Source of the DNA: Euzebya sp.
Lineage (GTDB): Bacteria > Actinomycetota > Nitriliruptoria > Euzebyales > Euzebyaceae
Direction of reading: 5' to 3'
Length of the DNA stretch: 64,000 nt
Assembly: GCF_964222135.1 (NCBI RefSeq)
Contig: NZ_CAXQBR010000023.1
Location: forward strand, 1 to 64,000
A program made the position numbers and the translations under genes. Below the pieces are notes generated by a model. It was not told the origin of the DNA, did not search any database, and saw only the letters and a program-made list of their open reading frames with translations. This document shows, piece after piece, positions 1 through 64,000 of this stretch; the stretch's first letter is position 1, and the number at the start of each line of letters is the position of its first letter.

Positions 1-290
1 CCGGCGTCGATGAGCTGGCCCTTGCCGAGCGGATCGCCGGGGTCGTACATGCCGAGCACCGCCCGCCCGCGGCGCTGGAGCGCCTGCACGAACGCGGCGG
101 TCAGGAACGAGGTGATGTCGTCGAGGACGACGACGTCGCACTGCTCGGCGAGGGCGTCCTCCGGGGTCAGCACCGAGGCCCGCACCACGACCCCGCCGTG
201 GTCGGCGGCGTGGGCGCGCAACCGGCCGGCCCAGGACCGGGGGGTGGCCGCGATCACCACGACGGGGTCGTCCCGTAACCCGCCCGTCAT
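1..290 (-). CDS. Partial protein of a pilus-assembly-like locus (N-terminal ~96 residues)
   Basis: The start codon is the ATG at 290 and the frame runs off the left edge, so only about 96 residues are visible. The start overlaps the stop of the CpaB-like gene by 4 nt (ATGA), so the two are probably translated together. The visible part begins with a beta strand (VVVIAAT) and later has VVVLDDITSF, resembling the receiver-like N-terminal domain that precedes the ATPase in CpaE/Ssd-type proteins of Tad pilus loci. That identification is inference from neighbour and fold; no ATPase motif lies within the window. Confidence 0.6.
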   Translation of the reverse strand, partial: MTGGLRDDPVVVIAATPRSWAGRLRAHAADHGGVVVRASVLTPEDALAEQCDVVVLDDITSFLTAAFVQALQRRGRAVLGMYDPGDPLGKGQLIDA

Positions 291-952
291 GGGCTCGCCG
301 CCCGCACCACGTCGATGTCCCCTGCGCGCAGGGCCGCGGCGAGGGCGAGGGCCTGGTCGGCGTCGACCGACACGGTGATCGCGTGCGACCCGCCGATCTG
401 CCCGACGCCGCTGCCCGGCTCGCGGACGTCGAGGACCTCCACGGCGGTGACCACGTAGTCGACCTCCTCGTCGTCACCGGCGATCACGTCCACGACGTCG
501 CCCGGCACGATCAGCCCACCGGCCGCGCGGGCGGGGTCGACGGGCAGGCTCATGGCCCCGCGCCCCTCGCCCGCGGGGACGCGCAGGTCCGTGATCCGCA
601 GCATGGTCCCCGCCTCGAGCCGCGCGGTCGTGACCGTGCCCGCCAGCGACGCCATCTGGGACTCGACGACGAGGAGGTTCGCCGCGGGGTCGTCGATCGG
701 CACAGGTCGCGCGGCGACCGCCAGGTCCTCCACCGGCGTGCCCGCCGGCGCCGCCACCTCCACGACGACCACCGCCGTCGTCGGGTCGTCCCCGGTCAGC
801 AGCGCGTAGTTCGCCACGGCGGCGATGAGGCCGGCGGCGACCATCAGCACCCACCCGCCGTGGAGCGGTCGCCGTGCCCGCCCCGGCGCCGCATCCGGTA
901 TGGCCGCGTCGACATCGTCGGACGTGGCGTCGATGAAGTCCTCACGACGCAT
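287..952 (-). CDS. SAF-domain protein, CpaB/RcpC-like pilus assembly factor
   Basis: 221 residues. There is a cytoplasmic N-terminal stretch, one membrane helix at about residues 34-52 (WVLMVAAGLIAAVANYALL) and then a periplasm-side SAF-type beta-clip domain from about 60 to 125. The rest has the RcpC/CpaB pattern, with PGDVVDVI near residue 150 and a C-terminal strand ending in VDADQALALAAAL. In Tad/Flp systems CpaB stabilises the outer part of the pilus machine; in Gram-positives the SAF protein is membrane anchored and its exact job is unclear. The 4-nt overlap with the downstream partial gene supports an operon. Family assignment is fairly sure; function in a pilus is inferred. Confidence 0.8.
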   Translation of the reverse strand: MRREDFIDATSDDVDAAIPDAAPGRARRPLHGGWVLMVAAGLIAAVANYALLTGDDPTTAVVVVEVAAPAGTPVEDLAVAARPVPIDDPAANLLVVESQMASLAGTVTTARLEAGTMLRITDLRVPAGEGRGAMSLPVDPARAAGGLIVPGDVVDVIAGDDEEVDYVVTAVEVLDVREPGSGVGQIGGSHAITVSVDADQALALAAALRAGDIDVVRAASP

Positions 953-1125
953 CGTGAGCCCCGCTTCCCCGTGCTCCTCGGCGGACGTCCCGCCGCTTGC
1001 CGGGTCACCCTAGACCGGCGCGTTCGACCCGCTCAACCCCCACCTTCCCGCCGGCTGTGGAAACCCCCCGTCCGACCGCGATGAACCGTCGTAGCCTGTC
1101 CAACCACGCACCCCCGGAGGCCGGC

Positions 1126-1359
1126 ATGGCAGGCAGCAAGTCCCTCGACGACTACCCCGACATCCTGACCGCGGCGCTGGTCGCCGAGATGCTGGACATG
1201 AACCTCGACTACGTCCGGAAGCTGTCGCGCGAGGGGACGATCCCGGCCCACAAGATGCCGGGCGGCCGGGTGTTCCGGTACTTCAAGGACGAGATCGTCA
1301 CGTGGCTCCGGGACCTCCCGTCCCACGACCAGCAGGGCGCACGGTCCGGCTCGGTCTGA
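1126..1359 (+). CDS. Small excisionase-type helix-turn-helix DNA-binding protein
   Basis: 77 residues, almost entirely one winged helix-turn-helix of the MerR/excisionase (helix_turn_helix_17) type: TAALVAEMLDMNLDYVRKL, then a wing with PGGRVFRYFKDEIVTWL. The start at 1126 is chosen over an in-frame ATG at 1081 because GGAGG lies about 6 nt before it and the domain begins soon after. Proteins of this size act as transcription regulators or recombination directionality factors. No integrase is adjacent, so a regulatory role is more likely. Its 3' end overlaps the convergent membrane-protein gene by 62 nt. Confidence 0.75.
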   Translation: MAGSKSLDDYPDILTAALVAEMLDMNLDYVRKLSREGTIPAHKMPGGRVFRYFKDEIVTWLRDLPSHDQQGARSGSV

Positions 1360-2203
1360 TCGACCGGCGCCGCCGCCGGCGGTCGGGACCGCCGCGCGCA
1401 TCGACCCGGTCCACCATCGCGGCCATCTGCAGCGGGACGACCTGCATCGCGGCGAAGGCGACCGCGAGCAGCACCAGCGCCATCCGGGTGACCACCAGCT
1501 GGGACCCGAGGTCGTCGGTCGCCTGCGCCACCAGGTCCCGGCCCTCGGCGATCGTCGCGTCGTAGGTGCCGAGCAGCTCGGCGGTGTCGGTCAGGGCGGC
1601 GTCGAACGACGCGATCTCCCCTGCCAGGTCACCGACCCCCGCACCCACATCGGCGAGGCTGCCCGCGGTCTGCTCGATCACGTCGGCCTGGTCGACCAGC
1701 TGGCTGTCCAGCCCGTCGACGGAGCCCTGGAGGGTCCGCAGCGAGTCGGCGAAGGACTGCGCGGGGTCGTAGTCCGGCCCGATCGGCAGGGAGCTGAGCG
1801 CCTGCAGGGTCGAATCGATCGTCCCGGCGACGGTGATCAACCCCGGCAGGCTGTCCTCCACCGCCCCGACGGAGCTGGCCACGTCGTCGCGCACCAGGTC
1901 GGCCAGCTCGCGCATGAGGAGCTCGCCGTCGTCGAACGCGGTGTCGAGGTCCGTCGACGTCGCCTCGAGCGTCCGGAGGCTGACCGCGAGGGCGGCCACC
2001 GTCTCCTCGGCCACCCCGGCCGAGGCGTCGAGGGCGGTCAGCGTCTCGTCGGTCAGCTCGAGGGACGCGGCGAGCGCGTCCCCGGTGCGCCCGAGCAGCA
2101 GCCAGCCGGCGATCAGCCCGAGCACGGCCGCAGCCAGACCCAGGCCCGCCACCGTCCGCAGGACGATCGCCAGCCTGCGCGGCGGCAGGGGGAACACGGC
2201 CAT
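1298..2203 (-). CDS. Membrane protein with long extracytoplasmic coiled coil
   Basis: 301 residues. Hydrophobic helices sit at about residues 12-36 (IVLRTVAGLGLAAAVLGLIAGWLLL) and 238-258 (MALVLLAVAFAAMQVVPLQ). Between them lies about 200 residues of Ala/Leu/Asp/Thr-rich heptad-like sequence with several LxxLxxx runs, which predicts a helical bundle or coiled coil outside the membrane. The tail is very Arg-rich and cytoplasmic. The arrangement recalls YhgE/Pip- or methyl-accepting-like sensors without a signalling domain, but I do not recognise the family. The coding end overlaps the HTH gene on the other strand. It diverges from the ABC transporter operon, so it may be functionally linked. 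Confidence 0.7.
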   Translation of the reverse strand: MAVFPLPPRRLAIVLRTVAGLGLAAAVLGLIAGWLLLGRTGDALAASLELTDETLTALDASAGVAEETVAALAVSLRTLEATSTDLDTAFDDGELLMRELADLVRDDVASSVGAVEDSLPGLITVAGTIDSTLQALSSLPIGPDYDPAQSFADSLRTLQGSVDGLDSQLVDQADVIEQTAGSLADVGAGVGDLAGEIASFDAALTDTAELLGTYDATIAEGRDLVAQATDDLGSQLVVTRMALVLLAVAFAAMQVVPLQMAAMVDRVDARGGPDRRRRRRSIRPSRTVRPAGRGTGGPGAT

Positions 2204-2241
2204 GGGTTCGCGGACGACCCTAACCGGATAGGGGGGCGTCC

Positions 2242-3258
2242 ATGCCGACCCTCCCCGCCGCGGCGGTCGACGACACCGGCGCGCCGGACCGCGCCGGTCC
2301 GGTCGTGCGCGCCCGCTCGGTCAGCCGCCGCTTCGGCAGCACGGAGGTGCTGCACGACCTCGACCTCACCGTGCCGCAGGGGTCGATCCACGCGCTGATC
2401 GGCCCGAGCGGCAGCGGCAAGACCACGACCGTGCGGATCCTCACCGGCATCCTCGCGCCCTCCGAGGGGTCGGTGACGGTGTTCGACACCGACCCGCGGC
2501 AGCTGACGACCGAGCAGCGCCAGGACATCGGCTACATGCCCCAGCTCGGCGTGCTGTACCCCGAGCTGAGCGTGAACGAGAACCTCCGCTTCGCCGCGTC
2601 CCTCTACGGGGTCCGCAAGCCCAAGCAGCGCATCGCCGAGGTGCTGGGGATGCTCGACCTCGGCGACGCCGGCGGCACGCGGCTCGAGCACACCTCCGGC
2701 GGCATGCAGCGGCGCGTCGCGCTGGCGGCGGCGATGCTGCACGACCCGCACCTGCTGTTCCTCGACGAGCCGACCAGCGGCCTCGACCCGGTGCTGCGCC
2801 AACGGGTGTGGGAGTGGCTGCAGGAGCTCCGCGACGAGGGGCGGACGGTCGTCGTGACCACCCAGATCGTGTCCGAGGCCACGATGTGCGACACCGTCGG
2901 GTTGATCGCCTCGGGCCGGCTGCAGGCCGACGGTCCGCCCGAGGAGCTCAGGCGTCGCGCCGTCGGCGGCGACGTCGTCGACCTGCACACCCCCGAGCTG
3001 GTCGGCACCACCGCCCTCGAGGCCCTGGCCGACCGCCCCGACGTGGTCTCGGCCGAGCGGACCGGACCGGGCGGCCGGACCGTCCGGGTGGTGGTGGACG
3101 ACGCCGAGCAGGCCATCGCCGACCTGGTGCCCTTCCTCGCCGACCACGGCGTCGAGGTCCGCCTCGCGGAGCGCTACACCACACCCTTCGACGACGTCTT
3201 CGTCGGGCTGCTCCAGCTCGACGACACCCCGGACGAGGGGGGGACCCGCGGTGCGTGA
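2242..3258 (+). CDS. ABC transporter ATP-binding protein, DrrA type
   Basis: 338 residues. Walker A GPSGSGKT is at 54-61, the Q-loop glutamine at about 101, the signature TSGGMQ at 151-156 and Walker B LLFLDE at 171-176, followed by the D-loop SGLD. The switch-region histidine is replaced by glutamine (VVTTQ), as in the DrrA drug-exporter group. A C-terminal ~100-residue accessory domain follows the ATPase core, also usual in that group. The gene overlaps the downstream permease by 8 nt, so the two form one exporter. The substrate cannot be told from sequence; drugs, lipids or glycolipids are typical. Confidence 0.93.
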   Translation: MPTLPAAAVDDTGAPDRAGPVVRARSVSRRFGSTEVLHDLDLTVPQGSIHALIGPSGSGKTTTVRILTGILAPSEGSVTVFDTDPRQLTTEQRQDIGYMPQLGVLYPELSVNENLRFAASLYGVRKPKQRIAEVLGMLDLGDAGGTRLEHTSGGMQRRVALAAAMLHDPHLLFLDEPTSGLDPVLRQRVWEWLQELRDEGRTVVVTTQIVSEATMCDTVGLIASGRLQADGPPEELRRRAVGGDVVDLHTPELVGTTALEALADRPDVVSAERTGPGGRTVRVVVDDAEQAIADLVPFLADHGVEVRLAERYTTPFDDVFVGLLQLDDTPDEGGTRGA

Positions 3259-4531
3259 CCTGCTGCGGCGCCTGTTCGGCGTCATCCGCAAGGAGATCGT
3301 CGAGCTGGTCCGCCAGCCGGGCCTGCTGGCCATCCTCGTCGTGGGGCCCCTCGCCATCCTCCTGCTGTTCGGGTCGGGCGTGCGGGCGACCGATCCGGCC
3401 GTCCCGACGATCTTCGTCGCCCCGCCGGACAACCCCGACGTCCAGGAGCTGGTGGAGGGGTATGCGGACTCCCAGGACGAGCGCCTCACCATCGTGGACG
3501 TGACGACGGACGCCGCGAGCGCGGAGGAGCGGCTGCGCGACGGGGAGGTGGACGTCGTCGTGGAGGTGCCCGACATCACCGCGGAGGGGCTGGTCGAGCA
3601 GGAGGAGCGCGCGGTCGTGCGGGTCCGCCACCGCTTCCTCGACCCGCTCGAGGCGCAGGCGATCAACCTGTTCACCCAGACCGCCGTCGACGACATCAAC
3701 GTGCTGCTGGTGGCGACGGCGATCGAGAGCACGCAGGGCGTCGCCCGCGAGGTGCTGGGCGACGTGTCGGACGAGGACGTCGCCCGGGCCGCGGAGGCCG
3801 CCGGCGTCGAGGCGCCCGACGACGCGGACCAGGCACAGGTCCGCGCCGAGGTCGAGGCACTCCTGAACCGCGATCCCGACGTGCTCGCGAGCCCGTTGGA
3901 GGGGGACTCCGAGCCGCTCGGCGGTGCGGTCAGCACCTCGGCGTTCTACGCGCCGGCGGTGGTCGCGCTGATCCTCCAGCACCTCACGATCACGTTCATC
4001 GCCCTGTCGGTCAGCCGCGAGCGCATCCAGCGGACCACCGAGCTGATGGCCGTCTCACCCCTCCGCCCGATCGAGCGGGTGCTCGGCAAGGTCGTCGCGT
4101 ACCTGTTGATCGGCTTGGTCCTGGGTGCGGCCATGCTGCTCGCCGTCGTGACGCTGCTCGGCGCGCCCATCCGCGCCGGCGTCGCGCCGGTGGCGATCGT
4201 CCTCGCCCTCGAGCTGGCGGCGAGCATCGGCATCGGGTTCCTGCTGGCCGGGATCGCCCGCAGCACGACCCAGGTGGTCCAGGGCGCGATGCTGCTCCTC
4301 CTCCTGAGCGTCTTCTTCGGCAACCTGCTGCTCAGCCCGCAGCGGCTGCTCGACTGGGCGCAGCCGATCGGCTGGGCGCTGCCGATGACCCACGCGATCA
4401 ACCTGCTGCGCGACTCGATGCTGCGCGGCAACGACCTCGCGACCACGCCGCTGGCCGTCCTCGGCGCCGTCGCGGCGGGGACGATCGCAGTGGGTGCGTG
4501 GATGTCGACCCGCGGGGACCGGGCCACCTAG
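3251..4531 (+). CDS. ABC-2 type transporter permease
   Basis: 426 residues, GTG start inside the end of the ATPase gene. One N-terminal helix (about 21-40) is followed by a soluble loop of about 190 residues outside the membrane. A cluster of five or six helices runs from about 236 to the end, including the ABC-2 signature region SPLRPIERVLGKVVAYLLIG. This is the layout of DrrB/YhhJ-like ABC-2 permeases with a large external domain. It forms the membrane channel of the exporter energised by the upstream ATPase. Only its N-terminal external domain, rich in acidic residues and without cysteine, is unusual. Confidence 0.92.
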   Translation: MRDLLRRLFGVIRKEIVELVRQPGLLAILVVGPLAILLLFGSGVRATDPAVPTIFVAPPDNPDVQELVEGYADSQDERLTIVDVTTDAASAEERLRDGEVDVVVEVPDITAEGLVEQEERAVVRVRHRFLDPLEAQAINLFTQTAVDDINVLLVATAIESTQGVAREVLGDVSDEDVARAAEAAGVEAPDDADQAQVRAEVEALLNRDPDVLASPLEGDSEPLGGAVSTSAFYAPAVVALILQHLTITFIALSVSRERIQRTTELMAVSPLRPIERVLGKVVAYLLIGLVLGAAMLLAVVTLLGAPIRAGVAPVAIVLALELAASIGIGFLLAGIARSTTQVVQGAMLLLLLSVFFGNLLLSPQRLLDWAQPIGWALPMTHAINLLRDSMLRGNDLATTPLAVLGAVAAGTIAVGAWMSTRGDRAT

Positions 4532-4551
4532 CCCTGGAGCGCCGCGGACGG

Positions 4552-5103
4552 TCAGCGGGGGACCCACACCGCCCGCACGGAGGGGTGGGGGACCACGACG
4601 TCGCCGTGGCGCGAGGCGATCAGCAGGTGGTCCTCGGCGGCCGCGGCGATCACCCCGCGCACCTGCTCGCCGTCGTCCAGGGCGACCACGACGACGACGC
4701 CCGCCGTCTCGTGCTCGGTCATCCGCGCCCGGAACGTCTTCGCCCCACGCCGCGGCGACTGCCCGCCGGCGCGGACGCGGTCGACGACCCGGAGCCGGGT
4801 GAGGCCCGCGAGGGGGAGGTCGACGTCGCCCCGCGCGGCCCGCAGGGTCATGTGGTCGCGGCCGGCGTGGACCGCCGTGCCGGTCATGACCTCGCGCCCC
4901 GCGACGACCTCGACCACGTCGCCCCGGACGACCAGCTCGGCGGCGACGTCGGCGAGGGTCCGGGCGCGCCGCTCCGCCTGCAGCGCCATGGCCTCGTAGG
5001 CAGCCTGCTCGGCCCGGACCTCGGCGTCCATCCGCGCCGCGAGCCGCTCCAGGTGCTCCGCGCCGGCGGGATCCTCGGTGACCACCGGCCCAGCCAAGCA
5101 CAT
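4552..5103 (-). CDS. Conserved hypothetical protein with a tandem SH3-like (Sm-like) beta fold
   Basis: 183 residues, ATG start at 5103. The first 60 residues are helical and charged (an AEHLERLAARM-type helix). The rest is two copies of a short beta-barrel-like pattern: VVRGDVVEVVAG...GTAVHAGRDHMTLRA and VVVVVALDDGEQVRGVIAAAAEDHLLIASRHGD. Each copy has a glycine-centred turn and an inherited 'hydrophobic-x-D/G-G-x-x' strand pattern seen in Sm/SH3-like folds. There is no signal peptide or membrane helix. It stands alone between the ABC exporter (convergent) and the secreted protease (divergent). I do not know its function; the fold comment is inference. Confidence 0.7.
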   Translation of the reverse strand: MCLAGPVVTEDPAGAEHLERLAARMDAEVRAEQAAYEAMALQAERRARTLADVAAELVVRGDVVEVVAGREVMTGTAVHAGRDHMTLRAARGDVDLPLAGLTRLRVVDRVRAGGQSPRRGAKTFRARMTEHETAGVVVVVALDDGEQVRGVIAAAAEDHLLIASRHGDVVVPHPSVRAVWVPR

Positions 5104-5220
5104 CCGCCCCGCGAGCCACACCCTCCGCAGCCCGGTCGTCGCAGGCGGTAGGGTGCCGGTCCGCGGCGGCTGCCGCGGGGCGGGGGGGACCTCGTCGTCG
5201 TCACGATCGAGGAGCAACGG

Positions 5221-7683
5221 ATGAGCCAGGCCCGTCCCCGCGCGGTGGTCGTCGCCGTCGCGTGCGCCATCGCCCTGTCGAGCGCCGCGCTGAGCGCCAC
5301 GACCCCCGCCACCGCGGCAGGTCCCGACACCGCCGACGCGGTCGGGGCGCACGCGCGCGCCCTCGCGGCGTGGCGGGCGGACGGCCCGGCCGGCGCGTTC
5401 GCGTCCGGTCCCCCCCACCGGACCCGGGTGGGCGGACGGCGCCGACGTGGTCGAGGGCTCGCTGCTCGTCACCACGACCGGTGCACCCGCAGCGTTCGCG
5501 GACGTCGATCCCTCCGCCCGCGCGGTGGCCGATGGGGTCATCGCGGTGGACGTGGCGCCCGGCGACCTGGCCGCCACCGTCGCCCGCCTGGCCGCCGACC
5601 CCTCCGTCGTCGCCGTCGAGCCCAACCGCGTGCGGCAGTTCCACGCCGTCCCCGACGATCCGGCGTACGGCCAGCAGTGGGCCCACCAGCTCACGGGCAT
5701 CGAGGAGGCGTGGGACGTCACCACCGGATCGGGAGACGTGCTGATCGCGATCGCCGACTCCGGCGTGGTGGCCGACCACCCCGAGCTCGACCGGGTGGTC
5801 GAGCAGGTCGACGCCTCCTCCGGGCAGATCGAGCCCGGCGCGTCCGACAACGACCCCTGCCAGGTCGGCCACGGCACCTGGGTCGCCGGGGTCCTGGGCG
5901 CGACCGGACAGAACGCGCGCGGCGTGGCCGGCGTCGATTGGGGTGCTGACATCCTCGACATCAACACCGCCGACCCGGAGATCAGCTGTGCGGGCCGACG
6001 GACCTCGGCACCATCGCCGCGATCGCGCACGCCACCGAGCGCGGCGCCGACGTGGTCAACCTGAGCCTCGGCGGACCGGCCGCGAGCTGCCCGACCGCCT
6101 TGCAGGCCGTCATCGACGCGGCGATCGAGGCGGGCACCGCGGTGGTGTCCTCCGCCGGCAACGCCGGTGACGCCACCCCGAACATCCCCGCGAGCTGCAA
6201 CGGCGTGATCTCGGTCGGCGCGGTCGGGCCGGACGCGTCGGTGGCGCGGTACTCGACGACCAACGACTACGTCGACGTGGTCGCCCCGGGCGGCGCGGCG
6301 GCGGAGGGCCTGACGGCCGCCACCGAGGTCCTCACCACCAGCTGGTGGCTGTCCGGTGCGCGGACCGAGCCGCTGATGCCGGTCACCGGCACGTCCTTCG
6401 CCACCCCCTACGTGGCCGGGCTCCTCGGCCTGGTGCGGGCCGTGGCACCGGAGCTGACCCCGGCCCAGCTCGAGTCCCTGCTCGAGTCGACCGCCACCGA
6501 TCTCGGCCCTGCCGGCCGGGACGACGACAGCGGCTGGGGCCTCGCGACCGGTGCGGCGGTCATCGCCGCAGCCGCCGGTGAGCCGGTGGCCGACCCCGCC
6601 CCCGACCCCGACTTCCCCGTCGGCGATGCCGGTCCGCTCCGCCCCGGCGGCGACGTCCCGGTGGTGCGGGTGTCCGCCGGCGAGGTGCCGACCGAGCCCA
6701 TCACGCAGGCCGTCGCCGTGTCCGCGACGCTGTTCGCCGACGCGGGCGCCACCGAGGAGGCACGGGTCCCCGCCGCCTGGGCGGTCGTGGCCCGCAGCGA
6801 CGACTACGCCGACGCGTTGGCCGGATCGACGCTGACGCTCGGCGCCGCGCCGCTGCTGTTCACCCCCTCCGACGGCCGGCTGGCCGGGCCCACCGCGACG
6901 GAGCTGCAGCGGGTCCTGGCGGCTGGATCGCCCGTCTACCTGCTGGGCGGTCCCGCCGCGGTGCCCGCGGCGGTCGAGGACGACATCCGCGCCCTGGGGC
7001 TGACGCCGGTCCGCCTGGCCGGTCCGGTCCGGGAAGCCACCGCCGTCGCGATCGCCGACGAGGTCGACCGCGTGCTGGTCGAGCTCGGGATCGGCCCTGC
7101 CCCCATGGCGCTGCTGGTCAACCGGGACGACTGGCCCGACGCCGTCGCCGCCGGCCTGCTCGGTGCCCAGTTCGGCTACCCGATCCTGCTCACCCCGCCC
7201 GACGAGGTCGCGGCGGTCACCGCCGAGGCCCTCGCGGCCCGCGACCTCAACCAGCTCCTCGTCGTCGGCGGCACCGTCCGGGTCAGCGACGCGGCGATGA
7301 ACTCGGCCGCGGACCTGAGCGGCGTCACGACCGCGGTCCGCCTGGCCGGGGAGGAGCGCAACGGCACCGTCGTCGCGGTGTCCGCAGCGGTGGAGGAGCT
7401 GCTCAGCGAGACCGCGCTGGGCCGTCCGCAGACCGCCCTGGCGGTGAACGTCCGCCGGGCCGACGCCTACGCCCACGTGCTCAGCGCCACCGTGCCCGCC
7501 GGCGCGGCGACCGGCGTGTTCATCCCCGTCGAGGGGGATGCCGGCGACGTCGTCAGCGACCAGGCCGTGGGCTACGCCCGAGGGCTCGGGCTCCCGCTCG
7601 CGATCATGGGCGGGACCGACGTGATCGTCCCGGACACCGCGACCGCGCTCGAGGCGCTGGTGGAGACCCCAGCCGCCGGGTGA
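5221..7683 (+). pseudogene. Secreted subtilisin-like (S8) protease with cell-wall-binding repeats; reading frame broken twice
   Basis: A good ribosome site (GAGGAG) precedes ATG 5221 and a signal peptide. The frame then breaks at a run of seven C at 5410-5416, where losing one C would restore reading, and again near 5985-5995, where one base seems missing. Read across these breaks, the product has a propeptide-like region, catalytic Asp in IAIADSGV, His in GHGTWVAG and Ser in GTSFATPYVAG. Residues after about 480 form CWB2-type cell-wall-binding repeats (SDDYADALAGS, then LLGGPAAVP). The role would be a wall-anchored extracellular protease. The last fragment, open from 6052, carries Ser and all repeats. 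The breaks may be assembly errors, phase variation or real decay. Confidence 0.8.
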
Positions 7684-7737
7684 GGTGGCCGGCGCGAGTG
7701 GCGCGGGCACCTCGGCGGCGGCCATGATCGGTTGCAG

Positions 7738-8529
7738 ATGACCGCCGCCGAGCAGTGGACCGCCGAGCTGCGGGCCTGGGAGATCCCGACCGAGATCCTC
7801 TCCGCAGCCCCCCGCGACCCGTACGCCTTCTGCCCCTCCCAGATCCGTCGTCCCGCCGTCGACCCGCGGGGCACCCCGACCGGCCGGGTGGTCGCCGAGC
7901 GGCTCGCGGCCGGGGAGCGGCTCCTCGACGTCGGCGTCGGGGCGGGGCGGATCGCAGGCGCCTTCGCCGGTGACCACGACGTGCTCGGCGTCGAGCCCCG
8001 CGAGGGCCTGGCGGCCACCGCGCGCGAGGTCGGGATCACGGTCATCCCCGGCCGCTGGCCCGACGTCGCCGACTCCGCCGGCCGCGCGCCGGTCGTGCTG
8101 TCGAGCCACGTGCTGTACGACGTCCAGGACCCGGGTCCGTTCCTGGCCGCCCTGCACCGCGCCGCGGCGCGCCGGGTGGTGATCGAGGTCACCGCCGTCC
8201 ACCCGTGGGTGCGCGTGGGGCCGCTCTACCGGCTGGTGCACGGCATCGACCGGCCGACAGGGCCGAGCGCCGAGCTGCTCGCCGACGTCGTCGCGGACGT
8301 CGTCGGGACGCGCCCCCGGACCGAGGCGTGGCAGCGCCCGGGCGGGATCGCCGATGACGTGGAGGAGGTCCTCGACCACACCCGCCGGATGGTGTGCATC
8401 GACGCGTCGCACCCGCAGGCGGCCGCGCTCGACGAGGCAGTCCGTGCGGACCTGGCGGACCTGCCGGGCGGCGGGGTGCAGATGCCGCCGGTCGACCAGG
8501 TCACGCTGTGGTGGGACGTCGATGCCTGA
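7738..8529 (+). CDS. SAM-dependent methyltransferase (class I)
   Basis: 263 residues from ATG 7738 (a TTG lies two codons upstream). The Rossmann-type motif I is LLDVGVGAGRIAGAF at about residues 62-76, motif II is VLGVEPREGL with the acidic residue that binds the SAM ribose, and VVLSSHVLYDV is motif IV. No substrate-specific domain is recognisable. The C-terminal half is helical. The next small gene overlaps its end by 8 nt, so they are likely translated together and may share a pathway. The substrate is unknown. Confidence 0.82.
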   Translation: MTAAEQWTAELRAWEIPTEILSAAPRDPYAFCPSQIRRPAVDPRGTPTGRVVAERLAAGERLLDVGVGAGRIAGAFAGDHDVLGVEPREGLAATAREVGITVIPGRWPDVADSAGRAPVVLSSHVLYDVQDPGPFLAALHRAAARRVVIEVTAVHPWVRVGPLYRLVHGIDRPTGPSAELLADVVADVVGTRPRTEAWQRPGGIADDVEEVLDHTRRMVCIDASHPQAAALDEAVRADLADLPGGGVQMPPVDQVTLWWDVDA

Positions 8530-8917
8530 CCTCGACCGGGCCGCGCTGCGCGAGGCGCTGCGCGCCCGCCACCCGTGGGTGGATCACACCGAGTGGGGTC
8601 CGCGGGCGGTGACGGCGGGTGAGTGCGACCTCTGCGGGGAGGAGGCCAGGCTGGTCCAGCCGTGCGGTCCCCCTCCCGCGGAGCTGCGGGGTGCCACGCC
8701 GGACTGGGCGCTCGGACGGCGGTGCGCCGCCGCGCTCGGGGTTGAGGGGTGGTGCGACGGGCACGTCGACGAGGCCACCGCCGCGCTGGGCTGGCTCGAG
8801 GGCCTTCCCGCGGACGCCGACGTGCTGGCCCGGCTGTGGTGGGTGGCCACCGGCGAGGTCCGACCCGACCCGCGCAGCGGCCGTCACGCGGCCGCACTGC
8901 TCGCAGAGCTCGGCTGA
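8522..8917 (+). CDS. Small cysteine-containing hypothetical protein
   Basis: 131 residues, ATG overlapping the end of the methyltransferase gene by 8 nt. It contains CDLC at about residue 36, a further Cys about 13 residues on (VQPCG) and single cysteines in GRRCAAAL and EGWCDGH, so a zinc site is possible. The rest is Ala/Leu/Trp-rich helix (EATAALGWLEGL, ADVLARLWWVATGEV). I do not recognise the family. The overlap suggests joint function with the methyltransferase. Confidence 0.65.
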   Translation: MPDLDRAALREALRARHPWVDHTEWGPRAVTAGECDLCGEEARLVQPCGPPPAELRGATPDWALGRRCAAALGVEGWCDGHVDEATAALGWLEGLPADADVLARLWWVATGEVRPDPRSGRHAAALLAELG

Positions 8918-8928
8918 GGGGGCGGGGC

Positions 8929-8980
8929 GTGGGCGCGGTGCCTGGGCGTGGCGCCTGGGCGTGGCGCCTGGGCGCGGTGC
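8929..8980. repeat. Four tandem 13-bp repeats
   Basis: Four head-to-tail 13-bp units with the pattern CTGGGCGTGGCGC. Units 2 and 3 (8942-8954, 8955-8967) are identical. Units 1 and 4 differ at two or three positions. They begin 11 nt after the stop of the small Cys protein gene and run directly into the first CAGATCTG palindrome. Confidence 0.8.
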
Positions 8981-9104
8981 TCAGATCTGAGCGGGTCCTC
9001 CGCCCACGGACCGGATCCCCAGATCTGGGCGCAAGGTCGCGCGAGCGTGACCGCAGATCTGGGAGTTGGCTCTGCCCACGAGCACAGGTCTCAGATCTGA
9101 GACC
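8979..9104. promoter_or_regulatory. Array of four palindromes centred on CAGATCTG
   Basis: Within the 366-nt gap before the extra ssb gene there are four palindromes sharing the core CAGATCTG. They are GCTCAGATCTGAGC (8979-8992), CCCAGATCTGGG (9018-9029), the core alone (9054-9061) and GGTCTCAGATCTGAGACC (9087-9104). Their centres are 38, 34 and 38 bp apart, about 3.5 helical turns each. A further half-site CTGAGACCAG follows at about 9115-9124. Regular spacing and graded arm length look like operator sites for a dimeric protein, or sites for a structural or replication protein. The binder is unknown. Confidence 0.6.
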
Positions 9105-9185
9105 AGGCTCGCGCCCTGAGACCAGTCGCGCCGTCCGGCTGGGGCTCAGCCCGGCGCTGCTCACGACCACCGCACGGCGATCACG

Positions 9186-9194
9186 TTGTCCACA
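9186..9194. promoter_or_regulatory. Single DnaA-box match
   Basis: TTGTCCACA matches the actinobacterial DnaA-box consensus exactly. It sits about 90 nt before the extra ssb gene and downstream of the palindrome array. A single box can regulate transcription but does not make an origin. Confidence 0.35.
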
Positions 9195-9283
9195 GGTGTG
9201 GCGGATTCCTCCGCGCGGACGTCGGCGGACCGGGTTCCCTGGAGCCGGCACGCCCATCCCGAACGACCCGGAGGTCGACCCCG

Positions 9284-9748
9284 ATGTCAAGCCACAACCA
9301 GATCACCATCGCCGGCAACCTGACCGCCGACCCGGACCTGCGCACTACCAGCGGGGAGGTGCCCCGCTCACGGCTGCGCGTCGCCGTCAACCGGCGCGTG
9401 AAGGTCGCGGGCACCCAGGACGAGTGGGAGGACCGCCTCGACGGGTTCTTCACCGTCGTGTGCTGGCGGGACATGGCCGTCCACGTCCGTGCGTGCCTCC
9501 GCAAGGGGGACCGCGTCGTGGTCACCGGCCACCTGACCGGCCGGGAGTACGAGGTGACGACCGACGGGGGCACCGAGACCCGCCACGCGACGGAGATCGT
9601 CGCAGAGGAGGTCGGCGGCTCGTTCCGCTGGTACCCGTGGACGCGGATGGAGCCGCGCCCGCTGCTGGTCGACGCCGGCGACGCCTCGGTGCCCGCTCCG
9701 GATGACGACGACGCGCCGGCCGAGCGCGTTGTCGCACCCGCTGCCTAG
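9284..9748 (+). CDS. Single-stranded DNA-binding protein paralogue without acidic tip
   Basis: 154 residues. The OB-fold core matches SSB throughout: ITIAGNLTADPDLRTTSG, RVAVNRR, EDRLDGFFTVVCWRDMA and LRKGDRVVVTGHL. The C-terminal tail is acidic (PAPDDDDAPAE) but lacks the conserved D-D-I/V-P-F tip that recruits repair and replication partners, and instead ends in APAA. The true ssb lies 520 bp downstream in the ribosomal operon. Extra SSBs in actinobacteria often act in sporulation, competence or stress; here the role is unknown. Its long, repeat-rich upstream region suggests separate regulation. Confidence 0.88.
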   Translation: MSSHNQITIAGNLTADPDLRTTSGEVPRSRLRVAVNRRVKVAGTQDEWEDRLDGFFTVVCWRDMAVHVRACLRKGDRVVVTGHLTGREYEVTTDGGTETRHATEIVAEEVGGSFRWYPWTRMEPRPLLVDAGDASVPAPDDDDAPAERVVAPAA

Positions 9749-9903
9749 GATCGGCCACGCGTCGGAGGGCGACCACGTGTACGGGTTCCCCTCCGGACGG
9801 TCGTGGGCCGCGGACGGGCCGACGGGTACGCTGGTCCGTCCGTCCTGCCCTCCACGGGTGCAACCGCACGAGCGTGAGGGCCGCCAAGACCGAAGGATGG
9901 TCA

Positions 9904-10206
9904 ATGCGAACGTACGAACTGATGATGATCTCGCGCGGCGATCTCGACGACGTCGCCGTCGACACGAACATCCGCCGCTTCACCGGCCTGATCGGTGAGC
10001 AGGGCGGCAACGTGATCAACGTGGACCACTGGGGCAAGCGCCAGTTCGCCTACGAGATCAACCACATGAACGAGGGCTTCTACACGGTCATCGACCTGGA
10101 GATCTCCTCCGAGGGCTTGACCGAGCTCGATCGCCAGTTGGGCATCACCGACGAGGTCGTGCGCCACAAGTTCGTCCGCCCGCCGATCCGCACCAAGCGG
10201 GTCTGA
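9904..10206 (+). CDS. rpsF: 30S ribosomal protein bS6
   Basis: 100 residues, normal length for bS6. The start at ATG 9904 has GAAGGA a few bases before it, and gives the canonical start MRTYELMMI. The central WGKRQFAYEINHMNEGFYTVI and the ending VRHKFVRPP are typical. bS6 pairs with bS18 in the platform of the small subunit. First gene of the conserved block rpsF-ssb-rpsR-rplI, all on this strand with short gaps. Confidence 0.97.
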   Translation: MRTYELMMISRGDLDDVAVDTNIRRFTGLIGEQGGNVINVDHWGKRQFAYEINHMNEGFYTVIDLEISSEGLTELDRQLGITDEVVRHKFVRPPIRTKRV

Positions 10207-10222
10207 CCCTCCGACGCGACGA

Positions 10223-10243
10223 GCGTCCGCACGCAGCGGACGC
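10223..10243 (+). other. Hairpin between rpsF and ssb
   Basis: Eight-base arms GCGTCCGC (10223-10230) and GCGGACGC (10236-10243) enclose a 5-nt loop. There is no U-tract. It lies 27 nt before the ssb start and could stabilise or attenuate the operon message. Function is not shown. Confidence 0.35.
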
Positions 10244-10269
10244 GCTCGACACACGAGAGGAGCACAGAC

Positions 10270-10719
10270 GTGGCGAACGACAACGTCATCACCGTCATCG
10301 GCAACCTGGCGGCGGAGCCCGAGCTGCGCTACACCCAGTCGGGTGTGGCCGTGACCAACGTCCGGGTCGCGGTGAACCGCCGGGTCCGGAACCCCCAGAC
10401 CAACGACTGGGAGGACCGCCTCGACGGCTTCTTCAACGCCAACATCTGGCGTGAGCAGGCCGAGAACGTGGCCGAGTCCCTCCACAAGGGCGATCGGGTC
10501 CTGATCCAGGGCTACCTGCGCTCGCGGTCCTACACCGACCGGGACGGCCAGGAGAAGTGGGTCACCGAGATCGAGGCCGACGAGATCTGCCCCAGCCTCA
10601 AGTGGGCGCGGGTCAGCATCGAGAAGGTCAGCGGTGGCGGCTGGGGTCGACGACCCTCACCGGGCGGCAGCGCCCCGGCTCCGAGCGAGCCCCCCACCCC
10701 CGACGACGTCCCCTTCTGA
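10270..10719 (+). CDS. ssb: Single-stranded DNA-binding protein (principal SSB)
   Basis: 149 residues, GTG start with GAGAGGAG about 8 nt upstream. The OB fold occupies residues 1-115 (VITVIGNLAAEPELRYT, EDRLDGFFNANIWREQAENV, LHKGDRVLIQGYL). A short Gly/Pro-rich linker leads to the canonical acidic tip DDVPF, the docking site for replication and repair proteins. It coats single-stranded DNA as a tetramer. Its place between rpsF and rpsR is the usual bacterial arrangement. Confidence 0.97.
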   Translation: MANDNVITVIGNLAAEPELRYTQSGVAVTNVRVAVNRRVRNPQTNDWEDRLDGFFNANIWREQAENVAESLHKGDRVLIQGYLRSRSYTDRDGQEKWVTEIEADEICPSLKWARVSIEKVSGGGWGRRPSPGGSAPAPSEPPTPDDVPF

Positions 10720-10752
10720 CCAGCTCTCGAGAGACCACGAGGTACCAAAGAC

Positions 10753-10995
10753 ATGGCACGTCCCCAGCCCCAGCGCCAGCAGCGCCCCGGCAAGCGGAAG
10801 GAGGACTTCTTCCGCAAGAACAAGATCGAGTACATCGACTACAAGGACGTGGAGCTCCTCCAGCGCTTCATCTCCGAACGCGGGAAGATCCGGTCCGCCC
10901 GGGTCACCGGCGTGAACCCGCAGCAGCAGCGCCTCCTCGCGCAGGCGATCAAGAACGCCCGCGAGATGGCCCTGCTGCCGTACACCAGCCGCTAG
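10753..10995 (+). CDS. rpsR: 30S ribosomal protein bS18
   Basis: 80 residues. Typical bS18 features are the basic N-terminus, [23 protein letters not shown] split into the core helices, and the ending [18 protein letters not shown]. It has no CxxC zinc motif, so it is the zinc-free form. It binds bS6 and 16S rRNA in the platform of the small subunit. It lies 33 nt after ssb and 15 nt before rplI. Confidence 0.97.
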
Positions 10996-11010
10996 AGAGG
11001 ACCATCACCC

Positions 11011-11568
11011 ATGAAGGTCATCCTGAAGGGATACGTCGACAACCTCGGTGACGCCGGGGACATCGTCGAGGTCGCCAACGGCTACGCCAACAACTTCCTG
11101 ATCCCCCAGAACCTGGCGATGCGCGCCACCAAGGGCGCCGTCGCGGACTCCGAGGCGCTGATGCGCTCCCGCCAGAAGCGGGAGGCCGTCGAGATCGCCC
11201 AGGCCGAGGAGCAGGCGAAGGGGCTGTCCGGCCGCGTGCTGGTCATCCAGGCCACCGCCGGCGAGGACGGCACCTTGTACGGGTCGGTCGGCAAGCGCGA
11301 CGTCGCCGACGCGCTGGCCAGCGCGACCGGCGTCACCGTCGACTCGAAGAAGATCGACCTGGACCGGCCGATCAAGGCCGTCGGCCAGCACGAGGTCGGG
11401 GTGCGCCTGCACCGCGAGGTCGTGGCCACCGTCACCGTCGACGTGGTCGCCGACGAGGTCATCGAGTCCGGCTCGGAGGTCCTCGAGGAGGCCCTCGCCG
11501 AGGACGCGGTCGACGAGGCCGACGTCCCCGCGACCGACCCGGCGGACACCGAGGACGACGAGGTCTGA
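11011..11568 (+). CDS. rplI: 50S ribosomal protein bL9 with long acidic tail
   Basis: 185 residues. The N-terminal rRNA-binding domain has MKVILKGYVDNLGDAGDIV and ANGYANNFLIP; a long connecting helix and the C-terminal domain follow (GTLYGSVGKRDVADAL, then PIKAVGQHEVGVRLH). It is about 35 residues longer than the usual 149-residue bL9, the excess being an Asp/Glu/Ala-rich tail ending TEDDEV. The tail probably has no ribosomal contact. Last gene of the ribosomal block, followed by a strong hairpin. Confidence 0.97.
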   Translation: MKVILKGYVDNLGDAGDIVEVANGYANNFLIPQNLAMRATKGAVADSEALMRSRQKREAVEIAQAEEQAKGLSGRVLVIQATAGEDGTLYGSVGKRDVADALASATGVTVDSKKIDLDRPIKAVGQHEVGVRLHREVVATVTVDVVADEVIESGSEVLEEALAEDAVDEADVPATDPADTEDDEV

Positions 11569-11590
11569 GCGACCCTCCCCACACCGTCGA

Positions 11591-11628
11591 GACGACCCCC
11601 GCCGCCCACCCGGGCTGCGGGGGTCGTC
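11591..11628 (+). terminator. Hairpin terminator after rplI
   Basis: Perfect 12-bp arms GACGACCCCCGC (11591-11602) and GCGGGGGTCGTC (11617-11628) enclose a 14-nt loop, 22 nt after the rplI stop. There is no U-run, as is common in high-GC actinobacteria. Confidence 0.75.
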
Positions 11629-11924
11629 CGCGTCCGGGGGCGTGCGCCGACACGTCCTGATCCACCCTCGCAGCGACGTCGCTCGCAGTGATGAGACGAT
11701 CTGTCCGCGGGGTTCGGCCGGTCTGTGGATGAGGTGTGGATGACCCGTCGGGACCTGTTGAGCACCCGTGTGATCCCTGGGGACAACCCACGCCCGTCTG
11801 TGGGTGGCCGCAGAGGGGGTGGCGAGGTGTTCCGATCTCCGGCAGCTGCGTGACGACGTCACACCCCCCTGGCACAGTCCGTCGCTGGCCCCCACGCTGC
11901 CCGCCCCAAGGAGACGTCGCGCCC
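11629..11924 (+). other. Leader region before dnaB with DnaA-box-like sequences
   Basis: The gap between the rplI terminator and dnaB holds no convincing gene. It carries several copies of TGTGGATGA-like sequence (about 11723-11746) and CTGGGGACAAC (about 11776-11786), near matches to the DnaA-box inverse TGTGGAYAA. A promoter for dnaB is expected here, but I see no clear -35/-10 pair. Confidence 0.35.
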
Positions 11925-13388
11925 ATGTCCTCGCCACCCGACTACGACGCCGGCCCCCCTCCGTCGGGGGTCGGTCCGGGTGCCGGGGCGACGCGGGGCT
12001 TCGACCGGACCCCGCCGTACTCGCTGGAGGCGGAGGTCAGCGTCCTCGGCAGCATGCTGCTCAGCGCCGACGCGATCGCCGAGGTGTCCGAGCTGGTCCG
12101 GCCCGAGGACTTCTACCGGGGCGCGCACCGCACGATGTTCGAGGCGATGCGGGACCTCTACGACAAGGGAGAGCCGGTCGACTCGGTCACGCTGGCCGAC
12201 GAGCTGCAGCACCGCGGCAAGCTCGAGGACGTCGGCGGGGCGCTCGCGATCACCGACATCTCCGCGCAGGTCCCGACGCCCGCGAACGCCGTCTACTACG
12301 CCCGCATCGTCAACGACCGGGCCCTCAAGCGGCGCCTGATCGAGGCCGGCAGCACGATGACGCGGCTGGGCTTCGACCTCGAGAAGACCGGTGTCGACGC
12401 CGTCGACGAGGCGGAGGCGCTCGTCTTCGAGCTGGCCAACAACCAGCGCGGCGGGGAGTTCGTCCCCATGCGGGACCTGCTGCTCGAGGCGTTCGACCTG
12501 ATCGAGAAGCTGCACGACTCCGACTCCACGATCACCGGGCTCGAGACGGGCTTCACCGACTTCGACGAGCTGACCAGCGGCCTGCAGCCGGGCCAGCTGG
12601 TGATCCTCGCGGCGCGTCCGGCGATGGGGAAGTCGACGCTGGTCACGAACATCATCAGCCACGTGACCGCGTCGCAGCGAAAGCCCGCGGTGATCTTCAG
12701 CCTCGAGATGAGCCAGATGGAGATCGTCAACCGCATGTTGAGCGCCGAGGCGCGCATCGACTCCGACCGGATGCGGACCGGCAAGCTCAAGGCCGACGAC
12801 TGGCCGAAGCTGAGCAAGGCGATGGGGAAGCTGGCCGAGGCGCCGCTGTTCATCGACGACACCCCTGGCGTGTCGATGATGGAGATCCGCTCGAAGTGCC
12901 GCCGCATCCACCAGCGCCACGGCCTCAGCCTGGTCGTCGTCGACTACCTCCAGCTGATGGAGTCCCACAAGTCGAAGTCCGACGGCCGCGTGCAGGAGGT
13001 CGCTGAGTTCTCCCGTGGCTTGAAGGTCCTCGCGAAGGAGCTCGGCTGCCCGGTCATCGCCCTGTCGCAGCTGTCCCGCAAGCCCGAGGACCGCACCGAC
13101 CGGCGACCGATGCTGAGCGACCTGCGCGAGTCCGGCGCGATCGAGCAGGACGCCGACATCGTCGGGTTCATCTACCGCGACGAGGTCTACAACCCCGAGA
13201 CCGAGGCGAAGGGTGAGGCCGAGCTGATCATCGCCAAGCACCGCTCGGGCCGCCTCGACAACATCCGGCTGTCCTTCCTCGGCCACCACTCCCGCTTCGC
13301 GAACCTGGCCCGCACGCCCGGTCCGCGCGGCGCACCGGCCCCCGGTGCGGTGGGTGCCCCGCCAGGTCCACCGCCGGGCGCTCTCTGA
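11925..13388 (+). CDS. dnaB: Replicative DNA helicase
   Basis: 487 residues. The start at ATG 11925 has AAGGAG 11 nt upstream. The N-terminal helical domain (PPYSLEAEVSVLGSMLL) binds primase; the RecA-like motor follows with TGLETGFTDFDELTSGLQPG, Walker A ARPAMGKST, Walker B LSLVVVDYLQLM, the GCPVIALSQLSR sensor region and the arginine-finger segment near KHRSGRLDNI. It unwinds the fork as a hexamer. No intein is present, although many actinobacterial DnaB proteins carry one. A Pro/Gly-rich tail of about 30 residues is extra. Confidence 0.97.
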   Translation: MSSPPDYDAGPPPSGVGPGAGATRGFDRTPPYSLEAEVSVLGSMLLSADAIAEVSELVRPEDFYRGAHRTMFEAMRDLYDKGEPVDSVTLADELQHRGKLEDVGGALAITDISAQVPTPANAVYYARIVNDRALKRRLIEAGSTMTRLGFDLEKTGVDAVDEAEALVFELANNQRGGEFVPMRDLLLEAFDLIEKLHDSDSTITGLETGFTDFDELTSGLQPGQLVILAARPAMGKSTLVTNIISHVTASQRKPAVIFSLEMSQMEIVNRMLSAEARIDSDRMRTGKLKADDWPKLSKAMGKLAEAPLFIDDTPGVSMMEIRSKCRRIHQRHGLSLVVVDYLQLMESHKSKSDGRVQEVAEFSRGLKVLAKELGCPVIALSQLSRKPEDRTDRRPMLSDLRESGAIEQDADIVGFIYRDEVYNPETEAKGEAELIIAKHRSGRLDNIRLSFLGHHSRFANLARTPGPRGAPAPGAVGAPPGPPPGAL

Positions 13389-13461
13389 GCGGGGTGCAAC
13401 CCTCGAGTCCCCGACGGCGTCGGACCGCGCACATCCGCACCGACGCCCGAAGGGATCCGAC

Positions 13462-14538
13462 ATGACCGCGCACCCCCGCCCCGCCCCACCCGCCCGGCGG
13501 CTGCTCGTCGTGGCCCTGCTGCTGGCGCTCGCCGTGGCCGCCTGCAGCGCGAGCGACTCCGGCGATGACAGCGCCGCGACCGACGAGGTCGAGGCGGCCG
13601 CCACCGCGGTCGAGCAGGCAGCCGACGGCGACGACGCCGCCGAGGACCGCGAGGTGGGGCTCGCCGCCGGCGAGGCAGCCGACGGCCAGGATGCCCCGGC
13701 GCCCACCGCAGAGGGTGACGACGGGGCCGACGCGGCGCCCGTCCTGCCGCCGGACACGGCCACGACCGGCGAGAGGATCATCAAGGAGGGGACGGTCACC
13801 GTCGAGGTCGAGCCCGGCGACTTCGACAGCGCCTTCGGCCAGATCGTCGCCCGCGCCCAGGCCCTCGGCGGCCACGTGTCCGGGACGTCGTCCTCCACCG
13901 AAGAGGGGCCGGACGACGAGACCCTCACCCGCGGCCAGGTCACGATCCGCATCCCAGTCCGGAACTTCGAGGACCTCCTCACCTCCCTCGGCGACGCCGG
14001 CACCGTCGTCGACCGGAACATCACCAGCCAGGACGTCACCGCGGAGTACACCGACCTCGAGTCGCGCCGCCGCAACCTGCAGGCCCAGGAGCGCTTCTAC
14101 CTCGGGCTGCTCGAGGAGGCCGCCGGCGTCACCGACGCGATCGCCGTGCAGCAGCAGCTCGACGACATCCAGGCCCAGATCGAGCAGATCACCGGCCGCC
14201 TCAACCTGCTGGGGGACCGGAGCGCCTTCTCGACCCTGACCGTCCAGATCCACGAGCGCGGTGCGGAGCCCACCGACGTCGAGCCGATCGAGGAGCCCGG
14301 CGGGTTGACGCCCTACATCGAGGACGCGGTCGACACCTTCATCACCACCGTCGGCGCGCTCATCATCGCCGCCACGTTCATCGCCCCGTTCCTGGTGATC
14401 GGTCTGGTCGCCTTCGGGATCTGGCGGGCGGTCGTCCGGTCGCGCCGGACCGTGCCCACCCCTCCCCCCGCCCAGCCCGCACCGCGCGAGCCCGTCGGGG
14501 TCGGCGTGGGGACGGCCGGTCCCGACGAGGACGGTTAG
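13462..14538 (+). CDS. DUF4349-type lipoprotein with C-terminal membrane helix
   Basis: 358 residues. A lipoprotein signal peptide ends in the lipobox AVAAC at about residue 28. A disordered Asp/Glu/Ala-rich stretch runs to about 110. The DUF4349 domain then follows, marked by IIKEGTVTVEVEPGDF, ALGGHVSGTSSS, RIPVRNFEDLLTSL and a long coiled coil (TDLESRRRNLQAQERF). A membrane helix at about 292-325 and a basic tail end the protein. It is anchored at both ends, so the coiled-coil domain sits on the outer face. Biochemical role unknown. A ribosome site AGGGA precedes the start. Confidence 0.85.
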   Translation: MTAHPRPAPPARRLLVVALLLALAVAACSASDSGDDSAATDEVEAAATAVEQAADGDDAAEDREVGLAAGEAADGQDAPAPTAEGDDGADAAPVLPPDTATTGERIIKEGTVTVEVEPGDFDSAFGQIVARAQALGGHVSGTSSSTEEGPDDETLTRGQVTIRIPVRNFEDLLTSLGDAGTVVDRNITSQDVTAEYTDLESRRRNLQAQERFYLGLLEEAAGVTDAIAVQQQLDDIQAQIEQITGRLNLLGDRSAFSTLTVQIHERGAEPTDVEPIEEPGGLTPYIEDAVDTFITTVGALIIAATFIAPFLVIGLVAFGIWRAVVRSRRTVPTPPPAQPAPREPVGVGVGTAGPDEDG

Positions 14539-14547
14539 CGTGGGGGC

Positions 14548-14802
14548 ATGACCCCGGAGACCTGGGCCGACGTGGCCAACTGGGTGCTGCTCGCCGTCGG
14601 TGCCGCCATGGCGTTCGGCACCGGCCTGGCGCTCCTCGCCTACCGACGTGACGGGGTGTTCCCCGGCCAGCCGGTCGACGAGGACGGCACCCCGGAGAAG
14701 GCCCCGGCCATCCGGTCGGCGTACGTGAAGGTGGTGCTCGGCCTGGCCCTCGGGGTCTGGGGGCTGGCGGGGCTGACGACCGGCAGCGTCATCGGGATCT
14801 GA
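14548..14802 (+). CDS. Small two-helix membrane protein
   Basis: 84 residues. Two hydrophobic helices, at about 9-31 (NWVLLAVGAAMAFGTGLALLA) and 59-80, are joined by a charged loop containing RRDGVFPGQPVDEDGTP. It starts 10 nt after the DUF4349 gene on the same strand, so the two are likely co-transcribed. No known domain is evident. Confidence 0.7.
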   Translation: MTPETWADVANWVLLAVGAAMAFGTGLALLAYRRDGVFPGQPVDEDGTPEKAPAIRSAYVKVVLGLALGVWGLAGLTTGSVIGI

Positions 14803-14817
14803 TCGGCCCCGCACGTG

Positions 14818-14852
14818 CGACGTCCCGACCCAGGTCGTGGGTCGGGACGTCG
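14818..14852. terminator. Bidirectional hairpin terminator
   Basis: Perfect 15-bp arms CGACGTCCCGACCCA (14818-14832) and TGGGTCGGGACGTCG (14838-14852) enclose a 5-nt loop. It sits between the convergent small membrane protein and trypsin-like protease genes and can serve both. Confidence 0.8.
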
Positions 14853-14874
14853 TCGGTCGGCTGGCGGAGGGCTG

Positions 14875-15744
14875 CTAGCCGAGTCCGGGGAGGGCTGGCA
14901 GGCCACCGCCGACGATCAGCGGGGTGAACGGCTCGGTCCCGAGGGCGAGGTCGACCTGCGGGCCACCGTGGGCCTCCATGTAGCTGACCGAGCGGCTCAG
15001 GTCGCTCGCGTTGTTCGAGGCGGGGAGGGGCGCGATGGCCAGGGTGGACAGCACGCCGACGGCGTTCCCCTCGTCGTCGAGGAAGCCGGACCCGGAGTCA
15101 CCGGGGATGCCGGGGCTGACCGCGTAGTGGGTGTGGGTCCAGCCGCCGCCGGAGGTGCCGAGGGACACCGCCAGCTTGGGGCTCAGGGTCTCGATGCCGA
15201 GGCGCAGGCTCGAGTTGCCGAAGGAGTGCATCAGCTCGCCGGCGGCGGTGCCGTCGGTGTTGAGGCCGACCGGACCACCGATGACGGGGAGGGAGGGGTT
15301 GACCAGGTCGTGGTCGTCCGGGTGGACGCGGACGAGCGCGAAGTCGTTGTACGCGCAGGCGTCCGGATCGGTCTCGCCCGCCTGCTGCATGGCGAGCCAG
15401 GAGTTGTAGGCCAACGTGCCGGGCCGCGACGCGCCGTCGATCTCCACGGGCGTCCCGAGGGGGAGGGACCCGGCCAGGCAGCCGTCGGTCTCGGTCTGCC
15501 CGCCGGTGCCAGAGCAGTGGGCGGCCTGGCCGATGTAGACCTCACCGCCGCCGGTGAACACGAAGTTGGCGGTGCACTGCGCACCCTCGGTGTAGGTCTG
15601 GGTGCCGGGGTGGATGGTGGCCGAGTCGGCCGGCGCCCACGCGGGCTGGGCGTCGGCGGGTGGGGCGGTCAGCGCCAGGGCGGCGGCCAGGCACAGGACG
15701 AGCAGTGCCACGAGCGGCACGGGGCGGCGGAGGGTTGGGGACAT
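14875..15744 (-). CDS. Secreted trypsin-like (S1) serine protease
   Basis: 289 residues from ATG 15744, which has AGGAG six bases upstream; an upstream in-frame ATG at 15855 lacks this and would bury the signal peptide. A Sec signal (LVALLVLCLAAALALTAPPADA) is followed by the S1 fold with all three catalytic residues: His in GQAAHC, Asp in YNDFALVRV and Ser in PGDSGSGF. Cysteine pairs fit extracellular disulfides. It is short and lacks extra binding domains. A secreted enzyme for proteins or peptides; target unknown. Confidence 0.85.
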   Translation of the reverse strand: MSPTLRRPVPLVALLVLCLAAALALTAPPADAQPAWAPADSATIHPGTQTYTEGAQCTANFVFTGGGEVYIGQAAHCSGTGGQTETDGCLAGSLPLGTPVEIDGASRPGTLAYNSWLAMQQAGETDPDACAYNDFALVRVHPDDHDLVNPSLPVIGGPVGLNTDGTAAGELMHSFGNSSLRLGIETLSPKLAVSLGTSGGGWTHTHYAVSPGIPGDSGSGFLDDEGNAVGVLSTLAIAPLPASNNASDLSRSVSYMEAHGGPQVDLALGTEPFTPLIVGGGLPALPGLG

Positions 15745-15918
15745 CGACGGCTCCTCGGGGTCGGTGGCGAACACGGTGTCCACCGGTGCAGTTCGCCCCT
15801 GCGAGGCCTCGCTCCTGCACGACGCGACCCGTTCTTCCAGTGTTGGCCTGGCCATCCGGACATGTCGCCGCAGCGTGGCCGCTCAGCCAGGCCCTGCACG
15901 TGCCGATCGAGAGGTGCC

Positions 15919-17148
15919 ATGCCCGGACCCCGCCCGACCCGCGCACCACGGGTGCGCGATCCCGGCACCTCCGACGCCGTCACGACCGGCGACACCGGGG
16001 TGGCGTGGACCGTCATCCTCGGGGTGGTCGCGGTCGCCTGGGTGGGCACGTACGCGGCCGGGGGATCGAAGACCGCCGTCCCGCACCTGTTCTACGTCCC
16101 CGTGATCCTGGCCGCGTTCCGGTTCCGCGCGCGTGGCGCGCTCGCCGTCGCCCTGCTCGCCGGTCTCCTCGCCGGTCCGCTCACGCCGCTGGAGGCTGCG
16201 ACCGGCGCTGGGCAGGCCGCCGCGAACTGGGTGACCCGCCTGGTGGGCTTCGTGCTGATCGGCCAGCTGACCGCCTACCTGTCCGGCCACTCCCTCGCCT
16301 CGGTCCGCCACCAGCGCACCTCGCGGCGGTTCTGCGCCGAGATGGCCGCCGCGGTGGAGGGGGGGCAGCTGCGGCTCGTGTACCAGCCGGTCGTCGACCT
16401 GCGGAGCGGCCACCTCGCCGGCGTCGAGGCGCTGGTCCGCTGGGAGCACCCGGCCCGCGGCACCGTGCCGCCGGCGGAGTTCATCGCCGCGGCCGAGGCC
16501 TACGGCTGCATCCAGGTGATCACCCGGTGGGTGCTGGCCGAGGCGTGCGACCAGCTTGCGGGCTGGCGGTCGGCGGGCCAGGCCGACGACGACTTCGTGC
16601 TGGCCGTGAACGTGTCGGCGCTCGACCTGGGCGACCCAGGGGTGGTCGACCACCTGCGCGTGCTGCTGGCGCGGACGGGCGTGCCGGCCAGGTCGGTCCA
16701 CCTGGAGATCACCGAGACGGCGCTCGTCGCCGACATCGACGCGGTGGCCGACCACCTCGCGACGCTCCGCGAGATGGGCGTCCGCCTCGCGATCGACGAC
16801 TTCGGCACCGGTGAGTCCTCCCTCGGCCACCTGCACCGCTTCCGGGTCGACCTGTTGAAGATCGACCGGGTGTTCGTCGAGCGGTTCGGCGACGATGACC
16901 GCGCTGACGTGATCGCCCGGGGGGTCGTCGGCATCGCCCGGGCCCTGGCCCTCGCCACGGTGGCCGAGGGCATCGAGACCAGCGGGCAGGCCCGACAGGT
17001 CCGCAGCTTCGGCTGCGACCTGGGCCAGGGGTTCCTGTTCGGCCGCCCGGTCCCCGCGGCGGACCTCACCGCGATCCTCGCCGATCCCGTCCCGTTCACC
17101 GTCGCCACGCGGGCGCTCCTCGATCCCACGAGCGCACCCTCCAGCTGA
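15919..17148 (+). CDS. Membrane-anchored EAL-domain cyclic-di-GMP phosphodiesterase
   Basis: 409 residues. Four hydrophobic segments in residues 27-110 anchor the protein; a full EAL domain runs from about 145 to 390. All catalytic motifs are present: the EAL glutamate in GVEALVRWEHP, EITE, the DDFGTG loop, KIDRVF and the VAEGIET glutamate, followed by GQGFLFGRP. It should hydrolyse cyclic-di-GMP to pGpG. No GGDEF domain is attached. The only GGDEF protein in the window is the large one at 46-51 kb. Start chosen at ATG 15919 with GAGAGG just upstream; the frame is open further 5'. Confidence 0.92.
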   Translation: MPGPRPTRAPRVRDPGTSDAVTTGDTGVAWTVILGVVAVAWVGTYAAGGSKTAVPHLFYVPVILAAFRFRARGALAVALLAGLLAGPLTPLEAATGAGQAAANWVTRLVGFVLIGQLTAYLSGHSLASVRHQRTSRRFCAEMAAAVEGGQLRLVYQPVVDLRSGHLAGVEALVRWEHPARGTVPPAEFIAAAEAYGCIQVITRWVLAEACDQLAGWRSAGQADDDFVLAVNVSALDLGDPGVVDHLRVLLARTGVPARSVHLEITETALVADIDAVADHLATLREMGVRLAIDDFGTGESSLGHLHRFRVDLLKIDRVFVERFGDDDRADVIARGVVGIARALALATVAEGIETSGQARQVRSFGCDLGQGFLFGRPVPAADLTAILADPVPFTVATRALLDPTSAPSS

Positions 17149-17154
17149 GCGCGG

Positions 17155-17184
17155 GCGGGTCAGTCGGCCCCGGGACTGACCCGC
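17155..17184. terminator. Bidirectional hairpin at convergent gene ends
   Basis: Perfect 11-bp arms GCGGGTCAGTC (17155-17165) and GACTGACCCGC (17174-17184) with an 8-nt loop. It lies just after the EAL gene and includes the last codons of the facing lipoprotein gene. Confidence 0.65.
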
Positions 17185-17744
17185 GGTCGCGGTGTGCGGT
17201 CGGTGCCGGGCACGAACGGGTCCTCCACGGCGTAGGCGGCGACGAACGCGTCGATGGAGTCGAGGTCGACCCCGTGGCAGCGCTGCACCACGCCCCAGCC
17301 GGCGAGCGCGACCTGCCCGTCGTCGAGCCGGTCGTACGGCGTCGTCGCGGCTTGTCCGGGGTGCGCGGTCTGGACGTGCTCGACCAGGGTCGCCACGTCG
17401 TCGTCGGTGAGCCCGCGGTAGGTGACCACGACCGCCCCGGCCTCGAGGACGCTGACCTGCTGCGGCTCGCTGAGCGGGTTCGACGGCGGGTAGGCGGTGA
17501 TGTCGAGGGCGCCCGAGGCATGCCACCCCGACGACGGTGGCACCGAGGAGTAGGGGACCGGCGGCTCGGCGTCGCCGATCAGGTGGCTGCCGAACTGCAC
17601 CGGGGGGAGCTCGGGTGCGTCGCAGCGCGCGGTGGCGTTCGGCGCGCTCGTCGCCCCGGACGACCCGCACGCGCCCAGTAGGACGGCGAGGAGGACGGCC
17701 AGCAGGACCGGTCGTCGCCGCTGACCGTCGTGAGGCAGTCGCAT
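17160..17744 (-). CDS. DUF3105-like lipoprotein
   Basis: 194 residues. The signal peptide LLAVLLAVLLGAC ends in a lipobox cysteine at about residue 25. After a short linker comes a DUF3105-like core: GSHLIGDAEPPVPYSSVPPSSGWHASG, with the conserved PPxSGxH motif, followed by LEAGAVVVTYRGL and a final two-stranded segment. Such proteins are surface-attached in actinobacteria, with unknown activity. It diverges from the kinase gene by about 70 nt and faces the EAL gene. Confidence 0.75.
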   Translation of the reverse strand: MRLPHDGQRRRPVLLAVLLAVLLGACGSSGATSAPNATARCDAPELPPVQFGSHLIGDAEPPVPYSSVPPSSGWHASGALDITAYPPSNPLSEPQQVSVLEAGAVVVTYRGLTDDDVATLVEHVQTAHPGQAATTPYDRLDDGQVALAGWGVVQRCHGVDLDSIDAFVAAYAVEDPFVPGTDRTPRPRVSPGAD

Positions 17745-17814
17745 CGACCCGAGGCTAACGACCCGGCCAGGTGGACGGATCGAGAGGTGACGGGACGGGG
17801 GAGACTCCCGCCTG

Positions 17815-19398
17815 ATGCCCGCACCGTCGATCCCCGGACTGAGGGACCTCCAGCGGATCGGCGTCGGCGGCTTCGCCGAGGTCTTCCGCGCCGTCGAGGA
17901 CCCCTTCGACCGCGTGGTGGCGGTGAAGGTGCTCACCACGCTGCACGGGGACGCCGATGCCGTGCGGGCCTTCGAGCGGGAGTGCCGTGCGCTGGGGCAG
18001 GTCGACGGGCACCCGAACATCGTGACCGTCCACTCCGCGGGGACCACCGACGACGGGCGGCCGTACCTGGTGATGAGCCACGAGTCCGGCGGCACCCTCC
18101 AGGATCGGCTGGACGCGGGCGAGCGACCGGACCCCGTCGCCCTGCTGCGCCTCGGTGCCGACCTGGCCGACGCGCTGGCCACGGCGCACCGGTCGGGCGT
18201 CCTGCACCGGGACGTCAAGCCGGCCAACGTGCTGGTGTCGTCGACCGGCGTGCCGAAGCTGTCGGACTTCGGCATCGCGCGGCTGGTCGACGAGACCGCG
18301 ACGGGCGGCAAGGTCACCGCCAGCCTGCTGCACGCCCCGCCCGAGCAGATCGACGGCAAGCCCGCGACCCCGGCGGGGGACGCCTACAGCCTGGGCTCGA
18401 CCCTGGCGACGCTGGCGCTCGGGCACCCGCCGTACCTGCCGGGTGCCGAGGACAACGTGATGGCGCTGCTGTCCCGGATCGCCCTGCAGCCGCCCCCGGA
18501 CCTGCGCGCCGCCGGGCATCCGCCCGAGGTCGCCGAGGTCGTCGCCGCGCTGATGCAGAAGGACCCCGCCGCGCGCCCGCAGGATCTGGCCCTCGTCGCC
18601 GCGCACCTGCGGCAGGTGGCCGACCGCCTCGCGGGCGGCGGAGCCGCACCGGCCGTCGGCCCCTCCGGGGGTCCCGCCGTCGCGACGCGGATCGGCCGGG
18701 GACGACGGGTGGCGTGGGCGGCGCTCGGCCTCGCCGTGCTCGTCCTCGGAGCGGTCGGCGCGGTCCTGGCGCTGGGGGACGAGGGCGGCGCGGTGCCCCC
18801 GCTCGAGGAGGTGGCGGCCGCCGAGCTCCCGGAGTCGGTGGACCTGTCCGATCCCGACGTGCTGGCCGGTGCCCTGTTCGACGTCGGCGACCTGCCGGAC
18901 GACGGCGGCTGGATCGAGACGGAGGACACCGGCTTCGCACGCCCGGACTCCCTCGGGCACCCCGCCGCCCTGTTCGACGTGTGCCAGCGCGAGCTGGACC
19001 CGGCGCTGTTCGGCGCGGCCGCCCAGCGGTTCCACTTCGACGAGAGCGGGTCGGGGAACGCCATCGGCGCGTCGGCCGTCGAGGTCGTCGGGGACGGTGA
19101 GGCGCTAGAGCGCCAGGTCGTCGACGCCTACCGGGCGTGCACGACCTACGAGAACTCCCTCCGGGACGGCGGGTCGGAGCGCACCGAGGTCGTGTCGGTC
19201 GAGGAGGTACCGGTCGGCCCGTACACCGGGTTGCGGACGCGCATCCGGTTCCCGAGCGACGGGCAGGTCCTGTCGGAGACCCGCGTCCTGGTCGACGGGG
19301 TGTGGCTGACCCTCCAGGTCGACGACGACCGGATCGACGACGCCGATCGCGACCACCTGCTCGCGGTGATGCTGACGAACCTGGCCGGCCTGTCCTGA
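17815..19398 (+). CDS. Membrane Ser/Thr protein kinase with external sensor domain
   Basis: 527 residues. The kinase domain spans about 8-270: glycine loop GVGGFAEV, catalytic Lys38 in VAVKVL, HRDVKPAN at 131-138 (Asp133), DFG at 151-153 and an APPE motif. The activation segment is short. A membrane helix at about 296-320 leads to a 200-residue extracytoplasmic domain containing two cysteines (LFDVCQREL, YRACTTYEN) and a PknH-sensor-like pattern. It is active by motif content and fits PknB/PknH-type signalling. The upstream gap is short; no partner phosphatase is nearby. Confidence 0.92.
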   Translation: MPAPSIPGLRDLQRIGVGGFAEVFRAVEDPFDRVVAVKVLTTLHGDADAVRAFERECRALGQVDGHPNIVTVHSAGTTDDGRPYLVMSHESGGTLQDRLDAGERPDPVALLRLGADLADALATAHRSGVLHRDVKPANVLVSSTGVPKLSDFGIARLVDETATGGKVTASLLHAPPEQIDGKPATPAGDAYSLGSTLATLALGHPPYLPGAEDNVMALLSRIALQPPPDLRAAGHPPEVAEVVAALMQKDPAARPQDLALVAAHLRQVADRLAGGGAAPAVGPSGGPAVATRIGRGRRVAWAALGLAVLVLGAVGAVLALGDEGGAVPPLEEVAAAELPESVDLSDPDVLAGALFDVGDLPDDGGWIETEDTGFARPDSLGHPAALFDVCQRELDPALFGAAAQRFHFDESGSGNAIGASAVEVVGDGEALERQVVDAYRACTTYENSLRDGGSERTEVVSVEEVPVGPYTGLRTRIRFPSDGQVLSETRVLVDGVWLTLQVDDDRIDDADRDHLLAVMLTNLAGLS

Positions 19399-19563
19399 CC
19401 CGCTCAGCCTTCCCCCACACAGCCGGCGAGGCGGACGCCGGCCATCTGAGGGCACGGCCTCGTGGCGGACCGCGGGGTGAACCAGCCGTGGCAGCGTCGG
19501 GTCGCACCCAGCGGGTCGCTGGCCGGTGCGCCGTGCCTCGTCGCCGGCCCAACCTGACGCGGG

Positions 19564-19824
19564 TCAGGTCGTCCGCAGCGCGAACTCCCCGCCGTCCGGG
19601 TCGGCGAGGACCGGTGCGCCATCGGCGGAGGGGGCGAGGGGGCGCGCGCCCACTGCGCCCAGCCGCGCCACCTCCGCGCCCGGATCGGCCCCGGGGACGA
19701 CCAGTACGTGCCGACCGTCGTCCTGGACGAGATCGCCCGGCTGGACCCCGCCGAGGTCATCGCGCTGGGAGGCGAGGGCGCGATCTGCGACGCCACGCTC
19801 GCCGCAGCCGCGAGCGCGTAGCGG
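19564..19824 (-). pseudogene. Remnant of a VOC (glyoxalase-like) protein
   Basis: The frame is open over 87 codons and ends in a clear VOC C-terminus: RHVLVVPGADPGAEVARL, then GAPVLADPDGGEFALR, as in Glyoxalase_6-like proteins. There is no start codon in that frame, and a stop lies just upstream. In another frame next to it (about 19825-19889) is IHDPDGG, like the middle of such a protein. It is therefore a 5'-truncated, frameshifted gene, with no reason to think it is expressed. Confidence 0.5.
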
Positions 19825-19906
19825 TCAGCCCGCCCGGACGGTGACCCCCCACCGTCCGGGTCGTGGATCCACGGCCCCCACGCACCCACACGTCCGGCAT
19901 CAACAC

Positions 19907-20161
19907 ATGTTGACGTCGAAGCTCCCGACCAGGATCACCGTCCCGGCACCGGACGACCCCGTGGCCGCGCTGGCCGCCGTCGTGGCCCTGCGTCGGCTCG
20001 CGGGAACGCTCGAGGTCCGCGCGGTGCGCGTCGCGGTCCAGCGGGGCTGGACCTGGGCGCAGGTGGGCGAGGCCCTGGGCGTCAGCGCCCAGGCGGCACA
20101 CCGGAAGCACGCGACGCGGCTCAGACGGGCGGCCCGTCACGATGAGGAGGTCGATGGGTGA
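19907..20161 (+). CDS. Small helix-turn-helix protein
   Basis: 84 residues from ATG 19907. An N-terminal dimerisation-like helix (VAALAAVVALRRLAGTLEVRAV split over the middle) is followed by a helix-turn-helix WTWAQVGEALGVSAQAAHR and a basic tail. This pattern is that of the small HTH proteins that precede Clp-N-domain genes in actinobacteria. The stop overlaps the next start (TGATG), so the two genes are coupled. No clear ribosome site is visible. Confidence 0.65.
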   Translation: MLTSKLPTRITVPAPDDPVAALAAVVALRRLAGTLEVRAVRVAVQRGWTWAQVGEALGVSAQAAHRKHATRLRRAARHDEEVDG

Positions 20162-20466
20162 TGCGACGACTGCTGCAGCGCATGCGGGCGGTGAAGGATC
20201 TGTTGGAGGCCGCCGAGCAGGAGGCCGTGGCCCTCGGCTTGGACGAACCAGATGCCGAGCACCAGCTGCTCGCGGCCCTCGACGCCCCGGACGGGGTGGG
20301 CGACGGGGTGGGTCTCGCCGCCGGGGCGGGTCCCTGACCGGCGCGGACGTGGTCGCCGCCGCCTGCGAGCTGCGGGAGGGCACGATCCCGCGCATGCTCG
20401 ACCATCTCGGGGGTGGACTCGCACGACCTGCAGACCGCCGCGGTGGCGGCGGCGCGTGCGCGGTGA
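20161..20466 (+). pseudogene. Clp N-domain protein, frame broken twice
   Basis: ATG 20161 overlaps the HTH stop. The first frame reads 58 residues (RMRAVKDLLEAAEQEAVALG, then AEHQLLAALDAP) and stops at 20337. Continuing homologous sequence is in a second frame (LTGADVVAAACELREGTIPR). After a run of five G at 20409-20413 it moves to a third frame (GVDSHDLQTAAVAAARAR) ending at 20466. Joined, this is a ClpA/ClpC-type N-terminal domain of about 100 residues, without ATPase. One break needs an added base, the other a removed G. It may be dead, or the assembly may be wrong at two sites. Confidence 0.6.
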
Positions 20467-20677
20467 CGGGACGGATCGTGGCGTCGCGACGGGGCCGGAC
20501 GCTGCGGGCCGGCCGGCCTGGCTGGTGGCCGTCCTCGCGGTCGGGTCGGTGCCGCGACGTGGGCGGGGTGGGCGTTCGACGGCGTGGGTCAGGCGGTCGT
20601 GCTGGGGCGCCTGGAGGTCTGGCTCCCGTGCCCGAGACCGTCGGTAGCCTGCGTGCAGACGATCCGAGGGAGCGCGG

Positions 20678-21139
20678 ATGGAGGGGGACGACCGGCAGGC
20701 GGGTGCGGCTGATCGTGGTCGACGCCCCCAGCGCGTAGCCCAGGGCCTCGCCCTGCTCGTCGTCGGCGCACTGCTGACGGGGTGGTTCGTCGGCGGCGGG
20801 GGATTCGCCGACGTCACGTCGCCCCTGTCCGAGGTCATCGGCACCGAGGACCCCGCCACCGAGGTGGACGGCACCTGGACGGCCGAGGGGGTCGCCTTCA
20901 CCCGAGCCCCGCGGGTCCTCCCTGCTGGATCGGCATCCGTCGCGCTGGAGATGCCATCCGACGGTCCTGCGCACAACGTGGTCCTGGAGGGGCACGACGA
21001 CGGACGCCCCGTCCTGCAGGCGTCGTCCCCGGGTCGGTACGTCGCGGTCATCGACCTCGAGCCCGGCACCTACCGCTACTGGTGCGGGATCGGGGGCCAC
21101 CGCACCGCCGGGATGGAGGGCACCGTCGTGGCGCGCTGA
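20678..21139 (+). CDS. Membrane-anchored cupredoxin (plastocyanin-like)
   Basis: 153 residues. A positively charged N-terminus leads to one helix at about 21-40, then a short external cupredoxin domain. The type 1 copper ligands are in place: His in PAHNVVLEG, then Cys, His and Met in CGIGGHRTAGM with the spacing C-x4-H-x4-M. It should bind copper on the outer membrane face and pass electrons or store copper. ATG 20678 is preceded by GAGGGAG. It begins 210 nt after the broken Clp-N gene; VanZ-like gene follows after 54 nt. Confidence 0.82.
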   Translation: MEGDDRQAGAADRGRRPQRVAQGLALLVVGALLTGWFVGGGGFADVTSPLSEVIGTEDPATEVDGTWTAEGVAFTRAPRVLPAGSASVALEMPSDGPAHNVVLEGHDDGRPVLQASSPGRYVAVIDLEPGTYRYWCGIGGHRTAGMEGTVVAR

Positions 21140-21193
21140 GCTGCGCCCCTCCGGGTGACAGGGGTAGCCGGGCTCGGGTACTAGCGTGACCGG

Positions 21194-21685
21194 GTGATCA
21201 CCACGTTCCTGGTCGAGCACCCCTGGCTCACGACCGCTGCGCTCGGCGCGCTGATCGTCATCGGCCCTCTCGTCGGGTACGCGCTCGTCGGGCGACCCCG
21301 GCTGGCGGTGTGGCTCGGCCTGGCGAGCACCCTCCCCGTCCTCGCCCTCACCCTCGTCCCCACGGACCGCGACCTCGCGGTCGGCTGCGCGATCGAGTGG
21401 GCGTTGCCGACGCTGGGGGCCGTCGAGCTCATGGCGAACGTGGTCCTCGTCGTCCCGGCAGGGCTCATCTTCGGCGTCGCCAGCCGACGACCCCTGCGCG
21501 TCGCGCTCGGCGCGAGCGCCCTCTCATGCCTGATCGAGCTGATCCAAGCCGTCGTCCCGGCCCTCGGGCGATCGTGCTCGACCGGCGATTGGCTCGCCAA
21601 CACCATCGGGGCAGCACTCGGCGCGGGGGTCGCGGCTCTGGTCCTCGTGGTGCGCCGCCGGCAGCCCTGGGAACCGGGCAGGTAG
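21194..21685 (+). CDS. VanZ-like family membrane protein
   Basis: 163 residues, GTG start. Four predicted membrane helices. It has the VanZ-like elements ANVVLVVPAGLIFG after helix 2 and the acidic-polar segment CLIELIQAVVP with STGDWLANTIGAALG near the end. VanZ-family proteins affect low-level glycopeptide resistance in enterococci; most members, including those in actinobacteria, have unknown roles. It converges on the MarR remnant. Confidence 0.8.
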   Translation: MITTFLVEHPWLTTAALGALIVIGPLVGYALVGRPRLAVWLGLASTLPVLALTLVPTDRDLAVGCAIEWALPTLGAVELMANVVLVVPAGLIFGVASRRPLRVALGASALSCLIELIQAVVPALGRSCSTGDWLANTIGAALGAGVAALVLVVRRRQPWEPGR

Positions 21686-21890
21686 GGCTGCGACCTGCTC
21701 GGCCGAACGGCGATCGAGGATCTCGAACACCGCCCTGCCCTGATCGGTCAGCCGGAGCACCTGGCGCCGGCCATCGACGTCCGCTGCGCGAGCTCGAAGA
21801 TCACCGGCGCCTCGGTCACCGAGTACGGCGTGTCCAACAGACCGTTCTCGAGGATCTCGAGCATGGAGGTGTAGAAGCGGGGGACGACCG
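21686..21890 (-). pseudogene. Remnant of a MarR-family regulator
   Basis: Reading on this strand, one frame gives FYTSMLEILENGLLDTPYSVTEAPVIFELAQR, shown here as the N-terminal helices of a MarR regulator. About 10 bases later another frame gives DGRRQVLRLTDQGRAVFEIL and SAEQVAAL, the wing and final helix. The DNA-recognition helices between them are missing. The gene thus has an internal deletion of about 40 codons with a frameshift and cannot bind DNA as usual. Confidence 0.55.
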
Positions 21891-21919
21891 CACCTCTGCG
21901 ATCCGTCGTTGGGGGTCGC

Positions 21920-22228
21920 TCAGCAGCCGGTCGCGGCGGCCAGTGCCCCGCACGCCTCAGCCATCCGCATCGGGGACAGCTGGGTGACCCGACGGCGCAG
22001 CGACCCCCGCGGCAACGTGTGGATGTTGTCGAAGTTGACGGCGCAGTCGCTCGGCACACCGTCGTCGGCCGCGGACAGGTTCAACTCCGACACCAACCCG
22101 CGACGGGTTCGAGTCAGCGCCGCCACGACCACGGACCCGATGCGGTCGGCAACGGGATCTCTGGTCAGCACCAGCACTGGTCGATCACCGCCCGGTGTGG
22201 CGGCGAACCAGATCTCACCGCGCTGCAT
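21920..22228 (-). CDS. MazF/PemK-family endoribonuclease toxin
   Basis: 102 residues from ATG 22228. MazF-type features are the start MQRGEIWFAATPGGDRPVLV, the strand VVVAALTRT, and DCAVNFDNIHTLPRGSL near residue 70. Family members cut mRNA at short sequences and are neutralised by the antitoxin encoded just upstream. The toxin start lies inside the antitoxin gene (14-nt overlap), the usual coupling. The coding region is complete, so the module may be active. Confidence 0.87.
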   Translation of the reverse strand: MQRGEIWFAATPGGDRPVLVLTRDPVADRIGSVVVAALTRTRRGLVSELNLSAADDGVPSDCAVNFDNIHTLPRGSLRRRVTQLSPMRMAEACGALAAATGC

Positions 22229-22466
22229 CGGCCCAGTCCGACCAGTCCTCCGCCGGACCCCAATCGGCGACCTCGCCCAGGGAACGCTCGCCCTCCCCCA
22301 ACGGCTGCTGCTCCCAGGTGCGCGCGTCCGCCTCACTGGCGAGTCGGTGCAGGTGTCGTCGCAGCGCTTCGCGCAGCACCTCGGAGCGGTCCACGCCAAG
22401 CCGGTCCGCCCACGCTTGCGCGTCCTGCGCGACCGCATCGTCGATCCGGAAGCTCAACATCGTCAT
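22215..22466 (-). CDS. Ribbon-helix-helix antitoxin paired with the MazF-like toxin
   Basis: 83 residues from ATG 22466. The N-terminal ribbon-helix-helix (LSFRIDDAVAQDAQAWADRL, then VDRSEVLREALRRHL) binds DNA as a dimer. The acidic, Trp-containing tail (ADWGPAEDWSDWADAAR) is of the type that wraps the toxin. The start codon lies within the left arm of a perfect inverted repeat, which strongly suggests autoregulation. Confidence 0.85.
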   Translation of the reverse strand: MTMLSFRIDDAVAQDAQAWADRLGVDRSEVLREALRRHLHRLASEADARTWEQQPLGEGERSLGEVADWGPAEDWSDWADAAR

Positions 22467-22490
22467 ACGGTGAGCGTATCACCGTATGAC
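22462..22490. promoter_or_regulatory. Palindromic operator of the MazEF-like module
   Basis: Perfect 12-bp arms GTCATACGGTGA (22462-22473) and TCACCGTATGAC (22479-22490) enclose a 5-nt spacer. The left arm contains the antitoxin start codon. Ribbon-helix-helix antitoxins bind such repeats to repress their own operon. Confidence 0.75.
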
Positions 22491-22594
22491 ATGCGGACCA
22501 GCAGGATCGGTCCCTCGGTGATCACGCCCCCGCGAGGGCGTCGGCGAACTCGTCCGACGCTCGGCGAGAGGTTGGCGTCGAGCAGCAGCTTCAC
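22463..22594 (-). pseudogene. Truncated DUF5615 PIN-like toxin
   Basis: A GTG at 22594 overlaps the end of the DUF433 gene and begins VKLLLDANLSP, the signature start of DUF5615 PIN-like proteins with an active-site Asp. After residue 11 the sequence jumps to a C-terminal-like end (GVITEGPILLVRMSY) and stops at 22463, 43 residues in all against a usual 110-120. The core with the other acidic residues is missing, so it should be inactive. Its tail lies over the operator of the MazEF-like module. Confidence 0.6.
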
Positions 22595-22820
22595 GCCGGC
22601 TTGGACACCGGGAGGTCGCGCTGGTCCACGACCGCAGCCGCGTACTCCAGCGCGGCCCTCACGTCCTCGCGCTCGAGGTACGGGTAGTCGGCGAGGAGCT
22701 GTTCCGTGGACGGCCAGCCGCCAACTGCCCCAGCACCATCGACACGGTGACCCGCAGGTCACGGATGCACGGCCGTCCACCCATGCGATCCGGGCTGACC
22801 GTGATGCGCTCGAACGCCAT
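22591..22820 (-). pseudogene. DUF433 antitoxin with a frameshift
   Basis: ATG 22820 begins AFERITVSPDRMGGRPCIR, a classic DUF433 opening, and continues VTVSMVLGQLAAG. One base is then missing. The proper continuation is in the next frame: PSTEQLLADYPYLEREDV and ALEYAAAVVDQRDLP, ending in a stop that overlaps the DUF5615 start. Total length is 230 nt, one short of a whole number of codons. DUF433 proteins are antitoxins for DUF5615 toxins. Confidence 0.6.
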
Positions 22821-23104
22821 GGGGCAATCCTAGGCCCACAGCCCATCAGAGCGGGCCGTCGAGATCCACCATGGCGTACGGGCCGTAGCCTGGATGCATC
22901 GATCCCACCGTCGATGACTTCCGCGCGCTCGCCAGGTCCTCCCCCTGGCGGTGGACGACGCTGCGCTTCACGCTGACCCGCACCCCAACGGTCCAGCGCC
23001 ACGACGACGGGATCCGAGCATGGCTGCGTCGCCCCGACCTCGTCAGAGTCGAGACGCTGGACGGCGACCTCATCCGCGTCATCCAGGAGGCCCCTGACCA
23101 CGGT

Positions 23105-23665
23105 GTGCTGCTCACCTCGACCGGCCAGCCGTCCTCCGTCCCACCCCCACCGGCTGACCGCGACATCGAGATCGACGCCGACGGACTGGTCCGCTCACCG
23201 CGGGGGTACCGGTCCCGGACCGCCTACGACGCACCGATGTTCAACAACTACACGTGGGTGGCGCTGCTGGACCCCGTCGAGCTCGCCGACGGCCACGACG
23301 GCGTTGGGGCGGACGTCGACGACGTCACCTCCGTCACCCACCACGGTCGCCAGTCCCTCCAGGCCGTCCTCAGACCAACCCGCGAGTACCACCCGCGATG
23401 TGACTGCTGCACGCTGCTGTACGGCGCGCTCATCGACGAACGCCTGGCCGCGGATGGCATGCGGCTCCGTCATCCGGACGGCTTCGTCCACCCCGCCGCC
23501 ACCCGCGTCCGCCTCGACATCCAGACCGGGGTGTGCGTGCTGATCGAGGAGATCGGCGGCAGCCGCCCCGGTCGAGGGCACGACGTCCGCATCGAGTCCG
23601 TCGACGAGGAGATGCCCGACGACCTGTTCCCGATCCACCCATCGCGACGAGGCGTGGGCGGGTAG
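23105..23665 (+). CDS. Hypothetical protein, N-terminus uncertain
   Basis: From GTG 23105 the product has 186 residues, including a CDCC pair at about residue 100 and an acidic end. The same frame is open back to 22889 and reads DDFRALARSSPWRWTTLRFT and RAWLRRPDLVRVETLDGDL, which looks like genuine protein and probably belongs to the gene. No ATG, GTG or TTG is available there in frame. Either a rare start is used or a frameshift removed the real one; an ATG at 22894 is one frame off. Function unknown; no membrane helix. Confidence 0.55.
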   Translation: MLLTSTGQPSSVPPPPADRDIEIDADGLVRSPRGYRSRTAYDAPMFNNYTWVALLDPVELADGHDGVGADVDDVTSVTHHGRQSLQAVLRPTREYHPRCDCCTLLYGALIDERLAADGMRLRHPDGFVHPAATRVRLDIQTGVCVLIEEIGGSRPGRGHDVRIESVDEEMPDDLFPIHPSRRGVGG

Positions 23666-24082
23666 ACCCACGTACCGGGCGTCCCCACAGGACCGTCGCC
23701 ACCTGGACACGTCCCTCGCAGTACACGAGCCCTCGAAGATCAGCCGATACCGCGTGCCTGGATGCACAGGCAGCCGGTCGCCGCAGTCGCGGGAGCCGGT
23801 CGGATGTGCGGCTTGGGTGCGGACGGGAGCGCCACGAAGACTGAGGTCGCTCGTTCCCCGCGACGCGCGGGTACATGACGCGAGAGCACGAAACCCCGAC
23901 GACATCGAGACCTGGCTCGACGCCAACCGTCGCAAGCCTGTTCCCCGTTGAGCCCGACCGGGCCCCCATTCGGTTCGAGAGGCGCGCGGCCGGTTCTCCT
24001 TCGGGTGACCTCCCACCCGTCACCTCTAGCGGGCAGTCAGCTCCTGTGGATACCGGTTGGCCGCAGCGAGGACGGTCGTAGC
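23666..24082. other. Intergenic region with no convincing gene
   Basis: 417 nt between the hypothetical gene and the DUF433 antitoxin. No frame shows coding character and no tRNA or rRNA motif is evident. One segment at about 23847-23879 resembles a lone type I-E CRISPR repeat but is single. It probably includes the promoter of the toxin-antitoxin pair. Confidence 0.5.
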
Positions 24083-24817
24083 ATGGTCACCGTGGAGGCA
24101 CGGTCGCAGGTCGTGAACGACGTCCGGTTCGTCGTGCCGCTGTACACGGTGGCGGAAGCGGCCCGCTACGTGCGCGTGCCCTCCAGCACGTTCCGCGCGT
24201 GGGCCATGGGCTACGAGGTGAACGCCGAGCCCGGACGACGGGTATCCGGCGACCCTGTCATCACGGCGCTGCCGGCCGACCGTGGGCATCCTTCGATCCC
24301 GTTCATCGGGTTGGCGGAGGGCATGGTGCTCGCGGCGTTCCGCAAGGCCGGCGTGTCGCTGCAGCACATCCGCCAGGCCGTCCCGGTCCTGGAGGAGGAG
24401 GTGGGGCTCGACCACGCGCTCGCCTCTCGTCGGTTGTACTCGGATGGAGCGGTGATCCTCTACGACTACGTGGTCTCAGGCGCCGTCGACACCGAGGCAG
24501 CTGAGGACCTCGCTGGGCTGACCCGGGTTGTCGACAACCAGCTGGTGTTTGCGGACGTCGTCCGTGACTACCTGCGGCGGATCACGTACGGCGACGACGG
24601 CTTGGCCTCGGCTCTCTCCCTTCCGTACGGCGATGACGACCTACTCCGGATCCGGCCCGAGCAGGCCGGCGGGCGCCCGCTCTTCGTCCGCGGCCGCGCA
24701 CCGCTGGACGCCGTGCTCGCCCGGTGGCGCGCGGGCGAGCGGATGGCCGACATCGCGAAGGACTTCCAGATCCCCCGTGATGACCTCGAGGACGCCATCC
24801 GCGTCGCTTCCAACTAG
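24083..24817 (+). CDS. HTH-DUF433 antitoxin of a PIN-like toxin pair
   Basis: 244 residues from ATG 24083. The N-terminal part is a MerR-like helix-turn-helix (YTVAEAARYVRVPSSTFRAW) and the C-terminal 70 residues form a DUF433-like domain (RAPLDAVLARWRAGERMADIA then IPRDDLEDAI). The middle (IGLAEGMVLAAFRKAGVSL) is also usual for this long DUF433 antitoxin group. It is followed 11 nt later by a PIN-like toxin gene. It would bind the operator and the toxin. Base use matches neighbours. Confidence 0.8.
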   Translation: MVTVEARSQVVNDVRFVVPLYTVAEAARYVRVPSSTFRAWAMGYEVNAEPGRRVSGDPVITALPADRGHPSIPFIGLAEGMVLAAFRKAGVSLQHIRQAVPVLEEEVGLDHALASRRLYSDGAVILYDYVVSGAVDTEAAEDLAGLTRVVDNQLVFADVVRDYLRRITYGDDGLASALSLPYGDDDLLRIRPEQAGGRPLFVRGRAPLDAVLARWRAGERMADIAKDFQIPRDDLEDAIRVASN

Positions 24818-24828
24818 TCGCCCGCACC

Positions 24829-25215
24829 GTGGTCGACTTCCTGCTCGACCGCGACATCGGGCGCTACCAGGTGTCGGCCGCTCTTCAGGAGCACGACCTC
24901 GTCGTCCGGACGCTCTTCGATGTGTATGGAGAGCGTGAGCAGTTCATCACCGACGTCGAGTGGCTCACACGAGCGGGTGAGGAGGAATGGGCAGTCATCA
25001 CCGCCGACGCGCGCATCCGTCGGCGTGCCCTGGAACGTGCGGTCGTCGACCGCTGGCAGGTCAAGATCTTCACGCTGCCGCACGGCAACCTCACCGGACC
25101 CGAGCAGGTCGCGAGGGTCATCGACAACCTCGAGGCCATCCTGCGCGCGGCGACGCGGCCAGGACCGGCCATCTACGTCCTCTTGCCGCAGCGCATCGAG
25201 CGGCGCCACCCATGA
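24829..25215 (+). CDS. PIN-like (VapC45-type) toxin
   Basis: 128 residues, GTG start. It begins VDFLLDRDIGRYQVSAAL with the first active-site Asp. EEEWAVITADARIRRRALER supplies the second acidic site, as in PIN-like DUF5615/VapC45 proteins. It probably cuts RNA when freed from the antitoxin encoded immediately upstream. The gene ends 8 nt before the facing integrase gene. Complete and apparently intact. Confidence 0.8.
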   Translation: MVDFLLDRDIGRYQVSAALQEHDLVVRTLFDVYGEREQFITDVEWLTRAGEEEWAVITADARIRRRALERAVVDRWQVKIFTLPHGNLTGPEQVARVIDNLEAILRAATRPGPAIYVLLPQRIERRHP

Positions 25216-25223
25216 GCGCCGGC

Positions 25224-26348
25224 TCAGCCCTTCGCCTGGTCGATCGCCTTCCCCAGCAGGCCGGCGATGGCCTTGTCCCGGTCCTCGGTGGCGTGCTGGT
25301 AGATCAGCGCCGCCCGGGTGCTGCGGTGCCCGAGCCGGTTCATGACCTCCTTCAGCGACGCCCCCTCAGCGGTGGCCAGGGTCGCCCCCGTCCCGCGGAG
25401 GTCGTGGAAGTGGAGGTCCTTCGGGAGGGTCGGGTCCTCGGCCGCCACAGCCGTCCGGGCATCCCTCCAGAACCGGTTGACGTACAGGTGGTGCAAGGGC
25501 GAGCCGCGCGGCCGGGTGAAGACGTAGTCCTCGGGATCCGGACCGGTGAAGGTCTTCAGGTGCTCGGCCAGCACCTCCATCACCTGGGGCGGCAGCGTCA
25601 CCGTCCGCTGGCTGCCCGCCTTCGGCTCCTTCACCACCATCCGTCCGTCGCCCAGGCGCTGGACCTGGCGGACCACCCGCACCCGGCCGGTCGCCATCTC
25701 GACGTCCTCGCGACGCAACCCGGCCACCTCGCCGACCCGCAGGCTGCCGAACGCCGCGATCAGCACCGCCGCGCGCAACCGCTCGGGCATCGCCTCGGCG
25801 AGGGCGAGCACCTGCGGGATGGTCGCGACGGGCCGCTCGGGCGTGGACTCGTGCCCGCCCTTGTCGATCATGCAGGGGTTGCGGACGATCCGCTGGTTCT
25901 TCACCGCGTGGTTCAGGACCGTCCGCATCAGCCGGTACGCCTTCGCCCGCTGGCCCGGCGTGGTCGTCGTGCCCAGGGTGCCGTACCACCGCTCGATGGT
26001 GGTCGGCTCGATGTCCCCGAGAGCAGCGCCGCCGAGATGGGGGAGCAGGTGGCGGTCCAGCAGGTTGCGGTACAGGTTCCGGGTGCTCGGCGCGAGGGTG
26101 GGGTGGTGCTCGAGCCAGTCGTCGGCGTACTCGGCAAGGGTGACCCGACCGCGCTCGGGCGCGACGAAACCGCCGTGCAGGACGTCGCGCTTCGCCGTGG
26201 TCAGCGCCGCGTCCGCGTCGGCCTTGGTCACGAAGGTGCCGAGGGTCACGTACCGCCCGGTCGCCCGCTCGCGGACCCGCGCCTGCCAGCGACCGCTCTT
26301 GAGCCGGCGGATCGAGCCGCCGCTCTGTCGCCTGGCACGCCCAGCCAT
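25224..26348 (-). CDS. Tyrosine recombinase, phage/ICE-type integrase
   Basis: 374 residues from ATG 26348. An AP2-like arm-binding N-terminus (GGSIRRLKSGRWQARVR) and a SAM-like core-binding domain (RVTLAEYADDWLE) precede the catalytic domain. The active-site set is complete: Arg204, Lys243, His315, Arg318, His341 and nucleophile Tyr350. It lies just past the 3' end of tRNA-Gly, on the same strand, the classic position for site-specific insertion at a tRNA gene. It is the main evidence for an integrated element to its left. No excisionase gene adjoins it. Confidence 0.92.
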   Translation of the reverse strand: MAGRARRQSGGSIRRLKSGRWQARVRERATGRYVTLGTFVTKADADAALTTAKRDVLHGGFVAPERGRVTLAEYADDWLEHHPTLAPSTRNLYRNLLDRHLLPHLGGAALGDIEPTTIERWYGTLGTTTTPGQRAKAYRLMRTVLNHAVKNQRIVRNPCMIDKGGHESTPERPVATIPQVLALAEAMPERLRAAVLIAAFGSLRVGEVAGLRREDVEMATGRVRVVRQVQRLGDGRMVVKEPKAGSQRTVTLPPQVMEVLAEHLKTFTGPDPEDYVFTRPRGSPLHHLYVNRFWRDARTAVAAEDPTLPKDLHFHDLRGTGATLATAEGASLKEVMNRLGHRSTRAALIYQHATEDRDKAIAGLLGKAIDQAKG

Positions 26349-26463
26349 CGCGCAGCGAAGTCTAGGCCCTCTGTGCCAGCAGTTATGGCACGAAGTTGGC
26401 ACGCGGCGCGTCTTGGACTGCGGCCCATGAGGCTCGAAATGGCCTCTGACCTGGGCTTTTGAC

Positions 26464-26537
26464 TGGAGCGGGTGAGGGGAATCGAACCCCCGTATCCAGC
26501 TTGGGAAGCTGGTGTTCTACCATTGAACTACACCCGC
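26464..26537 (-). tRNA. tRNA-Gly (anticodon CCC)
   Basis: A full cloverleaf can be drawn. The acceptor is GCGGGTG with CACCCGC, the anticodon stem is CCAGC with GCTGG around the loop TTCCCAA, and the T arm is GGGGGTTCGATTCCCC. The discriminator is T and CCA is encoded (26464-26466). The integrase gene begins 115 nt past its 3' end, so this is the likely attachment site of the element. Confidence 0.93.
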
Positions 26538-26650
26538 GGGAGGGGCTGATGATAGGCGGGTGCGGGGGTGGGGGCAATCGGCGGATGTGGGTGTGGACGG
26601 GCGCCGCGTAGGATCCGTCACCGTCCTGCCCGCGAGCCAGGGGAACCGGC

Positions 26651-27235
26651 GTGATCCTGTCCGACCAGTCCATCCGCGAGGCCCTCGACCAGGGGCGCAT
26701 CATCATCGACCCGCTGGGTGCGAACGCCATCCAGCCGTCGAGCGTGGACCTGCGGGTGGACGCCGAGTTCCGGGTGTTCAACAACCACCTGTACCCCTAC
26801 ATCGACGTGCGCCAGGAGCAGCCGGGCCTGACCGACCCGGTCACCGTCGCCGACGACCAGCCGTTCATCCTCCATCCCGGCGAGTTCGTGCTCGGGTCGA
26901 CGTACGAGAAGGTCACCCTGCCCCGCGACCTGGTCGCGAGGATCGAGGGCAAGAGCTCCCTCGGACGCCTCGGCCTGCTCGTGCACGCCACCGCGGGGTT
27001 CGTCGACGCCGGGTTCTCGGGCTGGCTGACCCTCGAGCTCTCGAACGTCGCGAACCTGCCCATCGCGATCTACCCCCAGATGAAGATCGGCCAGCTCGCG
27101 TTCTTCCAGCTGGACCGCGAGGCGGCCCACGCCTACGGCGACGCCGAGCTCGGCAGCAAGTACCAGGGCCAGCGCGGGCCGACCGCCAGCCAGTACTTCC
27201 GGAACTTCGACAACCCGGCCGTGCCCGGCAGCTGA
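26651..27235 (+). CDS. dcd: dCTP deaminase
   Basis: 194 residues, GTG start. Conserved segments are [42 protein letters not shown] with the catalytic region [13 protein letters not shown], and [11 protein letters not shown]. The enzyme converts dCTP to dUTP, and actinobacterial forms of this length often also hydrolyse dUTP to dUMP, feeding thymidylate synthesis. Whether this one is bifunctional cannot be read with certainty. It sits alone between tRNA-Gly and a repeat-containing gap. Confidence 0.95.
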
Positions 27236-27286
27236 GGCGTCAGCGCACCCGGCGCGACGCGGTCGGCTGCACATCAAGCCCGGCAA

Positions 27287-27402
27287 GGTCTGTCACGTTC
27301 GTGCCGCCCCGCGCAACGAACATGACGGACCTCTGTGGCGGGGAGGGTCCCTCGGTGTAGGCCTGTGACCTTCGTTGCGGCACGCGAGACAAAGATGACA
27401 GA
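27287..27402. repeat. Two tandem hairpins built from four copies of a ~20-bp motif
   Basis: The motif GGTCTGTCAYSTTYGTTGCG occurs four times in alternating orientation: plus at 27287-27306, minus at about 27312-27331, plus at about 27360-27379 and minus at about 27383-27402. Each neighbouring pair forms an imperfect hairpin. The array lies between convergent dcd and oxidoreductase genes. It may end transcription, or belong to a REP/BIME-like dispersed repeat family. Confidence 0.6.
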
Positions 27403-27444
27403 CCGAGGAACTGCGGCGAGGCGCCCCGCCCGCGTCCCGACGAC

Positions 27445-27921
27445 CTAGTACGTACCGCCGAGCTTGCGGTGGTCCCACGACGCCCGGGAGCGCTCCACGA
27501 ACTCCAACCCGACCCGCTTCTCCGCCTGCCGACGCACCCCCTCCTCCGCCCCCTCGGGCACCGACCCGCCGGCGTAGCGGGCCATGATCTCCAACCCGAG
27601 CGCGGTCACAACCTCGAGATCCCGGTGGATGACCACCTCGGTCTCGAGCATCACCCCGCGCAGCTGGTCATAGGTCTCGCCGGCCTCCACCTGCAGCGTC
27701 GCCCGCGGGTCCGACTCGAGGTTCACGACCTTCCGGGACTTGGCGAACGTCCAGGCCCAGACCGTCGCCGCCGACGCCGGCCCCCGCACCACGTACCAGA
27801 GCGGCACGACGTGGGGCCACCCCTCGGGCCCGTTGGATGCGCACGCGACCGTGCGCTCCTCGGACAGGAACCCGAGGACCTCCTCGTCCGACATGACGAT
27901 CTGCTCACGACGGCTGGGCAC
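27445..27921 (-). CDS. PPOX-class F420- or FMN-dependent oxidoreductase
   Basis: 158 residues, GTG start at 27921 giving the family opening MPSRREQIVMSDEEVLGFL. The split-barrel fold is supported by RTVACASNGPEGWPHVVPLW and AWTFAKSRKVVNLESDPRATLQV broken across two strands, and the end has helices. Proteins of this group bind F420 or FMN and reduce small molecules such as biliverdin or quinones. It begins 12 nt from the end of the membrane reductase gene upstream on the same strand, so it is probably in its operon. Confidence 0.85.
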   Translation of the reverse strand: MPSRREQIVMSDEEVLGFLSEERTVACASNGPEGWPHVVPLWYVVRGPASAATVWAWTFAKSRKVVNLESDPRATLQVEAGETYDQLRGVMLETEVVIHRDLEVVTALGLEIMARYAGGSVPEGAEEGVRRQAEKRVGLEFVERSRASWDHRKLGGTY

Positions 27922-27932
27922 GGCACGACCCC

Positions 27933-30152
27933 CTACTCAGCCGGCTCGTACTCGGGGTCCTCCGAATCGCTGAGCGCCCCGCCCTCGTCCGGCAGGAACG
28001 TCTGCGCCAGCACCTGGGAGACGTCCAGCACGGCCATCTGCCCCTCGGCGAGGGTCCCGTCCGACACCCGGTCGTTCGCGCCGTCGTCGAGCATGTTCTT
28101 GCAGAACGGGCAGGCGACGGCCAGGACGTCCTGGCGGTCCTCCGGCGCCGGCGGGCCGTCGCCGCGCAGGGTGGCGATGGCCTCGTCGACGCGGTTGAGG
28201 TTGACGCGCTCGCCGACCTCTTCCATGAAGAACTTCGCCCCACCCGCGCCGCAGCAGAACCCGTGGTTGCGGGACCGCTCCATCTCGACGGTCTCGACGT
28301 CGCCGACGGAGCTGAGCAGCGACCGCGGCTGCTCGTAGATCTCGTTGTGGCGGCCCAGGTAGCAGGGGTCGTGGTAGGTGATGCGCTGACCCGCGACGCC
28401 CGTGCGCTGGGGCGACAGCTTCCCGTCGACGATCAGCTGGGCCAGGATCTCGGAGTGGTGGATCACCTCGAAGTGGGCGCCGAAGTCGGGGTACTCGTTC
28501 TTCAGGGTGTTCAGGCAGTGCGGGCAGGCGGTGATGATCTTGGTGCCCGGCCGCCCCGGCTCGCCGAGGTCCGCCCCCGCCTCCTTGAACGTCTCGACGT
28601 TCATCTCGGCCATCATCTGGAACAGGTACTCCATGCCCAGGCGGCGGGCGGGGTCGCCGGTGCAGGCCTCTCCCTCACCCAGCACCGCGAAGGACACGCC
28701 GGCGGCCTTGAGCAGCTGCGCGGTCGAGACGGTCGTCTTCTTCGACCGGTCCTCGAACGCCATCGCGCAGCCGACCCAGAACAGGTAGTCGACGTCCGCG
28801 AGGGACTCTACGTCCTGGCCGAGCACGGGGATCTCGAGCCCCTGCGCCCACTCCAGGCGCTTGGACGCACCGGCGCCCCACGGGTCGCCGGAGTTCTCGA
28901 TGTTGCGGAGCATCGCCCCCGCCTCGGCCGGGAAGCTCGACTCCATCTGGGCCTTGTAGCGGCGCAGGTCGACGATGTGGTCGACGTGCTCGATGTCGAC
29001 CGGGCACTCCTCGACGCAGGCCCCGCAGGTCGTGCAGCTCCACAGCACGTCGAAGTCGATGACCGCGTCGTCCTGGCCGGGCTCGTCGCCGACCAGCATC
29101 ATGCCCAGGACGTCGACGTCGCTGTGGGCATCGCGGCCGCCGTCGAGCAGGTAGGGCCCCGCCTCCCACAGGTGGTCGCGCAGGTCCATGATCAGCAGCT
29201 TGGGCGACAGCGGCTTGGCCGTGTTCCACGCCGGGCACTGGGACTGGCAGCGACCGCACTCGGTGCAGGAGTAGAAGTCGAGGAAGCGCTTGAAGCCGAA
29301 CTGCTCGATCTGGCCGACGCCGAGGATGTCGTCCTCGCCCATGTTCTCGACGTCGATCTTCTCGGCCTCGAGCTTCCCGAGGGCCTTCGGCGTCCGGCTG
29401 AAGGCCACCTGGGGGACGATCGACAGGACGTGCAGGTGCTTCGAGTAGAGCGTGAAGACCAGGAACCCGCCGAACACCCCGATGTGCACCAGCAGGGCGA
29501 CGACCGCGACCACGTGGATCGTGTCGGTCGACAGGCCGGCCAGCTGCGTCCCGAACCAGCTCGACACGAACGCCGCGCCCTCGGAGTAGGGGAGCGTGCC
29601 CTCCTCGACCCGTGCCCCGCGCAGGATCAGCACGGAGTAGACGAGGAAGAACTCGAAGTACAGCGTGTACCAGCCCTGGTCCAGGTTCGACCCGCTGAAC
29701 CGGGACTGGCGGCCGCGCCGTTGCGGGGCCTGGGCCAGCCGGATGAAGGCGAACCCGACGATCGCCACCAGCACCAGGAGGGCGACGAAGTCCTGGGCGA
29801 ACCCCAGGAGGTCGCTCCACCAGCGGTCCGGCCCGAAGAACGGGATGTGCCCGTCGGGGTCGAACACCTCGATCATCGCCTCGAGCGTCAGCGTCTGGTG
29901 GACGATGAACGCGTAGAAGATGAAGGCGTGCAGCACGCCGGGCACCGTCCACTTCAGCAGCTTCTGCTGGCCGAGGACGTGCTTGACCTCCCACCAGATG
30001 GTCTGCCACACGCTGCCCTTGACCCGGTCGGGCATCGGCTGGGCGACGCGGACCAGGTCGACGAGGTACTTCACCCGTCGGGCGGCGATGGCGAACGCGG
30101 CGGCGAACAGCACCACTCCGCCGACGATGCGGATGATGTCGAGGGCCTCCAT
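27933..30152 (-). CDS. Membrane Fe-S reductase (heterodisulfide reductase-like, Rv0338c type)
   Basis: 739 residues from ATG 30152 (an in-frame ATG at 30197 is an alternative). Five or six membrane helices lie in residues 1-240. Two [4Fe-4S] ferredoxin motifs follow: CTECGRCQSQCP (296-306) and CTTCGACVEECP (373-383). Two cysteine-rich CCG domains come after, with CPHC, HDPCYLG and GFCCGAGG. The layout matches the mycobacterial iron-sulfur reductase Rv0338c and bacterial proteins linked to ETF and quinone. It probably moves electrons from fatty-acid oxidation to the membrane pool. Essential in mycobacteria as far as I recall. Confidence 0.92.
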   Translation of the reverse strand: MEALDIIRIVGGVVLFAAAFAIAARRVKYLVDLVRVAQPMPDRVKGSVWQTIWWEVKHVLGQQKLLKWTVPGVLHAFIFYAFIVHQTLTLEAMIEVFDPDGHIPFFGPDRWWSDLLGFAQDFVALLVLVAIVGFAFIRLAQAPQRRGRQSRFSGSNLDQGWYTLYFEFFLVYSVLILRGARVEEGTLPYSEGAAFVSSWFGTQLAGLSTDTIHVVAVVALLVHIGVFGGFLVFTLYSKHLHVLSIVPQVAFSRTPKALGKLEAEKIDVENMGEDDILGVGQIEQFGFKRFLDFYSCTECGRCQSQCPAWNTAKPLSPKLLIMDLRDHLWEAGPYLLDGGRDAHSDVDVLGMMLVGDEPGQDDAVIDFDVLWSCTTCGACVEECPVDIEHVDHIVDLRRYKAQMESSFPAEAGAMLRNIENSGDPWGAGASKRLEWAQGLEIPVLGQDVESLADVDYLFWVGCAMAFEDRSKKTTVSTAQLLKAAGVSFAVLGEGEACTGDPARRLGMEYLFQMMAEMNVETFKEAGADLGEPGRPGTKIITACPHCLNTLKNEYPDFGAHFEVIHHSEILAQLIVDGKLSPQRTGVAGQRITYHDPCYLGRHNEIYEQPRSLLSSVGDVETVEMERSRNHGFCCGAGGAKFFMEEVGERVNLNRVDEAIATLRGDGPPAPEDRQDVLAVACPFCKNMLDDGANDRVSDGTLAEGQMAVLDVSQVLAQTFLPDEGGALSDSEDPEYEPAE

Positions 30153-30475
30153 GGAACTGACCAGACCTTCCCGTACTGCGGCTGGGGCGTCCGGCATCGT
30201 ATCGACAGACCTGTCCGGGTGGCGATTCGACGGTCGCCCCCTGTACGGCAGCCCCCCGCGCAGACCACCGACCGCGCGCACGGGGCGGCACCACAGCGCC
30301 ACCCCCCAAGGTATGCGCTGCGGTACCACCACCGGGTCATCGCGTCCTGGGCGATGGCCCCCGTGACACCCAGTAGCATCGGCGATGGTCCGGGCCGGGT
30401 CGATACGGCTAGCAAGTCGCTGTCGATGGTGGTGCTGGCACCACCATCGGGTGCAGGTGCGGAGGAGGGGGAGGA
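30153..30475. other. Divergent intergenic region
   Basis: 323 nt between the Fe-S reductase and the response-regulator gene. It must hold both promoters. I see no strong -35/-10 pair, riboswitch or long inverted repeat, and no frame looks coding. Confidence 0.5.
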
Positions 30476-31141
30476 GTGATCTCGGTCGCGATCGCCGAGG
30501 ACGACTACCTGGTCAGCCAGGGGATCCAGACGGTGCTGCGGCGCTCGGACGACATCGTGGTGGTGGGGACCGCCACGGACCCCGACGGCTTCGAGGCGGT
30601 GGTGGCCGACCACCACGTCGACGTCGCCGTCCTCGACGTCCGGATGCCGCCGACCCACACCACCGAGGGGATCGCCCTCGCCCGCCGGCTGCGCGAGCGC
30701 GACCCGGGGATCGGCGTGGTGATCCTCAGCCAGCACCACGACCCGGAGTACGCCCTCGAGCTGCTCGGCGACGGATCCGAGGGCAAGGCCTACCTGCTGA
30801 AGGAGCGCCTGGGGGACGCCGACGAGCTGGTCAGCGCGATCGCAGAGGTGCACCGGGGCGGGTCGGTGCTCGACCCGAAGATCGTCGACGCGCTGCTGAC
30901 CGCGCGACGCCGCAGGGCCAACTCGCGGGTCGCCGGGCTGACGCCGCGGGAGATGGAGGTCCTCGGCCTGATGGCCTCCGGCAAGGGCAACTCAGCGATC
31001 GCCGACGCCCTGGTCATCAGCGAGCGGGCCGTCGAGAAGCACTCCAACGCCATCTTCGGCAAGCTCGGCCTCCGCGAGGCGGACGACCTCAACCGCCGCG
31101 TGGCCGCGGTGCTCTTCTTTCTGCAGCGCACCCCCGACTGA
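30476..31141 (+). CDS. NarL/LuxR-family response regulator
   Basis: 221 residues, GTG start with GGAGGAG directly upstream. The receiver domain has the acidic pair EDD near residue 8-10, phospho-acceptor Asp54 in VLDVRMP and Lys near 105 in LLKERL. The LuxR HTH (about 150-210) has LTPREMEVLGLMASGKGNSAIA and ERAVEKHSNAIFGKLGL. It faces the histidine kinase gene tail to tail, with overlapping 3' ends, and is its probable partner. Confidence 0.93.
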   Translation: MISVAIAEDDYLVSQGIQTVLRRSDDIVVVGTATDPDGFEAVVADHHVDVAVLDVRMPPTHTTEGIALARRLRERDPGIGVVILSQHHDPEYALELLGDGSEGKAYLLKERLGDADELVSAIAEVHRGGSVLDPKIVDALLTARRRRANSRVAGLTPREMEVLGLMASGKGNSAIADALVISERAVEKHSNAIFGKLGLREADDLNRRVAAVLFFLQRTPD

Positions 31142-32788
31142 CGGGCGGCGGAGGGGGATCCAGGCCGCGACCGCGGTGCCGTCCCCCGGCACGGAGTGGA
31201 CGTGGGCGATGCCCCCGAGCGCGACCGCGCGGTCGTGGAGGTTCTGGAGGCCGGACCCGTCCGCCTCGACGCCGACGTCGAACCCCCGCCCGTCGTCGGC
31301 GACGACGACCGCGACCCGCTCGTGGTCGAGGAGCGCCCGGACCCGCACCCGCGACGCGCCGGCGTGCTTGGCGGCGTTGGCCACCGCCTCGGAGATGATG
31401 AAGTAGGCGCCGGCCTCGATGGCTTCGCTCAGGCGGGGCAGGGGATCGGGGTCCATCCGGAGGGTGATGGGCACGCGCGACGCGGCGGCGACCGAGTACA
31501 GCGCGCCGGTCAGCCCGCGGTCGGCGAGGATCGACGGGAAGATGGCCCGGGCGGTCTCCCGCAGCCCCTGGATCACCCGCTCGACCTCGCGGCCGAGGTC
31601 CTCGAGCTCCTCCGCCGTCGTCGTCGGGTCGAGCATCCCGACGCGCAGCCGCAGCATCACGAGCTGCTGCTGGACGCCGTCGTGCAGGTCCTGGGCCATG
31701 CGACGGCGTTCGGCGTCCCGGGCGGTGACGATGCGCTGGGTGGCGCGGCGGATGGCGTCGGCCTGGACGCTGATCACGGTCAGCTGGTCGTCGAGGGCGG
31801 TCCGCATCGCCTCGAGGGTCTCCGCGAGCTGCCCGACCTCGTCGTCCGACCGGGCGGTGAAGGGACGGGTCCGATCGCCGCGGCGCACGGCCTCGGCGGT
31901 CTCGGTCAGCTCGGCGAGCGGACGGGTCGCCATGCGGATCAGCACGTTCCCGCCCAGCAGCGTCACGGCGACGAGCCCGAGGAAGACCCACAGCCGCGTG
32001 ACCGCGAGGTCCCCCTCGAGCCCGCTCAGCAGGCGCGGTGTGGCGACCCCGATCCAGCTGTCGTCGCCGAGCGGGGCGAAGCCCAGCAGCGCGGGCTGGG
32101 AGTCGATGGTCAGCGGGTGGATGGCCTCGGGGCGCTGCGCCGCGTCGGCCAGGACCGCCGGGTCGGCGGCGGTGGACCCGAGGATCATGCCGTCCTGGAC
32201 GAGCACGACCTCGTTGCCGACTAGCTTCCGGCGCAGGTCGAAGGCCCGTGCGTCGGTCGTGGTGGTCACCGCGACCAGCCAGGCGCCCGCGTCGAGGGGC
32301 ACCCCGACCAGCTCGGCCGGCGTGCCGGTCGGGGTGCGGCCGAGCGTCACCGCGGCGGGGTCCTGCGGGTCACCGCGGAACGCGCCGTCCGCCGGGGCGC
32401 GGCCGGCGGCGGCCAGCACGGCGCCGTCGCGGTCGACGAGGGCCATCCCGTCGGTGCCGAGGTTCCGCTGGACGAGGCTGATCTGGCGCCGCAGCTCGGC
32501 GTCGACCTCGATGCCGCCCGCGGTGCGGAGCTGCAGGTTCTGGACGTTGAAGCGCATCGCCGTCCGCAGCTGGTCCCGCTCGTCGACCACCAGCGCGGTC
32601 GCCACGCGCAGGTTGTCGGCCAGCAGCGCCTCCGCCTGCTCGTCCAGCCGGTCGCCCGTGGTGCGCACGTCGATGACGACGCCGACCCCGGTCGCGACCG
32701 CCAGGACGGCCACCAGCCCGAGGAACGCCTTGACCCGCAGGCTGGTCGGCCGCCAGCGGCGGCGGGGCGTCGCGGCGGGTGCGGTCAG
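30992..32788 (-). CDS. Sensor histidine kinase with extracytoplasmic sensor domain
   Basis: 598 residues if read from a CTG at 32788, whose CTGA overlaps the stop of the upstream lipoprotein gene; no ATG, GTG or TTG lies nearby in frame. A helix at 20-40 and another at 265-288 flank a ~220-residue sensor domain of Cache-like type. HAMP follows, then the HisKA_3 site with His369 in AQDLHDGVQQQL and an ATPase domain (NAAKHAGAS, VVADDGRGFDVG). The catalytic part ends near 31160, but the frame stays open, adding 50 residues antisense to the response regulator gene. Confidence 0.85.
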   Translation of the reverse strand: MTAPAATPRRRWRPTSLRVKAFLGLVAVLAVATGVGVVIDVRTTGDRLDEQAEALLADNLRVATALVVDERDQLRTAMRFNVQNLQLRTAGGIEVDAELRRQISLVQRNLGTDGMALVDRDGAVLAAAGRAPADGAFRGDPQDPAAVTLGRTPTGTPAELVGVPLDAGAWLVAVTTTTDARAFDLRRKLVGNEVVLVQDGMILGSTAADPAVLADAAQRPEAIHPLTIDSQPALLGFAPLGDDSWIGVATPRLLSGLEGDLAVTRLWVFLGLVAVTLLGGNVLIRMATRPLAELTETAEAVRRGDRTRPFTARSDDEVGQLAETLEAMRTALDDQLTVISVQADAIRRATQRIVTARDAERRRMAQDLHDGVQQQLVMLRLRVGMLDPTTTAEELEDLGREVERVIQGLRETARAIFPSILADRGLTGALYSVAAASRVPITLRMDPDPLPRLSEAIEAGAYFIISEAVANAAKHAGASRVRVRALLDHERVAVVVADDGRGFDVGVEADGSGLQNLHDRAVALGGIAHVHSVPGDGTAVAAWIPLRRPSVGGALQKEEHRGHAAVEVVRLAEAELAEDGVGVLLDGPLADDQGVGDR

Positions 32789-34002
32789 CGCCCCACCACC
32801 TCCTCGACGTGCGCCTGTGCGTCCGCCAGCGCGGTGGCCGCGTCGGCCCGGCCGGTCAGCACCCGGTCGAGGGCGGCGAGGAACGCCGTGTCGGCCTCGG
32901 GGAACGCGATCAGCCGCATCGGGTGCGCGGACGGCAGCTGCGCGGCCAGCACCTCGGCGCCCGGGGCCTCGGCGAGCGCGTCGTACAGCGCGGGACGCGG
33001 GGGGAACCGTCCCTCCTCGAGTGCGAGGCGCACCGCGACCTCGTCGTCGGTCAACGCGGCGATGAAGTCGAGGGCGAGGTCGCCGTTCTCGGACCCGCGG
33101 GCGACGAACAGGCTGGAGCCGCCCAGCACCGACCCGGGCGCATCCCCCTCCCGCCCGACGGGGAGCGGCGCGAGGAGGTGCGCCGGTGACGACTGGCTCC
33201 GCTCCAGCTCCGCCACGGTCCAGGTGCCGGTGGTCAGCATGGCGGTGTCGCCGGCGCGGAAGAGCTCGACGGCGTCGAGGGAGAGGTTCCGGCTCACCGG
33301 GCCGTGCGCGATCCCGTCGACCACCAGCCCCGCGAGGAAGTCGACGGCCTCGACGACCCGGGGGCTGTCCAGGGTGAACGTGGGGGTCCCGTCGGCGGCG
33401 ACCTCGACGAGCTCGCCGCCGTTCGCGCGGATCCAGCCGTAGACCTCCCAGGAGTTCGAGGACACCGTCAGGCCGCGACGTCCCCCGGCCGTGGCGAGGG
33501 CCGCGAGCCGGCGCACGTCGGCGAAGGTCTCCGGCACCTCGCCGAGATCGGCGTCGACGACCATGAACAGGGCGTTGACGTCGAGTGGCACCCCGTAGAC
33601 GGCGTCGCCCCACCGCACGTCCTCGAGCGCTCCCGCGACGTAGGAGTCGGCGTCGAAGCGCCCGTCCGGACCCCACGCGTCGTCGATGGGCTCGGCGAGG
33701 CCCGTCGCACCTGCCGCGAAGGCGTGGTGGTGCACCACGTCCGGCGGCCTGCCGCCGGCGATCGACTCGCGGAGGCCGTCGAGGATCTGGTGGAACGGCC
33801 GTCCGACGACCTGGACGGTGACCCCGGGGTTGTCGGCCTCGAAGGTCCGCACGACGTCGACCACCGCCTGGGTGCCGGCCCAGTCGTCGGCCATGAGGAC
33901 CCGCAGCGTGGTCGGGGCGCCGGACACGTCGGCGCCGCAGGCCGCGGTCACCACCGCCACGGCGATCAGGGCCAGGACGCCTCGCACGTCACCAGTGTGC
34001 AC
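32785..34002 (-). CDS. Extracellular solute-binding lipoprotein (ABC family 1 type)
   Basis: 405 residues from GTG 34002 (GTG 33987 is an alternative). The signal peptide VLALIAVAVVTAAC ends in a lipobox cysteine. The mature part is a two-lobe family 1 binding protein: LRVLMADDWAGTQAVVDVV, TFEADNPGVTVQVV, DVVHHHAFAAG, YGVPLDVNALFM and GDTAMLTTGTW. Such proteins bind sugars or other small molecules for an ABC importer. No permease or ATPase gene is adjacent. Instead the stop overlaps the histidine kinase start, so it more likely feeds ligand to that sensor. Confidence 0.87.
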   Translation of the reverse strand: MHTGDVRGVLALIAVAVVTAACGADVSGAPTTLRVLMADDWAGTQAVVDVVRTFEADNPGVTVQVVGRPFHQILDGLRESIAGGRPPDVVHHHAFAAGATGLAEPIDDAWGPDGRFDADSYVAGALEDVRWGDAVYGVPLDVNALFMVVDADLGEVPETFADVRRLAALATAGGRRGLTVSSNSWEVYGWIRANGGELVEVAADGTPTFTLDSPRVVEAVDFLAGLVVDGIAHGPVSRNLSLDAVELFRAGDTAMLTTGTWTVAELERSQSSPAHLLAPLPVGREGDAPGSVLGGSSLFVARGSENGDLALDFIAALTDDEVAVRLALEEGRFPPRPALYDALAEAPGAEVLAAQLPSAHPMRLIAFPEADTAFLAALDRVLTGRADAATALADAQAHVEEVVGR

Positions 34003-34018
34003 GGCGCACCGGCGCGTC

Positions 34019-34038
34019 GGAACCGCCGCGGCGGTTCC
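34019..34038. other. Perfect 20-bp palindrome
   Basis: GGAACCGCCGCGGCGGTTCC reads the same on both strands. It lies 16 nt upstream of the lipoprotein gene start and next to the glutamine synthetase terminator. It could be an operator for the lipoprotein-kinase operon or a second terminator arm. Confidence 0.45.
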
Positions 34039-34044
34039 ACGTGG

Positions 34045-34076
34045 GACGGCCCCCGCCCGAGGGGGCGGGGGCCGTC
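34045..34076 (-). terminator. Hairpin terminator after the glutamine synthetase gene
   Basis: Perfect 14-bp arms GACGGCCCCCGCCC (34045-34058) and GGGCGGGGGCCGTC (34063-34076) with a 4-nt loop, 30 nt past the stop of the gene on this strand. Confidence 0.8.
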
Positions 34077-34106
34077 GTCACGGACGTGGACGCGGTGCAG
34101 CGGTGG

Positions 34107-35120
34107 TCAGTCCGCCAGCGCCGAGCAGACCGTCTCGGTCATCAGGGCCGTGATGACGTAGGGGTCCGCGTTGGCGTTCGGGCGCCGGTCCTCGATGTAG
34201 CCCTTCTTGTCCTGCTCCACCTGCCAGGGGATGCGGATGGACGCGCCGCGGTCCGACACCCCGTAGCTGAACTGGTCGTAGCGCTGGGTCTCGTGCTGAC
34301 CGGTCAGCCGGTCCTCGATGCCCACGCCGTAGCCGGCCAGGTGCGCCTCGACCGCCTCGGGCTGCCCGAGCGCGTCACATGCCGCGATGATCGCGTCGTA
34401 CCCCTCACGCATCGCGTTGGTGGAGAAGTTCGTGTGCATCCCCGCGCCGTTCCAGTCGCCCTTCATGGGCTTGGCGGCCAGCGAAATCTCGATGTCGTGG
34501 GCCTCTCCCAGGCGGAAGAGCAGGTAGCGGGCGACCCAGAGGTGGTCGGCGACGGCCAGGGTGTCGGCCGGGCCGATCTGGAACTCCCACTGCCCGGGCA
34601 TGACCTCGGCGTTGGTGCCGGAGATGGCGAGGCCTGCCTCGATGCACATCGTGGTGTGCTGCTCGACGATCTCGCGCCCGTGGATCTTCAACGCACCCAC
34701 GCCGCAGTAGTAGGGGCCCTGGGGGCCGGGGAACCCGTTGGACGGGAAGCCCGCCGGCCAGCCGGTCAGGTCGAGCATCGTGTACTCCTGCTCGAGCCCG
34801 AAGAGCGGCTCCTGGTCGGCGTAGGTCTCATAGACCGCCCGGGCCCGCGCCCGGGTGTTGGTGGGGTGGGGCGAGAGGTCCTTGGTGAGCAGGGTCTCGC
34901 ACATCACGATCACGTCGTCACCGCCGCGGATCGGGTCCGGGCAGGTGAAGACCGGCTGCAGGACGACGTCGGAGTTGTCGCCCGTGGCCTGGTTGGTCGA
35001 CGAACCGTCGTAGCCCCAGATCCCCGGCTCCGCGCCGTCCGCGAGGATCTTGGTCTTCGACCGGATCTCGGCGGTCGGCTCCGTGCCGTCGATCCAGAGG
35101 TACTCAGCCCGATAGGCCAT
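34107..35120 (-). CDS. glnII: Glutamine synthetase, type II (GSII)
   Basis: 337 residues, the short length of eukaryote-like GSII rather than the ~470 of GSI. Motifs are YLWIDGTEPTAEIRSKTK, GIWGYDGSSTNQA, LFGLEQEYTML with metal-binding glutamates, PYYCGVGA, GQWEFQIGP and GDWNGAGMHTNFST, ending RGASIRIP and RRPNANADPY. It makes glutamine from glutamate, ammonia and ATP. The adenylylation-site loop of GSI is absent, so control is more likely transcriptional. A GlnR-type site lies 55 nt upstream of the start. Confidence 0.95.
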   Translation of the reverse strand: MAYRAEYLWIDGTEPTAEIRSKTKILADGAEPGIWGYDGSSTNQATGDNSDVVLQPVFTCPDPIRGGDDVIVMCETLLTKDLSPHPTNTRARARAVYETYADQEPLFGLEQEYTMLDLTGWPAGFPSNGFPGPQGPYYCGVGALKIHGREIVEQHTTMCIEAGLAISGTNAEVMPGQWEFQIGPADTLAVADHLWVARYLLFRLGEAHDIEISLAAKPMKGDWNGAGMHTNFSTNAMREGYDAIIAACDALGQPEAVEAHLAGYGVGIEDRLTGQHETQRYDQFSYGVSDRGASIRIPWQVEQDKKGYIEDRRPNANADPYVITALMTETVCSALAD

Positions 35121-35174
35121 GTGGGTCGCTCCTGTTGGGTGGGAACTCGGAACCCCAGAGAGAACCCGCAGGGT

Positions 35175-35190
35175 GTTTCGGCGGTGTTAC
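35175..35190 (-). promoter_or_regulatory. GlnR-type nitrogen-control site before glnII
   Basis: On this strand the sequence reads GTAAC-N6-GAAAC, an exact match to the actinobacterial GlnR half-site pair gTnAC-n6-GaAAC. It is 55-70 nt upstream of the glnII start codon, a fitting distance for control of that promoter. Confidence 0.65.
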
Positions 35191-35248
35191 CCCTCGACGT
35201 CGGCGGCGCAAAATCGCGAACCGGACGTCATCCCGCCGCCGGGCGGGG

Positions 35249-36586
35249 TCAGCCCTCGGCGACGACCTGGAACCGCGCCTCGCCGACGACCTCACCGGTG
35301 CGCTCGAGGGTGAAGGTCAGCACGTGCTGGCCGACGGGCCAGCCGTCCTCGGGGACCTGCTTGGTGAAGCGGGTGCTGTCGAGCAGGGGGCTGAGGTCGG
35401 CCCGCTCGACGTCGAAGGGCTGGCCGTCGACGACCCAGTCGGCCAGCAGCGCGTCGCCGTCCTGCCCGCCGTCGTACTCGACGGTGATCGACACCGGCTC
35501 GAAGGGGGTGGCGACGGGGTTGTCGAAGTCCGGGTCGCCGCCGATCCCGACCGCGACGCCGGCGCGACCGAACGCGAACGCCTCCGGCTCGGCCGGCGAG
35601 TCGGTCGGGGTGGGCTCGCTGGTCGGCGTGGGCTCGCTGGTCGGCGTCGCCCCGCCGGTCGGGGTGGGCTCGCCGGTCGGCGTGGGGTCGGCGGGGGAGG
35701 GGTCTGCGGCCGGAGCGGCGACCTCGGTCTCCGCGGCGTCGTCCGCACCGTCGCCGTCGTCACCGCCCATGCCGGCGATCGCGGCCACCGCGCCGGCCAC
35801 GACCAGGGCGGCGACCACCCACGGCCACCAGGTCCGCCGGCGGGGACCGGAGGCGGCGGGCTCAGCCGCGACCTCCTCGCTCAGGTCGATCTCGTCGTCG
35901 ACTTCCGCGGTGGCAGCACCGGTGGCGTCCCCCTCCCCCTCCGCCTCGGGGGCGGCGGTCGGCTCCGGCCGGCGGGGCGCGGGGGCGATCTCGGCGTCGG
36001 GGTCGTCCGACAGCGGGTCGACCGTGGGGATGTCGTCGAAGCTGATCGCGTCGGGCGGCGGGGCGGCGGCGGTCGCCTGGGCGATCAGGTCCGGGGGGAC
36101 CTCGACGGACGACAGCGCGACCAGCTCATCACGCCCCCTGGCGATCAGGTCCCGCAGCTGGGCGAGCTCGGGGCTCTGCCGGCTCGCCGCCACGTCGGCG
36201 GGGTTGCCCACGGCGAGGCCGCCCAGCCGCTCGGGGTGGGTGATCTCGAAGCGCTCACCGGGGCCGAGGGCCTCCAACCGCCCGTGCGCCAGCTCGGTCC
36301 GCGCGTCGCGGGCGTCGATGCTGGCCAGGCCGGCGGCCGAGTCGAGCCCGACGCCCATGGCATCGTGCAGCAGGGCCAGCTCCGCCGCCGGGCACATCGT
36401 CGGCGCCGAGACCGCGGCCGCCCGCACCCGGCGGAGCAGCACCTCGGTCCGCAGGTCCGCGTCGGCCCCCTGGACGTCCGGTCGCGCCACCGCCTGCAGG
36501 ACCGCGGCCCGCGCTGCCTGCTCATCGCCGGTCAGCCACCACGCGTAGGTGTACGCCAGCTCGACCTCTGCGGACTCGACCTTCAT
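35249..36586 (-). CDS. Single-pass membrane protein with Pro/Thr repeats
   Basis: 445 residues. The N-terminal ~180 residues are helical and soluble, with no clear family. An acidic linker leads to one membrane helix at about 231-250 (WWPWVVAALVVAGAVAAIAG). A repetitive Pro/Thr/Glu stretch follows (PTPTSEP units), then a C-terminal beta-rich domain (FEPVSITVEYDGGQDGDALL, GQHVLTFTLERTG) of Ig-like character. The outer domain is held off the membrane by the repeat stalk. The repeats are reflected in the DNA at about 35590-35690, a place where unit number could vary. Confidence 0.72.
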   Translation of the reverse strand: MKVESAEVELAYTYAWWLTGDEQAARAAVLQAVARPDVQGADADLRTEVLLRRVRAAAVSAPTMCPAAELALLHDAMGVGLDSAAGLASIDARDARTELAHGRLEALGPGERFEITHPERLGGLAVGNPADVAASRQSPELAQLRDLIARGRDELVALSSVEVPPDLIAQATAAAPPPDAISFDDIPTVDPLSDDPDAEIAPAPRRPEPTAAPEAEGEGDATGAATAEVDDEIDLSEEVAAEPAASGPRRRTWWPWVVAALVVAGAVAAIAGMGGDDGDGADDAAETEVAAPAADPSPADPTPTGEPTPTGGATPTSEPTPTSEPTPTDSPAEPEAFAFGRAGVAVGIGGDPDFDNPVATPFEPVSITVEYDGGQDGDALLADWVVDGQPFDVERADLSPLLDSTRFTKQVPEDGWPVGQHVLTFTLERTGEVVGEARFQVVAEG

Positions 36587-36683
36587 CCTCCCCCGTCAGG
36601 GTAGCGAGCTGCGCGGTGCGCCAGCCCGCACCGGGCCGACCAGGGCGGGCCGACGGTCGCGCATCGTACCCGCCGCGGGTCCC

Positions 36684-39236
36684 CTACCCGACGATGGGCG
36701 CCAGGACGCCGCTCTGGTCGGCGTCCGGGATCGCCACCGGCACGTCGGCGGCGTGGACCGCCCCGTCGGGGCCGGTGATCGAGAACCCGGTGATCTCGCC
36801 GGTGTCCTGGGCGGCCACGTCGGCCACCCGGAGCACCCAGGCCTGGGAGGGGCTCGGGGGGTACAGGGCGCCGCACTCGCTCAGGTCGGCCTGCACCGCG
36901 ACGTCGTCGGCGTCGTCGTCCGGCACCGGTTCGAGCACGTCGACCCGGCACAGGATCGACCCGTCCGCCGAGTCGGCCACGACCACCTGGACCAGCAGGT
37001 CGCCGCGCCAGGTGTGCGCGATCTGGATGTCACCGGTGACCGTGCCGTCGGCGACCGGCTCGGGGGTGGGCGGCGACTGGTCACCGCCCGGCATCGTCTC
37101 GGGGGCGGGCCCGCCGATGGTCGCCGTGACGCCGATCGGGTCGGCGTCGGGGATCACGGCCGGCAACCCGGTGGCGAGGAAGCGCCGCCCGTCGTGGCCG
37201 ATCGCGAACTGGAACAGCGTCCCCTCGTCCTGGGCGAAGTTGTCGGTGGCCGTGAGCGCCCAGATCTGGTCGGGCCCCGGCGGGAGGAACTCCTCGCAGG
37301 GGGTGCCGGCGAGCTGGAAGCGGCCGGTGATGTTGTCGCCGTCGTCCTCGCCGTCGGGGCTGAGCAGCTCCGCGGCGCACAGCGAGCCCCCCGACGCGTC
37401 CAGGACGTCCAGCCGGAGCGCGAGATCCCCGCGGTAGGAGTGGGAGATCTTGACCGACGCGATCGCGTCGCTGCGGTCCGAGCCGGTCAGCCCCTCCACC
37501 TGCACCGCGGGGCTGCCGGTCGCGTCGAGCCCGTGCGCGGCGAACACCTCGGCGATGATGTCGGCGTTCGCGCCGCCGTAGAAGGTCTGGTCGCTGACGG
37601 CGAACGCGGTCGCGGCGTCGTTGAGGGTCAGGCCGGGGGTGAGGAACGGCAGGCTGCCGAGGAGCGTCCCGTACACGACGTCCCGCGTCTCGTCGCAGGG
37701 GAGGGTCGCGCGGTCCTGGCAGTCCTCGAGCGTCAGGCCGGTGTCCGCGGCGAGGACCGCCTCGAAGACGTCCCACACCGCGCCGGTGAAGATCTCGCCG
37801 TCCAGGTGGACCTCGAAGCGGAGGTCGTCGGGGTAGACGAGGTCGGTGTCGAGCCGCCGGATGCAGTCGCCGCGCTCGGCCCAGTGGAAGAGGCAGCCGA
37901 TGTCGCCGTTGCGGAACTCGATCGTGGTGAACGCGCTGACGAGGTCGGCGAACCCCTCGTGGAAGGCCCCGCCCTCCTCGCTCACGATGTTCGGCACCGC
38001 GGACTGCAGCAGCGCGTGGCCGTACTCGTGGATGATGCCCTGGGCGTCCTCGGCCTCGTTGACCCCGTCCTGGCCCTGCCCCATGTGGATGCGGTCCTCG
38101 GTGAACAGGTAGAAGGCGTTGTCGGGGAACTCCGGCTCGATCGGCACGAAGTCGACGGGGTCGTCGGCGTGGTAGTCGTAGCCGAGCTCCTGGACGACCT
38201 GCTGGGTGTAGTCGATCCAGTAGTAGGTCATCCCGGCCTCGAACGTGATGTCCTGGCCGCCGCGGCCCTGCTGGCCGAAGACCCCGTCCGGATCGGCGTA
38301 GTCGTCGGCGATCGGGGCGGCGATCTGGGCGTAGCGGCCGACCAGGTCGCCGCTGCCGGGGTCGAGGAGGTTGGGGAGGGGGACGCCCACCAGCACCTGG
38401 TTGGCCTGCTCCGGCGTGATCGTCGGGCTGCCGCTCGCGTAGATCGGGTCGACGACGAAGATGCAGGCGCTGGGCGCGGGCGGGGCGTCGCACGCGGTCG
38501 AGCCGCCCTGGGCGACCTGCGTGCGGCTCCCCGGGGTGCTGGTCGCGCCGCGGCTGGTGGCCAGGCTGTCGACGCTCAGGACCGTCCCGTCGGTGGCGTC
38601 CACCACGACGGCGTAGGCCGACGGCGGGTTCGAGGTGGTGACGTGCACCTCCCAGCCGAGGCGCAGCTCGGTGCCGACCTCGAGCCAGGTGGAGGTCACC
38701 GTCGGCTCGCCGACGACGGGACCGGGGACGGCCTTCTCGGCCGTCTCGATCGCCTCCTCCGGGCCGAGCTCCTCGGAGATGCCGTCGCCGGGGAGGGTCT
38801 CGGTCAGCGACTGGCTGGCGCCGATCACCTCACCGGTCTCGCGCACGTGGACGATGAACTGCGCGCCGCGGACGCTGACCTCGTCGTGCTGCTGCACGAA
38901 CGTCAGGTGCAGGACGTCGCGCGTGCGGGTGACCCGCTCGAGGAAGATCTCCTCGCGGAGCATCTCGGTCAGGCCGGACTCCTCGGCGATCCAGGTGCCG
39001 ACGGCGTCGAGGACCTCCGGCTCCACGTCCACGTCCGCGCCGGGGGCGATGGCCACCTCGGTGGAGGTGGCGCCGTCGCCGTCATCGGTGCCGGCGCCGT
39101 CGACGGCCACGTCCTCGGTGGGATCGGCCGGGCTGTCGGACCCCTCCGTCGTGGGGGTGTCCTCCGCACCGGTGCACGCGGCGGCGACGAGTGCGAGGAC
39201 GAAGAGCGCGAGGAGCGCCCGACTGCGGTGTGTCAT
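36684..39236 (-). CDS. Surface lipoprotein metallopeptidase (M36/M4-like) with two P domains
   Basis: 850 residues from ATG 39236. The lipobox is in LALVAAACTG. After an acidic linker there is a propeptide-like region (FTP/PepSY-like, with TGEVIGASQSLTE), then the catalytic domain with zinc site HEYGH at about residue 401 and a third ligand Glu in FHEGFADL. The final part has two proprotein-convertase P-like domains, each with the pattern ISHSYRGDLALRLDV or IAHTWRGDLLVQVVV. It would be a zinc peptidase on the cell surface. Substrate unknown. It diverges from a small membrane gene. Confidence 0.85.
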   Translation of the reverse strand: MTHRSRALLALFVLALVAAACTGAEDTPTTEGSDSPADPTEDVAVDGAGTDDGDGATSTEVAIAPGADVDVEPEVLDAVGTWIAEESGLTEMLREEIFLERVTRTRDVLHLTFVQQHDEVSVRGAQFIVHVRETGEVIGASQSLTETLPGDGISEELGPEEAIETAEKAVPGPVVGEPTVTSTWLEVGTELRLGWEVHVTTSNPPSAYAVVVDATDGTVLSVDSLATSRGATSTPGSRTQVAQGGSTACDAPPAPSACIFVVDPIYASGSPTITPEQANQVLVGVPLPNLLDPGSGDLVGRYAQIAAPIADDYADPDGVFGQQGRGGQDITFEAGMTYYWIDYTQQVVQELGYDYHADDPVDFVPIEPEFPDNAFYLFTEDRIHMGQGQDGVNEAEDAQGIIHEYGHALLQSAVPNIVSEEGGAFHEGFADLVSAFTTIEFRNGDIGCLFHWAERGDCIRRLDTDLVYPDDLRFEVHLDGEIFTGAVWDVFEAVLAADTGLTLEDCQDRATLPCDETRDVVYGTLLGSLPFLTPGLTLNDAATAFAVSDQTFYGGANADIIAEVFAAHGLDATGSPAVQVEGLTGSDRSDAIASVKISHSYRGDLALRLDVLDASGGSLCAAELLSPDGEDDGDNITGRFQLAGTPCEEFLPPGPDQIWALTATDNFAQDEGTLFQFAIGHDGRRFLATGLPAVIPDADPIGVTATIGGPAPETMPGGDQSPPTPEPVADGTVTGDIQIAHTWRGDLLVQVVVADSADGSILCRVDVLEPVPDDDADDVAVQADLSECGALYPPSPSQAWVLRVADVAAQDTGEITGFSITGPDGAVHAADVPVAIPDADQSGVLAPIVG

Positions 39237-39302
39237 CCATCCCATCCTGTGGCGGGTAAGGTCACGTGAGCCAGCGAAGAGTACGCGCGTAAGGAGTCCG
39301 AC

Positions 39303-39458
39303 ATGCTCCCCCCGGTCGTGATGTGGGTCATCGGCATCGCCATCGTCCTCCTCCCGTTCGTGATCGGGTACGCGACGCACGGGACCAACCAGGCCGACGC
39401 GCGCGGACGCCGGGTCAGCCGGCGCTGGCGGGGACGCAACCTGGTCCCGCCCCGGTAG
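39303..39458 (+). CDS. 51-residue single-pass membrane protein
   Basis: AAGGAG lies 7 nt before the ATG at 39303, an ideal ribosome site. One helix (VVMWVIGIAIVLLPFVIGY) is followed by a short, strongly basic tail (RGRRVSRRWRGRN). Such positive-inside mini-proteins often bind other membrane proteins. No family recognised. Divergent from the metallopeptidase, 143 nt before dnaK. Confidence 0.65.
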   Translation: MLPPVVMWVIGIAIVLLPFVIGYATHGTNQADARGRRVSRRWRGRNLVPPR

Positions 39459-39476
39459 GGCCCCCACCCATAGAAC

Positions 39477-39529
39477 CTTAGCCTCTCAGACTCAGGTTTT
39501 CGTGCGCAGTCGCTGCGCGCCGCTATGAT
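39477..39529 (+). promoter_or_regulatory. Probable dnaK promoter with a weak HspR (HAIR-like) site
   Basis: TATGAT at 39524-39529 is a good -10 element 73 nt before dnaK; no clear -35 is seen at the right distance. Upstream, CTTAGCC (39477-39483) and ACTCAGG (39490-39496) partly match the HAIR operator CTTGAGT-N7-ACTCAAG. The right half agrees at six of seven, the left at four. HspR encoded at the end of this operon would bind there. Confidence 0.45.
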
Positions 39530-39601
39530 CGTGGCCGACGCACGAACCTGCAGGCGCTGTGCCTGCCCTCCCCCGACTTCGACTCTGGAGGTACGAAGAC
39601 G

Positions 39602-41443
<1,842 letters not shown>

Positions 41444-41446
41444 CCC

Positions 41447-42103
41447 GTGGCCGACCCCGACGACACCCCCCAGCCGGACCCGCGGACCGACGCGCCGGCA
41501 GACGCCGCCCAGGCATCGGACGGCCCCGCCCTCGGGGCCGTCCCGCCCGAGGAGGAGGGGGCGCCGGTCAGCGGTCCGACGCCCGACGACGGCGCCGGCC
41601 TCGACGGCCCCGACCCCGAGGACGCCGGCACCCCGGACGCCGACGGCGACCCCGATCCCCTGGCCGAGCTGCGCGCCGAGCGCGACAGCTACCTCGACCA
41701 GCTGCTGCGCGCCCGCGCGGACTACGAGAACCTCAACAAGCGACGCCACAAGGAGGTCGCCGAGGCCCGTGACCGGGGCGCTGCCGCGGTCGTCGAGGCG
41801 CTCCTCGAGGTCCTCGACAACTTCGGCTTCGCGCTGCAGGCCGCCGAGGCGTCGGAGGACACCCAGCTCGCCAAGGGCGTCCAGCTCGTGCACGACCAGC
41901 TGATCGGCGTCCTCGAGCAGGCGGGGCTCGCGCCGGTGCCGGGCGAGGGCGCGGTGTTCGACCCCGCCCACCACGAGGCCCTGGTCTCCGAGCGCGACGA
42001 CGACGGCGGCCGCGACGAGCCCGAGGTCGCCGAGGTCCTGCGGACCGGCTACCGCTTCAAGTCCCAGCTGCTCCGCCCCGCGTCCGTCCGCGTGGTCGAG
42101 TAG
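41447..42103 (+). CDS. grpE: Nucleotide exchange factor GrpE
   Basis: 218 residues, GTG start 4 nt after the dnaK stop. A disordered Asp/Pro-rich N-terminus of about 70 residues precedes the long dimer helix (LAELRAERDSYLDQLLRARADYENL) and the beta domain that contacts DnaK (FDPAHHEALVSERD, TGYRFKSQLLRPASVRV). It swaps ADP for ATP on DnaK. Confidence 0.96.
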   Translation: MADPDDTPQPDPRTDAPADAAQASDGPALGAVPPEEEGAPVSGPTPDDGAGLDGPDPEDAGTPDADGDPDPLAELRAERDSYLDQLLRARADYENLNKRRHKEVAEARDRGAAAVVEALLEVLDNFGFALQAAEASEDTQLAKGVQLVHDQLIGVLEQAGLAPVPGEGAVFDPAHHEALVSERDDDGGRDEPEVAEVLRTGYRFKSQLLRPASVRVVE

Positions 42104-42154
42104 CCCCACCGGACCCACCAGCCCGCGACCACCCGCGCACGAGAGGAGGCGGCG

Positions 42155-43342
42155 TTGTCACAAGCCGACTGGCTCGAGAAGGACTTCTACGCCGCCCTCG
42201 GCGTGCCCGCCGACGCCTCGGCCGACGACATCCGCAAGGCCTACCGGACCCTGGCGCGGGAGAACCACCCGGACGCCAACCCGGACGACCCGCGGGCCGA
42301 GGAGCGGTTCAAGGCGATCAGCGAGGCCTACGGGATCCTCAGCGACCCCGCCAAGCGCAAGGAGTACGACCAGATCCGCCAGCTGGCCGCCAGCGGCGGG
42401 CTGGGCGGCTTCCGCGGCTTCGGGCAGGGCCGTGCCCCCGGTGGGGCCGGCCAGGCGTTCGACCTGAACGACCTGCTCGGCAACCTGTTCGGCGAGCAGG
42501 GTGCCGGACAGGGCTTCGGGCAGACCTTCGGCGGCCAGGGGGCGGCCGGCGCGCGGCGGCGGGCGGGTGGGGCCCGGCGCGGTGACGACCTCAACGCGGA
42601 GGTCACCCTGTCCTTCGAGGACGCCCTCGCGGGGGTGACCGTGACCCTCCGCCTCACCGGCAGCGCGGTGTGCAGCACCTGCCGCGGCGTCGGCGCGCGG
42701 CCCGGCACGATGCCCGAGCGGTGCCCGCGGTGCAGCGGGGCGGGCGTGATCAACGAGAACCAGGGGATGTTCAGCTTCTCCCAGCCCTGCCCCCAGTGCG
42801 CCGGCCGCGGTGAGGTCATCACCGACCCGTGCCCCACCTGCGCGGGCAGCGGGGTCGAGGAGCGCCCCCGGACGATCAAGGCACGGCTGCCCTCCGGGGT
42901 CGCCGACGGCCAGACGGTCCGGCTGAAGGGCAAGGGCAGCCCGGGCCAGGGCGGCGGCAAGCCCGGCGACCTCTTCGTCAAGGTCCACGTCGACGAGCAC
43001 CCGGTCCTGCGCCGGCGCGGCGACGACCTGGCGATGACCGTCCCCGTCACCTTCGCCGAGGCTGCGCTCGGGGCGAACATCACGGTGCCGACCGTCGAGG
43101 GCTCGGTGACGCTCAAGGTCCCCGCCGGCACCGAGTCGGGCCGCACCCTGCGGGTCCGGGGACGCGGTGCGCCCCGCTCGGGCGGGAAGGGGCACGGCGA
43201 CCTGCTCGTCACCGTCCAGGTCGCGGTGCCCGCGAAGCTGACCAAGACCCAGCAGAAGCTGGTCGAGGACTTCGCCGCCATGGACGACTCGAACCCGCGG
43301 GCCCACCTCGAGGGCCTGCTCGCCGGTGGGGGTGCGCGGTGA
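42155..43342 (+). CDS. dnaJ: Chaperone DnaJ (Hsp40)
   Basis: 395 residues, TTG start with AGGAGG upstream. The J domain holds the HPD motif (YRTLARENHPDANPDD). A Gly/Phe region follows. The zinc region has four repeats: CSTCRGVG, CPRCSGAG, CPQCAGRG, CPTCAGSG. C-terminal substrate domains end near LTKTQQKLVEDF. It loads clients on DnaK and stimulates its ATPase. The stop overlaps the hspR start. Confidence 0.97.
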   Translation: MSQADWLEKDFYAALGVPADASADDIRKAYRTLARENHPDANPDDPRAEERFKAISEAYGILSDPAKRKEYDQIRQLAASGGLGGFRGFGQGRAPGGAGQAFDLNDLLGNLFGEQGAGQGFGQTFGGQGAAGARRRAGGARRGDDLNAEVTLSFEDALAGVTVTLRLTGSAVCSTCRGVGARPGTMPERCPRCSGAGVINENQGMFSFSQPCPQCAGRGEVITDPCPTCAGSGVEERPRTIKARLPSGVADGQTVRLKGKGSPGQGGGKPGDLFVKVHVDEHPVLRRRGDDLAMTVPVTFAEAALGANITVPTVEGSVTLKVPAGTESGRTLRVRGRGAPRSGGKGHGDLLVTVQVAVPAKLTKTQQKLVEDFAAMDDSNPRAHLEGLLAGGGAR

Positions 43343-43746
43343 TGCGGGAGCGCGCCGTCTACATCATCTCGGTGGCGGCCGAGCTCGCCGGCGTGCACCC
43401 CCAGACCCTCCGCACCTACGAGCGGCGGGGGCTGATCAAGCCGGCGCGCACCTCCGGCGGCACCCGCCGGTACTCGCCGAAGGACGTCGAGCGGGTCCAG
43501 CTCATCCAGGAGCTCACCCAGGGCGACGGGATCAACCTGGCCGGCGTCCTGCGCATCCTCGACCTGCAGGACCGCCTGGACGAGATGTCCGAGCGCCTCG
43601 ACCGGGCCCGTGACGAGGTCGAGCAGGTGAAGGCCGAGGCGCGGGAGGCGCTCCGCGAGGTCAAGGCGGCGAGTCGCCACGAGATCGTGCTGTACCGGAC
43701 GCCGGAGATCGAGCGGCACCGCTCCGGCCGCGGTCGGCGGCGCTGA
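43342..43746 (+). CDS. hspR: Heat-shock repressor HspR (MerR family)
   Basis: 134 residues. The ATG at 43342 overlaps the dnaJ stop (TGATG). The MerR HTH is typical of HspR: YIISVAAELAGVHPQTLR, TYERRGLIKPAR, GGTRRYSPKDVERV, then GDGINLAGVLRIL. A C-terminal coiled coil follows. With DnaK as co-repressor it shuts off its own operon at HAIR sites; a weak site is seen before dnaK. Confidence 0.93.
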   Translation: MRERAVYIISVAAELAGVHPQTLRTYERRGLIKPARTSGGTRRYSPKDVERVQLIQELTQGDGINLAGVLRILDLQDRLDEMSERLDRARDEVEQVKAEAREALREVKAASRHEIVLYRTPEIERHRSGRGRRR

Positions 43747-43818
43747 CACCCGCCGCCACCGATGACGGACTGCACGGGGTAACCTGCCGATCGCACTGCG
43801 ACCGGAGGCACGGAGCGG

Positions 43819-46002
43819 ATGACCACCGAGCGTCAGCGGATCGCGATCCTCGGCGGCGGTCCCGCCGGGTTGTCGGCCGCCTTCCACCTGACCGACCCGA
43901 CCCTGTTCCCCGACGCGGCGGAGCGGTTCGAGATCACCGTCCACCAGATGGGCTGGCGCCTCGGCGGGAAGGGCGCGACCGGCCGCCGGGGGACGCCCGT
44001 GCCCCGTCCGGGCGGCGGTTGGGACCTCGAGGGCGACGCCCGCATCGAGGAGCACGGCATCCACCTGTTCGGGAACATGTACGTCAACTCCACCCGGATG
44101 CTGCAGCGGGCCTGCGAGGAGGTGGAGTGGCCGCCGGACGCGCCGGTCACCACGATCGAGGAGTCGCTCCTGCCGAGCGACTACATCCAGCTGGTGGACT
44201 GGTGGAGCCGCGGGTGGCACCTGTCACCGGCGTGGCTGCCGGCGAACCCCGAGCACCCGTGGGACCCCGGGGAGGTCTACGCCGACCCGGCCACGATCGT
44301 CCGTGAGCTGCTGGTCACCATGGAGGAGATCCTCACCGGCCGGCACGAGCCGCCCGCCGCCGCGCAGGCGGGCGTGCACGCCGAGGCGCACACCGCGCGG
44401 CGGAGCTGGCGGGAGCGGCTGGCGGAGGCGGGGCTGGTCCAGGCCGTCGAGCACCTGCGGGCGCGCCACGGCCACGACCCGCTGGCGGACGTCGACGGGC
44501 TGGTCGACGCGATCGCCGCGCTGCTCGAGGCGGCGGCCGGCCACGTCGCGCCCGACGACGACGGGTACGCCCACATCAGGTCGGTGTTCACCCAGCTCGA
44601 GTTCTACGGGCGCCTGCTGATCGGCGCGCTGGCGGACGGCGTCCTCGTCGACGGGATCGACGTCGTCGACGACGAGGACTACCGCCACTGGTTCACCCGG
44701 CACGGCATGACCGCGATGACGCTCGACTCGAACGTCGTGCAGCTCCCCGTCCTGGTGTGCTTCGCCTTCGCCGACGGCGACACGTCCGCCCCGCCGACCA
44801 TGTCCGCGTCGGCCTACCTCGCCTTCATCCTCCGACAGGTCACCGCCCGCGGCCACGCGTCGTACTACTTCGCGACCTCGACCGGTGAGACCGTCATCGC
44901 ACCCGTGTACCGGACCCTCCTCCAGCGCGGCGTCCGGTTCGCGTTCTTCCACGAGGTCACCGGGCTCGAGGTCGCCGACGGCCGGCTGGTCGGCGTGGAC
45001 ATCGACGTCCAGGCGGAGACCGTCGAGGGGGACTACGACCCCCTCGTGGGGGTCCAGGGCGGTCAGCTGACCTGGCCCGACCGGCCGATCTACGACCAGC
45101 TCGTGCAGGGGGAGGAGCTGGCCGCCCGCGACGTCGACCTCGAGTCGTGGTGGGCCGACTGGACGGCACCGGCCCGGACCAGGCTCGTCGTCGGCGAGGA
45201 CGTCGACGTGGTGATCAGCGCCCTGCCGCTCCCCGTCCTCCCCCTCGTCGCGCCGGACGTGGAGGCGTTCGCCAGCTGGGACGCCGCCCTGCCCGCGGTC
45301 GCGACCCTCGCCGCGCAGCTGTGGCTGGACGAGCCGCCGTCGGCGCTCGGGTGGCCGGAGCTGGACGGCACCCAGCGGGTGATCGCCACCGGCGGGGTCG
45401 CTCCCATGGGTGTGGCCGACTTCACCCAGTCCCTCCCCTGGGAGGCCTGGGGACCCGACGGACCCGCCGGGCTGCTGTACCTCTGCGGCACCTTCGCCCG
45501 GCACGGCACCTGGCCGCCGTTCGACGACCACGCGTTCCCCGGCCAGGCGGACGCCGCGGTGCGCGGGATCCTCCTCCAGTGGCTGCGGAGCGCCGTCGCG
45601 GTGCTGCCGGACGCCGGCGGCATCCCCACCCAGGGCGGCGCGTTCGACCTGGCCCACCTGTGGTGCCCGCCCGAGGCCGGGGAACCGGTCGGCGAGCAAC
45701 GCCTGGACGCCCAGTACTGGCGCGCCAACATCGACCCGAACGAGCGCTACCACCAGGCTCCGCCCGGATCGGCGGCGGTGCGCCCGCAGGCGTGGGAGTC
45801 GGGCATCGGCGGCCTCGCGCTCGCCGGCGACTGGATCTTCACCGGCTGGAACGTCCCGAGCTTCGAGGCGGCCGTGATGTCGGGCGCCCTCGCCAGCCTG
45901 GCCGTCGCCGGGAAGCCCGCGCTCGACGACATCCCCGGCTACGGGTTCCTGCGCCGCCTGCCCACCCCTCCGCCGCCGCTGCTGCCCCCACCCGATGCGT
46001 GA
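43819..46002 (+). CDS. Large FAD-dependent oxidoreductase (amine-oxidase/desaturase-like)
   Basis: 727 residues. The dinucleotide-binding motif is ILGGGPAGLSAAFHL at residues 9-23, followed by VHQMGWRLGGKGATGR, as in carotenoid desaturase-like flavoproteins. IEEHGIHLFGNMYVN resembles the conserved segment after it. Near the end, GLALAGDWIFTGWNVPSFEAAVMSG is the second FAD contact, marked by AGDW. It lacks membrane helices. The longer middle (residues 170-330) is family specific. Possible substrates are isoprenoid or steroid-like lipids; not resolvable. The next gene starts inside its end (8 nt). Confidence 0.85.
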   Translation: MTTERQRIAILGGGPAGLSAAFHLTDPTLFPDAAERFEITVHQMGWRLGGKGATGRRGTPVPRPGGGWDLEGDARIEEHGIHLFGNMYVNSTRMLQRACEEVEWPPDAPVTTIEESLLPSDYIQLVDWWSRGWHLSPAWLPANPEHPWDPGEVYADPATIVRELLVTMEEILTGRHEPPAAAQAGVHAEAHTARRSWRERLAEAGLVQAVEHLRARHGHDPLADVDGLVDAIAALLEAAAGHVAPDDDGYAHIRSVFTQLEFYGRLLIGALADGVLVDGIDVVDDEDYRHWFTRHGMTAMTLDSNVVQLPVLVCFAFADGDTSAPPTMSASAYLAFILRQVTARGHASYYFATSTGETVIAPVYRTLLQRGVRFAFFHEVTGLEVADGRLVGVDIDVQAETVEGDYDPLVGVQGGQLTWPDRPIYDQLVQGEELAARDVDLESWWADWTAPARTRLVVGEDVDVVISALPLPVLPLVAPDVEAFASWDAALPAVATLAAQLWLDEPPSALGWPELDGTQRVIATGGVAPMGVADFTQSLPWEAWGPDGPAGLLYLCGTFARHGTWPPFDDHAFPGQADAAVRGILLQWLRSAVAVLPDAGGIPTQGGAFDLAHLWCPPEAGEPVGEQRLDAQYWRANIDPNERYHQAPPGSAAVRPQAWESGIGGLALAGDWIFTGWNVPSFEAAVMSGALASLAVAGKPALDDIPGYGFLRRLPTPPPPLLPPPDA

Positions 46003-49000
46003 TCCGCTCGACGCCTTCGAGCTGACCCCCGTCGCCGACGACGGCGTCGACGTGGTCCTCCGCGGCACGCGTCGCGACGACGGCGCACCCGTCGTGGTCC
46101 GGACCCACGCCGAGGTGCCGCCCACCCCGGCGCACCGGGACCGGCTCCGCCGCCAGCACCTCGCCCACGGCGCCGTCGACCACCCGGGGGTCGCCCGGGT
46201 CCGGGCACTCATCGACGAGCCGCAGCGGGTCGCCGTCGTCCTGACCGACCCCGGCGGCGTGCTGCTCGATCCCGGGGGGGACGGGGTCGCAGAGCGCGCG
46301 GTGGCGTTGGCGGACGGCGTCGCCGCGGCGTTGCAGGCCCTGCACGCCGCCGGCCGCTGGCACCTGGACCTGCACCCGACCGACGTCCTGATCACCGGCG
46401 CCGGTCCGGTGCTCATCTCGACGGGGGCCGCCGCGCCCGCCGAGGGTCCCCTCCCCGACCCGGTCGGGGCGCACCACCCCGGCCGGGCGCCGGAGCGGTC
46501 GGGGTGGCTGCGCCTCGACGTCGACAGCCGGACCGACCAGTACGGCCTCGGGGCCCTCGTGTACGCGTGCCTGACCGGCCGGGCGCCCCACGCCGACCAC
46601 GCCGGGCCGGAACTCGAGGGCTCCCAGGTCGCCCGACGGCCACCGACCGCACGGGAGGTCAACCCAGCGGCAGACCCCACGCTGTCCGACGTGGTCGACC
46701 GCATGATCGCCGTCGACCCGGCCCGGCGGTACCAGGGGTGGACCGCGCTGCGTCGCGCCCTCGCGGCCTGCGGCGGGGGCGGGGCAGCCGACGGGCCGGT
46801 GGCCGCCGACCCGCGGGTCCCCACCCGGTTCGACCTGTCGGGCCGCCTGGTCGGTCGCGACGACGAGGTCTCCGCGCTGCTGCAGGCGTGGCGGCAGGCG
46901 CGCGCGACGGGCACCCCGCGGCTGGTGGTCGTGCGCGGCGAGTCGGGCGTCGGCAAGTCCGCCCTGGTGGCCGAGGCCGTGCGGGCGCTGTCGGCCGCCG
47001 GGGTCGTGTCGGGCGTCGCCGCCTTCGACCTGCTCGAGGTCGGCGCGACGCCGTTCACCGCCGTCGCCCAGGCCGTCGCCGAGGTCGTCGACCACGTCCT
47101 CGGCGAGCCCGACGAGGTCCTCGAGGGCGTGCGGTCGGCCGTGCTCGGCCACCTGCGGGACGACCACGCCCTGGCCGCGACGCTCATGCCCCGGCTCGTG
47201 GACCTGACCGGACCGGCCCCGGCAGACGGGTCGGAGGACGGTGAGCACCGCGGCGCCAGCTTCGGGAGCCAGCGCCGCCGCGCCGTCCGCGCCGTGGTCG
47301 CGACGCTGCGGGCGTTCCTCGACGCCGGGCTCGACCTCGCCGTGGTCCTCGACGACCTCCCGCGCGCCGACGCGGGGACCCTCCAGCTGATCGGCCAGCT
47401 GCTCACCGCGCCCGAGCTCGGGCCGCTCCTGCTGATCGCCACCGCCCGCGACGTCGAGGATGCAGCCGTGCGGGCACGCCTCGACGAGGCGCTCGCCCGG
47501 TGGGAGGCCACCGACGCGGTCACGCAGGTGCCGCTGGCACCCATCTCGGCGGACGCCGTCGCCGAGCTGGTCGCCAAGGCGACCGGTACCGACGTCGACG
47601 TGGCCCGGCCGCTGGCGGACGCCGTCGTCGACCGGTCCGGCGGCAACCCGCTGCTGACCCGCGTCTACCTCGACGAGCTGCACCAACGCGGGACGGTCAC
47701 CTACGACGAGCAGCGGGATCGGTGGCGCTGGGACCTCGAGGAGGTGGATCGGCACCTGCTGGCGGCGTCGGCACCGGACCTCATCGCCGAGCGGGTCGAG
47801 CGTGCCGGGCCGGGGGTCGCCGAGCTGCTCGAGACCGCCGCCCACGCGGGAGGGAGCCTGGACCTGCCCCTGCTCGCCGACGTGCTCGGCATCGACGAGG
47901 CGGTGGTCGCGGCGCTGGTCGAGGCCGCGGTCGACTCCGGGTTGGTGCGTCGGGAGCCGCGGGACCACACCCACCACTTCGCCCACGACCGGATCCGCGA
48001 GGTCGTCCTCGCGCGGGTGCCCGAGGTCGACCGGGCCGCCATGCACCTGCGGATCGGCCGCCAGCTGCGCGCCCGCATCGACGATCCGGCGCGCGTCCGG
48101 GCGACGACGCTGTTCGGCGCGGTGGGCCAGCTGCGGCGGGCCGTCGACCTGATCGACGACCGCGAGGAGATCCTCGACCTGCGCGACCTCTGCGAGGTCG
48201 CCGCCGCGCGCGCCCACCGCGCCGGCGGGTACGACACCGCCCTCGAGCTGCAGCAGACCGCGATCGCGCTCCACGACGCCCACGGGCCCGAGCCGGCGGG
48301 CGACCAGCTGCTCAGGCTGGCCGCGCACAACGCCCTCCTGGCCGGTGAGCCCGAGCTCGTCCAGCACCTCTGCGACCGTGCGCTCGCCGTCACCTCCGAC
48401 CCGTCCGCCCGTGCCCGGGTCCACGTGCTGCTGCTCCACCTGTGGTGGCAGCAGAACCTGCCGCGGGAGATGCTGAAGGCGCTGCGCCGCACCCTCGAGG
48501 AGCTCGGCCAGCCGATCCCCGAGCGCACCTCGCTCACCGACGTGGTCACCGAGCTCGCGGCCACCGCGCGCGCCCTCCGCGGACGGCGGGCGGAGGACCT
48601 CCTCGCCCTGCCCCCGAGCGAGGACCCCACCCTGAACACGGTGATGCGGGTGGCACTCGCCGCGTCGAACGCCGCCTACGTCCACGAGCCGCTCACGCTG
48701 GCGGTCCTCGCGATGCGGGGGACCAGGCAGACCCTCGAGCGCGGCGTGGCCGCGGATTCCGGATACGCGGTGGCCGTGTACGGCATGGTGCTGGCGGGGG
48801 TGCTCGGGCGCCTCCGGTCCGGGTACGACTTCGGTCGCGTCGGCGTCGAGCTGTCCCGCGATCCGCGCTCGGCCGCGCTCGGCGGCACCACGTTCGTCCA
48901 CCAGGGGATGGTCGCGCACTGGGTCCGCCCGCTCGCGGAGACCCTGGAGCCGCTCGAGGCGTCGTTCCGCCGCGGGCTGGCCGCAGGGGACATCGGCTAC

Positions 49001-50938
49001 CCGGTGGCCGGGCTGTTCTGGCACGACCTCCACGCCCTGCTGGTCGGCCGCCCGCTCGACACGGTGATCGCGGACCTCGACGAGCACATCGCCCTGACCG
49101 CCGAGCTGCAGCTCGGCGCGAACCTCGAACGGCTCGTCGTCGTCCGCCAGGTCGCCGAGGAGCTCGTCGACGCGCCCGGGGACGTGCTGGTCGACGGCGC
49201 GTCGTTCTCCTCCACCCGGTGGCTGGAGGACCACCCGCGACCCACCGACCTGCGCCTGTGGATCCACGCGCTGCGCGGCTTCGTCGCGCTCCGCCACGGC
49301 CGCCTCGACGACGCGCTCGCGGCCGTCGAGGGCGGGCACGGCCTGTCCCGCACCGCTCCCGGGCAGGCGGTCGTCGCCCTGCAGGCCCTCAACGAGGGGG
49401 TGGTGTGGGCCGCCACGTCGCGGGGCGCAGCGCGCGCCGAGCGGGCACGTCGGCTGGCCCGCGCGACGGCGGCGCTGGCCCGACTGCGCCGCTGGCGCGC
49501 GCACGCGCCGGCCAACCACGCCCACCGGGTGGCCTGGGTCACCGCGGAGATCGCGGCGGCGACCGGACGGCGGCCGCAGGCGATGGCCGGGTTCGAGCGG
49601 GCGGCCGCGCTCGCCGCCCAGCACGGCTGGCTGTCGGATCTCGGTGTGATCTGCGATCGCGCCGCGTCGTTCCACGCAGCGGCCGGGCAGGACCAGCTGG
49701 CTCGGCACTACGCGCAGCGGGCCCTGGCCGCCCACCGGTCGTGGCGAGCCGACGCCCTCGTCGCCGCGGTGGAGGCCCGGTGGCCCGACGTGGTGGCGGC
49801 GGACCGCGCGATCGCGAGCGGGGGCCGGGGCGAGGCCGGCCTCGCCGACGGCGGCGTGACCCGGGGGGCCGGCCAGACCGCCGGGGCGCTGCTGGGTCGG
49901 CTCATCGAGGTGCTGGTCGAGCGCTCCGGCGCCACCCGCGGCTTCCTGGTCCTCCCCGCCGACGGCGGCCTCGCGGTGGCGGCTGCCGCCCACGTGGACG
50001 GGGCGGACGTGGTCGTCGAGCCCGACCCGGCCGGCGACCTGGACGCCCACCGGGGGCTCAGCACCGCGACGGTCCGCTACGTCGCCCGGACCCGACGGCC
50101 GGTGCAGATCGACGACGTCGCCGCGGACCGGGCACCCCGGCTCGACCCGGGCCTCGCCGCGAGCGGCGCGCGGTCGCTGCTGTGCCTGCCGCTGACCACC
50201 CCGACGGGGCTCACCGGCGTGCTCCACCTGGTCAACGAGCTCACCACCCACGCCTTCGACGCCGAGCGGCTCGAGGCCCTGCGCGTCCTGAGCGTCCAGG
50301 CGGCGATCGCCGTGGAGAACCACCGGCTGACGACCGACACCGAACGGCTCAGCCGGGACCTGCAGGACGTCCGGGAGGCCGCCAACCGCCTGGCCGAGCA
50401 GGCCCTGACCGATCCCCTCACCGGGCTGCCGAACCGCCACCTGCTCGAGGCGCGCCTGGGGGAGGCGCTGGCTGCCGCAGCGGACGGGACGTCCGCCCCC
50501 GCCGTGCTGTTCTGCGACCTCGACGGGTTCAAGGCCGTGAACGACACGCTCGGGCACCAGGCGGGCGACGCGGTCCTCATCGACCTCGCACGGCGGATGG
50601 CCGCCGTGGTCGGACCCGACGACGTGGTCGCGCGCGTGGGCGGCGACGAGTTCGTCGTGCTGGTGGCGGCCGATCCCGGTCCCGAGGAGCTGACCGCGCT
50701 GGCCGAGGCCATCGAGGAGGCGTGCACCCACACCGTCCCGTCGGCGGATGGCGGGATCGGTGTCGGCGTCTCGGTCGGCGCCGCCCGGCCCCACACCGGC
50801 GAGACCACCGCGGCCCTGCTCGCACGGGCCGACGCGGCGATGTACGCCGCGAAGGTCGCGGGCGGCGGCCGGGTGGTGGTCGACGACGAACGCCGTGTGC
50901 GGGCCCGCCGCGCCGAGGACCCGCCGCCGGGGGCGTGA
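45995..50938 (+). CDS. Multidomain signalling protein: pseudokinase - AAA ATPase - helical repeats - GAF - GGDEF
   Basis: 1647 residues. Residues 10-260 form a Ser/Thr-kinase-like domain with catalytic motifs lost: the VAVK Lys is Arg (VVVRTH), HRDxKPxN is HLDLHPTD and DFG is absent, while APE (RAPER) and DSRTDQYGLG remain. An AAA/STAND-type ATPase follows with Walker A GESGVGKS at 315-322 and Walker B-like LAVVLDDLPRAD. Helical repeats run to about 1290, a GAF domain to 1450, then GGDEF from about 1470 with RVGGDEF at ~1547. It should make cyclic-di-GMP under control of a ligand and a partner. The ATG overlaps the flavoprotein stop. Confidence 0.9.
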   Translation: MRDPLDAFELTPVADDGVDVVLRGTRRDDGAPVVVRTHAEVPPTPAHRDRLRRQHLAHGAVDHPGVARVRALIDEPQRVAVVLTDPGGVLLDPGGDGVAERAVALADGVAAALQALHAAGRWHLDLHPTDVLITGAGPVLISTGAAAPAEGPLPDPVGAHHPGRAPERSGWLRLDVDSRTDQYGLGALVYACLTGRAPHADHAGPELEGSQVARRPPTAREVNPAADPTLSDVVDRMIAVDPARRYQGWTALRRALAACGGGGAADGPVAADPRVPTRFDLSGRLVGRDDEVSALLQAWRQARATGTPRLVVVRGESGVGKSALVAEAVRALSAAGVVSGVAAFDLLEVGATPFTAVAQAVAEVVDHVLGEPDEVLEGVRSAVLGHLRDDHALAATLMPRLVDLTGPAPADGSEDGEHRGASFGSQRRRAVRAVVATLRAFLDAGLDLAVVLDDLPRADAGTLQLIGQLLTAPELGPLLLIATARDVEDAAVRARLDEALARWEATDAVTQVPLAPISADAVAELVAKATGTDVDVARPLADAVVDRSGGNPLLTRVYLDELHQRGTVTYDEQRDRWRWDLEEVDRHLLAASAPDLIAERVERAGPGVAELLETAAHAGGSLDLPLLADVLGIDEAVVAALVEAAVDSGLVRREPRDHTHHFAHDRIREVVLARVPEVDRAAMHLRIGRQLRARIDDPARVRATTLFGAVGQLRRAVDLIDDREEILDLRDLCEVAAARAHRAGGYDTALELQQTAIALHDAHGPEPAGDQLLRLAAHNALLAGEPELVQHLCDRALAVTSDPSARARVHVLLLHLWWQQNLPREMLKALRRTLEELGQPIPERTSLTDVVTELAATARALRGRRAEDLLALPPSEDPTLNTVMRVALAASNAAYVHEPLTLAVLAMRGTRQTLERGVAADSGYAVAVYGMVLAGVLGRLRSGYDFGRVGVELSRDPRSAALGGTTFVHQGMVAHWVRPLAETLEPLEASFRRGLAAGDIGYPVAGLFWHDLHALLVGRPLDTVIADLDEHIALTAELQLGANLERLVVVRQVAEELVDAPGDVLVDGASFSSTRWLEDHPRPTDLRLWIHALRGFVALRHGRLDDALAAVEGGHGLSRTAPGQAVVALQALNEGVVWAATSRGAARAERARRLARATAALARLRRWRAHAPANHAHRVAWVTAEIAAATGRRPQAMAGFERAAALAAQHGWLSDLGVICDRAASFHAAAGQDQLARHYAQRALAAHRSWRADALVAAVEARWPDVVAADRAIASGGRGEAGLADGGVTRGAGQTAGALLGRLIEVLVERSGATRGFLVLPADGGLAVAAAAHVDGADVVVEPDPAGDLDAHRGLSTATVRYVARTRRPVQIDDVAADRAPRLDPGLAASGARSLLCLPLTTPTGLTGVLHLVNELTTHAFDAERLEALRVLSVQAAIAVENHRLTTDTERLSRDLQDVREAANRLAEQALTDPLTGLPNRHLLEARLGEALAAAADGTSAPAVLFCDLDGFKAVNDTLGHQAGDAVLIDLARRMAAVVGPDDVVARVGGDEFVVLVAADPGPEELTALAEAIEEACTHTVPSADGGIGVGVSVGAARPHTGETTAALLARADAAMYAAKVAGGGRVVVDDERRVRARRAEDPPPGA

Positions 50939-50963
50939 CGGGTGGCCGGGGCGCCCGACCCGG

Positions 50964-51710
50964 TCAGGCCGCTCGGACGGGGGTGAGGGGTCCGGCGAGC
51001 GCCGGCGGGCCCAGAAGGGCCGGCGTGGCCGAGCCGGAGGGGTGCTGGTGCCACCCGTCGGCGTCGATCGTGGTGGCGGCGCCGGCGCCCAGGACCAGGT
51101 GCTCGCCGCCGTGGCTGACCACGCCGGTCCCCTCGTCGATGCCGAGGACGGCGAGGCCGTCGTAGCTGCGCTGCCGCCGGACGGCGACGCGCCGCATGAC
51201 CGAGGAGCGGGCGACGAGCCGGTCGAAGTGGGGGACCACGACGTACCCCTCGAGCGGTCCGAGGCCGGGGGTCAGCCCGAACGGGGACGGCGGGACCAGC
51301 CGGAGCCGCCACGCCATCATCGCCATCGCCCCGGCGGAGGAGCCGGACAGCGCGGCGCCGGCGCGCCACCGCTCCACGATCGCGTCCCACACCGGCGACG
51401 CGCCCAGCCGGCGGACCAGGGCGGCGGGGACCCCGCCGGTCAGCACGACCACGTCGGCGGCGGCGACCGCGTCGACGGCGGCGGTGACGTCCTCCGGCGC
51501 GACCGCGGTGGCGCGGGCGCCGAGAGATGCCCACCAGGTCCGGGCCAGGGCGATCGTGGCCGGGCGGGTGCCGGGCAGCGACGCGGCCGGCACGACGACC
51601 ACGCGGGGGCGGGCGACGCCGGTCCGCTCGAGCAGCCAGCGGTCGACGGGGCGGCAGGGCTCGCGGTGCTCACCGCCGCCGAGCAGCGCCAGGGGCCCCG
51701 GGGCGGTCAC
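50964..51710 (-). CDS. Peptidase S51-like (cyanophycinase/dipeptidase E-type) protein
   Basis: 248 residues, GTG start overlapping the upstream gene's stop (GTGA). It begins LALLGGGEHREP, has VVVLTGGVPAALV, the nucleophile elbow SGSSAGAMAM with its Ser, and PHFDRLVAR with the His. This is the Ser-His/Glu arrangement of S51 enzymes. Family members cleave beta-aspartyl or Asp-X peptides; cyanophycinase is a longer relative. Coupled to an LPG-synthase-like membrane protein. Confidence 0.82.
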   Translation of the reverse strand: MTAPGPLALLGGGEHREPCRPVDRWLLERTGVARPRVVVVPAASLPGTRPATIALARTWWASLGARATAVAPEDVTAAVDAVAAADVVVLTGGVPAALVRRLGASPVWDAIVERWRAGAALSGSSAGAMAMMAWRLRLVPPSPFGLTPGLGPLEGYVVVPHFDRLVARSSVMRRVAVRRQRSYDGLAVLGIDEGTGVVSHGGEHLVLGAGAATTIDADGWHQHPSGSATPALLGPPALAGPLTPVRAA

Positions 51711-52894
51711 GCCGCCACCAGCTCTCGGTCGTCCGCGGGCAGGCCAGCGGCCACGTCAGCGGGTACCAGGCCGTCGGGCACCCCGTCCGCCTCCGGCGGC
51801 ACGGTCGGCGCGGGCACCGGCTCGACCCGGCGGCGGACGAGCACCGCGATCGCGGGCACCACCCCCGCGGCGACGGGCAGCCAGAACGATGCGAGCCGGT
51901 AGATCAGGACGCCGGCGATCGCGACGCCCGCCGGCACCCCGAGCGCGGTGAACGCCGCCGCGACGGTGGCCTCGAAGACGCCGATCCACCCGGGGGTCAG
52001 CTCGGGTGCGGTGTTGACCACGTTGATCGTGGCGTAGCCGATGGCGAGGGCGGGCAGCCCGAGCGGGTGGCCGAGGGCCGCGAAGACGAGCGCGAGCGCG
52101 GCGGCGTCCACCGACCAGGCCGCCAGCGACCACGCCGCGCACCTCCACAGCGACCGGCGCGCCGGCGTCCGGGCGCTGGCGCCGGCGAGTCCCCCGACCG
52201 CCTGCACCGCGGCGTCCCGCACGCGGCCCGGCAGCCGCCGGGCGAGGCGTGCCAGCCGATCGCGGACGGCCGGGCTGCGCGTCCCCAGCAGGGCGATCAG
52301 CGCAGCGACCCCCAGCGGGATGGTCGCGGCCAGCAGGCCGATGGCGGCGTCCGGCAGGCCTCCCGACGCCGCGGCCACCGCGATGCCGCCGACCAGCAGG
52401 ACCGACAGCGTGAGGGTGGTGACGGCCCAGGACAGGACCATCGCGGCCGCGGCGACCCCGGGGGAGCTGCCGTGGCGGACCAGCTCGGTGCCGCTGAGCA
52501 CCCCGCCGGCGTAGCCGCCGCCGGGGACCACCCGGCTCGTGGTGAAGGCGGCCATCGAGGTCCGCTGCGCGGCCAGGTGGCCGATCCGGCCGCCGGCGGC
52601 TGCAGCGGCGGTCCGCAGGACCTGGGCCAGCGCGACGCACCAGGCGATCTGGAGGGTCACGAGCCCGACGACGGCGAGTGGTGGCAGACCGGTCAGCAGC
52701 TGCCAGGCGCGGACGAGCTCGTCGCGGCCCAGGCCGCCGGTCCTGACCGCGAGCGCCGCGAGCGCGCCCGCGCCGGCCAGCTTGGCGGTGCGCCGCAGCC
52801 AGCGGGGTGGTCGGCGCGTCCGCCTCGACGGGGGGACGGGCGAGGGGTGGCGCGCGGGGGAGGGGCGGACCGGGTTCGCGGTTGGTGCGTGCAT
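51707..52894 (-). CDS. LPG-synthase-type integral membrane protein (UPF0104/AglD-like)
   Basis: 395 residues from ATG 52894 (GTG 52909 possible). A basic, Pro-rich N-terminus precedes about seven to eight membrane helices. The flippase-like family is supported by AAFTTSRVVPGGGYAGGVL, INVVNTAPELTPGWIGVFEA and the overall helix spacing. Members include the membrane domain of MprF and glycan-lipid proteins such as AglD. It has no soluble aminoacyl-transfer domain, so a lipid-handling role is likelier. Overlaps the S51 gene by 4 nt. A palindrome is 56 nt upstream. Confidence 0.85.
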   Translation of the reverse strand: MHAPTANPVRPSPARHPSPVPPSRRTRRPPRWLRRTAKLAGAGALAALAVRTGGLGRDELVRAWQLLTGLPPLAVVGLVTLQIAWCVALAQVLRTAAAAAGGRIGHLAAQRTSMAAFTTSRVVPGGGYAGGVLSGTELVRHGSSPGVAAAAMVLSWAVTTLTLSVLLVGGIAVAAASGGLPDAAIGLLAATIPLGVAALIALLGTRSPAVRDRLARLARRLPGRVRDAAVQAVGGLAGASARTPARRSLWRCAAWSLAAWSVDAAALALVFAALGHPLGLPALAIGYATINVVNTAPELTPGWIGVFEATVAAAFTALGVPAGVAIAGVLIYRLASFWLPVAAGVVPAIAVLVRRRVEPVPAPTVPPEADGVPDGLVPADVAAGLPADDRELVAA

Positions 52895-52949
52895 GGGTCG
52901 AGCGTCCACCGCCCCGGCTGTGGTCGGCGTCCCCCGCCGGAGGGGTCCT

Positions 52950-52973
52950 CGGACCCCCTACGGCCGTAGGGTC
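52950..52973. promoter_or_regulatory. Palindrome before the LPG-synthase-like operon
   Basis: CCCTACGGCCGTAGGG (52956-52971) is a perfect 16-bp palindrome, with outward similarity to the site at 55043-55070. It is 56-79 nt upstream of the ATG at 52894 and also abuts the stop codon of the response regulator. Probably an operator. Confidence 0.6.
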
Positions 52974-53649
52974 AGCGGCCCGGCTCGACCAGGCCGGACT
53001 CGTAGGCGAACACGATCGCCTGCGCCCGGTCGCGGAGGTCGAGCTTCATCAGGATGCGGCTGACGTGGGTCTTCACCGTCTGCTCGGCCAGGACGAGCTC
53101 GCCGGCGATCTCGCCGTTGGACATGCCGTGGGCGACCAGGACCAGCACCTCGGACTCGCGGTCGGTCAGCTCGGCGACCCTGGCCGGGGTCGCCGCCCGA
53201 CGGCCCCCGGCGGCGGCGAAGTCGGCGATCAGACGGCGGGTGATGGCCGGCGCGATCACCGCGTCGCCGCGGGCGACCACCCGGACGGCGTCGGCCAGCT
53301 CGACCGCTGAGGCGTCCTTCAGGAGGAACCCGCTGGCCCCGGCCTTGAGCGCGTCGTAGACGTACTCGTCGAGGTCGAACGTGGTCAGCACCACGACGCG
53401 CGGGTGCCCGCCCGGAGGGGGGTCGCCGGACAGGATGGCGCGGGTGGCCGCCAGCCCGTCGAGGCCGGGCATGCGCACGTCCATGAGGATGACGTGCGGG
53501 GCGAGGGACGCGGCCCGCTCGATGGCCTGGCGGCCGTCGGCGGCCTCGCCGACCACCTCGATGTCGGCCTGGCCGGACAGGAACGCGGCGAAGCCGGTGC
53601 GGACCATGCCCTGGTCGTCGACGATGAGCACGCGGATGGGGTCCGTCAC
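52972..53649 (-). CDS. NarL/FixJ-type response regulator
   Basis: 225 residues, GTG start overlapping the kinase stop. The receiver domain has DDQ near residue 11, phospho-acceptor Asp57 in ILMDVRMPGLDG, and LLKDAS with Lys. The LuxR HTH is LTDRESEVLVLVAHGMSNGEIA with VKTHVSRILMKLDLRDR. It is the likely partner of the kinase next to it and a candidate binder of the two flanking palindromes. Confidence 0.93.
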   Translation of the reverse strand: MTDPIRVLIVDDQGMVRTGFAAFLSGQADIEVVGEAADGRQAIERAASLAPHVILMDVRMPGLDGLAATRAILSGDPPPGGHPRVVVLTTFDLDEYVYDALKAGASGFLLKDASAVELADAVRVVARGDAVIAPAITRRLIADFAAAGGRRAATPARVAELTDRESEVLVLVAHGMSNGEIAGELVLAEQTVKTHVSRILMKLDLRDRAQAIVFAYESGLVEPGR

Positions 53650-54986
53650 GCCGGGACCAGGGGGAGCCGGGCCTGGACGAGGAACCCGCCGTCGGCGGCC
53701 GGGCCGGCGTGCAGGTCGCCGCCCAGGGCGGCGGCGCGCTCGCGCATGCCGACCACCCCGTGGGGCGTGCTGCCGACCTCGACCGGCGGTCCGCCCTCGC
53801 CGGGGCCGTTGTGGACCTCGAGGGACAGCACCGGCGGGTCGATCCGGTGGGCGATGGTGATGGCGACGGCCGACCCGGGGGCGTGGCGCATGACGTTCGA
53901 CAGCGCCTCCTGGAGGATCCGGTAGGCCGACACGTCCACGCCGGTCGCCAGGCGGGTGGGGGTCCCGAGCACCTCGACGGTGACCGCCAGGCCGGCTGCG
54001 CGGGCGGTGGTCAGCAGGCCGTCCAGGTCGTCGAGGCCCGGGGTGGGTGACAGAGCCGCCCCGGTGGAGGGATCGCGGAGGACCCCCAGGATCCGCCGCA
54101 TCTCCGCCAGGCTGTCGAGGGCCGTGGCCCGGATCTGGGCGAGGTCGCCGCGCAGCGCATCGGGGTCGTGGCCGTGGGTCAGCGGGGCGGCCTCCGCCTG
54201 GATCGCGATCGCGGACATGTGGTGGGCGACGACGTCGTGGAGCTCCCGGGCGATGCGGGTCCGCTCCTCGAGCACCGCCCGGGCGGCGCGCTGCTCGGCC
54301 GACCGCGCCTCCTCCGCGAGGAGCGCACCCTGGGCCTGCCGGCGGCCGCGCACGGTCGCGCCGTAGGTCGCCGCCGCCGCGACGGTGAGGACGCTCCAGA
54401 CCCAGACCACGTCGGGGTGGTCGACGGACGCGGTGCTGCCCAGGATCGCCAGGGCGACCGCCGCGCAGGCCACCGTCCCGTAGGCGATGTCCTGCCGGGT
54501 CCGGGACACCGCCGCGTACACGGTCAGGGGAACCCCGATGGCGCTCGCCGCCAGCATCGGCAGGTCGTCGAGCAGCGGTGCGACCAGGCCCGCGGCGAGG
54601 ACCCCGCCCGCGAGCCCCGCGCGGAACGCCCACAGGGGCGCCCGACGGACCAGCGCGACGGGTGCGGCGGCCAGGACGGCGGCCAGGAAGATCACCGGCC
54701 CGCCGACGTCGGGTCCCGGCGGATCGTTGCGGGAGTTCAGCTCGACGGTGGAGATCAGGAGCAGCAGCAACGCCACCGCGACCGGGGTCGCCTCGACGGC
54801 CCCGTGGACGAGCCGGCCGACCCGACCCTCCCGCCTGCGCGTCGGCGGAGGCGGCCCGGCCACGGCGATCACCGCGGCATCGGCCACCTGACCGGCGACC
54901 ACCCGCGCCGCGCGTGCGACGCGCGCGCCCGCCGCGCGCAGCAGGTCGGGCGCGCGCCGTCGGTCCTGGGCGGTCTCGTCGGGCAC
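53646..54986 (-). CDS. Sensor histidine kinase (DesK/LiaS-like)
   Basis: 446 residues, GTG 54986. After a basic N-terminus there are about five or six membrane helices in residues 66-210 with short loops, so sensing is within or near the membrane. The HisKA_3 domain has His250 in RIARELHDVVAHH; the ATPase domain contains SNVMRHAPGSA and GVVGMRERAAALGG. It phosphorylates the response regulator of the overlapping gene. Confidence 0.93.
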   Translation of the reverse strand: MPDETAQDRRRAPDLLRAAGARVARAARVVAGQVADAAVIAVAGPPPPTRRREGRVGRLVHGAVEATPVAVALLLLLISTVELNSRNDPPGPDVGGPVIFLAAVLAAAPVALVRRAPLWAFRAGLAGGVLAAGLVAPLLDDLPMLAASAIGVPLTVYAAVSRTRQDIAYGTVACAAVALAILGSTASVDHPDVVWVWSVLTVAAAATYGATVRGRRQAQGALLAEEARSAEQRAARAVLEERTRIARELHDVVAHHMSAIAIQAEAAPLTHGHDPDALRGDLAQIRATALDSLAEMRRILGVLRDPSTGAALSPTPGLDDLDGLLTTARAAGLAVTVEVLGTPTRLATGVDVSAYRILQEALSNVMRHAPGSAVAITIAHRIDPPVLSLEVHNGPGEGGPPVEVGSTPHGVVGMRERAAALGGDLHAGPAADGGFLVQARLPLVPA

Positions 54987-55042
54987 TGCCCGGAGGGTAG
55001 GCCCGGCGGGGGTGACCGGGCGTCGGTCCGCGGAGTGATCCT

Positions 55043-55070
55043 CCGACCCCCTACGCCCGTAGGGGGTCGG
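55043..55070. promoter_or_regulatory. Palindrome before the histidine kinase operon
   Basis: Perfect 12-bp arms CCGACCCCCTAC (55043-55054) and GTAGGGGGTCGG (55059-55070) with a 4-nt centre. It is 57-84 nt upstream of the GTG at 54986, matching the position of the site before the LPG-synthase-like gene. Shares CCCCCTACGNCCGTAGGG with that site. Confidence 0.65.
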
Positions 55071-55072
55071 GG

Positions 55073-56155
55073 TCACCGCGGGTCGAGGTGGCCGGGGCAG
55101 GCCGCCGACAGCAGGGCGTAGGGGTTGACGTCGTCGGCGCGACGCCCGTCGGGTCGCCACTGGATGTGCAGGTGAGGAGGGGTGGTGGCGGCGTTGCCGG
55201 TGCGACCGACGGTGCCGATGACCTGGCCCCGGACCACGTGGTCGCCGACGGCGAGGCCGGGCGCGAAGGACCGCAGGTGCGCGTAGTACCAGTGGTGCCC
55301 ACCCCTCCCCTCCAGCCAGATGACGTTGCCGCCCAGGCCTGCGCCGGTGCGGACGGCGGCGATCGTGCCGTCCTCGACGGCGAGGAGCGGCGTGCCCTCG
55401 GGGGCGAACAGGTCCTGGCCGAGGTGGACCCGGCCCCCCGATCGGGGGAAGTGCCAGGAGTCGATGAAGTGGACGGGGGGCACGACCGGGCAGGCGAGCG
55501 GCCCGTGGTCGCCGCGCACGGTCGCGGGGGCGGCCTCCGCCGCGTAGCGGTCGGCCCAGGTGAGCACCGCCGTGACGTAGGCGTCGGACCGGTTGTACGC
55601 CCGCACGGCCCGACGCCGGCCCGCGTCGCTGCCGAGGTCGTCTGCGGCTGCGGCGCACAGGTACGCCGCCGCGGCGGCTGCCGCGTCGAACAGGTCGTGC
55701 GGGTCGACACGACCGTCGGCGTTCCCGTCGCGTCCCCACCTCGCCCACGTCTGGGGGATGAACTGCAGCGGGCCGACGGCCCGGTCCCAGCGCGCGTCGG
55801 TGTCGAGTCGGCCGCCGTCGGAGTCCGCGATCGGCCGGGTGCCGGGGAGGGACCCGTCCAGCACCGGGCCGAGGATGGGCGGACGGACCAGGCCGCGCGC
55901 GTCGGGTGCCGAGCCGCCGTGGCGGCCGTGGTCGGTCTCGACCTTGGCGATCCCCGCGAGGAGCGACCACGGGACGGCGCAGCGGCCGTCCGCCGTCGAG
56001 GCGGCCACGTACGCCTGCACGGCCACCTCCGGGATGTCCTCGTGGGCGGGGACGGCGGTCGGTGCGCTGCTCCTGCCCGGGGACAGCACCACGACGACCC
56101 CCAGGACGAGGGCGAGCGGCACCGCCACGACCGTCCCGACCAGGGCGCGGGTCAC
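55073..56155 (-). CDS. Cell-wall hydrolase: lytic transglycosylase-like plus M23 peptidase (VirB1/Orf14-like)
   Basis: 360 residues, GTG start overlapping the preceding stop. One N-terminal membrane helix is followed by an SLT-like domain (PWSLLAGIAKVETDHG with catalytic Glu, then VGPLQFIPQTWARWG). A C-terminal M23 peptidase domain has HLGQDLFAPEGTPL and HLHIQWRPDG with zinc ligands. In conjugation operons such an enzyme opens peptidoglycan for the channel. In Tn916 the same place is taken by a transglycosylase with an NlpC/P60 domain; here M23 replaces it. Last gene of the operon. Confidence 0.87.
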   Translation of the reverse strand: MTRALVGTVVAVPLALVLGVVVVLSPGRSSAPTAVPAHEDIPEVAVQAYVAASTADGRCAVPWSLLAGIAKVETDHGRHGGSAPDARGLVRPPILGPVLDGSLPGTRPIADSDGGRLDTDARWDRAVGPLQFIPQTWARWGRDGNADGRVDPHDLFDAAAAAAAYLCAAAADDLGSDAGRRRAVRAYNRSDAYVTAVLTWADRYAAEAAPATVRGDHGPLACPVVPPVHFIDSWHFPRSGGRVHLGQDLFAPEGTPLLAVEDGTIAAVRTGAGLGGNVIWLEGRGGHHWYYAHLRSFAPGLAVGDHVVRGQVIGTVGRTGNAATTPPHLHIQWRPDGRRADDVNPYALLSAACPGHLDPR

Positions 56156-58062
56156 GGGGACGCCGACCCGGTCGGCGGGGGTGGGGCCGCCGACGCGGAC
56201 GGGGTCGCCGACGCGGACGGGGTCGCCGACCGGGCGAGAGCGCGCATGCGCGCGGCCCGGCCCGCGGATCCGATCCCCTGCACGGCCGACCCGGCCGCCT
56301 GGACCGCCGCGCCGCCGACGACCTTGGCCGCTCGCGCCCCCGCGTGCAGGTCCGCGGCCACCATCGCGGCGCCCCATGCCGCGCGGCCGGCGACCTGGGC
56401 GGGTCCGCGCCCGACCGGTCCGACATCCACGCCGGGGCCGGCGGCGCGCGATGCGACGTCGTGGGCGCCGCGGCGCATGGCCGCGAAGATCCGTCCCCGC
56501 AGGATCACGAGCGACCACGCGACGACGACGGCCGCCAGCATCCGGACGGCCAGCCCCGTGCGGGGGAGGTCGCCGCCGGCCGGGTCGGAGGCGACGTCGC
56601 CGGCCAGCACCGCGGACACGCTGGTGGCGAGCAGCGCGACGAAGAACCCCGAGCCGATGAACAGGACCGCGACCTTCGCGAGGCTGTGGAACCACCGGGC
56701 CAGCACCGCCCGGCCGGCCCCCGGCGAGATGCCGGCCACCAGGGCGAAGGGCATCGCCATCACCAGCAGCGCCCCGGCGACCTGGGCGACCAGGAGGGTG
56801 CCGGCGGTCAGGGCGATCGCGGCCACGAACGCCACGGCGACGACCGCGTACAACCAGCTGCCGGCCAGGCGGTCGATAGGGACGCCCTCGTTGAAGTCGG
56901 CCATCTCGTCGCAGCCGGCGGCCCGCATCAGGTCGCGGGGCGCGTCGTCGTCCGCCCAGCTGCCCGCCGCGACCAGCGCGTCGGCGACCTGGCGGCAGCC
57001 ACCGGTCGGGACGGTCCCCCACTGCAGCGCGAGGTAGGGCTCGTGGACGAAGCGCTCGACGAGCACGGCGTCGAACACGTGGGGTGTCTCGACCGCACCG
57101 GCCTGGCAGCCGTCGCCGGACACCTCGGGCAGCGCGACGTCGGTCTGTGCGAGGGCGACGGCGCCGGCGGTGAGGTCCGCCATGGCGGACAGCCCCGCGC
57201 ACACCGTCTCCTCGGCTCGCGTCAGCGCCGCGTACCCGACCGCCGCGACGAGGAGGGCGACGAGCACCTCGGCGGTGGCCGCCTGGGCGCGGTGGCGGAA
57301 GATCTGCCAGCCGGCGTGGGCGACCGCGATCAGCAGGAGGAGGCGGCGGATGCCGTGCGCGAACAGCCCGTCGCTGTAGCGCTGGGTCAGCGACTCGACG
57401 CTCGGGGCCAGCCAGCGGCCCACGTCGAAGCGCAGGACCACGTCGAGGATCCAGCCACCGCCGGCGATGGCCCACTTGCCGATCGCGAAGCCGATGCGGT
57501 TGAGGGTGTGCACCGGCGCGAGGTGGTCGAAGAGGTTGACGGAGGTGCCGAGGTCGTAGTGCCCCCACGGGGCGCCGGACTCCCGCGGGCCGACGAGGCC
57601 GCTCAGGACATCGACGCCGCCGCGCACGGGGACGTCGCCACGCTCGGCGCGGTCCGCGATCTCGGCGGTGATCTCGGCGACGGGCCGATCGGGTTCCTGC
57701 GTCGGGATCGGAGGCGGGAGCGGCGCCCCGGTCGGATCCGCGTCGGTGGGACCGGGGTCGGTCGGGGGGTCGGGCGCGGTGCTGGCCTCGGGATCGCTGG
57801 CCTCATGATCGCTGGCCTGGGGATCGCTGGCCTGGGGGTCGGCCGCGGACTCGGGATCGGCGTCCGGTGGCGCGACGAGGGGGGTCACGGATGCCGGGGG
57901 CATCTCCCCGGAGGGTGTGGGCGAGGGGCTGGCGCTCGCCGTGGGCGAGGGCGCCGCCGGGTCCTGTACCGAGGCCGTGTCCTGGGCCGAGGCCGTGCCG
58001 ATGGAGAGCACGCCGACGAGCAGGACCGCGACGGACAGGCGGGCGCCCCGCGTCGCCGTCAC
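56152..58062 (-). CDS. Polytopic membrane protein, VirB6/TrbL-like (Tn916 Orf15-like)
   Basis: 636 residues, GTG 58062. A signal-like start and a disordered Pro/Asp/Ser stretch (repeats such as SDPQASDPQASDHEASDPEA, 57780-57840) come first. Residues about 210-560 hold six or seven membrane helices with a large cysteine-containing external loop (GDGCQAGA, TGGCRQVAD, AAGCDEMADF). The end is Ala/Arg-rich. VirB6 proteins build the inner channel. Assigned by topology and its place after the ATPase; pairwise similarity cannot be judged by eye. Confidence 0.75.
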   Translation of the reverse strand: MTATRGARLSVAVLLVGVLSIGTASAQDTASVQDPAAPSPTASASPSPTPSGEMPPASVTPLVAPPDADPESAADPQASDPQASDHEASDPEASTAPDPPTDPGPTDADPTGAPLPPPIPTQEPDRPVAEITAEIADRAERGDVPVRGGVDVLSGLVGPRESGAPWGHYDLGTSVNLFDHLAPVHTLNRIGFAIGKWAIAGGGWILDVVLRFDVGRWLAPSVESLTQRYSDGLFAHGIRRLLLLIAVAHAGWQIFRHRAQAATAEVLVALLVAAVGYAALTRAEETVCAGLSAMADLTAGAVALAQTDVALPEVSGDGCQAGAVETPHVFDAVLVERFVHEPYLALQWGTVPTGGCRQVADALVAAGSWADDDAPRDLMRAAGCDEMADFNEGVPIDRLAGSWLYAVVAVAFVAAIALTAGTLLVAQVAGALLVMAMPFALVAGISPGAGRAVLARWFHSLAKVAVLFIGSGFFVALLATSVSAVLAGDVASDPAGGDLPRTGLAVRMLAAVVVAWSLVILRGRIFAAMRRGAHDVASRAAGPGVDVGPVGRGPAQVAGRAAWGAAMVAADLHAGARAAKVVGGAAVQAAGSAVQGIGSAGRAARMRALARSATPSASATPSASAAPPPPTGSASP

Positions 58063-60449
58063 GCCGCCGCCTCGGGGGTCGTGTCGAGCGCGGCCCGGAC
58101 GTCGCTGGACGCGGCCGGCAGCACCTGCACCACGCCGATGCGGTCGGCGACGTCGCGGAACAGGCACTGGCCCGTCTGCAGCTCGGCGCTCAGCAGGCCG
58201 ACCAGGTCGTCGGTCGCGTCGAGCCCCATGAAGCGGAGCGCGGCCGGGGCGGCCCCGCGGCTCTGGCGGAACAGCGCGCGCATGCCGAGCAGGTGGCTGA
58301 GGGCGTCGTCGCCGAGGTCGTCGGGGTGCTGGCTCAGCAGCCACACGGCGGCGTTGTGCTTCCGACCGTCGCGGATGGAGTCGAGCAGCAGCTGGCGGCC
58401 CTGCGGGCTCGCGGTGAGCGCCCACGCCTCGTCGACCAGCGTCGCCCCGAACGTCCGCGGGTCCGCGAAGGTCAGGGCCCGGGCCACGGCCGCCACCAGG
58501 TACAGCAGCGCCTGGGCGAAGAGCTGCTCGGGCAACACTTGGCGCGCCAGGTGCTCGTGGACGACCGCGTCGCGGTCCGGGAGGGACAGGCCAGCGGCGT
58601 GGAAGCAGATGTAGTCCGCGTCGAGGCGCAGGGGTGGCCGGTCGCCGAAGACGAGCTGGGCGAGCGGCTGGTCGGCGTGGACCGCCAGCTTGCGCCGCAA
58701 CCCGACGGCCTCGGGATCAGCCGTCGACTCGAGCGCCGCGAGGACGTCGACGAGCCGCCCGCCGCCAGCCGCCACGCGGCGGACGGCGGCCGCCAGCACC
58801 GCCCCGTCGACATCCGAGGGGGTCGTGCGGGTCAGGAGCGTCAGGAAGCCGAGCGCGACGCGGATGCCGTCCTCCCCGGCGAACACCCGGAGCGGGTCCA
58901 GGCCGACGTCGCCCGGCTCGTCCAGATCGACCACGCAGGTGTCGGCCCCGGCGTCGGCGGCCATCGCACCGGCGAGGCGGACGTACTCGCCGCTCGCGGT
59001 GCGGTCCAGCGTGACCACCCGGCCGCCTCGCGCCACGGTGCCCAGCGCCAGCCGCTTGACGAAGTAGGACTTGCCGCTCCCCAGCGCGCCGAAGACCCCG
59101 AGAGACCCGGAGCGGTTCGTGGCCGGCCCGTGTGCGGGGTCGATCAGGACGGCCCGCGCCTGCCCGCTGTGGGCGTCGACCCCGATCGGGATGCCGCGCG
59201 GGTCGCCGACCGCGCTGCCCGCGACCGGGGCGCCGGCAGCCAGGTCGCGGGGCAGGAGGTGCTGGGTGTAGTCGTCGCACACCGGGGGCGCGGCGGCGCC
59301 GGGCAGCGCGGCCGTGTGCAGGGCGACCTGCCCGCCGGTCGGGCGGTGGACGGCGTACCCCCACGGCTGGAGCAGGTCACCGAGCTGGGCGGCGCGCGCA
59401 TCGACCTCAGCGGGGGTCCGGCCGGTGACGCTGAAGGCGATCGTGACCTGCAGCTCCGGGTCCCCGGGGTTGGCCGCCAGGGCGGCCTGCTCGTCGTCGA
59501 CCCCGTCGAGCGCCGCCGCGAGGCTCCGGGGCGGTCCGGCCGGCTCGCCCTCGTACTCGGCGTACTGGGCGGTCAGCTGGCGCTGCTGGCGACGGGCGCG
59601 GAGCTGCGCCTCGGCGTTGCCGACGGCGTGGATGCGCGCCACCCAGTCCACGCCGAACGGGGCGAGGTCCGCCACCGTGAACCACTCGCCGCCGCCCGGG
59701 TGCTGGAAGGCCGACGGCATCTCGGAGACGACAGCGGTGGCCTGGTACCCGGTGCCGCGCTCGGTGTCGATCCGCAGGTAGCGCCGGTGTCGCGGCCGGT
59801 CGGGGTCGTCACCCCGACCGCCCTCCCACAGGACCGCGTCGTCAGGTGGGGTCCCCACGGGTGTGGTGTGCCCTGCGGGCGGCGGAGGATCGGCGATGCC
59901 GCGGAGGACGGCGCGCCGGTACAGCCACGCGATCTCAGGGGGTGCGACCGGGGTCACGTGGAGGACGCGCTCGAGGCGCTGGCCGAGGTCTCGTGTGGCC
60001 TGGACGGCGACACGGCCGTCCGCGCGCGCAGGACGGGGTCCCCCGGCCCCGAAGCGCCGGGCCACCGACTCGACCGCCGCGGCGAGCACGGTGCCCGCGC
60101 GGGGCGGCACGATCCGGGCCGCCACGTACAGGCGGCGCTCCACGCAGCCGTACCCCACCAGCGCGGCCAGGTCGGCAGACGCGGCGCGCCGCCACCGCTC
60201 GGCGGCGCGGGCCGGCACCCCGGCGGACACGCGTCGGGCCAGCTCCTCTGCCGGGACGGGCACGCAGGTGCTGATCAGCTGCGCGTCGGCGGGTAGGGCG
60301 ACCAACGCCTCGCGGACGCGGGCGTGCAGGGCGAGCTTGTCGTCGGTCGACGCGAAGGGGTACGTCGGCAGTCCCACGCGCCAGACGGCCCACACCGAGC
60401 CGTCCCAGGCCCACACGCGGTTGGCCTCCAGGCGTCGGGCGGGGGTCAC
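58059..60449 (-). CDS. VirB4-like transfer ATPase (Tn916 Orf16-like)
   Basis: 796 residues, GTG start. The N-terminal ~400 residues are family specific (LPTYPFASTDDKLALHARVR). The RecA-like motor has Walker A GALGSGKS near residue 456, Walker B-like FGATLVDEAWAL near 672, and HNAAVWLLSQHPDDL after it, as in the VirB4/TraC/TraE group. It powers assembly or substrate movement. It is the only ATPase of the operon; no coupling ATPase of VirD4 type is in the window. Its start is preceded by a hairpin that overlaps the ribosome site. Confidence 0.88.
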   Translation of the reverse strand: MTPARRLEANRVWAWDGSVWAVWRVGLPTYPFASTDDKLALHARVREALVALPADAQLISTCVPVPAEELARRVSAGVPARAAERWRRAASADLAALVGYGCVERRLYVAARIVPPRAGTVLAAAVESVARRFGAGGPRPARADGRVAVQATRDLGQRLERVLHVTPVAPPEIAWLYRRAVLRGIADPPPPAGHTTPVGTPPDDAVLWEGGRGDDPDRPRHRRYLRIDTERGTGYQATAVVSEMPSAFQHPGGGEWFTVADLAPFGVDWVARIHAVGNAEAQLRARRQQRQLTAQYAEYEGEPAGPPRSLAAALDGVDDEQAALAANPGDPELQVTIAFSVTGRTPAEVDARAAQLGDLLQPWGYAVHRPTGGQVALHTAALPGAAAPPVCDDYTQHLLPRDLAAGAPVAGSAVGDPRGIPIGVDAHSGQARAVLIDPAHGPATNRSGSLGVFGALGSGKSYFVKRLALGTVARGGRVVTLDRTASGEYVRLAGAMAADAGADTCVVDLDEPGDVGLDPLRVFAGEDGIRVALGFLTLLTRTTPSDVDGAVLAAAVRRVAAGGGRLVDVLAALESTADPEAVGLRRKLAVHADQPLAQLVFGDRPPLRLDADYICFHAAGLSLPDRDAVVHEHLARQVLPEQLFAQALLYLVAAVARALTFADPRTFGATLVDEAWALTASPQGRQLLLDSIRDGRKHNAAVWLLSQHPDDLGDDALSHLLGMRALFRQSRGAAPAALRFMGLDATDDLVGLLSAELQTGQCLFRDVADRIGVVQVLPAASSDVRAALDTTPEAAA

Positions 60450-60455
60450 CGCCCC

Positions 60456-60479
60456 CTCCCCTCGCTGGCGCGAGGGGAG
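60456..60479 (-). other. Hairpin over the ribosome site of the VirB4-like gene
   Basis: Perfect 10-bp arms CTCCCCTCGC (60456-60465) and GCGAGGGGAG (60470-60479), 4-nt loop. On this strand the 3' arm runs into GGGGAG-GGGGGC, the ribosome site of the GTG at 60449. It could limit ATPase translation. Confidence 0.5.
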
Positions 60480-60519
60480 CGCCCCCCGGCCTGTCCCCTG
60501 ACCGCTCGCACGCTCACGG

Positions 60520-60885
60520 TCACAGCTGGCGGAGGGTGAAGGTCAACGGGCGCTCGGCCCCGACGCGTCGGCCCGCCCGCAGCCCTCGGCGTGGCCGCGT
60601 CGCGTACGCGAGCAGGCCCATGGCGTAGCGGAGGGGGGACCGGCCCTCGACGCGGGCGTGGCGCACGGCCCAGGCGGCCAGGACCGGCAGGACCATCGCG
60701 ACGACCAGGTCGAGCGGCCCGGGGAGGACCGCCCACCACCGCCGGGTCAGGATCTCTGCGGTGGCGAGGCCCACCAGGACAAGGACCTGCACCGGGGTCA
60801 GCGGGGTAGGCAGCGCGTAGCCGCCGACCTTGCCGATCACGAGCGGGAAGCGTCGGGCGTGGGTGTAGGTCCGGCACTCGATCAC
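60520..60885 (-). CDS. TcpE-family conjugal transfer membrane protein
   Basis: 121 residues, GTG 60885 overlapping the previous stop (GTGA). It opens with the TcpE pattern TYTHARRFPLVIGKVGGYAL, then two membrane helices (VQVLVLVGLATAEIL, LDLVVAMVLPVLAAWAV) and a basic end. TcpE of pCW3 and Orf17 of Tn916 are small membrane parts of the channel, placed directly before the ATPase as here. Confidence 0.82.
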   Translation of the reverse strand: MIECRTYTHARRFPLVIGKVGGYALPTPLTPVQVLVLVGLATAEILTRRWWAVLPGPLDLVVAMVLPVLAAWAVRHARVEGRSPLRYAMGLLAYATRPRRGLRAGRRVGAERPLTFTLRQL

Positions 60886-61130
60886 GGCGCACCGCCCGCG
60901 GCACCGGTCTGGATCCAGGTGTCCGCGTCGACGTCGACGCGCTGCTCGAGCACGTCGATGTTGGCGGTGGCCCACACGACGACGCCGGCCATGACGACCG
61001 CCGTCACGGTGGGCACCAGGGCCTTGGTCCGCCACCACACGGCGGCCACGTAGATCGCGGCGGCCGCGGCGATGGCGGCGGTGATGACGCTCGAGACGTC
61101 GGCGATCATCCGGGTGAGGAAGTCGGTCAT
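60882..61130 (-). CDS. Small two-helix membrane protein of the secretion operon
   Basis: 82 residues. Two hydrophobic helices (SSVITAAIAAAAAIYVAAVWW and ALVPTVTAVVMAGVVVWATA) with short ends. Size and topology match VirB2-like pilins or the small membrane proteins of actinobacterial conjugation operons; a link with VirB2 is only a guess. It starts 1 nt after the TcpC-like gene and overlaps TcpE by 4 nt. Confidence 0.72.
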   Translation of the reverse strand: MTDFLTRMIADVSSVITAAIAAAAAIYVAAVWWRTKALVPTVTAVVMAGVVVWATANIDVLEQRVDVDADTWIQTGAAGGAP

Positions 61131-61131
61131 G

Positions 61132-62016
61132 TCAACGCTCTCCTGTCGGGGGTGTCGTGTCTGTCGGGGGTGTCGGAGGTGCCGGGGCCCGCAGGGGGAG
61201 CGCCGGCAGGAGCTGGGCGACCTGCCACCGTGCGTCGGCGCGCCGGAGCAGCAGGGGGTAGTGCATGAGCGCGACCGCGCCGTCGTCCCGCACCACGAGG
61301 ACCTCGGCGAGCACCGCCACGTGCCGGTCGTCCACCGCGCCGCTGGCGATGCGCCGCAGCTCGACGTCGGCGACGGCCGGCGGTCCGGCGGGCACGTCGG
61401 CGACGGCGGCCACGTAGCGGTCCACGTCCCCCGCGGTCCCGAGCCACGCGGCGAGGAACCCCGCCGTCGTCACCGCGACCTCGTCGTCGGAGGGGGGGCG
61501 CAGCGGGGAGACGGCCGGCGGGGTCGCGAGCCGGGACCCCGGACCTGGCCCGACGAGGGCGGGGAGGGTCTCGACCACCAGGTCACCATCGACCTCGGCG
61601 ACGGTCACCTGCCAGCGCTCGACCCCCCGGTCGCGTGCGACGCCGACGACCACGCCCCACCGCCCCCGGCCGGCCGGTCGCGCCGCGACGGCGCTGATCT
61701 GCCCCAGCGGCGCCGCGGCAGCGCGGGCGGCCGCGATCTGCTGGGCGGTCGTGAGGCCCTCGAGCACCTCGGCGGGGGTCGGCGCCGCCACGGCAGGCCG
61801 CCATGCGGGCTCACCGGCGGGGGCGCGCAGGTGGACGGCCACCGCCAGCTCGGCGACGCCCTCGACGCCGACCGGCACGCCGTCGTCGGCCACCGCCGAC
61901 CCGGGGGCGGTCGCGGAGCTGATCAGCGCCACCGCTCCCAGCACGGGACCGAGGGCGACGACGGTCCAGAGGACCCCGGCGGCGAGGCGGACGCGCGGTG
62001 ACGGTCCCACCCTCAC
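61132..62016 (-). CDS. TcpC-like conjugal transfer protein (VirB8-like fold)
   Basis: 294 residues, GTG 62016 overlapping the LysM gene. One N-terminal helix (AAGVLWTVVALGPVLGAVALI), a linker and then two beta-alpha (NTF2-like) domains, with ATTAGFLAAWLGTAGDVDRY-like sequence (positions about 183-203) and VAVLAEVLVVRDDGAVAL. TcpC/Orf13 proteins sit on the outer membrane face and join the channel parts. A Pro/Thr-rich end. The family call is by pattern and context. Confidence 0.8.
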   Translation of the reverse strand: MRVGPSPRVRLAAGVLWTVVALGPVLGAVALISSATAPGSAVADDGVPVGVEGVAELAVAVHLRAPAGEPAWRPAVAAPTPAEVLEGLTTAQQIAAARAAAAPLGQISAVAARPAGRGRWGVVVGVARDRGVERWQVTVAEVDGDLVVETLPALVGPGPGSRLATPPAVSPLRPPSDDEVAVTTAGFLAAWLGTAGDVDRYVAAVADVPAGPPAVADVELRRIASGAVDDRHVAVLAEVLVVRDDGAVALMHYPLLLRRADARWQVAQLLPALPLRAPAPPTPPTDTTPPTGER

Positions 62017-62756
62017 CCCTCCCCACCGGTCGATGGCAGGTGCAGCACCTCGCCGGGGTGGATCAGGTCGGGGTCACCGGAGGCGACGTCGTTGGCGGCG
62101 ATCAGCCGCACCCAGTACGCGTGGACGTCACGGTCCGACGGCGGCTCGGCGGACGCGCCGGCCACGACGGCGCGGGCGATGACCCACAGGTTCTCGCCCG
62201 CGGCGACGACGTGCGAGGTCGGTCCCGAGGAGTCAGGTGCCGGGTCCTCGGGTGCGGGCCCCTCGTCGGTGGCGGTCTGCGCCTCCGCGGGGGTCACCGG
62301 CGCGACCGGGACGGGCGTGGTCCCGGGGAGCGGGACCGGCTGCACGGGCGGCAGGACGACCGCCGGCCCCGGGGCGGGATCCTCGTGCGGATCGGCGTCC
62401 TGGGCGGCAGCGGGCTGGCTGGGGGCGGCGACCGCGGCAGCGGGACCGCTCGCGAGGGCGAGCACCAAGGAGGTCCCGACCGCGCGGACCACGACGCGCT
62501 GGACCCACGCCGGCGCCAACCGCCGACCCCGCGGACCGCGTCCGCGCGCGGTGACCACGACGTCGTGGAGGGTGCCGACCAGCAGCCACCACGACGCGGC
62601 CCACGCCCCGAGGTGCACCACCGCGACCAGGACCTCACCCAGGTCGGCACCGACCAGCGGGTCCGCGCCGAGGTCGTCGCGCACGGCCGCTGCGGCGCGG
62701 CTGGTGAACACCACCGCGAGCACCTCGGCGGCCAGGACCGTCAACAGTCGTCGCAT
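62013..62756 (-). CDS. Membrane protein with C-terminal LysM domain, first gene of the secretion operon
   Basis: 247 residues, ATG 62756. Three N-terminal hydrophobic segments (residues 1-25, 45-65, 85-110) precede a Pro/Ala/Asp-rich linker and a LysM domain from about 185: SHVVAAGENLWVIARAVV, then IAANDVASGDPDLIHPGEVL. LysM binds peptidoglycan, so it may place the machine at the wall. LysM proteins are not part of classical Tn916 operons. The gene begins a run of seven genes, most overlapping by 4 nt. Confidence 0.82.
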   Translation of the reverse strand: MRRLLTVLAAEVLAVVFTSRAAAAVRDDLGADPLVGADLGEVLVAVVHLGAWAASWWLLVGTLHDVVVTARGRGPRGRRLAPAWVQRVVVRAVGTSLVLALASGPAAAVAAPSQPAAAQDADPHEDPAPGPAVVLPPVQPVPLPGTTPVPVAPVTPAEAQTATDEGPAPEDPAPDSSGPTSHVVAAGENLWVIARAVVAGASAEPPSDRDVHAYWVRLIAANDVASGDPDLIHPGEVLHLPSTGGEG

Positions 62757-62883
62757 GCCGGCGACGCTAGACCTCTACAACATCGCTCTTCAAGTGCAGA
62801 CCTGTGGAGAACCACGTAAAACCATGATGCGGTGGGCGTGTAGCCTGCCGGTGATCACCACCCCGCCCCCAGGAGGAGCACCA

Positions 62884-63747
62884 ATGGCCGGAGTCGAGGG
62901 ACGCGTCGTCGTCATCACGGGAGCAGGTGGGGGGCTCGGTCGCCAGCACGCCCTGCTGCTGGCCCAGCGAGGGGCGAAGGTCGTCGTGAACGACCTCGGC
63001 GGCGCCCGCGACGGCTCCGGCGCGGGCAGCGCCATGGCCGACGAGGTGGTCGACGAGATCACCGCCGCCGGAGGCGAGGCCGCGGCCAGCTACGACAACG
63101 TCGCCACGGAGGAGGGGGGCGCCGCAGTCGTCCAGACCGCACTCGACGCGTTCGGCTCGGTCGACGCGGTCGTCAACAACGCCGGGATCCTGCGCGACGG
63201 CACCTTCCACAAGATGACCGCGGACAACTGGGACGCGGTGCTCAAGGTCCACCTGTACGGCACCTACAACGTGACCCGCGCCGCCTGGCCCCACTTCCGC
63301 GAGCAGGGGCGCGGCCGCGTCGTGATGACCACCTCCACGTCAGGTCTGTACGGCAACTTCGGCCAGGCCAACTACGGGGCGGCGAAGCTCGGCATGGTCG
63401 GGCTGATGAACACCCTCGCCATGGAGGGGGCCAAGTACGACATCAAGGTCAACGCCGTCGCGCCCATCGCGGCGACGCGCATGACCGAGGACCTGTTCGA
63501 CGAGGCCACGCTCGAGAAGTACGACCCGGCCTACGTCTCCCCGCTCGTGGTGCACCTCTGCGGCGACGAGCTGTCCGACACCGGGTGGACGGTGCTCGCC
63601 GGCGGGGGGCTGTACGCCCGCGTCGCGTTCAGCCAGGCCGAGGGTGTGACCTTCGACGCCGTGCCCAGCCCCGAGGCGCTCGGTGAGCGCTGGGGTGAGA
63701 TCACCGACATGGCGGGCGCCCCCCTCGGCCAGCCGTTCGGCGGCTGA
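62884..63747 (+). CDS. Short-chain dehydrogenase/reductase (3-hydroxyacyl-CoA dehydrogenase-like)
   Basis: 287 residues from ATG 62884; GGAGGAG is just upstream. The NAD site is VVITGAGGGLGRQHALLLA, with NDLGGARDGSG as the acidic specificity loop and NNAGILRDGTFHKM. The active Ser is in TTSTSGLYGN and the YxxxK motif in ANYGAAKLGM. The set NDLGG and ILRD is typical of the dehydrogenase part of peroxisomal multifunctional enzyme 2 and bacterial relatives. It probably acts in beta-oxidation or steroid breakdown. Confidence 0.93.
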   Translation: MAGVEGRVVVITGAGGGLGRQHALLLAQRGAKVVVNDLGGARDGSGAGSAMADEVVDEITAAGGEAAASYDNVATEEGGAAVVQTALDAFGSVDAVVNNAGILRDGTFHKMTADNWDAVLKVHLYGTYNVTRAAWPHFREQGRGRVVMTTSTSGLYGNFGQANYGAAKLGMVGLMNTLAMEGAKYDIKVNAVAPIAATRMTEDLFDEATLEKYDPAYVSPLVVHLCGDELSDTGWTVLAGGGLYARVAFSQAEGVTFDAVPSPEALGERWGEITDMAGAPLGQPFGG

Positions 63748-63755
63748 GGAGGACC

Positions 63756-64000
63756 GTGCCCCGGCTGGCGGCCCGGCTCCTGGTCGCGGTCGTCGCCGTC
63801 ATGGCGCTGGCGTCACCCGCGGTCGCGCTGCCCTGGCCGGGCCACTACGTGCGGGGCGGCGAGGTCGCGCCCCCACCCGGTCCGGCCCTCCTCGTGGCCG
63901 CCGGGGGCGTGCAGCCCGCGCCGACCCAGGCCCGGGCCTGGGTGGCGGGCAACCCGGACGACCCCCGACGACCCGTCATCGCGCAGGCGATCGCGGACGT
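63756..64000 (+). CDS. Partial secreted protein
   Basis: GTG 63756 follows AGGAGG by a few bases and is 8 nt after the dehydrogenase stop. A Sec signal (LLVAVVAVMALASPAVA) opens the product; about 82 residues are visible before the right edge. Later residues include RGGEVAPPPGPALLVAAGG. The family cannot be told from this part. Confidence 0.65.
   Translation, partial: MPRLAARLLVAVVAVMALASPAVALPWPGHYVRGGEVAPPPGPALLVAAGGVQPAPTQARAWVAGNPDDPRRPVIAQAIAD

Follow-up and report, generated by a model that had tools for sequence, protein, structure and literature searches.

What does a conjugation-type secretion operon do in a bacterial chromosome when no relaxase stands beside it? The question arises from seven contiguous minus-strand genes at 55073-62756 of the window, the 64,000-nucleotide stretch of Euzebya sp. 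DNA analysed here, which is contig C23 of a draft genome (G000; 5.06 Mb, 97% complete, 111 contigs). They encode, in order, LysM, TcpC, two-helix, TcpE, VirB4, VirB6-like and SLT+M23 proteins. Within the family it is compared with three other Euzebya genomes (G001, G002 and G003) and with G004, a genome of 2.1 Mb. Our best explanation, to which we give a probability of roughly 60%, is a conjugation pore domesticated by its host, in which the DNA-handling half of the system was lost and the pore half was kept. It probably now serves a different purpose, for instance protein export.

Genes and proteins of the operon

As a preliminary description of this DNA had it, the seven genes lie on one strand and most overlap by 4 nt. 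The overlap is exactly 4 nt at four of the six junctions, and the other two are a 1-nt gap and a 70-nt gap. The features are as follows.

62013..62756 (-): LysM-type membrane protein, three predicted transmembrane stretches and a C-terminal LysM; presumed wall anchor
61132..62016 (-): TcpC/VirB8-like protein, one transmembrane helix and two NTF2-like domains
60882..61130 (-): 82-aa protein with two predicted transmembrane helices, in the TcpD position
60520..60885 (-): TcpE (VirB3-like) membrane protein, PF12648
58059..60449 (-): VirB4/TcpF-type ATPase, PF12846 and NF052333, with Walker motifs
56152..58062 (-): VirB6-like polytopic membrane protein, NF046089, with PF04610 sub-threshold
55073..56155 (-): membrane-anchored wall hydrolase, SLT transglycosylase and M23 endopeptidase, PF13406 and PF01551
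62757..62883 (no strand): divergent intergenic region of 127 bp between the LysM gene and an SDR gene; presumed operon promoter

The promoter is presumed from its position between divergent genes, and the same LysM/SDR intergenic region is present in G001 and G003.

Family profiles recovered TcpE, VirB4, M23 and SLT above curated cut-offs, in agreement with the first assignments. TcpE matches PF12648 at 36.8 bits (cut-off 29.9), and its gene lies directly upstream of virB4. The VirB4 ATPase scores 188 bits against PF12846, its top NCBIfam match is TcpF of pCW3 (NF052333, E 1.2e-44), and its profile reaches the solved VirB4 4AG5 at E 3.2e-9. Its Walker A (GALGSGKS, residue 454) and Walker B (VDEAW, residue 672) motifs are both intact. 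The hydrolase joins an M23 domain (PF01551, 76.9 bits) to an SLT_2 domain (PF13406, 38.4 bits), and it retains the catalytic Glu73 as well as the zinc motifs HLGQD/HLH.

For TcpC and VirB6 the profile support that had been anticipated came in part. The window TcpC gave no direct profile match, but PF12642 was matched in 4/9 of its aligned homologues. Its AlphaFold model (pLDDT 77) has the solved TcpC, 3UB1, as the closest PDB fold (Foldseek E 3e-6; VIA Z 12.5 with an rmsd of 3.3 across 105 residues). The VirB6-like protein has six predicted transmembrane stretches, matches NF046089 (CD3337/EF1877) at E 1.4e-6, under the NCBI curated cut-off, and PF04610 (TrbL) at a sub-threshold 18.8 bits, and is assigned by E-value and position only. 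The LysM domain is likewise sub-threshold in the window member (PF01476, 15.7 bits against a cut-off of 20.9); it was matched in three of the six members of this protein family, and the LysM-type protein is conserved in the four Euzebya genomes, in the class relative G010 and in one Actinobacteria MAG. The two-helix protein keeps its position in relatives, with within-genus identities of 61-68% except for one pair at 96%. PADLOC gave no more than a weak ATPase match, mad8.

The seven genes encode a secretion pore of the MPF-FA class, the type of Tn916 and pCW3. It shares with Tn916 (orf17-16-15-14-13) and pCW3 (tcpC-H) the order TcpE-VirB4-VirB6-hydrolase, the TcpC fold, and TcpF as the best VirB4 profile. 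It differs from them in that TcpC comes first, a LysM protein is added and the locus is resident, and in that it has no TcpA coupling ATPase, MOBT relaxase or integrase. The relation to Tn916 drawn in the preliminary description holds for gene content and order, but the closest relatives are actinobacterial plasmid and ICE systems with a replication-relaxation protein.

Chromosomal setting and descent

All five sequenced genomes of the family (G000-G004) carry the operon. In G001, G002 and G003 it is flanked on one side by the same SDR gene (79-82% identity to the window SDR) and on the other by hspR-dnaJ-grpE-dnaK. There the hspR and hydrolase genes are adjacent, unlike in the window, where about 11 kb of other genes lie between hspR (43339-43746) and the hydrolase gene. 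The 20-kb neighbourhoods examined in G001-G003, with the SDR gene and the dnaK operon as flanks, contain no recognisable integrase, and the operon has no accompanying cargo gene. The flanks had been read as core chromosome, and comparison of gene order across the four Euzebya genomes bears this out, as the locus keeps its place in the same SDR/dnaK-operon setting in all of them. This conservation of the flanks led us to reject the operon as part of an ICE.

A tyrosine integrase does occur in the window (25224-26249, minus strand), where none had been described, 29 kb from the operon. This integrase gene adjoins a tRNA-Gly gene (26464-26537), with the dnaK operon separating it from the secretion genes, for which reason it was rejected as the operon's own, and no obvious flanking repeat was found. 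Among the matches listed, the nearest (64%) is an integrase on contig C17, which sits between MOBF genes. No relaxase or coupling ATPase was found near the operon. The window integrase belongs to another element.

In G004, a TcpC-2TM-TcpE-VirB4-VirB6-M23 operon has YibE/F and PfkB genes as its neighbours, and the SLT domain is absent. The other place and the absent domain leave a small chance of independent acquisition in this genome.

In a tree of 26 VirB4 sequences, those of the five family genomes are a clade of their own (support 96/99), apart from G010, from Nitriliruptorales and actinobacterial MAGs, and from Streptomyces plasmids. Identity between the deeper Euzebya pairs is 66-69% for VirB4, 64-71% for DnaJ and 57-70% for GrpE. 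In the closest pair (G001/G003), dN/dS is 0.11 (VirB4), 0.21 (hydrolase) and 0.05 (two-helix protein); synonymous divergence is high in the deeper pairs, on which no weight was placed. A VirB4 divergence like that of DnaJ and GrpE, combined with low dN/dS, is as predicted by vertical inheritance with function. A resident rather than mobile locus, as first proposed, is therefore well supported by its constant place in four Euzebya genomes, its vertical divergence, the purifying selection on it and the absence of its own DNA-handling parts.

The missing downstream half of the module could also be what is left of an integrated conjugative element in decay. However, the genes are open and conserved in four species, they are under purifying selection, and their catalytic motifs are intact. 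We consider a decaying remnant highly improbable.

Beyond the family, VirB4 matches occur in 16/66 genomes of the class, and ten of the 16 are strong. Two genomes (G015 and G016) have a diverged version (29-30%), and no coupling ATPase is visible there either.

DNA-handling genes in relatives and elsewhere in the genome

Complete modules are found in G010, in the Nitriliruptorales MAG LH_M21 and on Streptomyces plasmids. These, including Streptomyces/Kitasatospora linear plasmids (NZ_CP107737.1, NZ_CP108405.1), have the same order as the window operon, TcpC-2TM-TcpE-VirB4-VirB6-wall hydrolase, with VirB4 identities to the window of 33-34% for the linear plasmids and 44-49% for the class relatives G010 and LH_M21. 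The mobile relatives also have, just downstream of the hydrolase, a HerA/VirD4-like ATPase, with a replication-relaxation protein and ParB nearby; the window operon has none of these. On the linear plasmids a large ATP/GTP-binding protein follows the hydrolase and the replication-relaxation protein is close by. In the fullest plasmid modules the latter comes directly after the large ATPase and ParB is added, and in G010 a tyrosine integrase adjoins the module. The large ATPase has no clear family match. Its structural model is poor (pLDDT 46), with HerA and the VirD4-type Cag-beta as best PDB matches, and we infer that it is a coupling ATPase while granting that such a fold match proves little.

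A profile built from this putative coupling ATPase found nothing in G000-G004 and scored 1144 bits in G010. The replication-relaxation family PF13814 is likewise absent from G000-G004 and present in G010, and the Tn916-type MOBT relaxase (PF02486) is absent from G000-G004. The FtsK family in G000 consists of a single 849-aa frame, which we read as FtsK itself. The relaxase profiles searched were MOBF, PF13814, PF02486 and, in G000 only, PF03432, which was absent there. With these profiles no relaxase was found within 60 ORFs of the operon. This fits the MOBless T4SSs, defined by a virB4 with no relaxase within 60 ORFs and mostly read as protein exporters (PMC3158045). For transfer of its own, the operon has no coupling ATPase, none of the relaxases searched for, and no terminal integrase with attachment repeats.

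For 52 loci the downstream sequence extends over 7.5 kb or more, and a recognisable coupling ATPase follows in 30 of them. Among the remaining 22, a protein of 670-750 aa with Walker motifs takes the place of the coupling ATPase in five, and nine Streptomyces loci have no Walker-motif protein there within about 10 kb. Because these nine loci are without such an ATPase, pore-only versions may have arisen repeatedly and have more than one origin.

The genome as a whole is not free of DNA-transfer genes, as a search for relaxases and coupling proteins revealed. G000 has 12 MOBF hits, several of them adjoining tyrosine integrases without T4SS genes, and one VirD4 protein, on contig C34. Each of the four Euzebya genomes encodes, away from the operon, one or two VirD4 proteins together with several MOBF relaxases. 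Our first idea was that the window pore serves these relaxases, acting in trans as a shared mating pore onto which MOBF mobilizable elements and a VirD4-type ATPase would dock. This idea was weakened when VirD4 turned out to belong to a SCO6880-type T4SS that has a VirB4 and TrbL/VirB6-like genes itself and occurs throughout the four Euzebya genomes (at C34, a SCO6880-family protein scores 397 bits). In 9/10 class genomes with a PF12696 VirD4, a MOBF relaxase lies about 8-31 kb away on the same contig. In G003, the MOBF gene nearest to the operon is more than 1.1 Mb away. The operon and MOBF also occur apart: in G004 and G010 the operon is present but MOBF is not (the 2.1-Mb G004 also lacks a PF12696 coupling protein), and the reverse holds for G005, G007, G009 and G011. 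Since VirD4 lies in the SCO6880-type system near MOBF genes, that system is a more natural partner for MOBF elements than the window operon, and a pore shared in trans is quite unlikely.

Possible roles of a resident pore

Domestication of the pore leaves the question of what it now carries. The locus had been offered as a protein-secretion or DNA-release system. Export of DNA by a T4SS depends on both a relaxase and a coupling ATPase, and the operon's own are gone, which disfavors DNA release. With neither part, the machine more likely carries protein than its own DNA, or has a role in the envelope; protein secretion is plausible. A system for DNA uptake or release, like ComB or the gonococcal island, would make use of the VirB4/TcpE pore that is present, and ComB-type uptake is a precedent in that it functions without VirD4 or relaxase. 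No recognised competence gene adjoins the operon, and we think uptake or release very doubtful.

Relaxase-less systems are already known, and the operon varies on a known theme. Patescibacteria have a T4SS that, like the window operon, is monoderm-type, chromosomal and mostly without relaxase, and it is inferred to have been co-opted (PMC12102498). Unlike the operon, it belongs to MPF-FATA, has VirB2-like pilins, is phylum-wide and has been found essential for epibiotic growth in one strain (PMC12102498). Ptl and Brucella VirB, where PMC12102498 cites them, are given as systems without a coupling ATPase. A literature search for Euzebya together with type IV secretion found no paper.

The other monoderm precedent is cmdABCDEF of Streptomyces (SCO4126-4131), also a resident T4SS-like membrane operon without relaxase (PMC2782261). 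Its deletion impairs sporulation and chromosome segregation and not plasmid transfer (PMC2782261). A similar envelope complex, serving septation and segregation rather than export, would suit the wall-cutting and wall-binding parts of the window operon. However, cmd belongs to the SCO6878/6880 lineage, has other gene families and a developmental role shown by deletion (PMC2782261), and 0/7 window proteins match SCO6880; identity with cmd was rejected on protein family. The operon is also absent from most genomes of the class (any match in 16/66). A Cmd-like role is unlikely. In general, protein export or envelope work is more likely than DNA release.

A domesticated pore could have arisen and worked as follows, judging from known members of these families. 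An ancestor would have acquired an actinobacterial conjugative module consisting of TcpC-2TM-TcpE-VirB4-VirB6-hydrolase, the coupling ATPase, the replication-relaxation protein and ParB. Of this module the Euzebya family would have retained the genes for the pore but not those for handling DNA. VirB4 would power a channel at the membrane built of VirB6, TcpE and the two-helix protein, and the NTF2 domains of TcpC would line the wall space. The SLT+M23 enzyme would cut a hole in the peptidoglycan, to which the LysM protein would anchor the complex.

Non-conjugative T4SSs are best known in diderm pathogens, and the clear monoderm cases are Patescibacteria and, from another lineage, Streptomyces cmd. 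It is tempting to speculate, though we do so tentatively, that a free-living lineage of monoderm actinomycetes uses a Tn916-class pore, lacking both coupling ATPase and relaxase, as a dedicated machine for protein export or contact-dependent antagonism, with VirB4 selecting the cargo or with a two-step delivery. Euzebya is a cultivable genus, and so the cargo of a pore without a coupling ATPase becomes testable. The intact relatives give a before-and-after comparison for a pore that lost both of its DNA-handling parts.

A distant integrase, and a gene block beside the pore operon

An integrase had been described as absent from the window, which does not hold: a tyrosine integrase lies beside a tRNA gene, and the pair is a separate integrated element.

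25224-26249, tyrosine integrase, adjoining tRNA-Gly(CCC) at 26464-26537
43819-54986, gene block of about 11 kb between hspR and the pore operon

The integrase is 64% identical to one on contig C17 of the same genome, and no clear flanking repeat was found around integrase and tRNA gene. The block encodes a 1647-aa protein, an S51 peptidase, an LPG synthase-like protein and a LuxR-type two-component pair; among four Euzebya genomes, only this one has these ~11 kb of genes between hspR and the operon.

Pore loci with no coupling ATPase seen nearby

Two other Nitriliruptoria genomes carry pore operons diverged from that of the window (29-30%), with no coupling ATPase seen.

L026:13467-19621, diverged pore operon of G015
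L027:8065-15644, diverged pore operon of G016

In both, an additional gene of ~195 aa separates VirB6 from an SLT-only hydrolase. Nine Streptomyces loci (L074, L075, L077, L080, L085, L088, L089, L104, L056) share the pore genes of the window operon, lack a coupling ATPase over a span of about 10 kb, and are possibly further relaxase-less versions.

Second T4SS and MOBF relaxases

Each of the four Euzebya genomes has conserved a second T4SS, its main genes at about 50-84% across them, usually with a MOBF relaxase close by.

L030:5689-13259 (contig C34), SCO6880-type T4SS with VirD4; counterparts L126, L128, L131
C3, C17, C28, C29, C30, C34, C38, C46, C50, C51, C105 (loci L030-L039), MOBF (TrwC) matches

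The single 5-Mb genome G000 holds 12 MOBF matches. Several adjoin tyrosine integrases, with T4SS genes absent there, and there are apparently multiple integrative mobilizable elements. Such abundance is unusual, since MOBF is described as rare in Gram-positives (PMC12857230).
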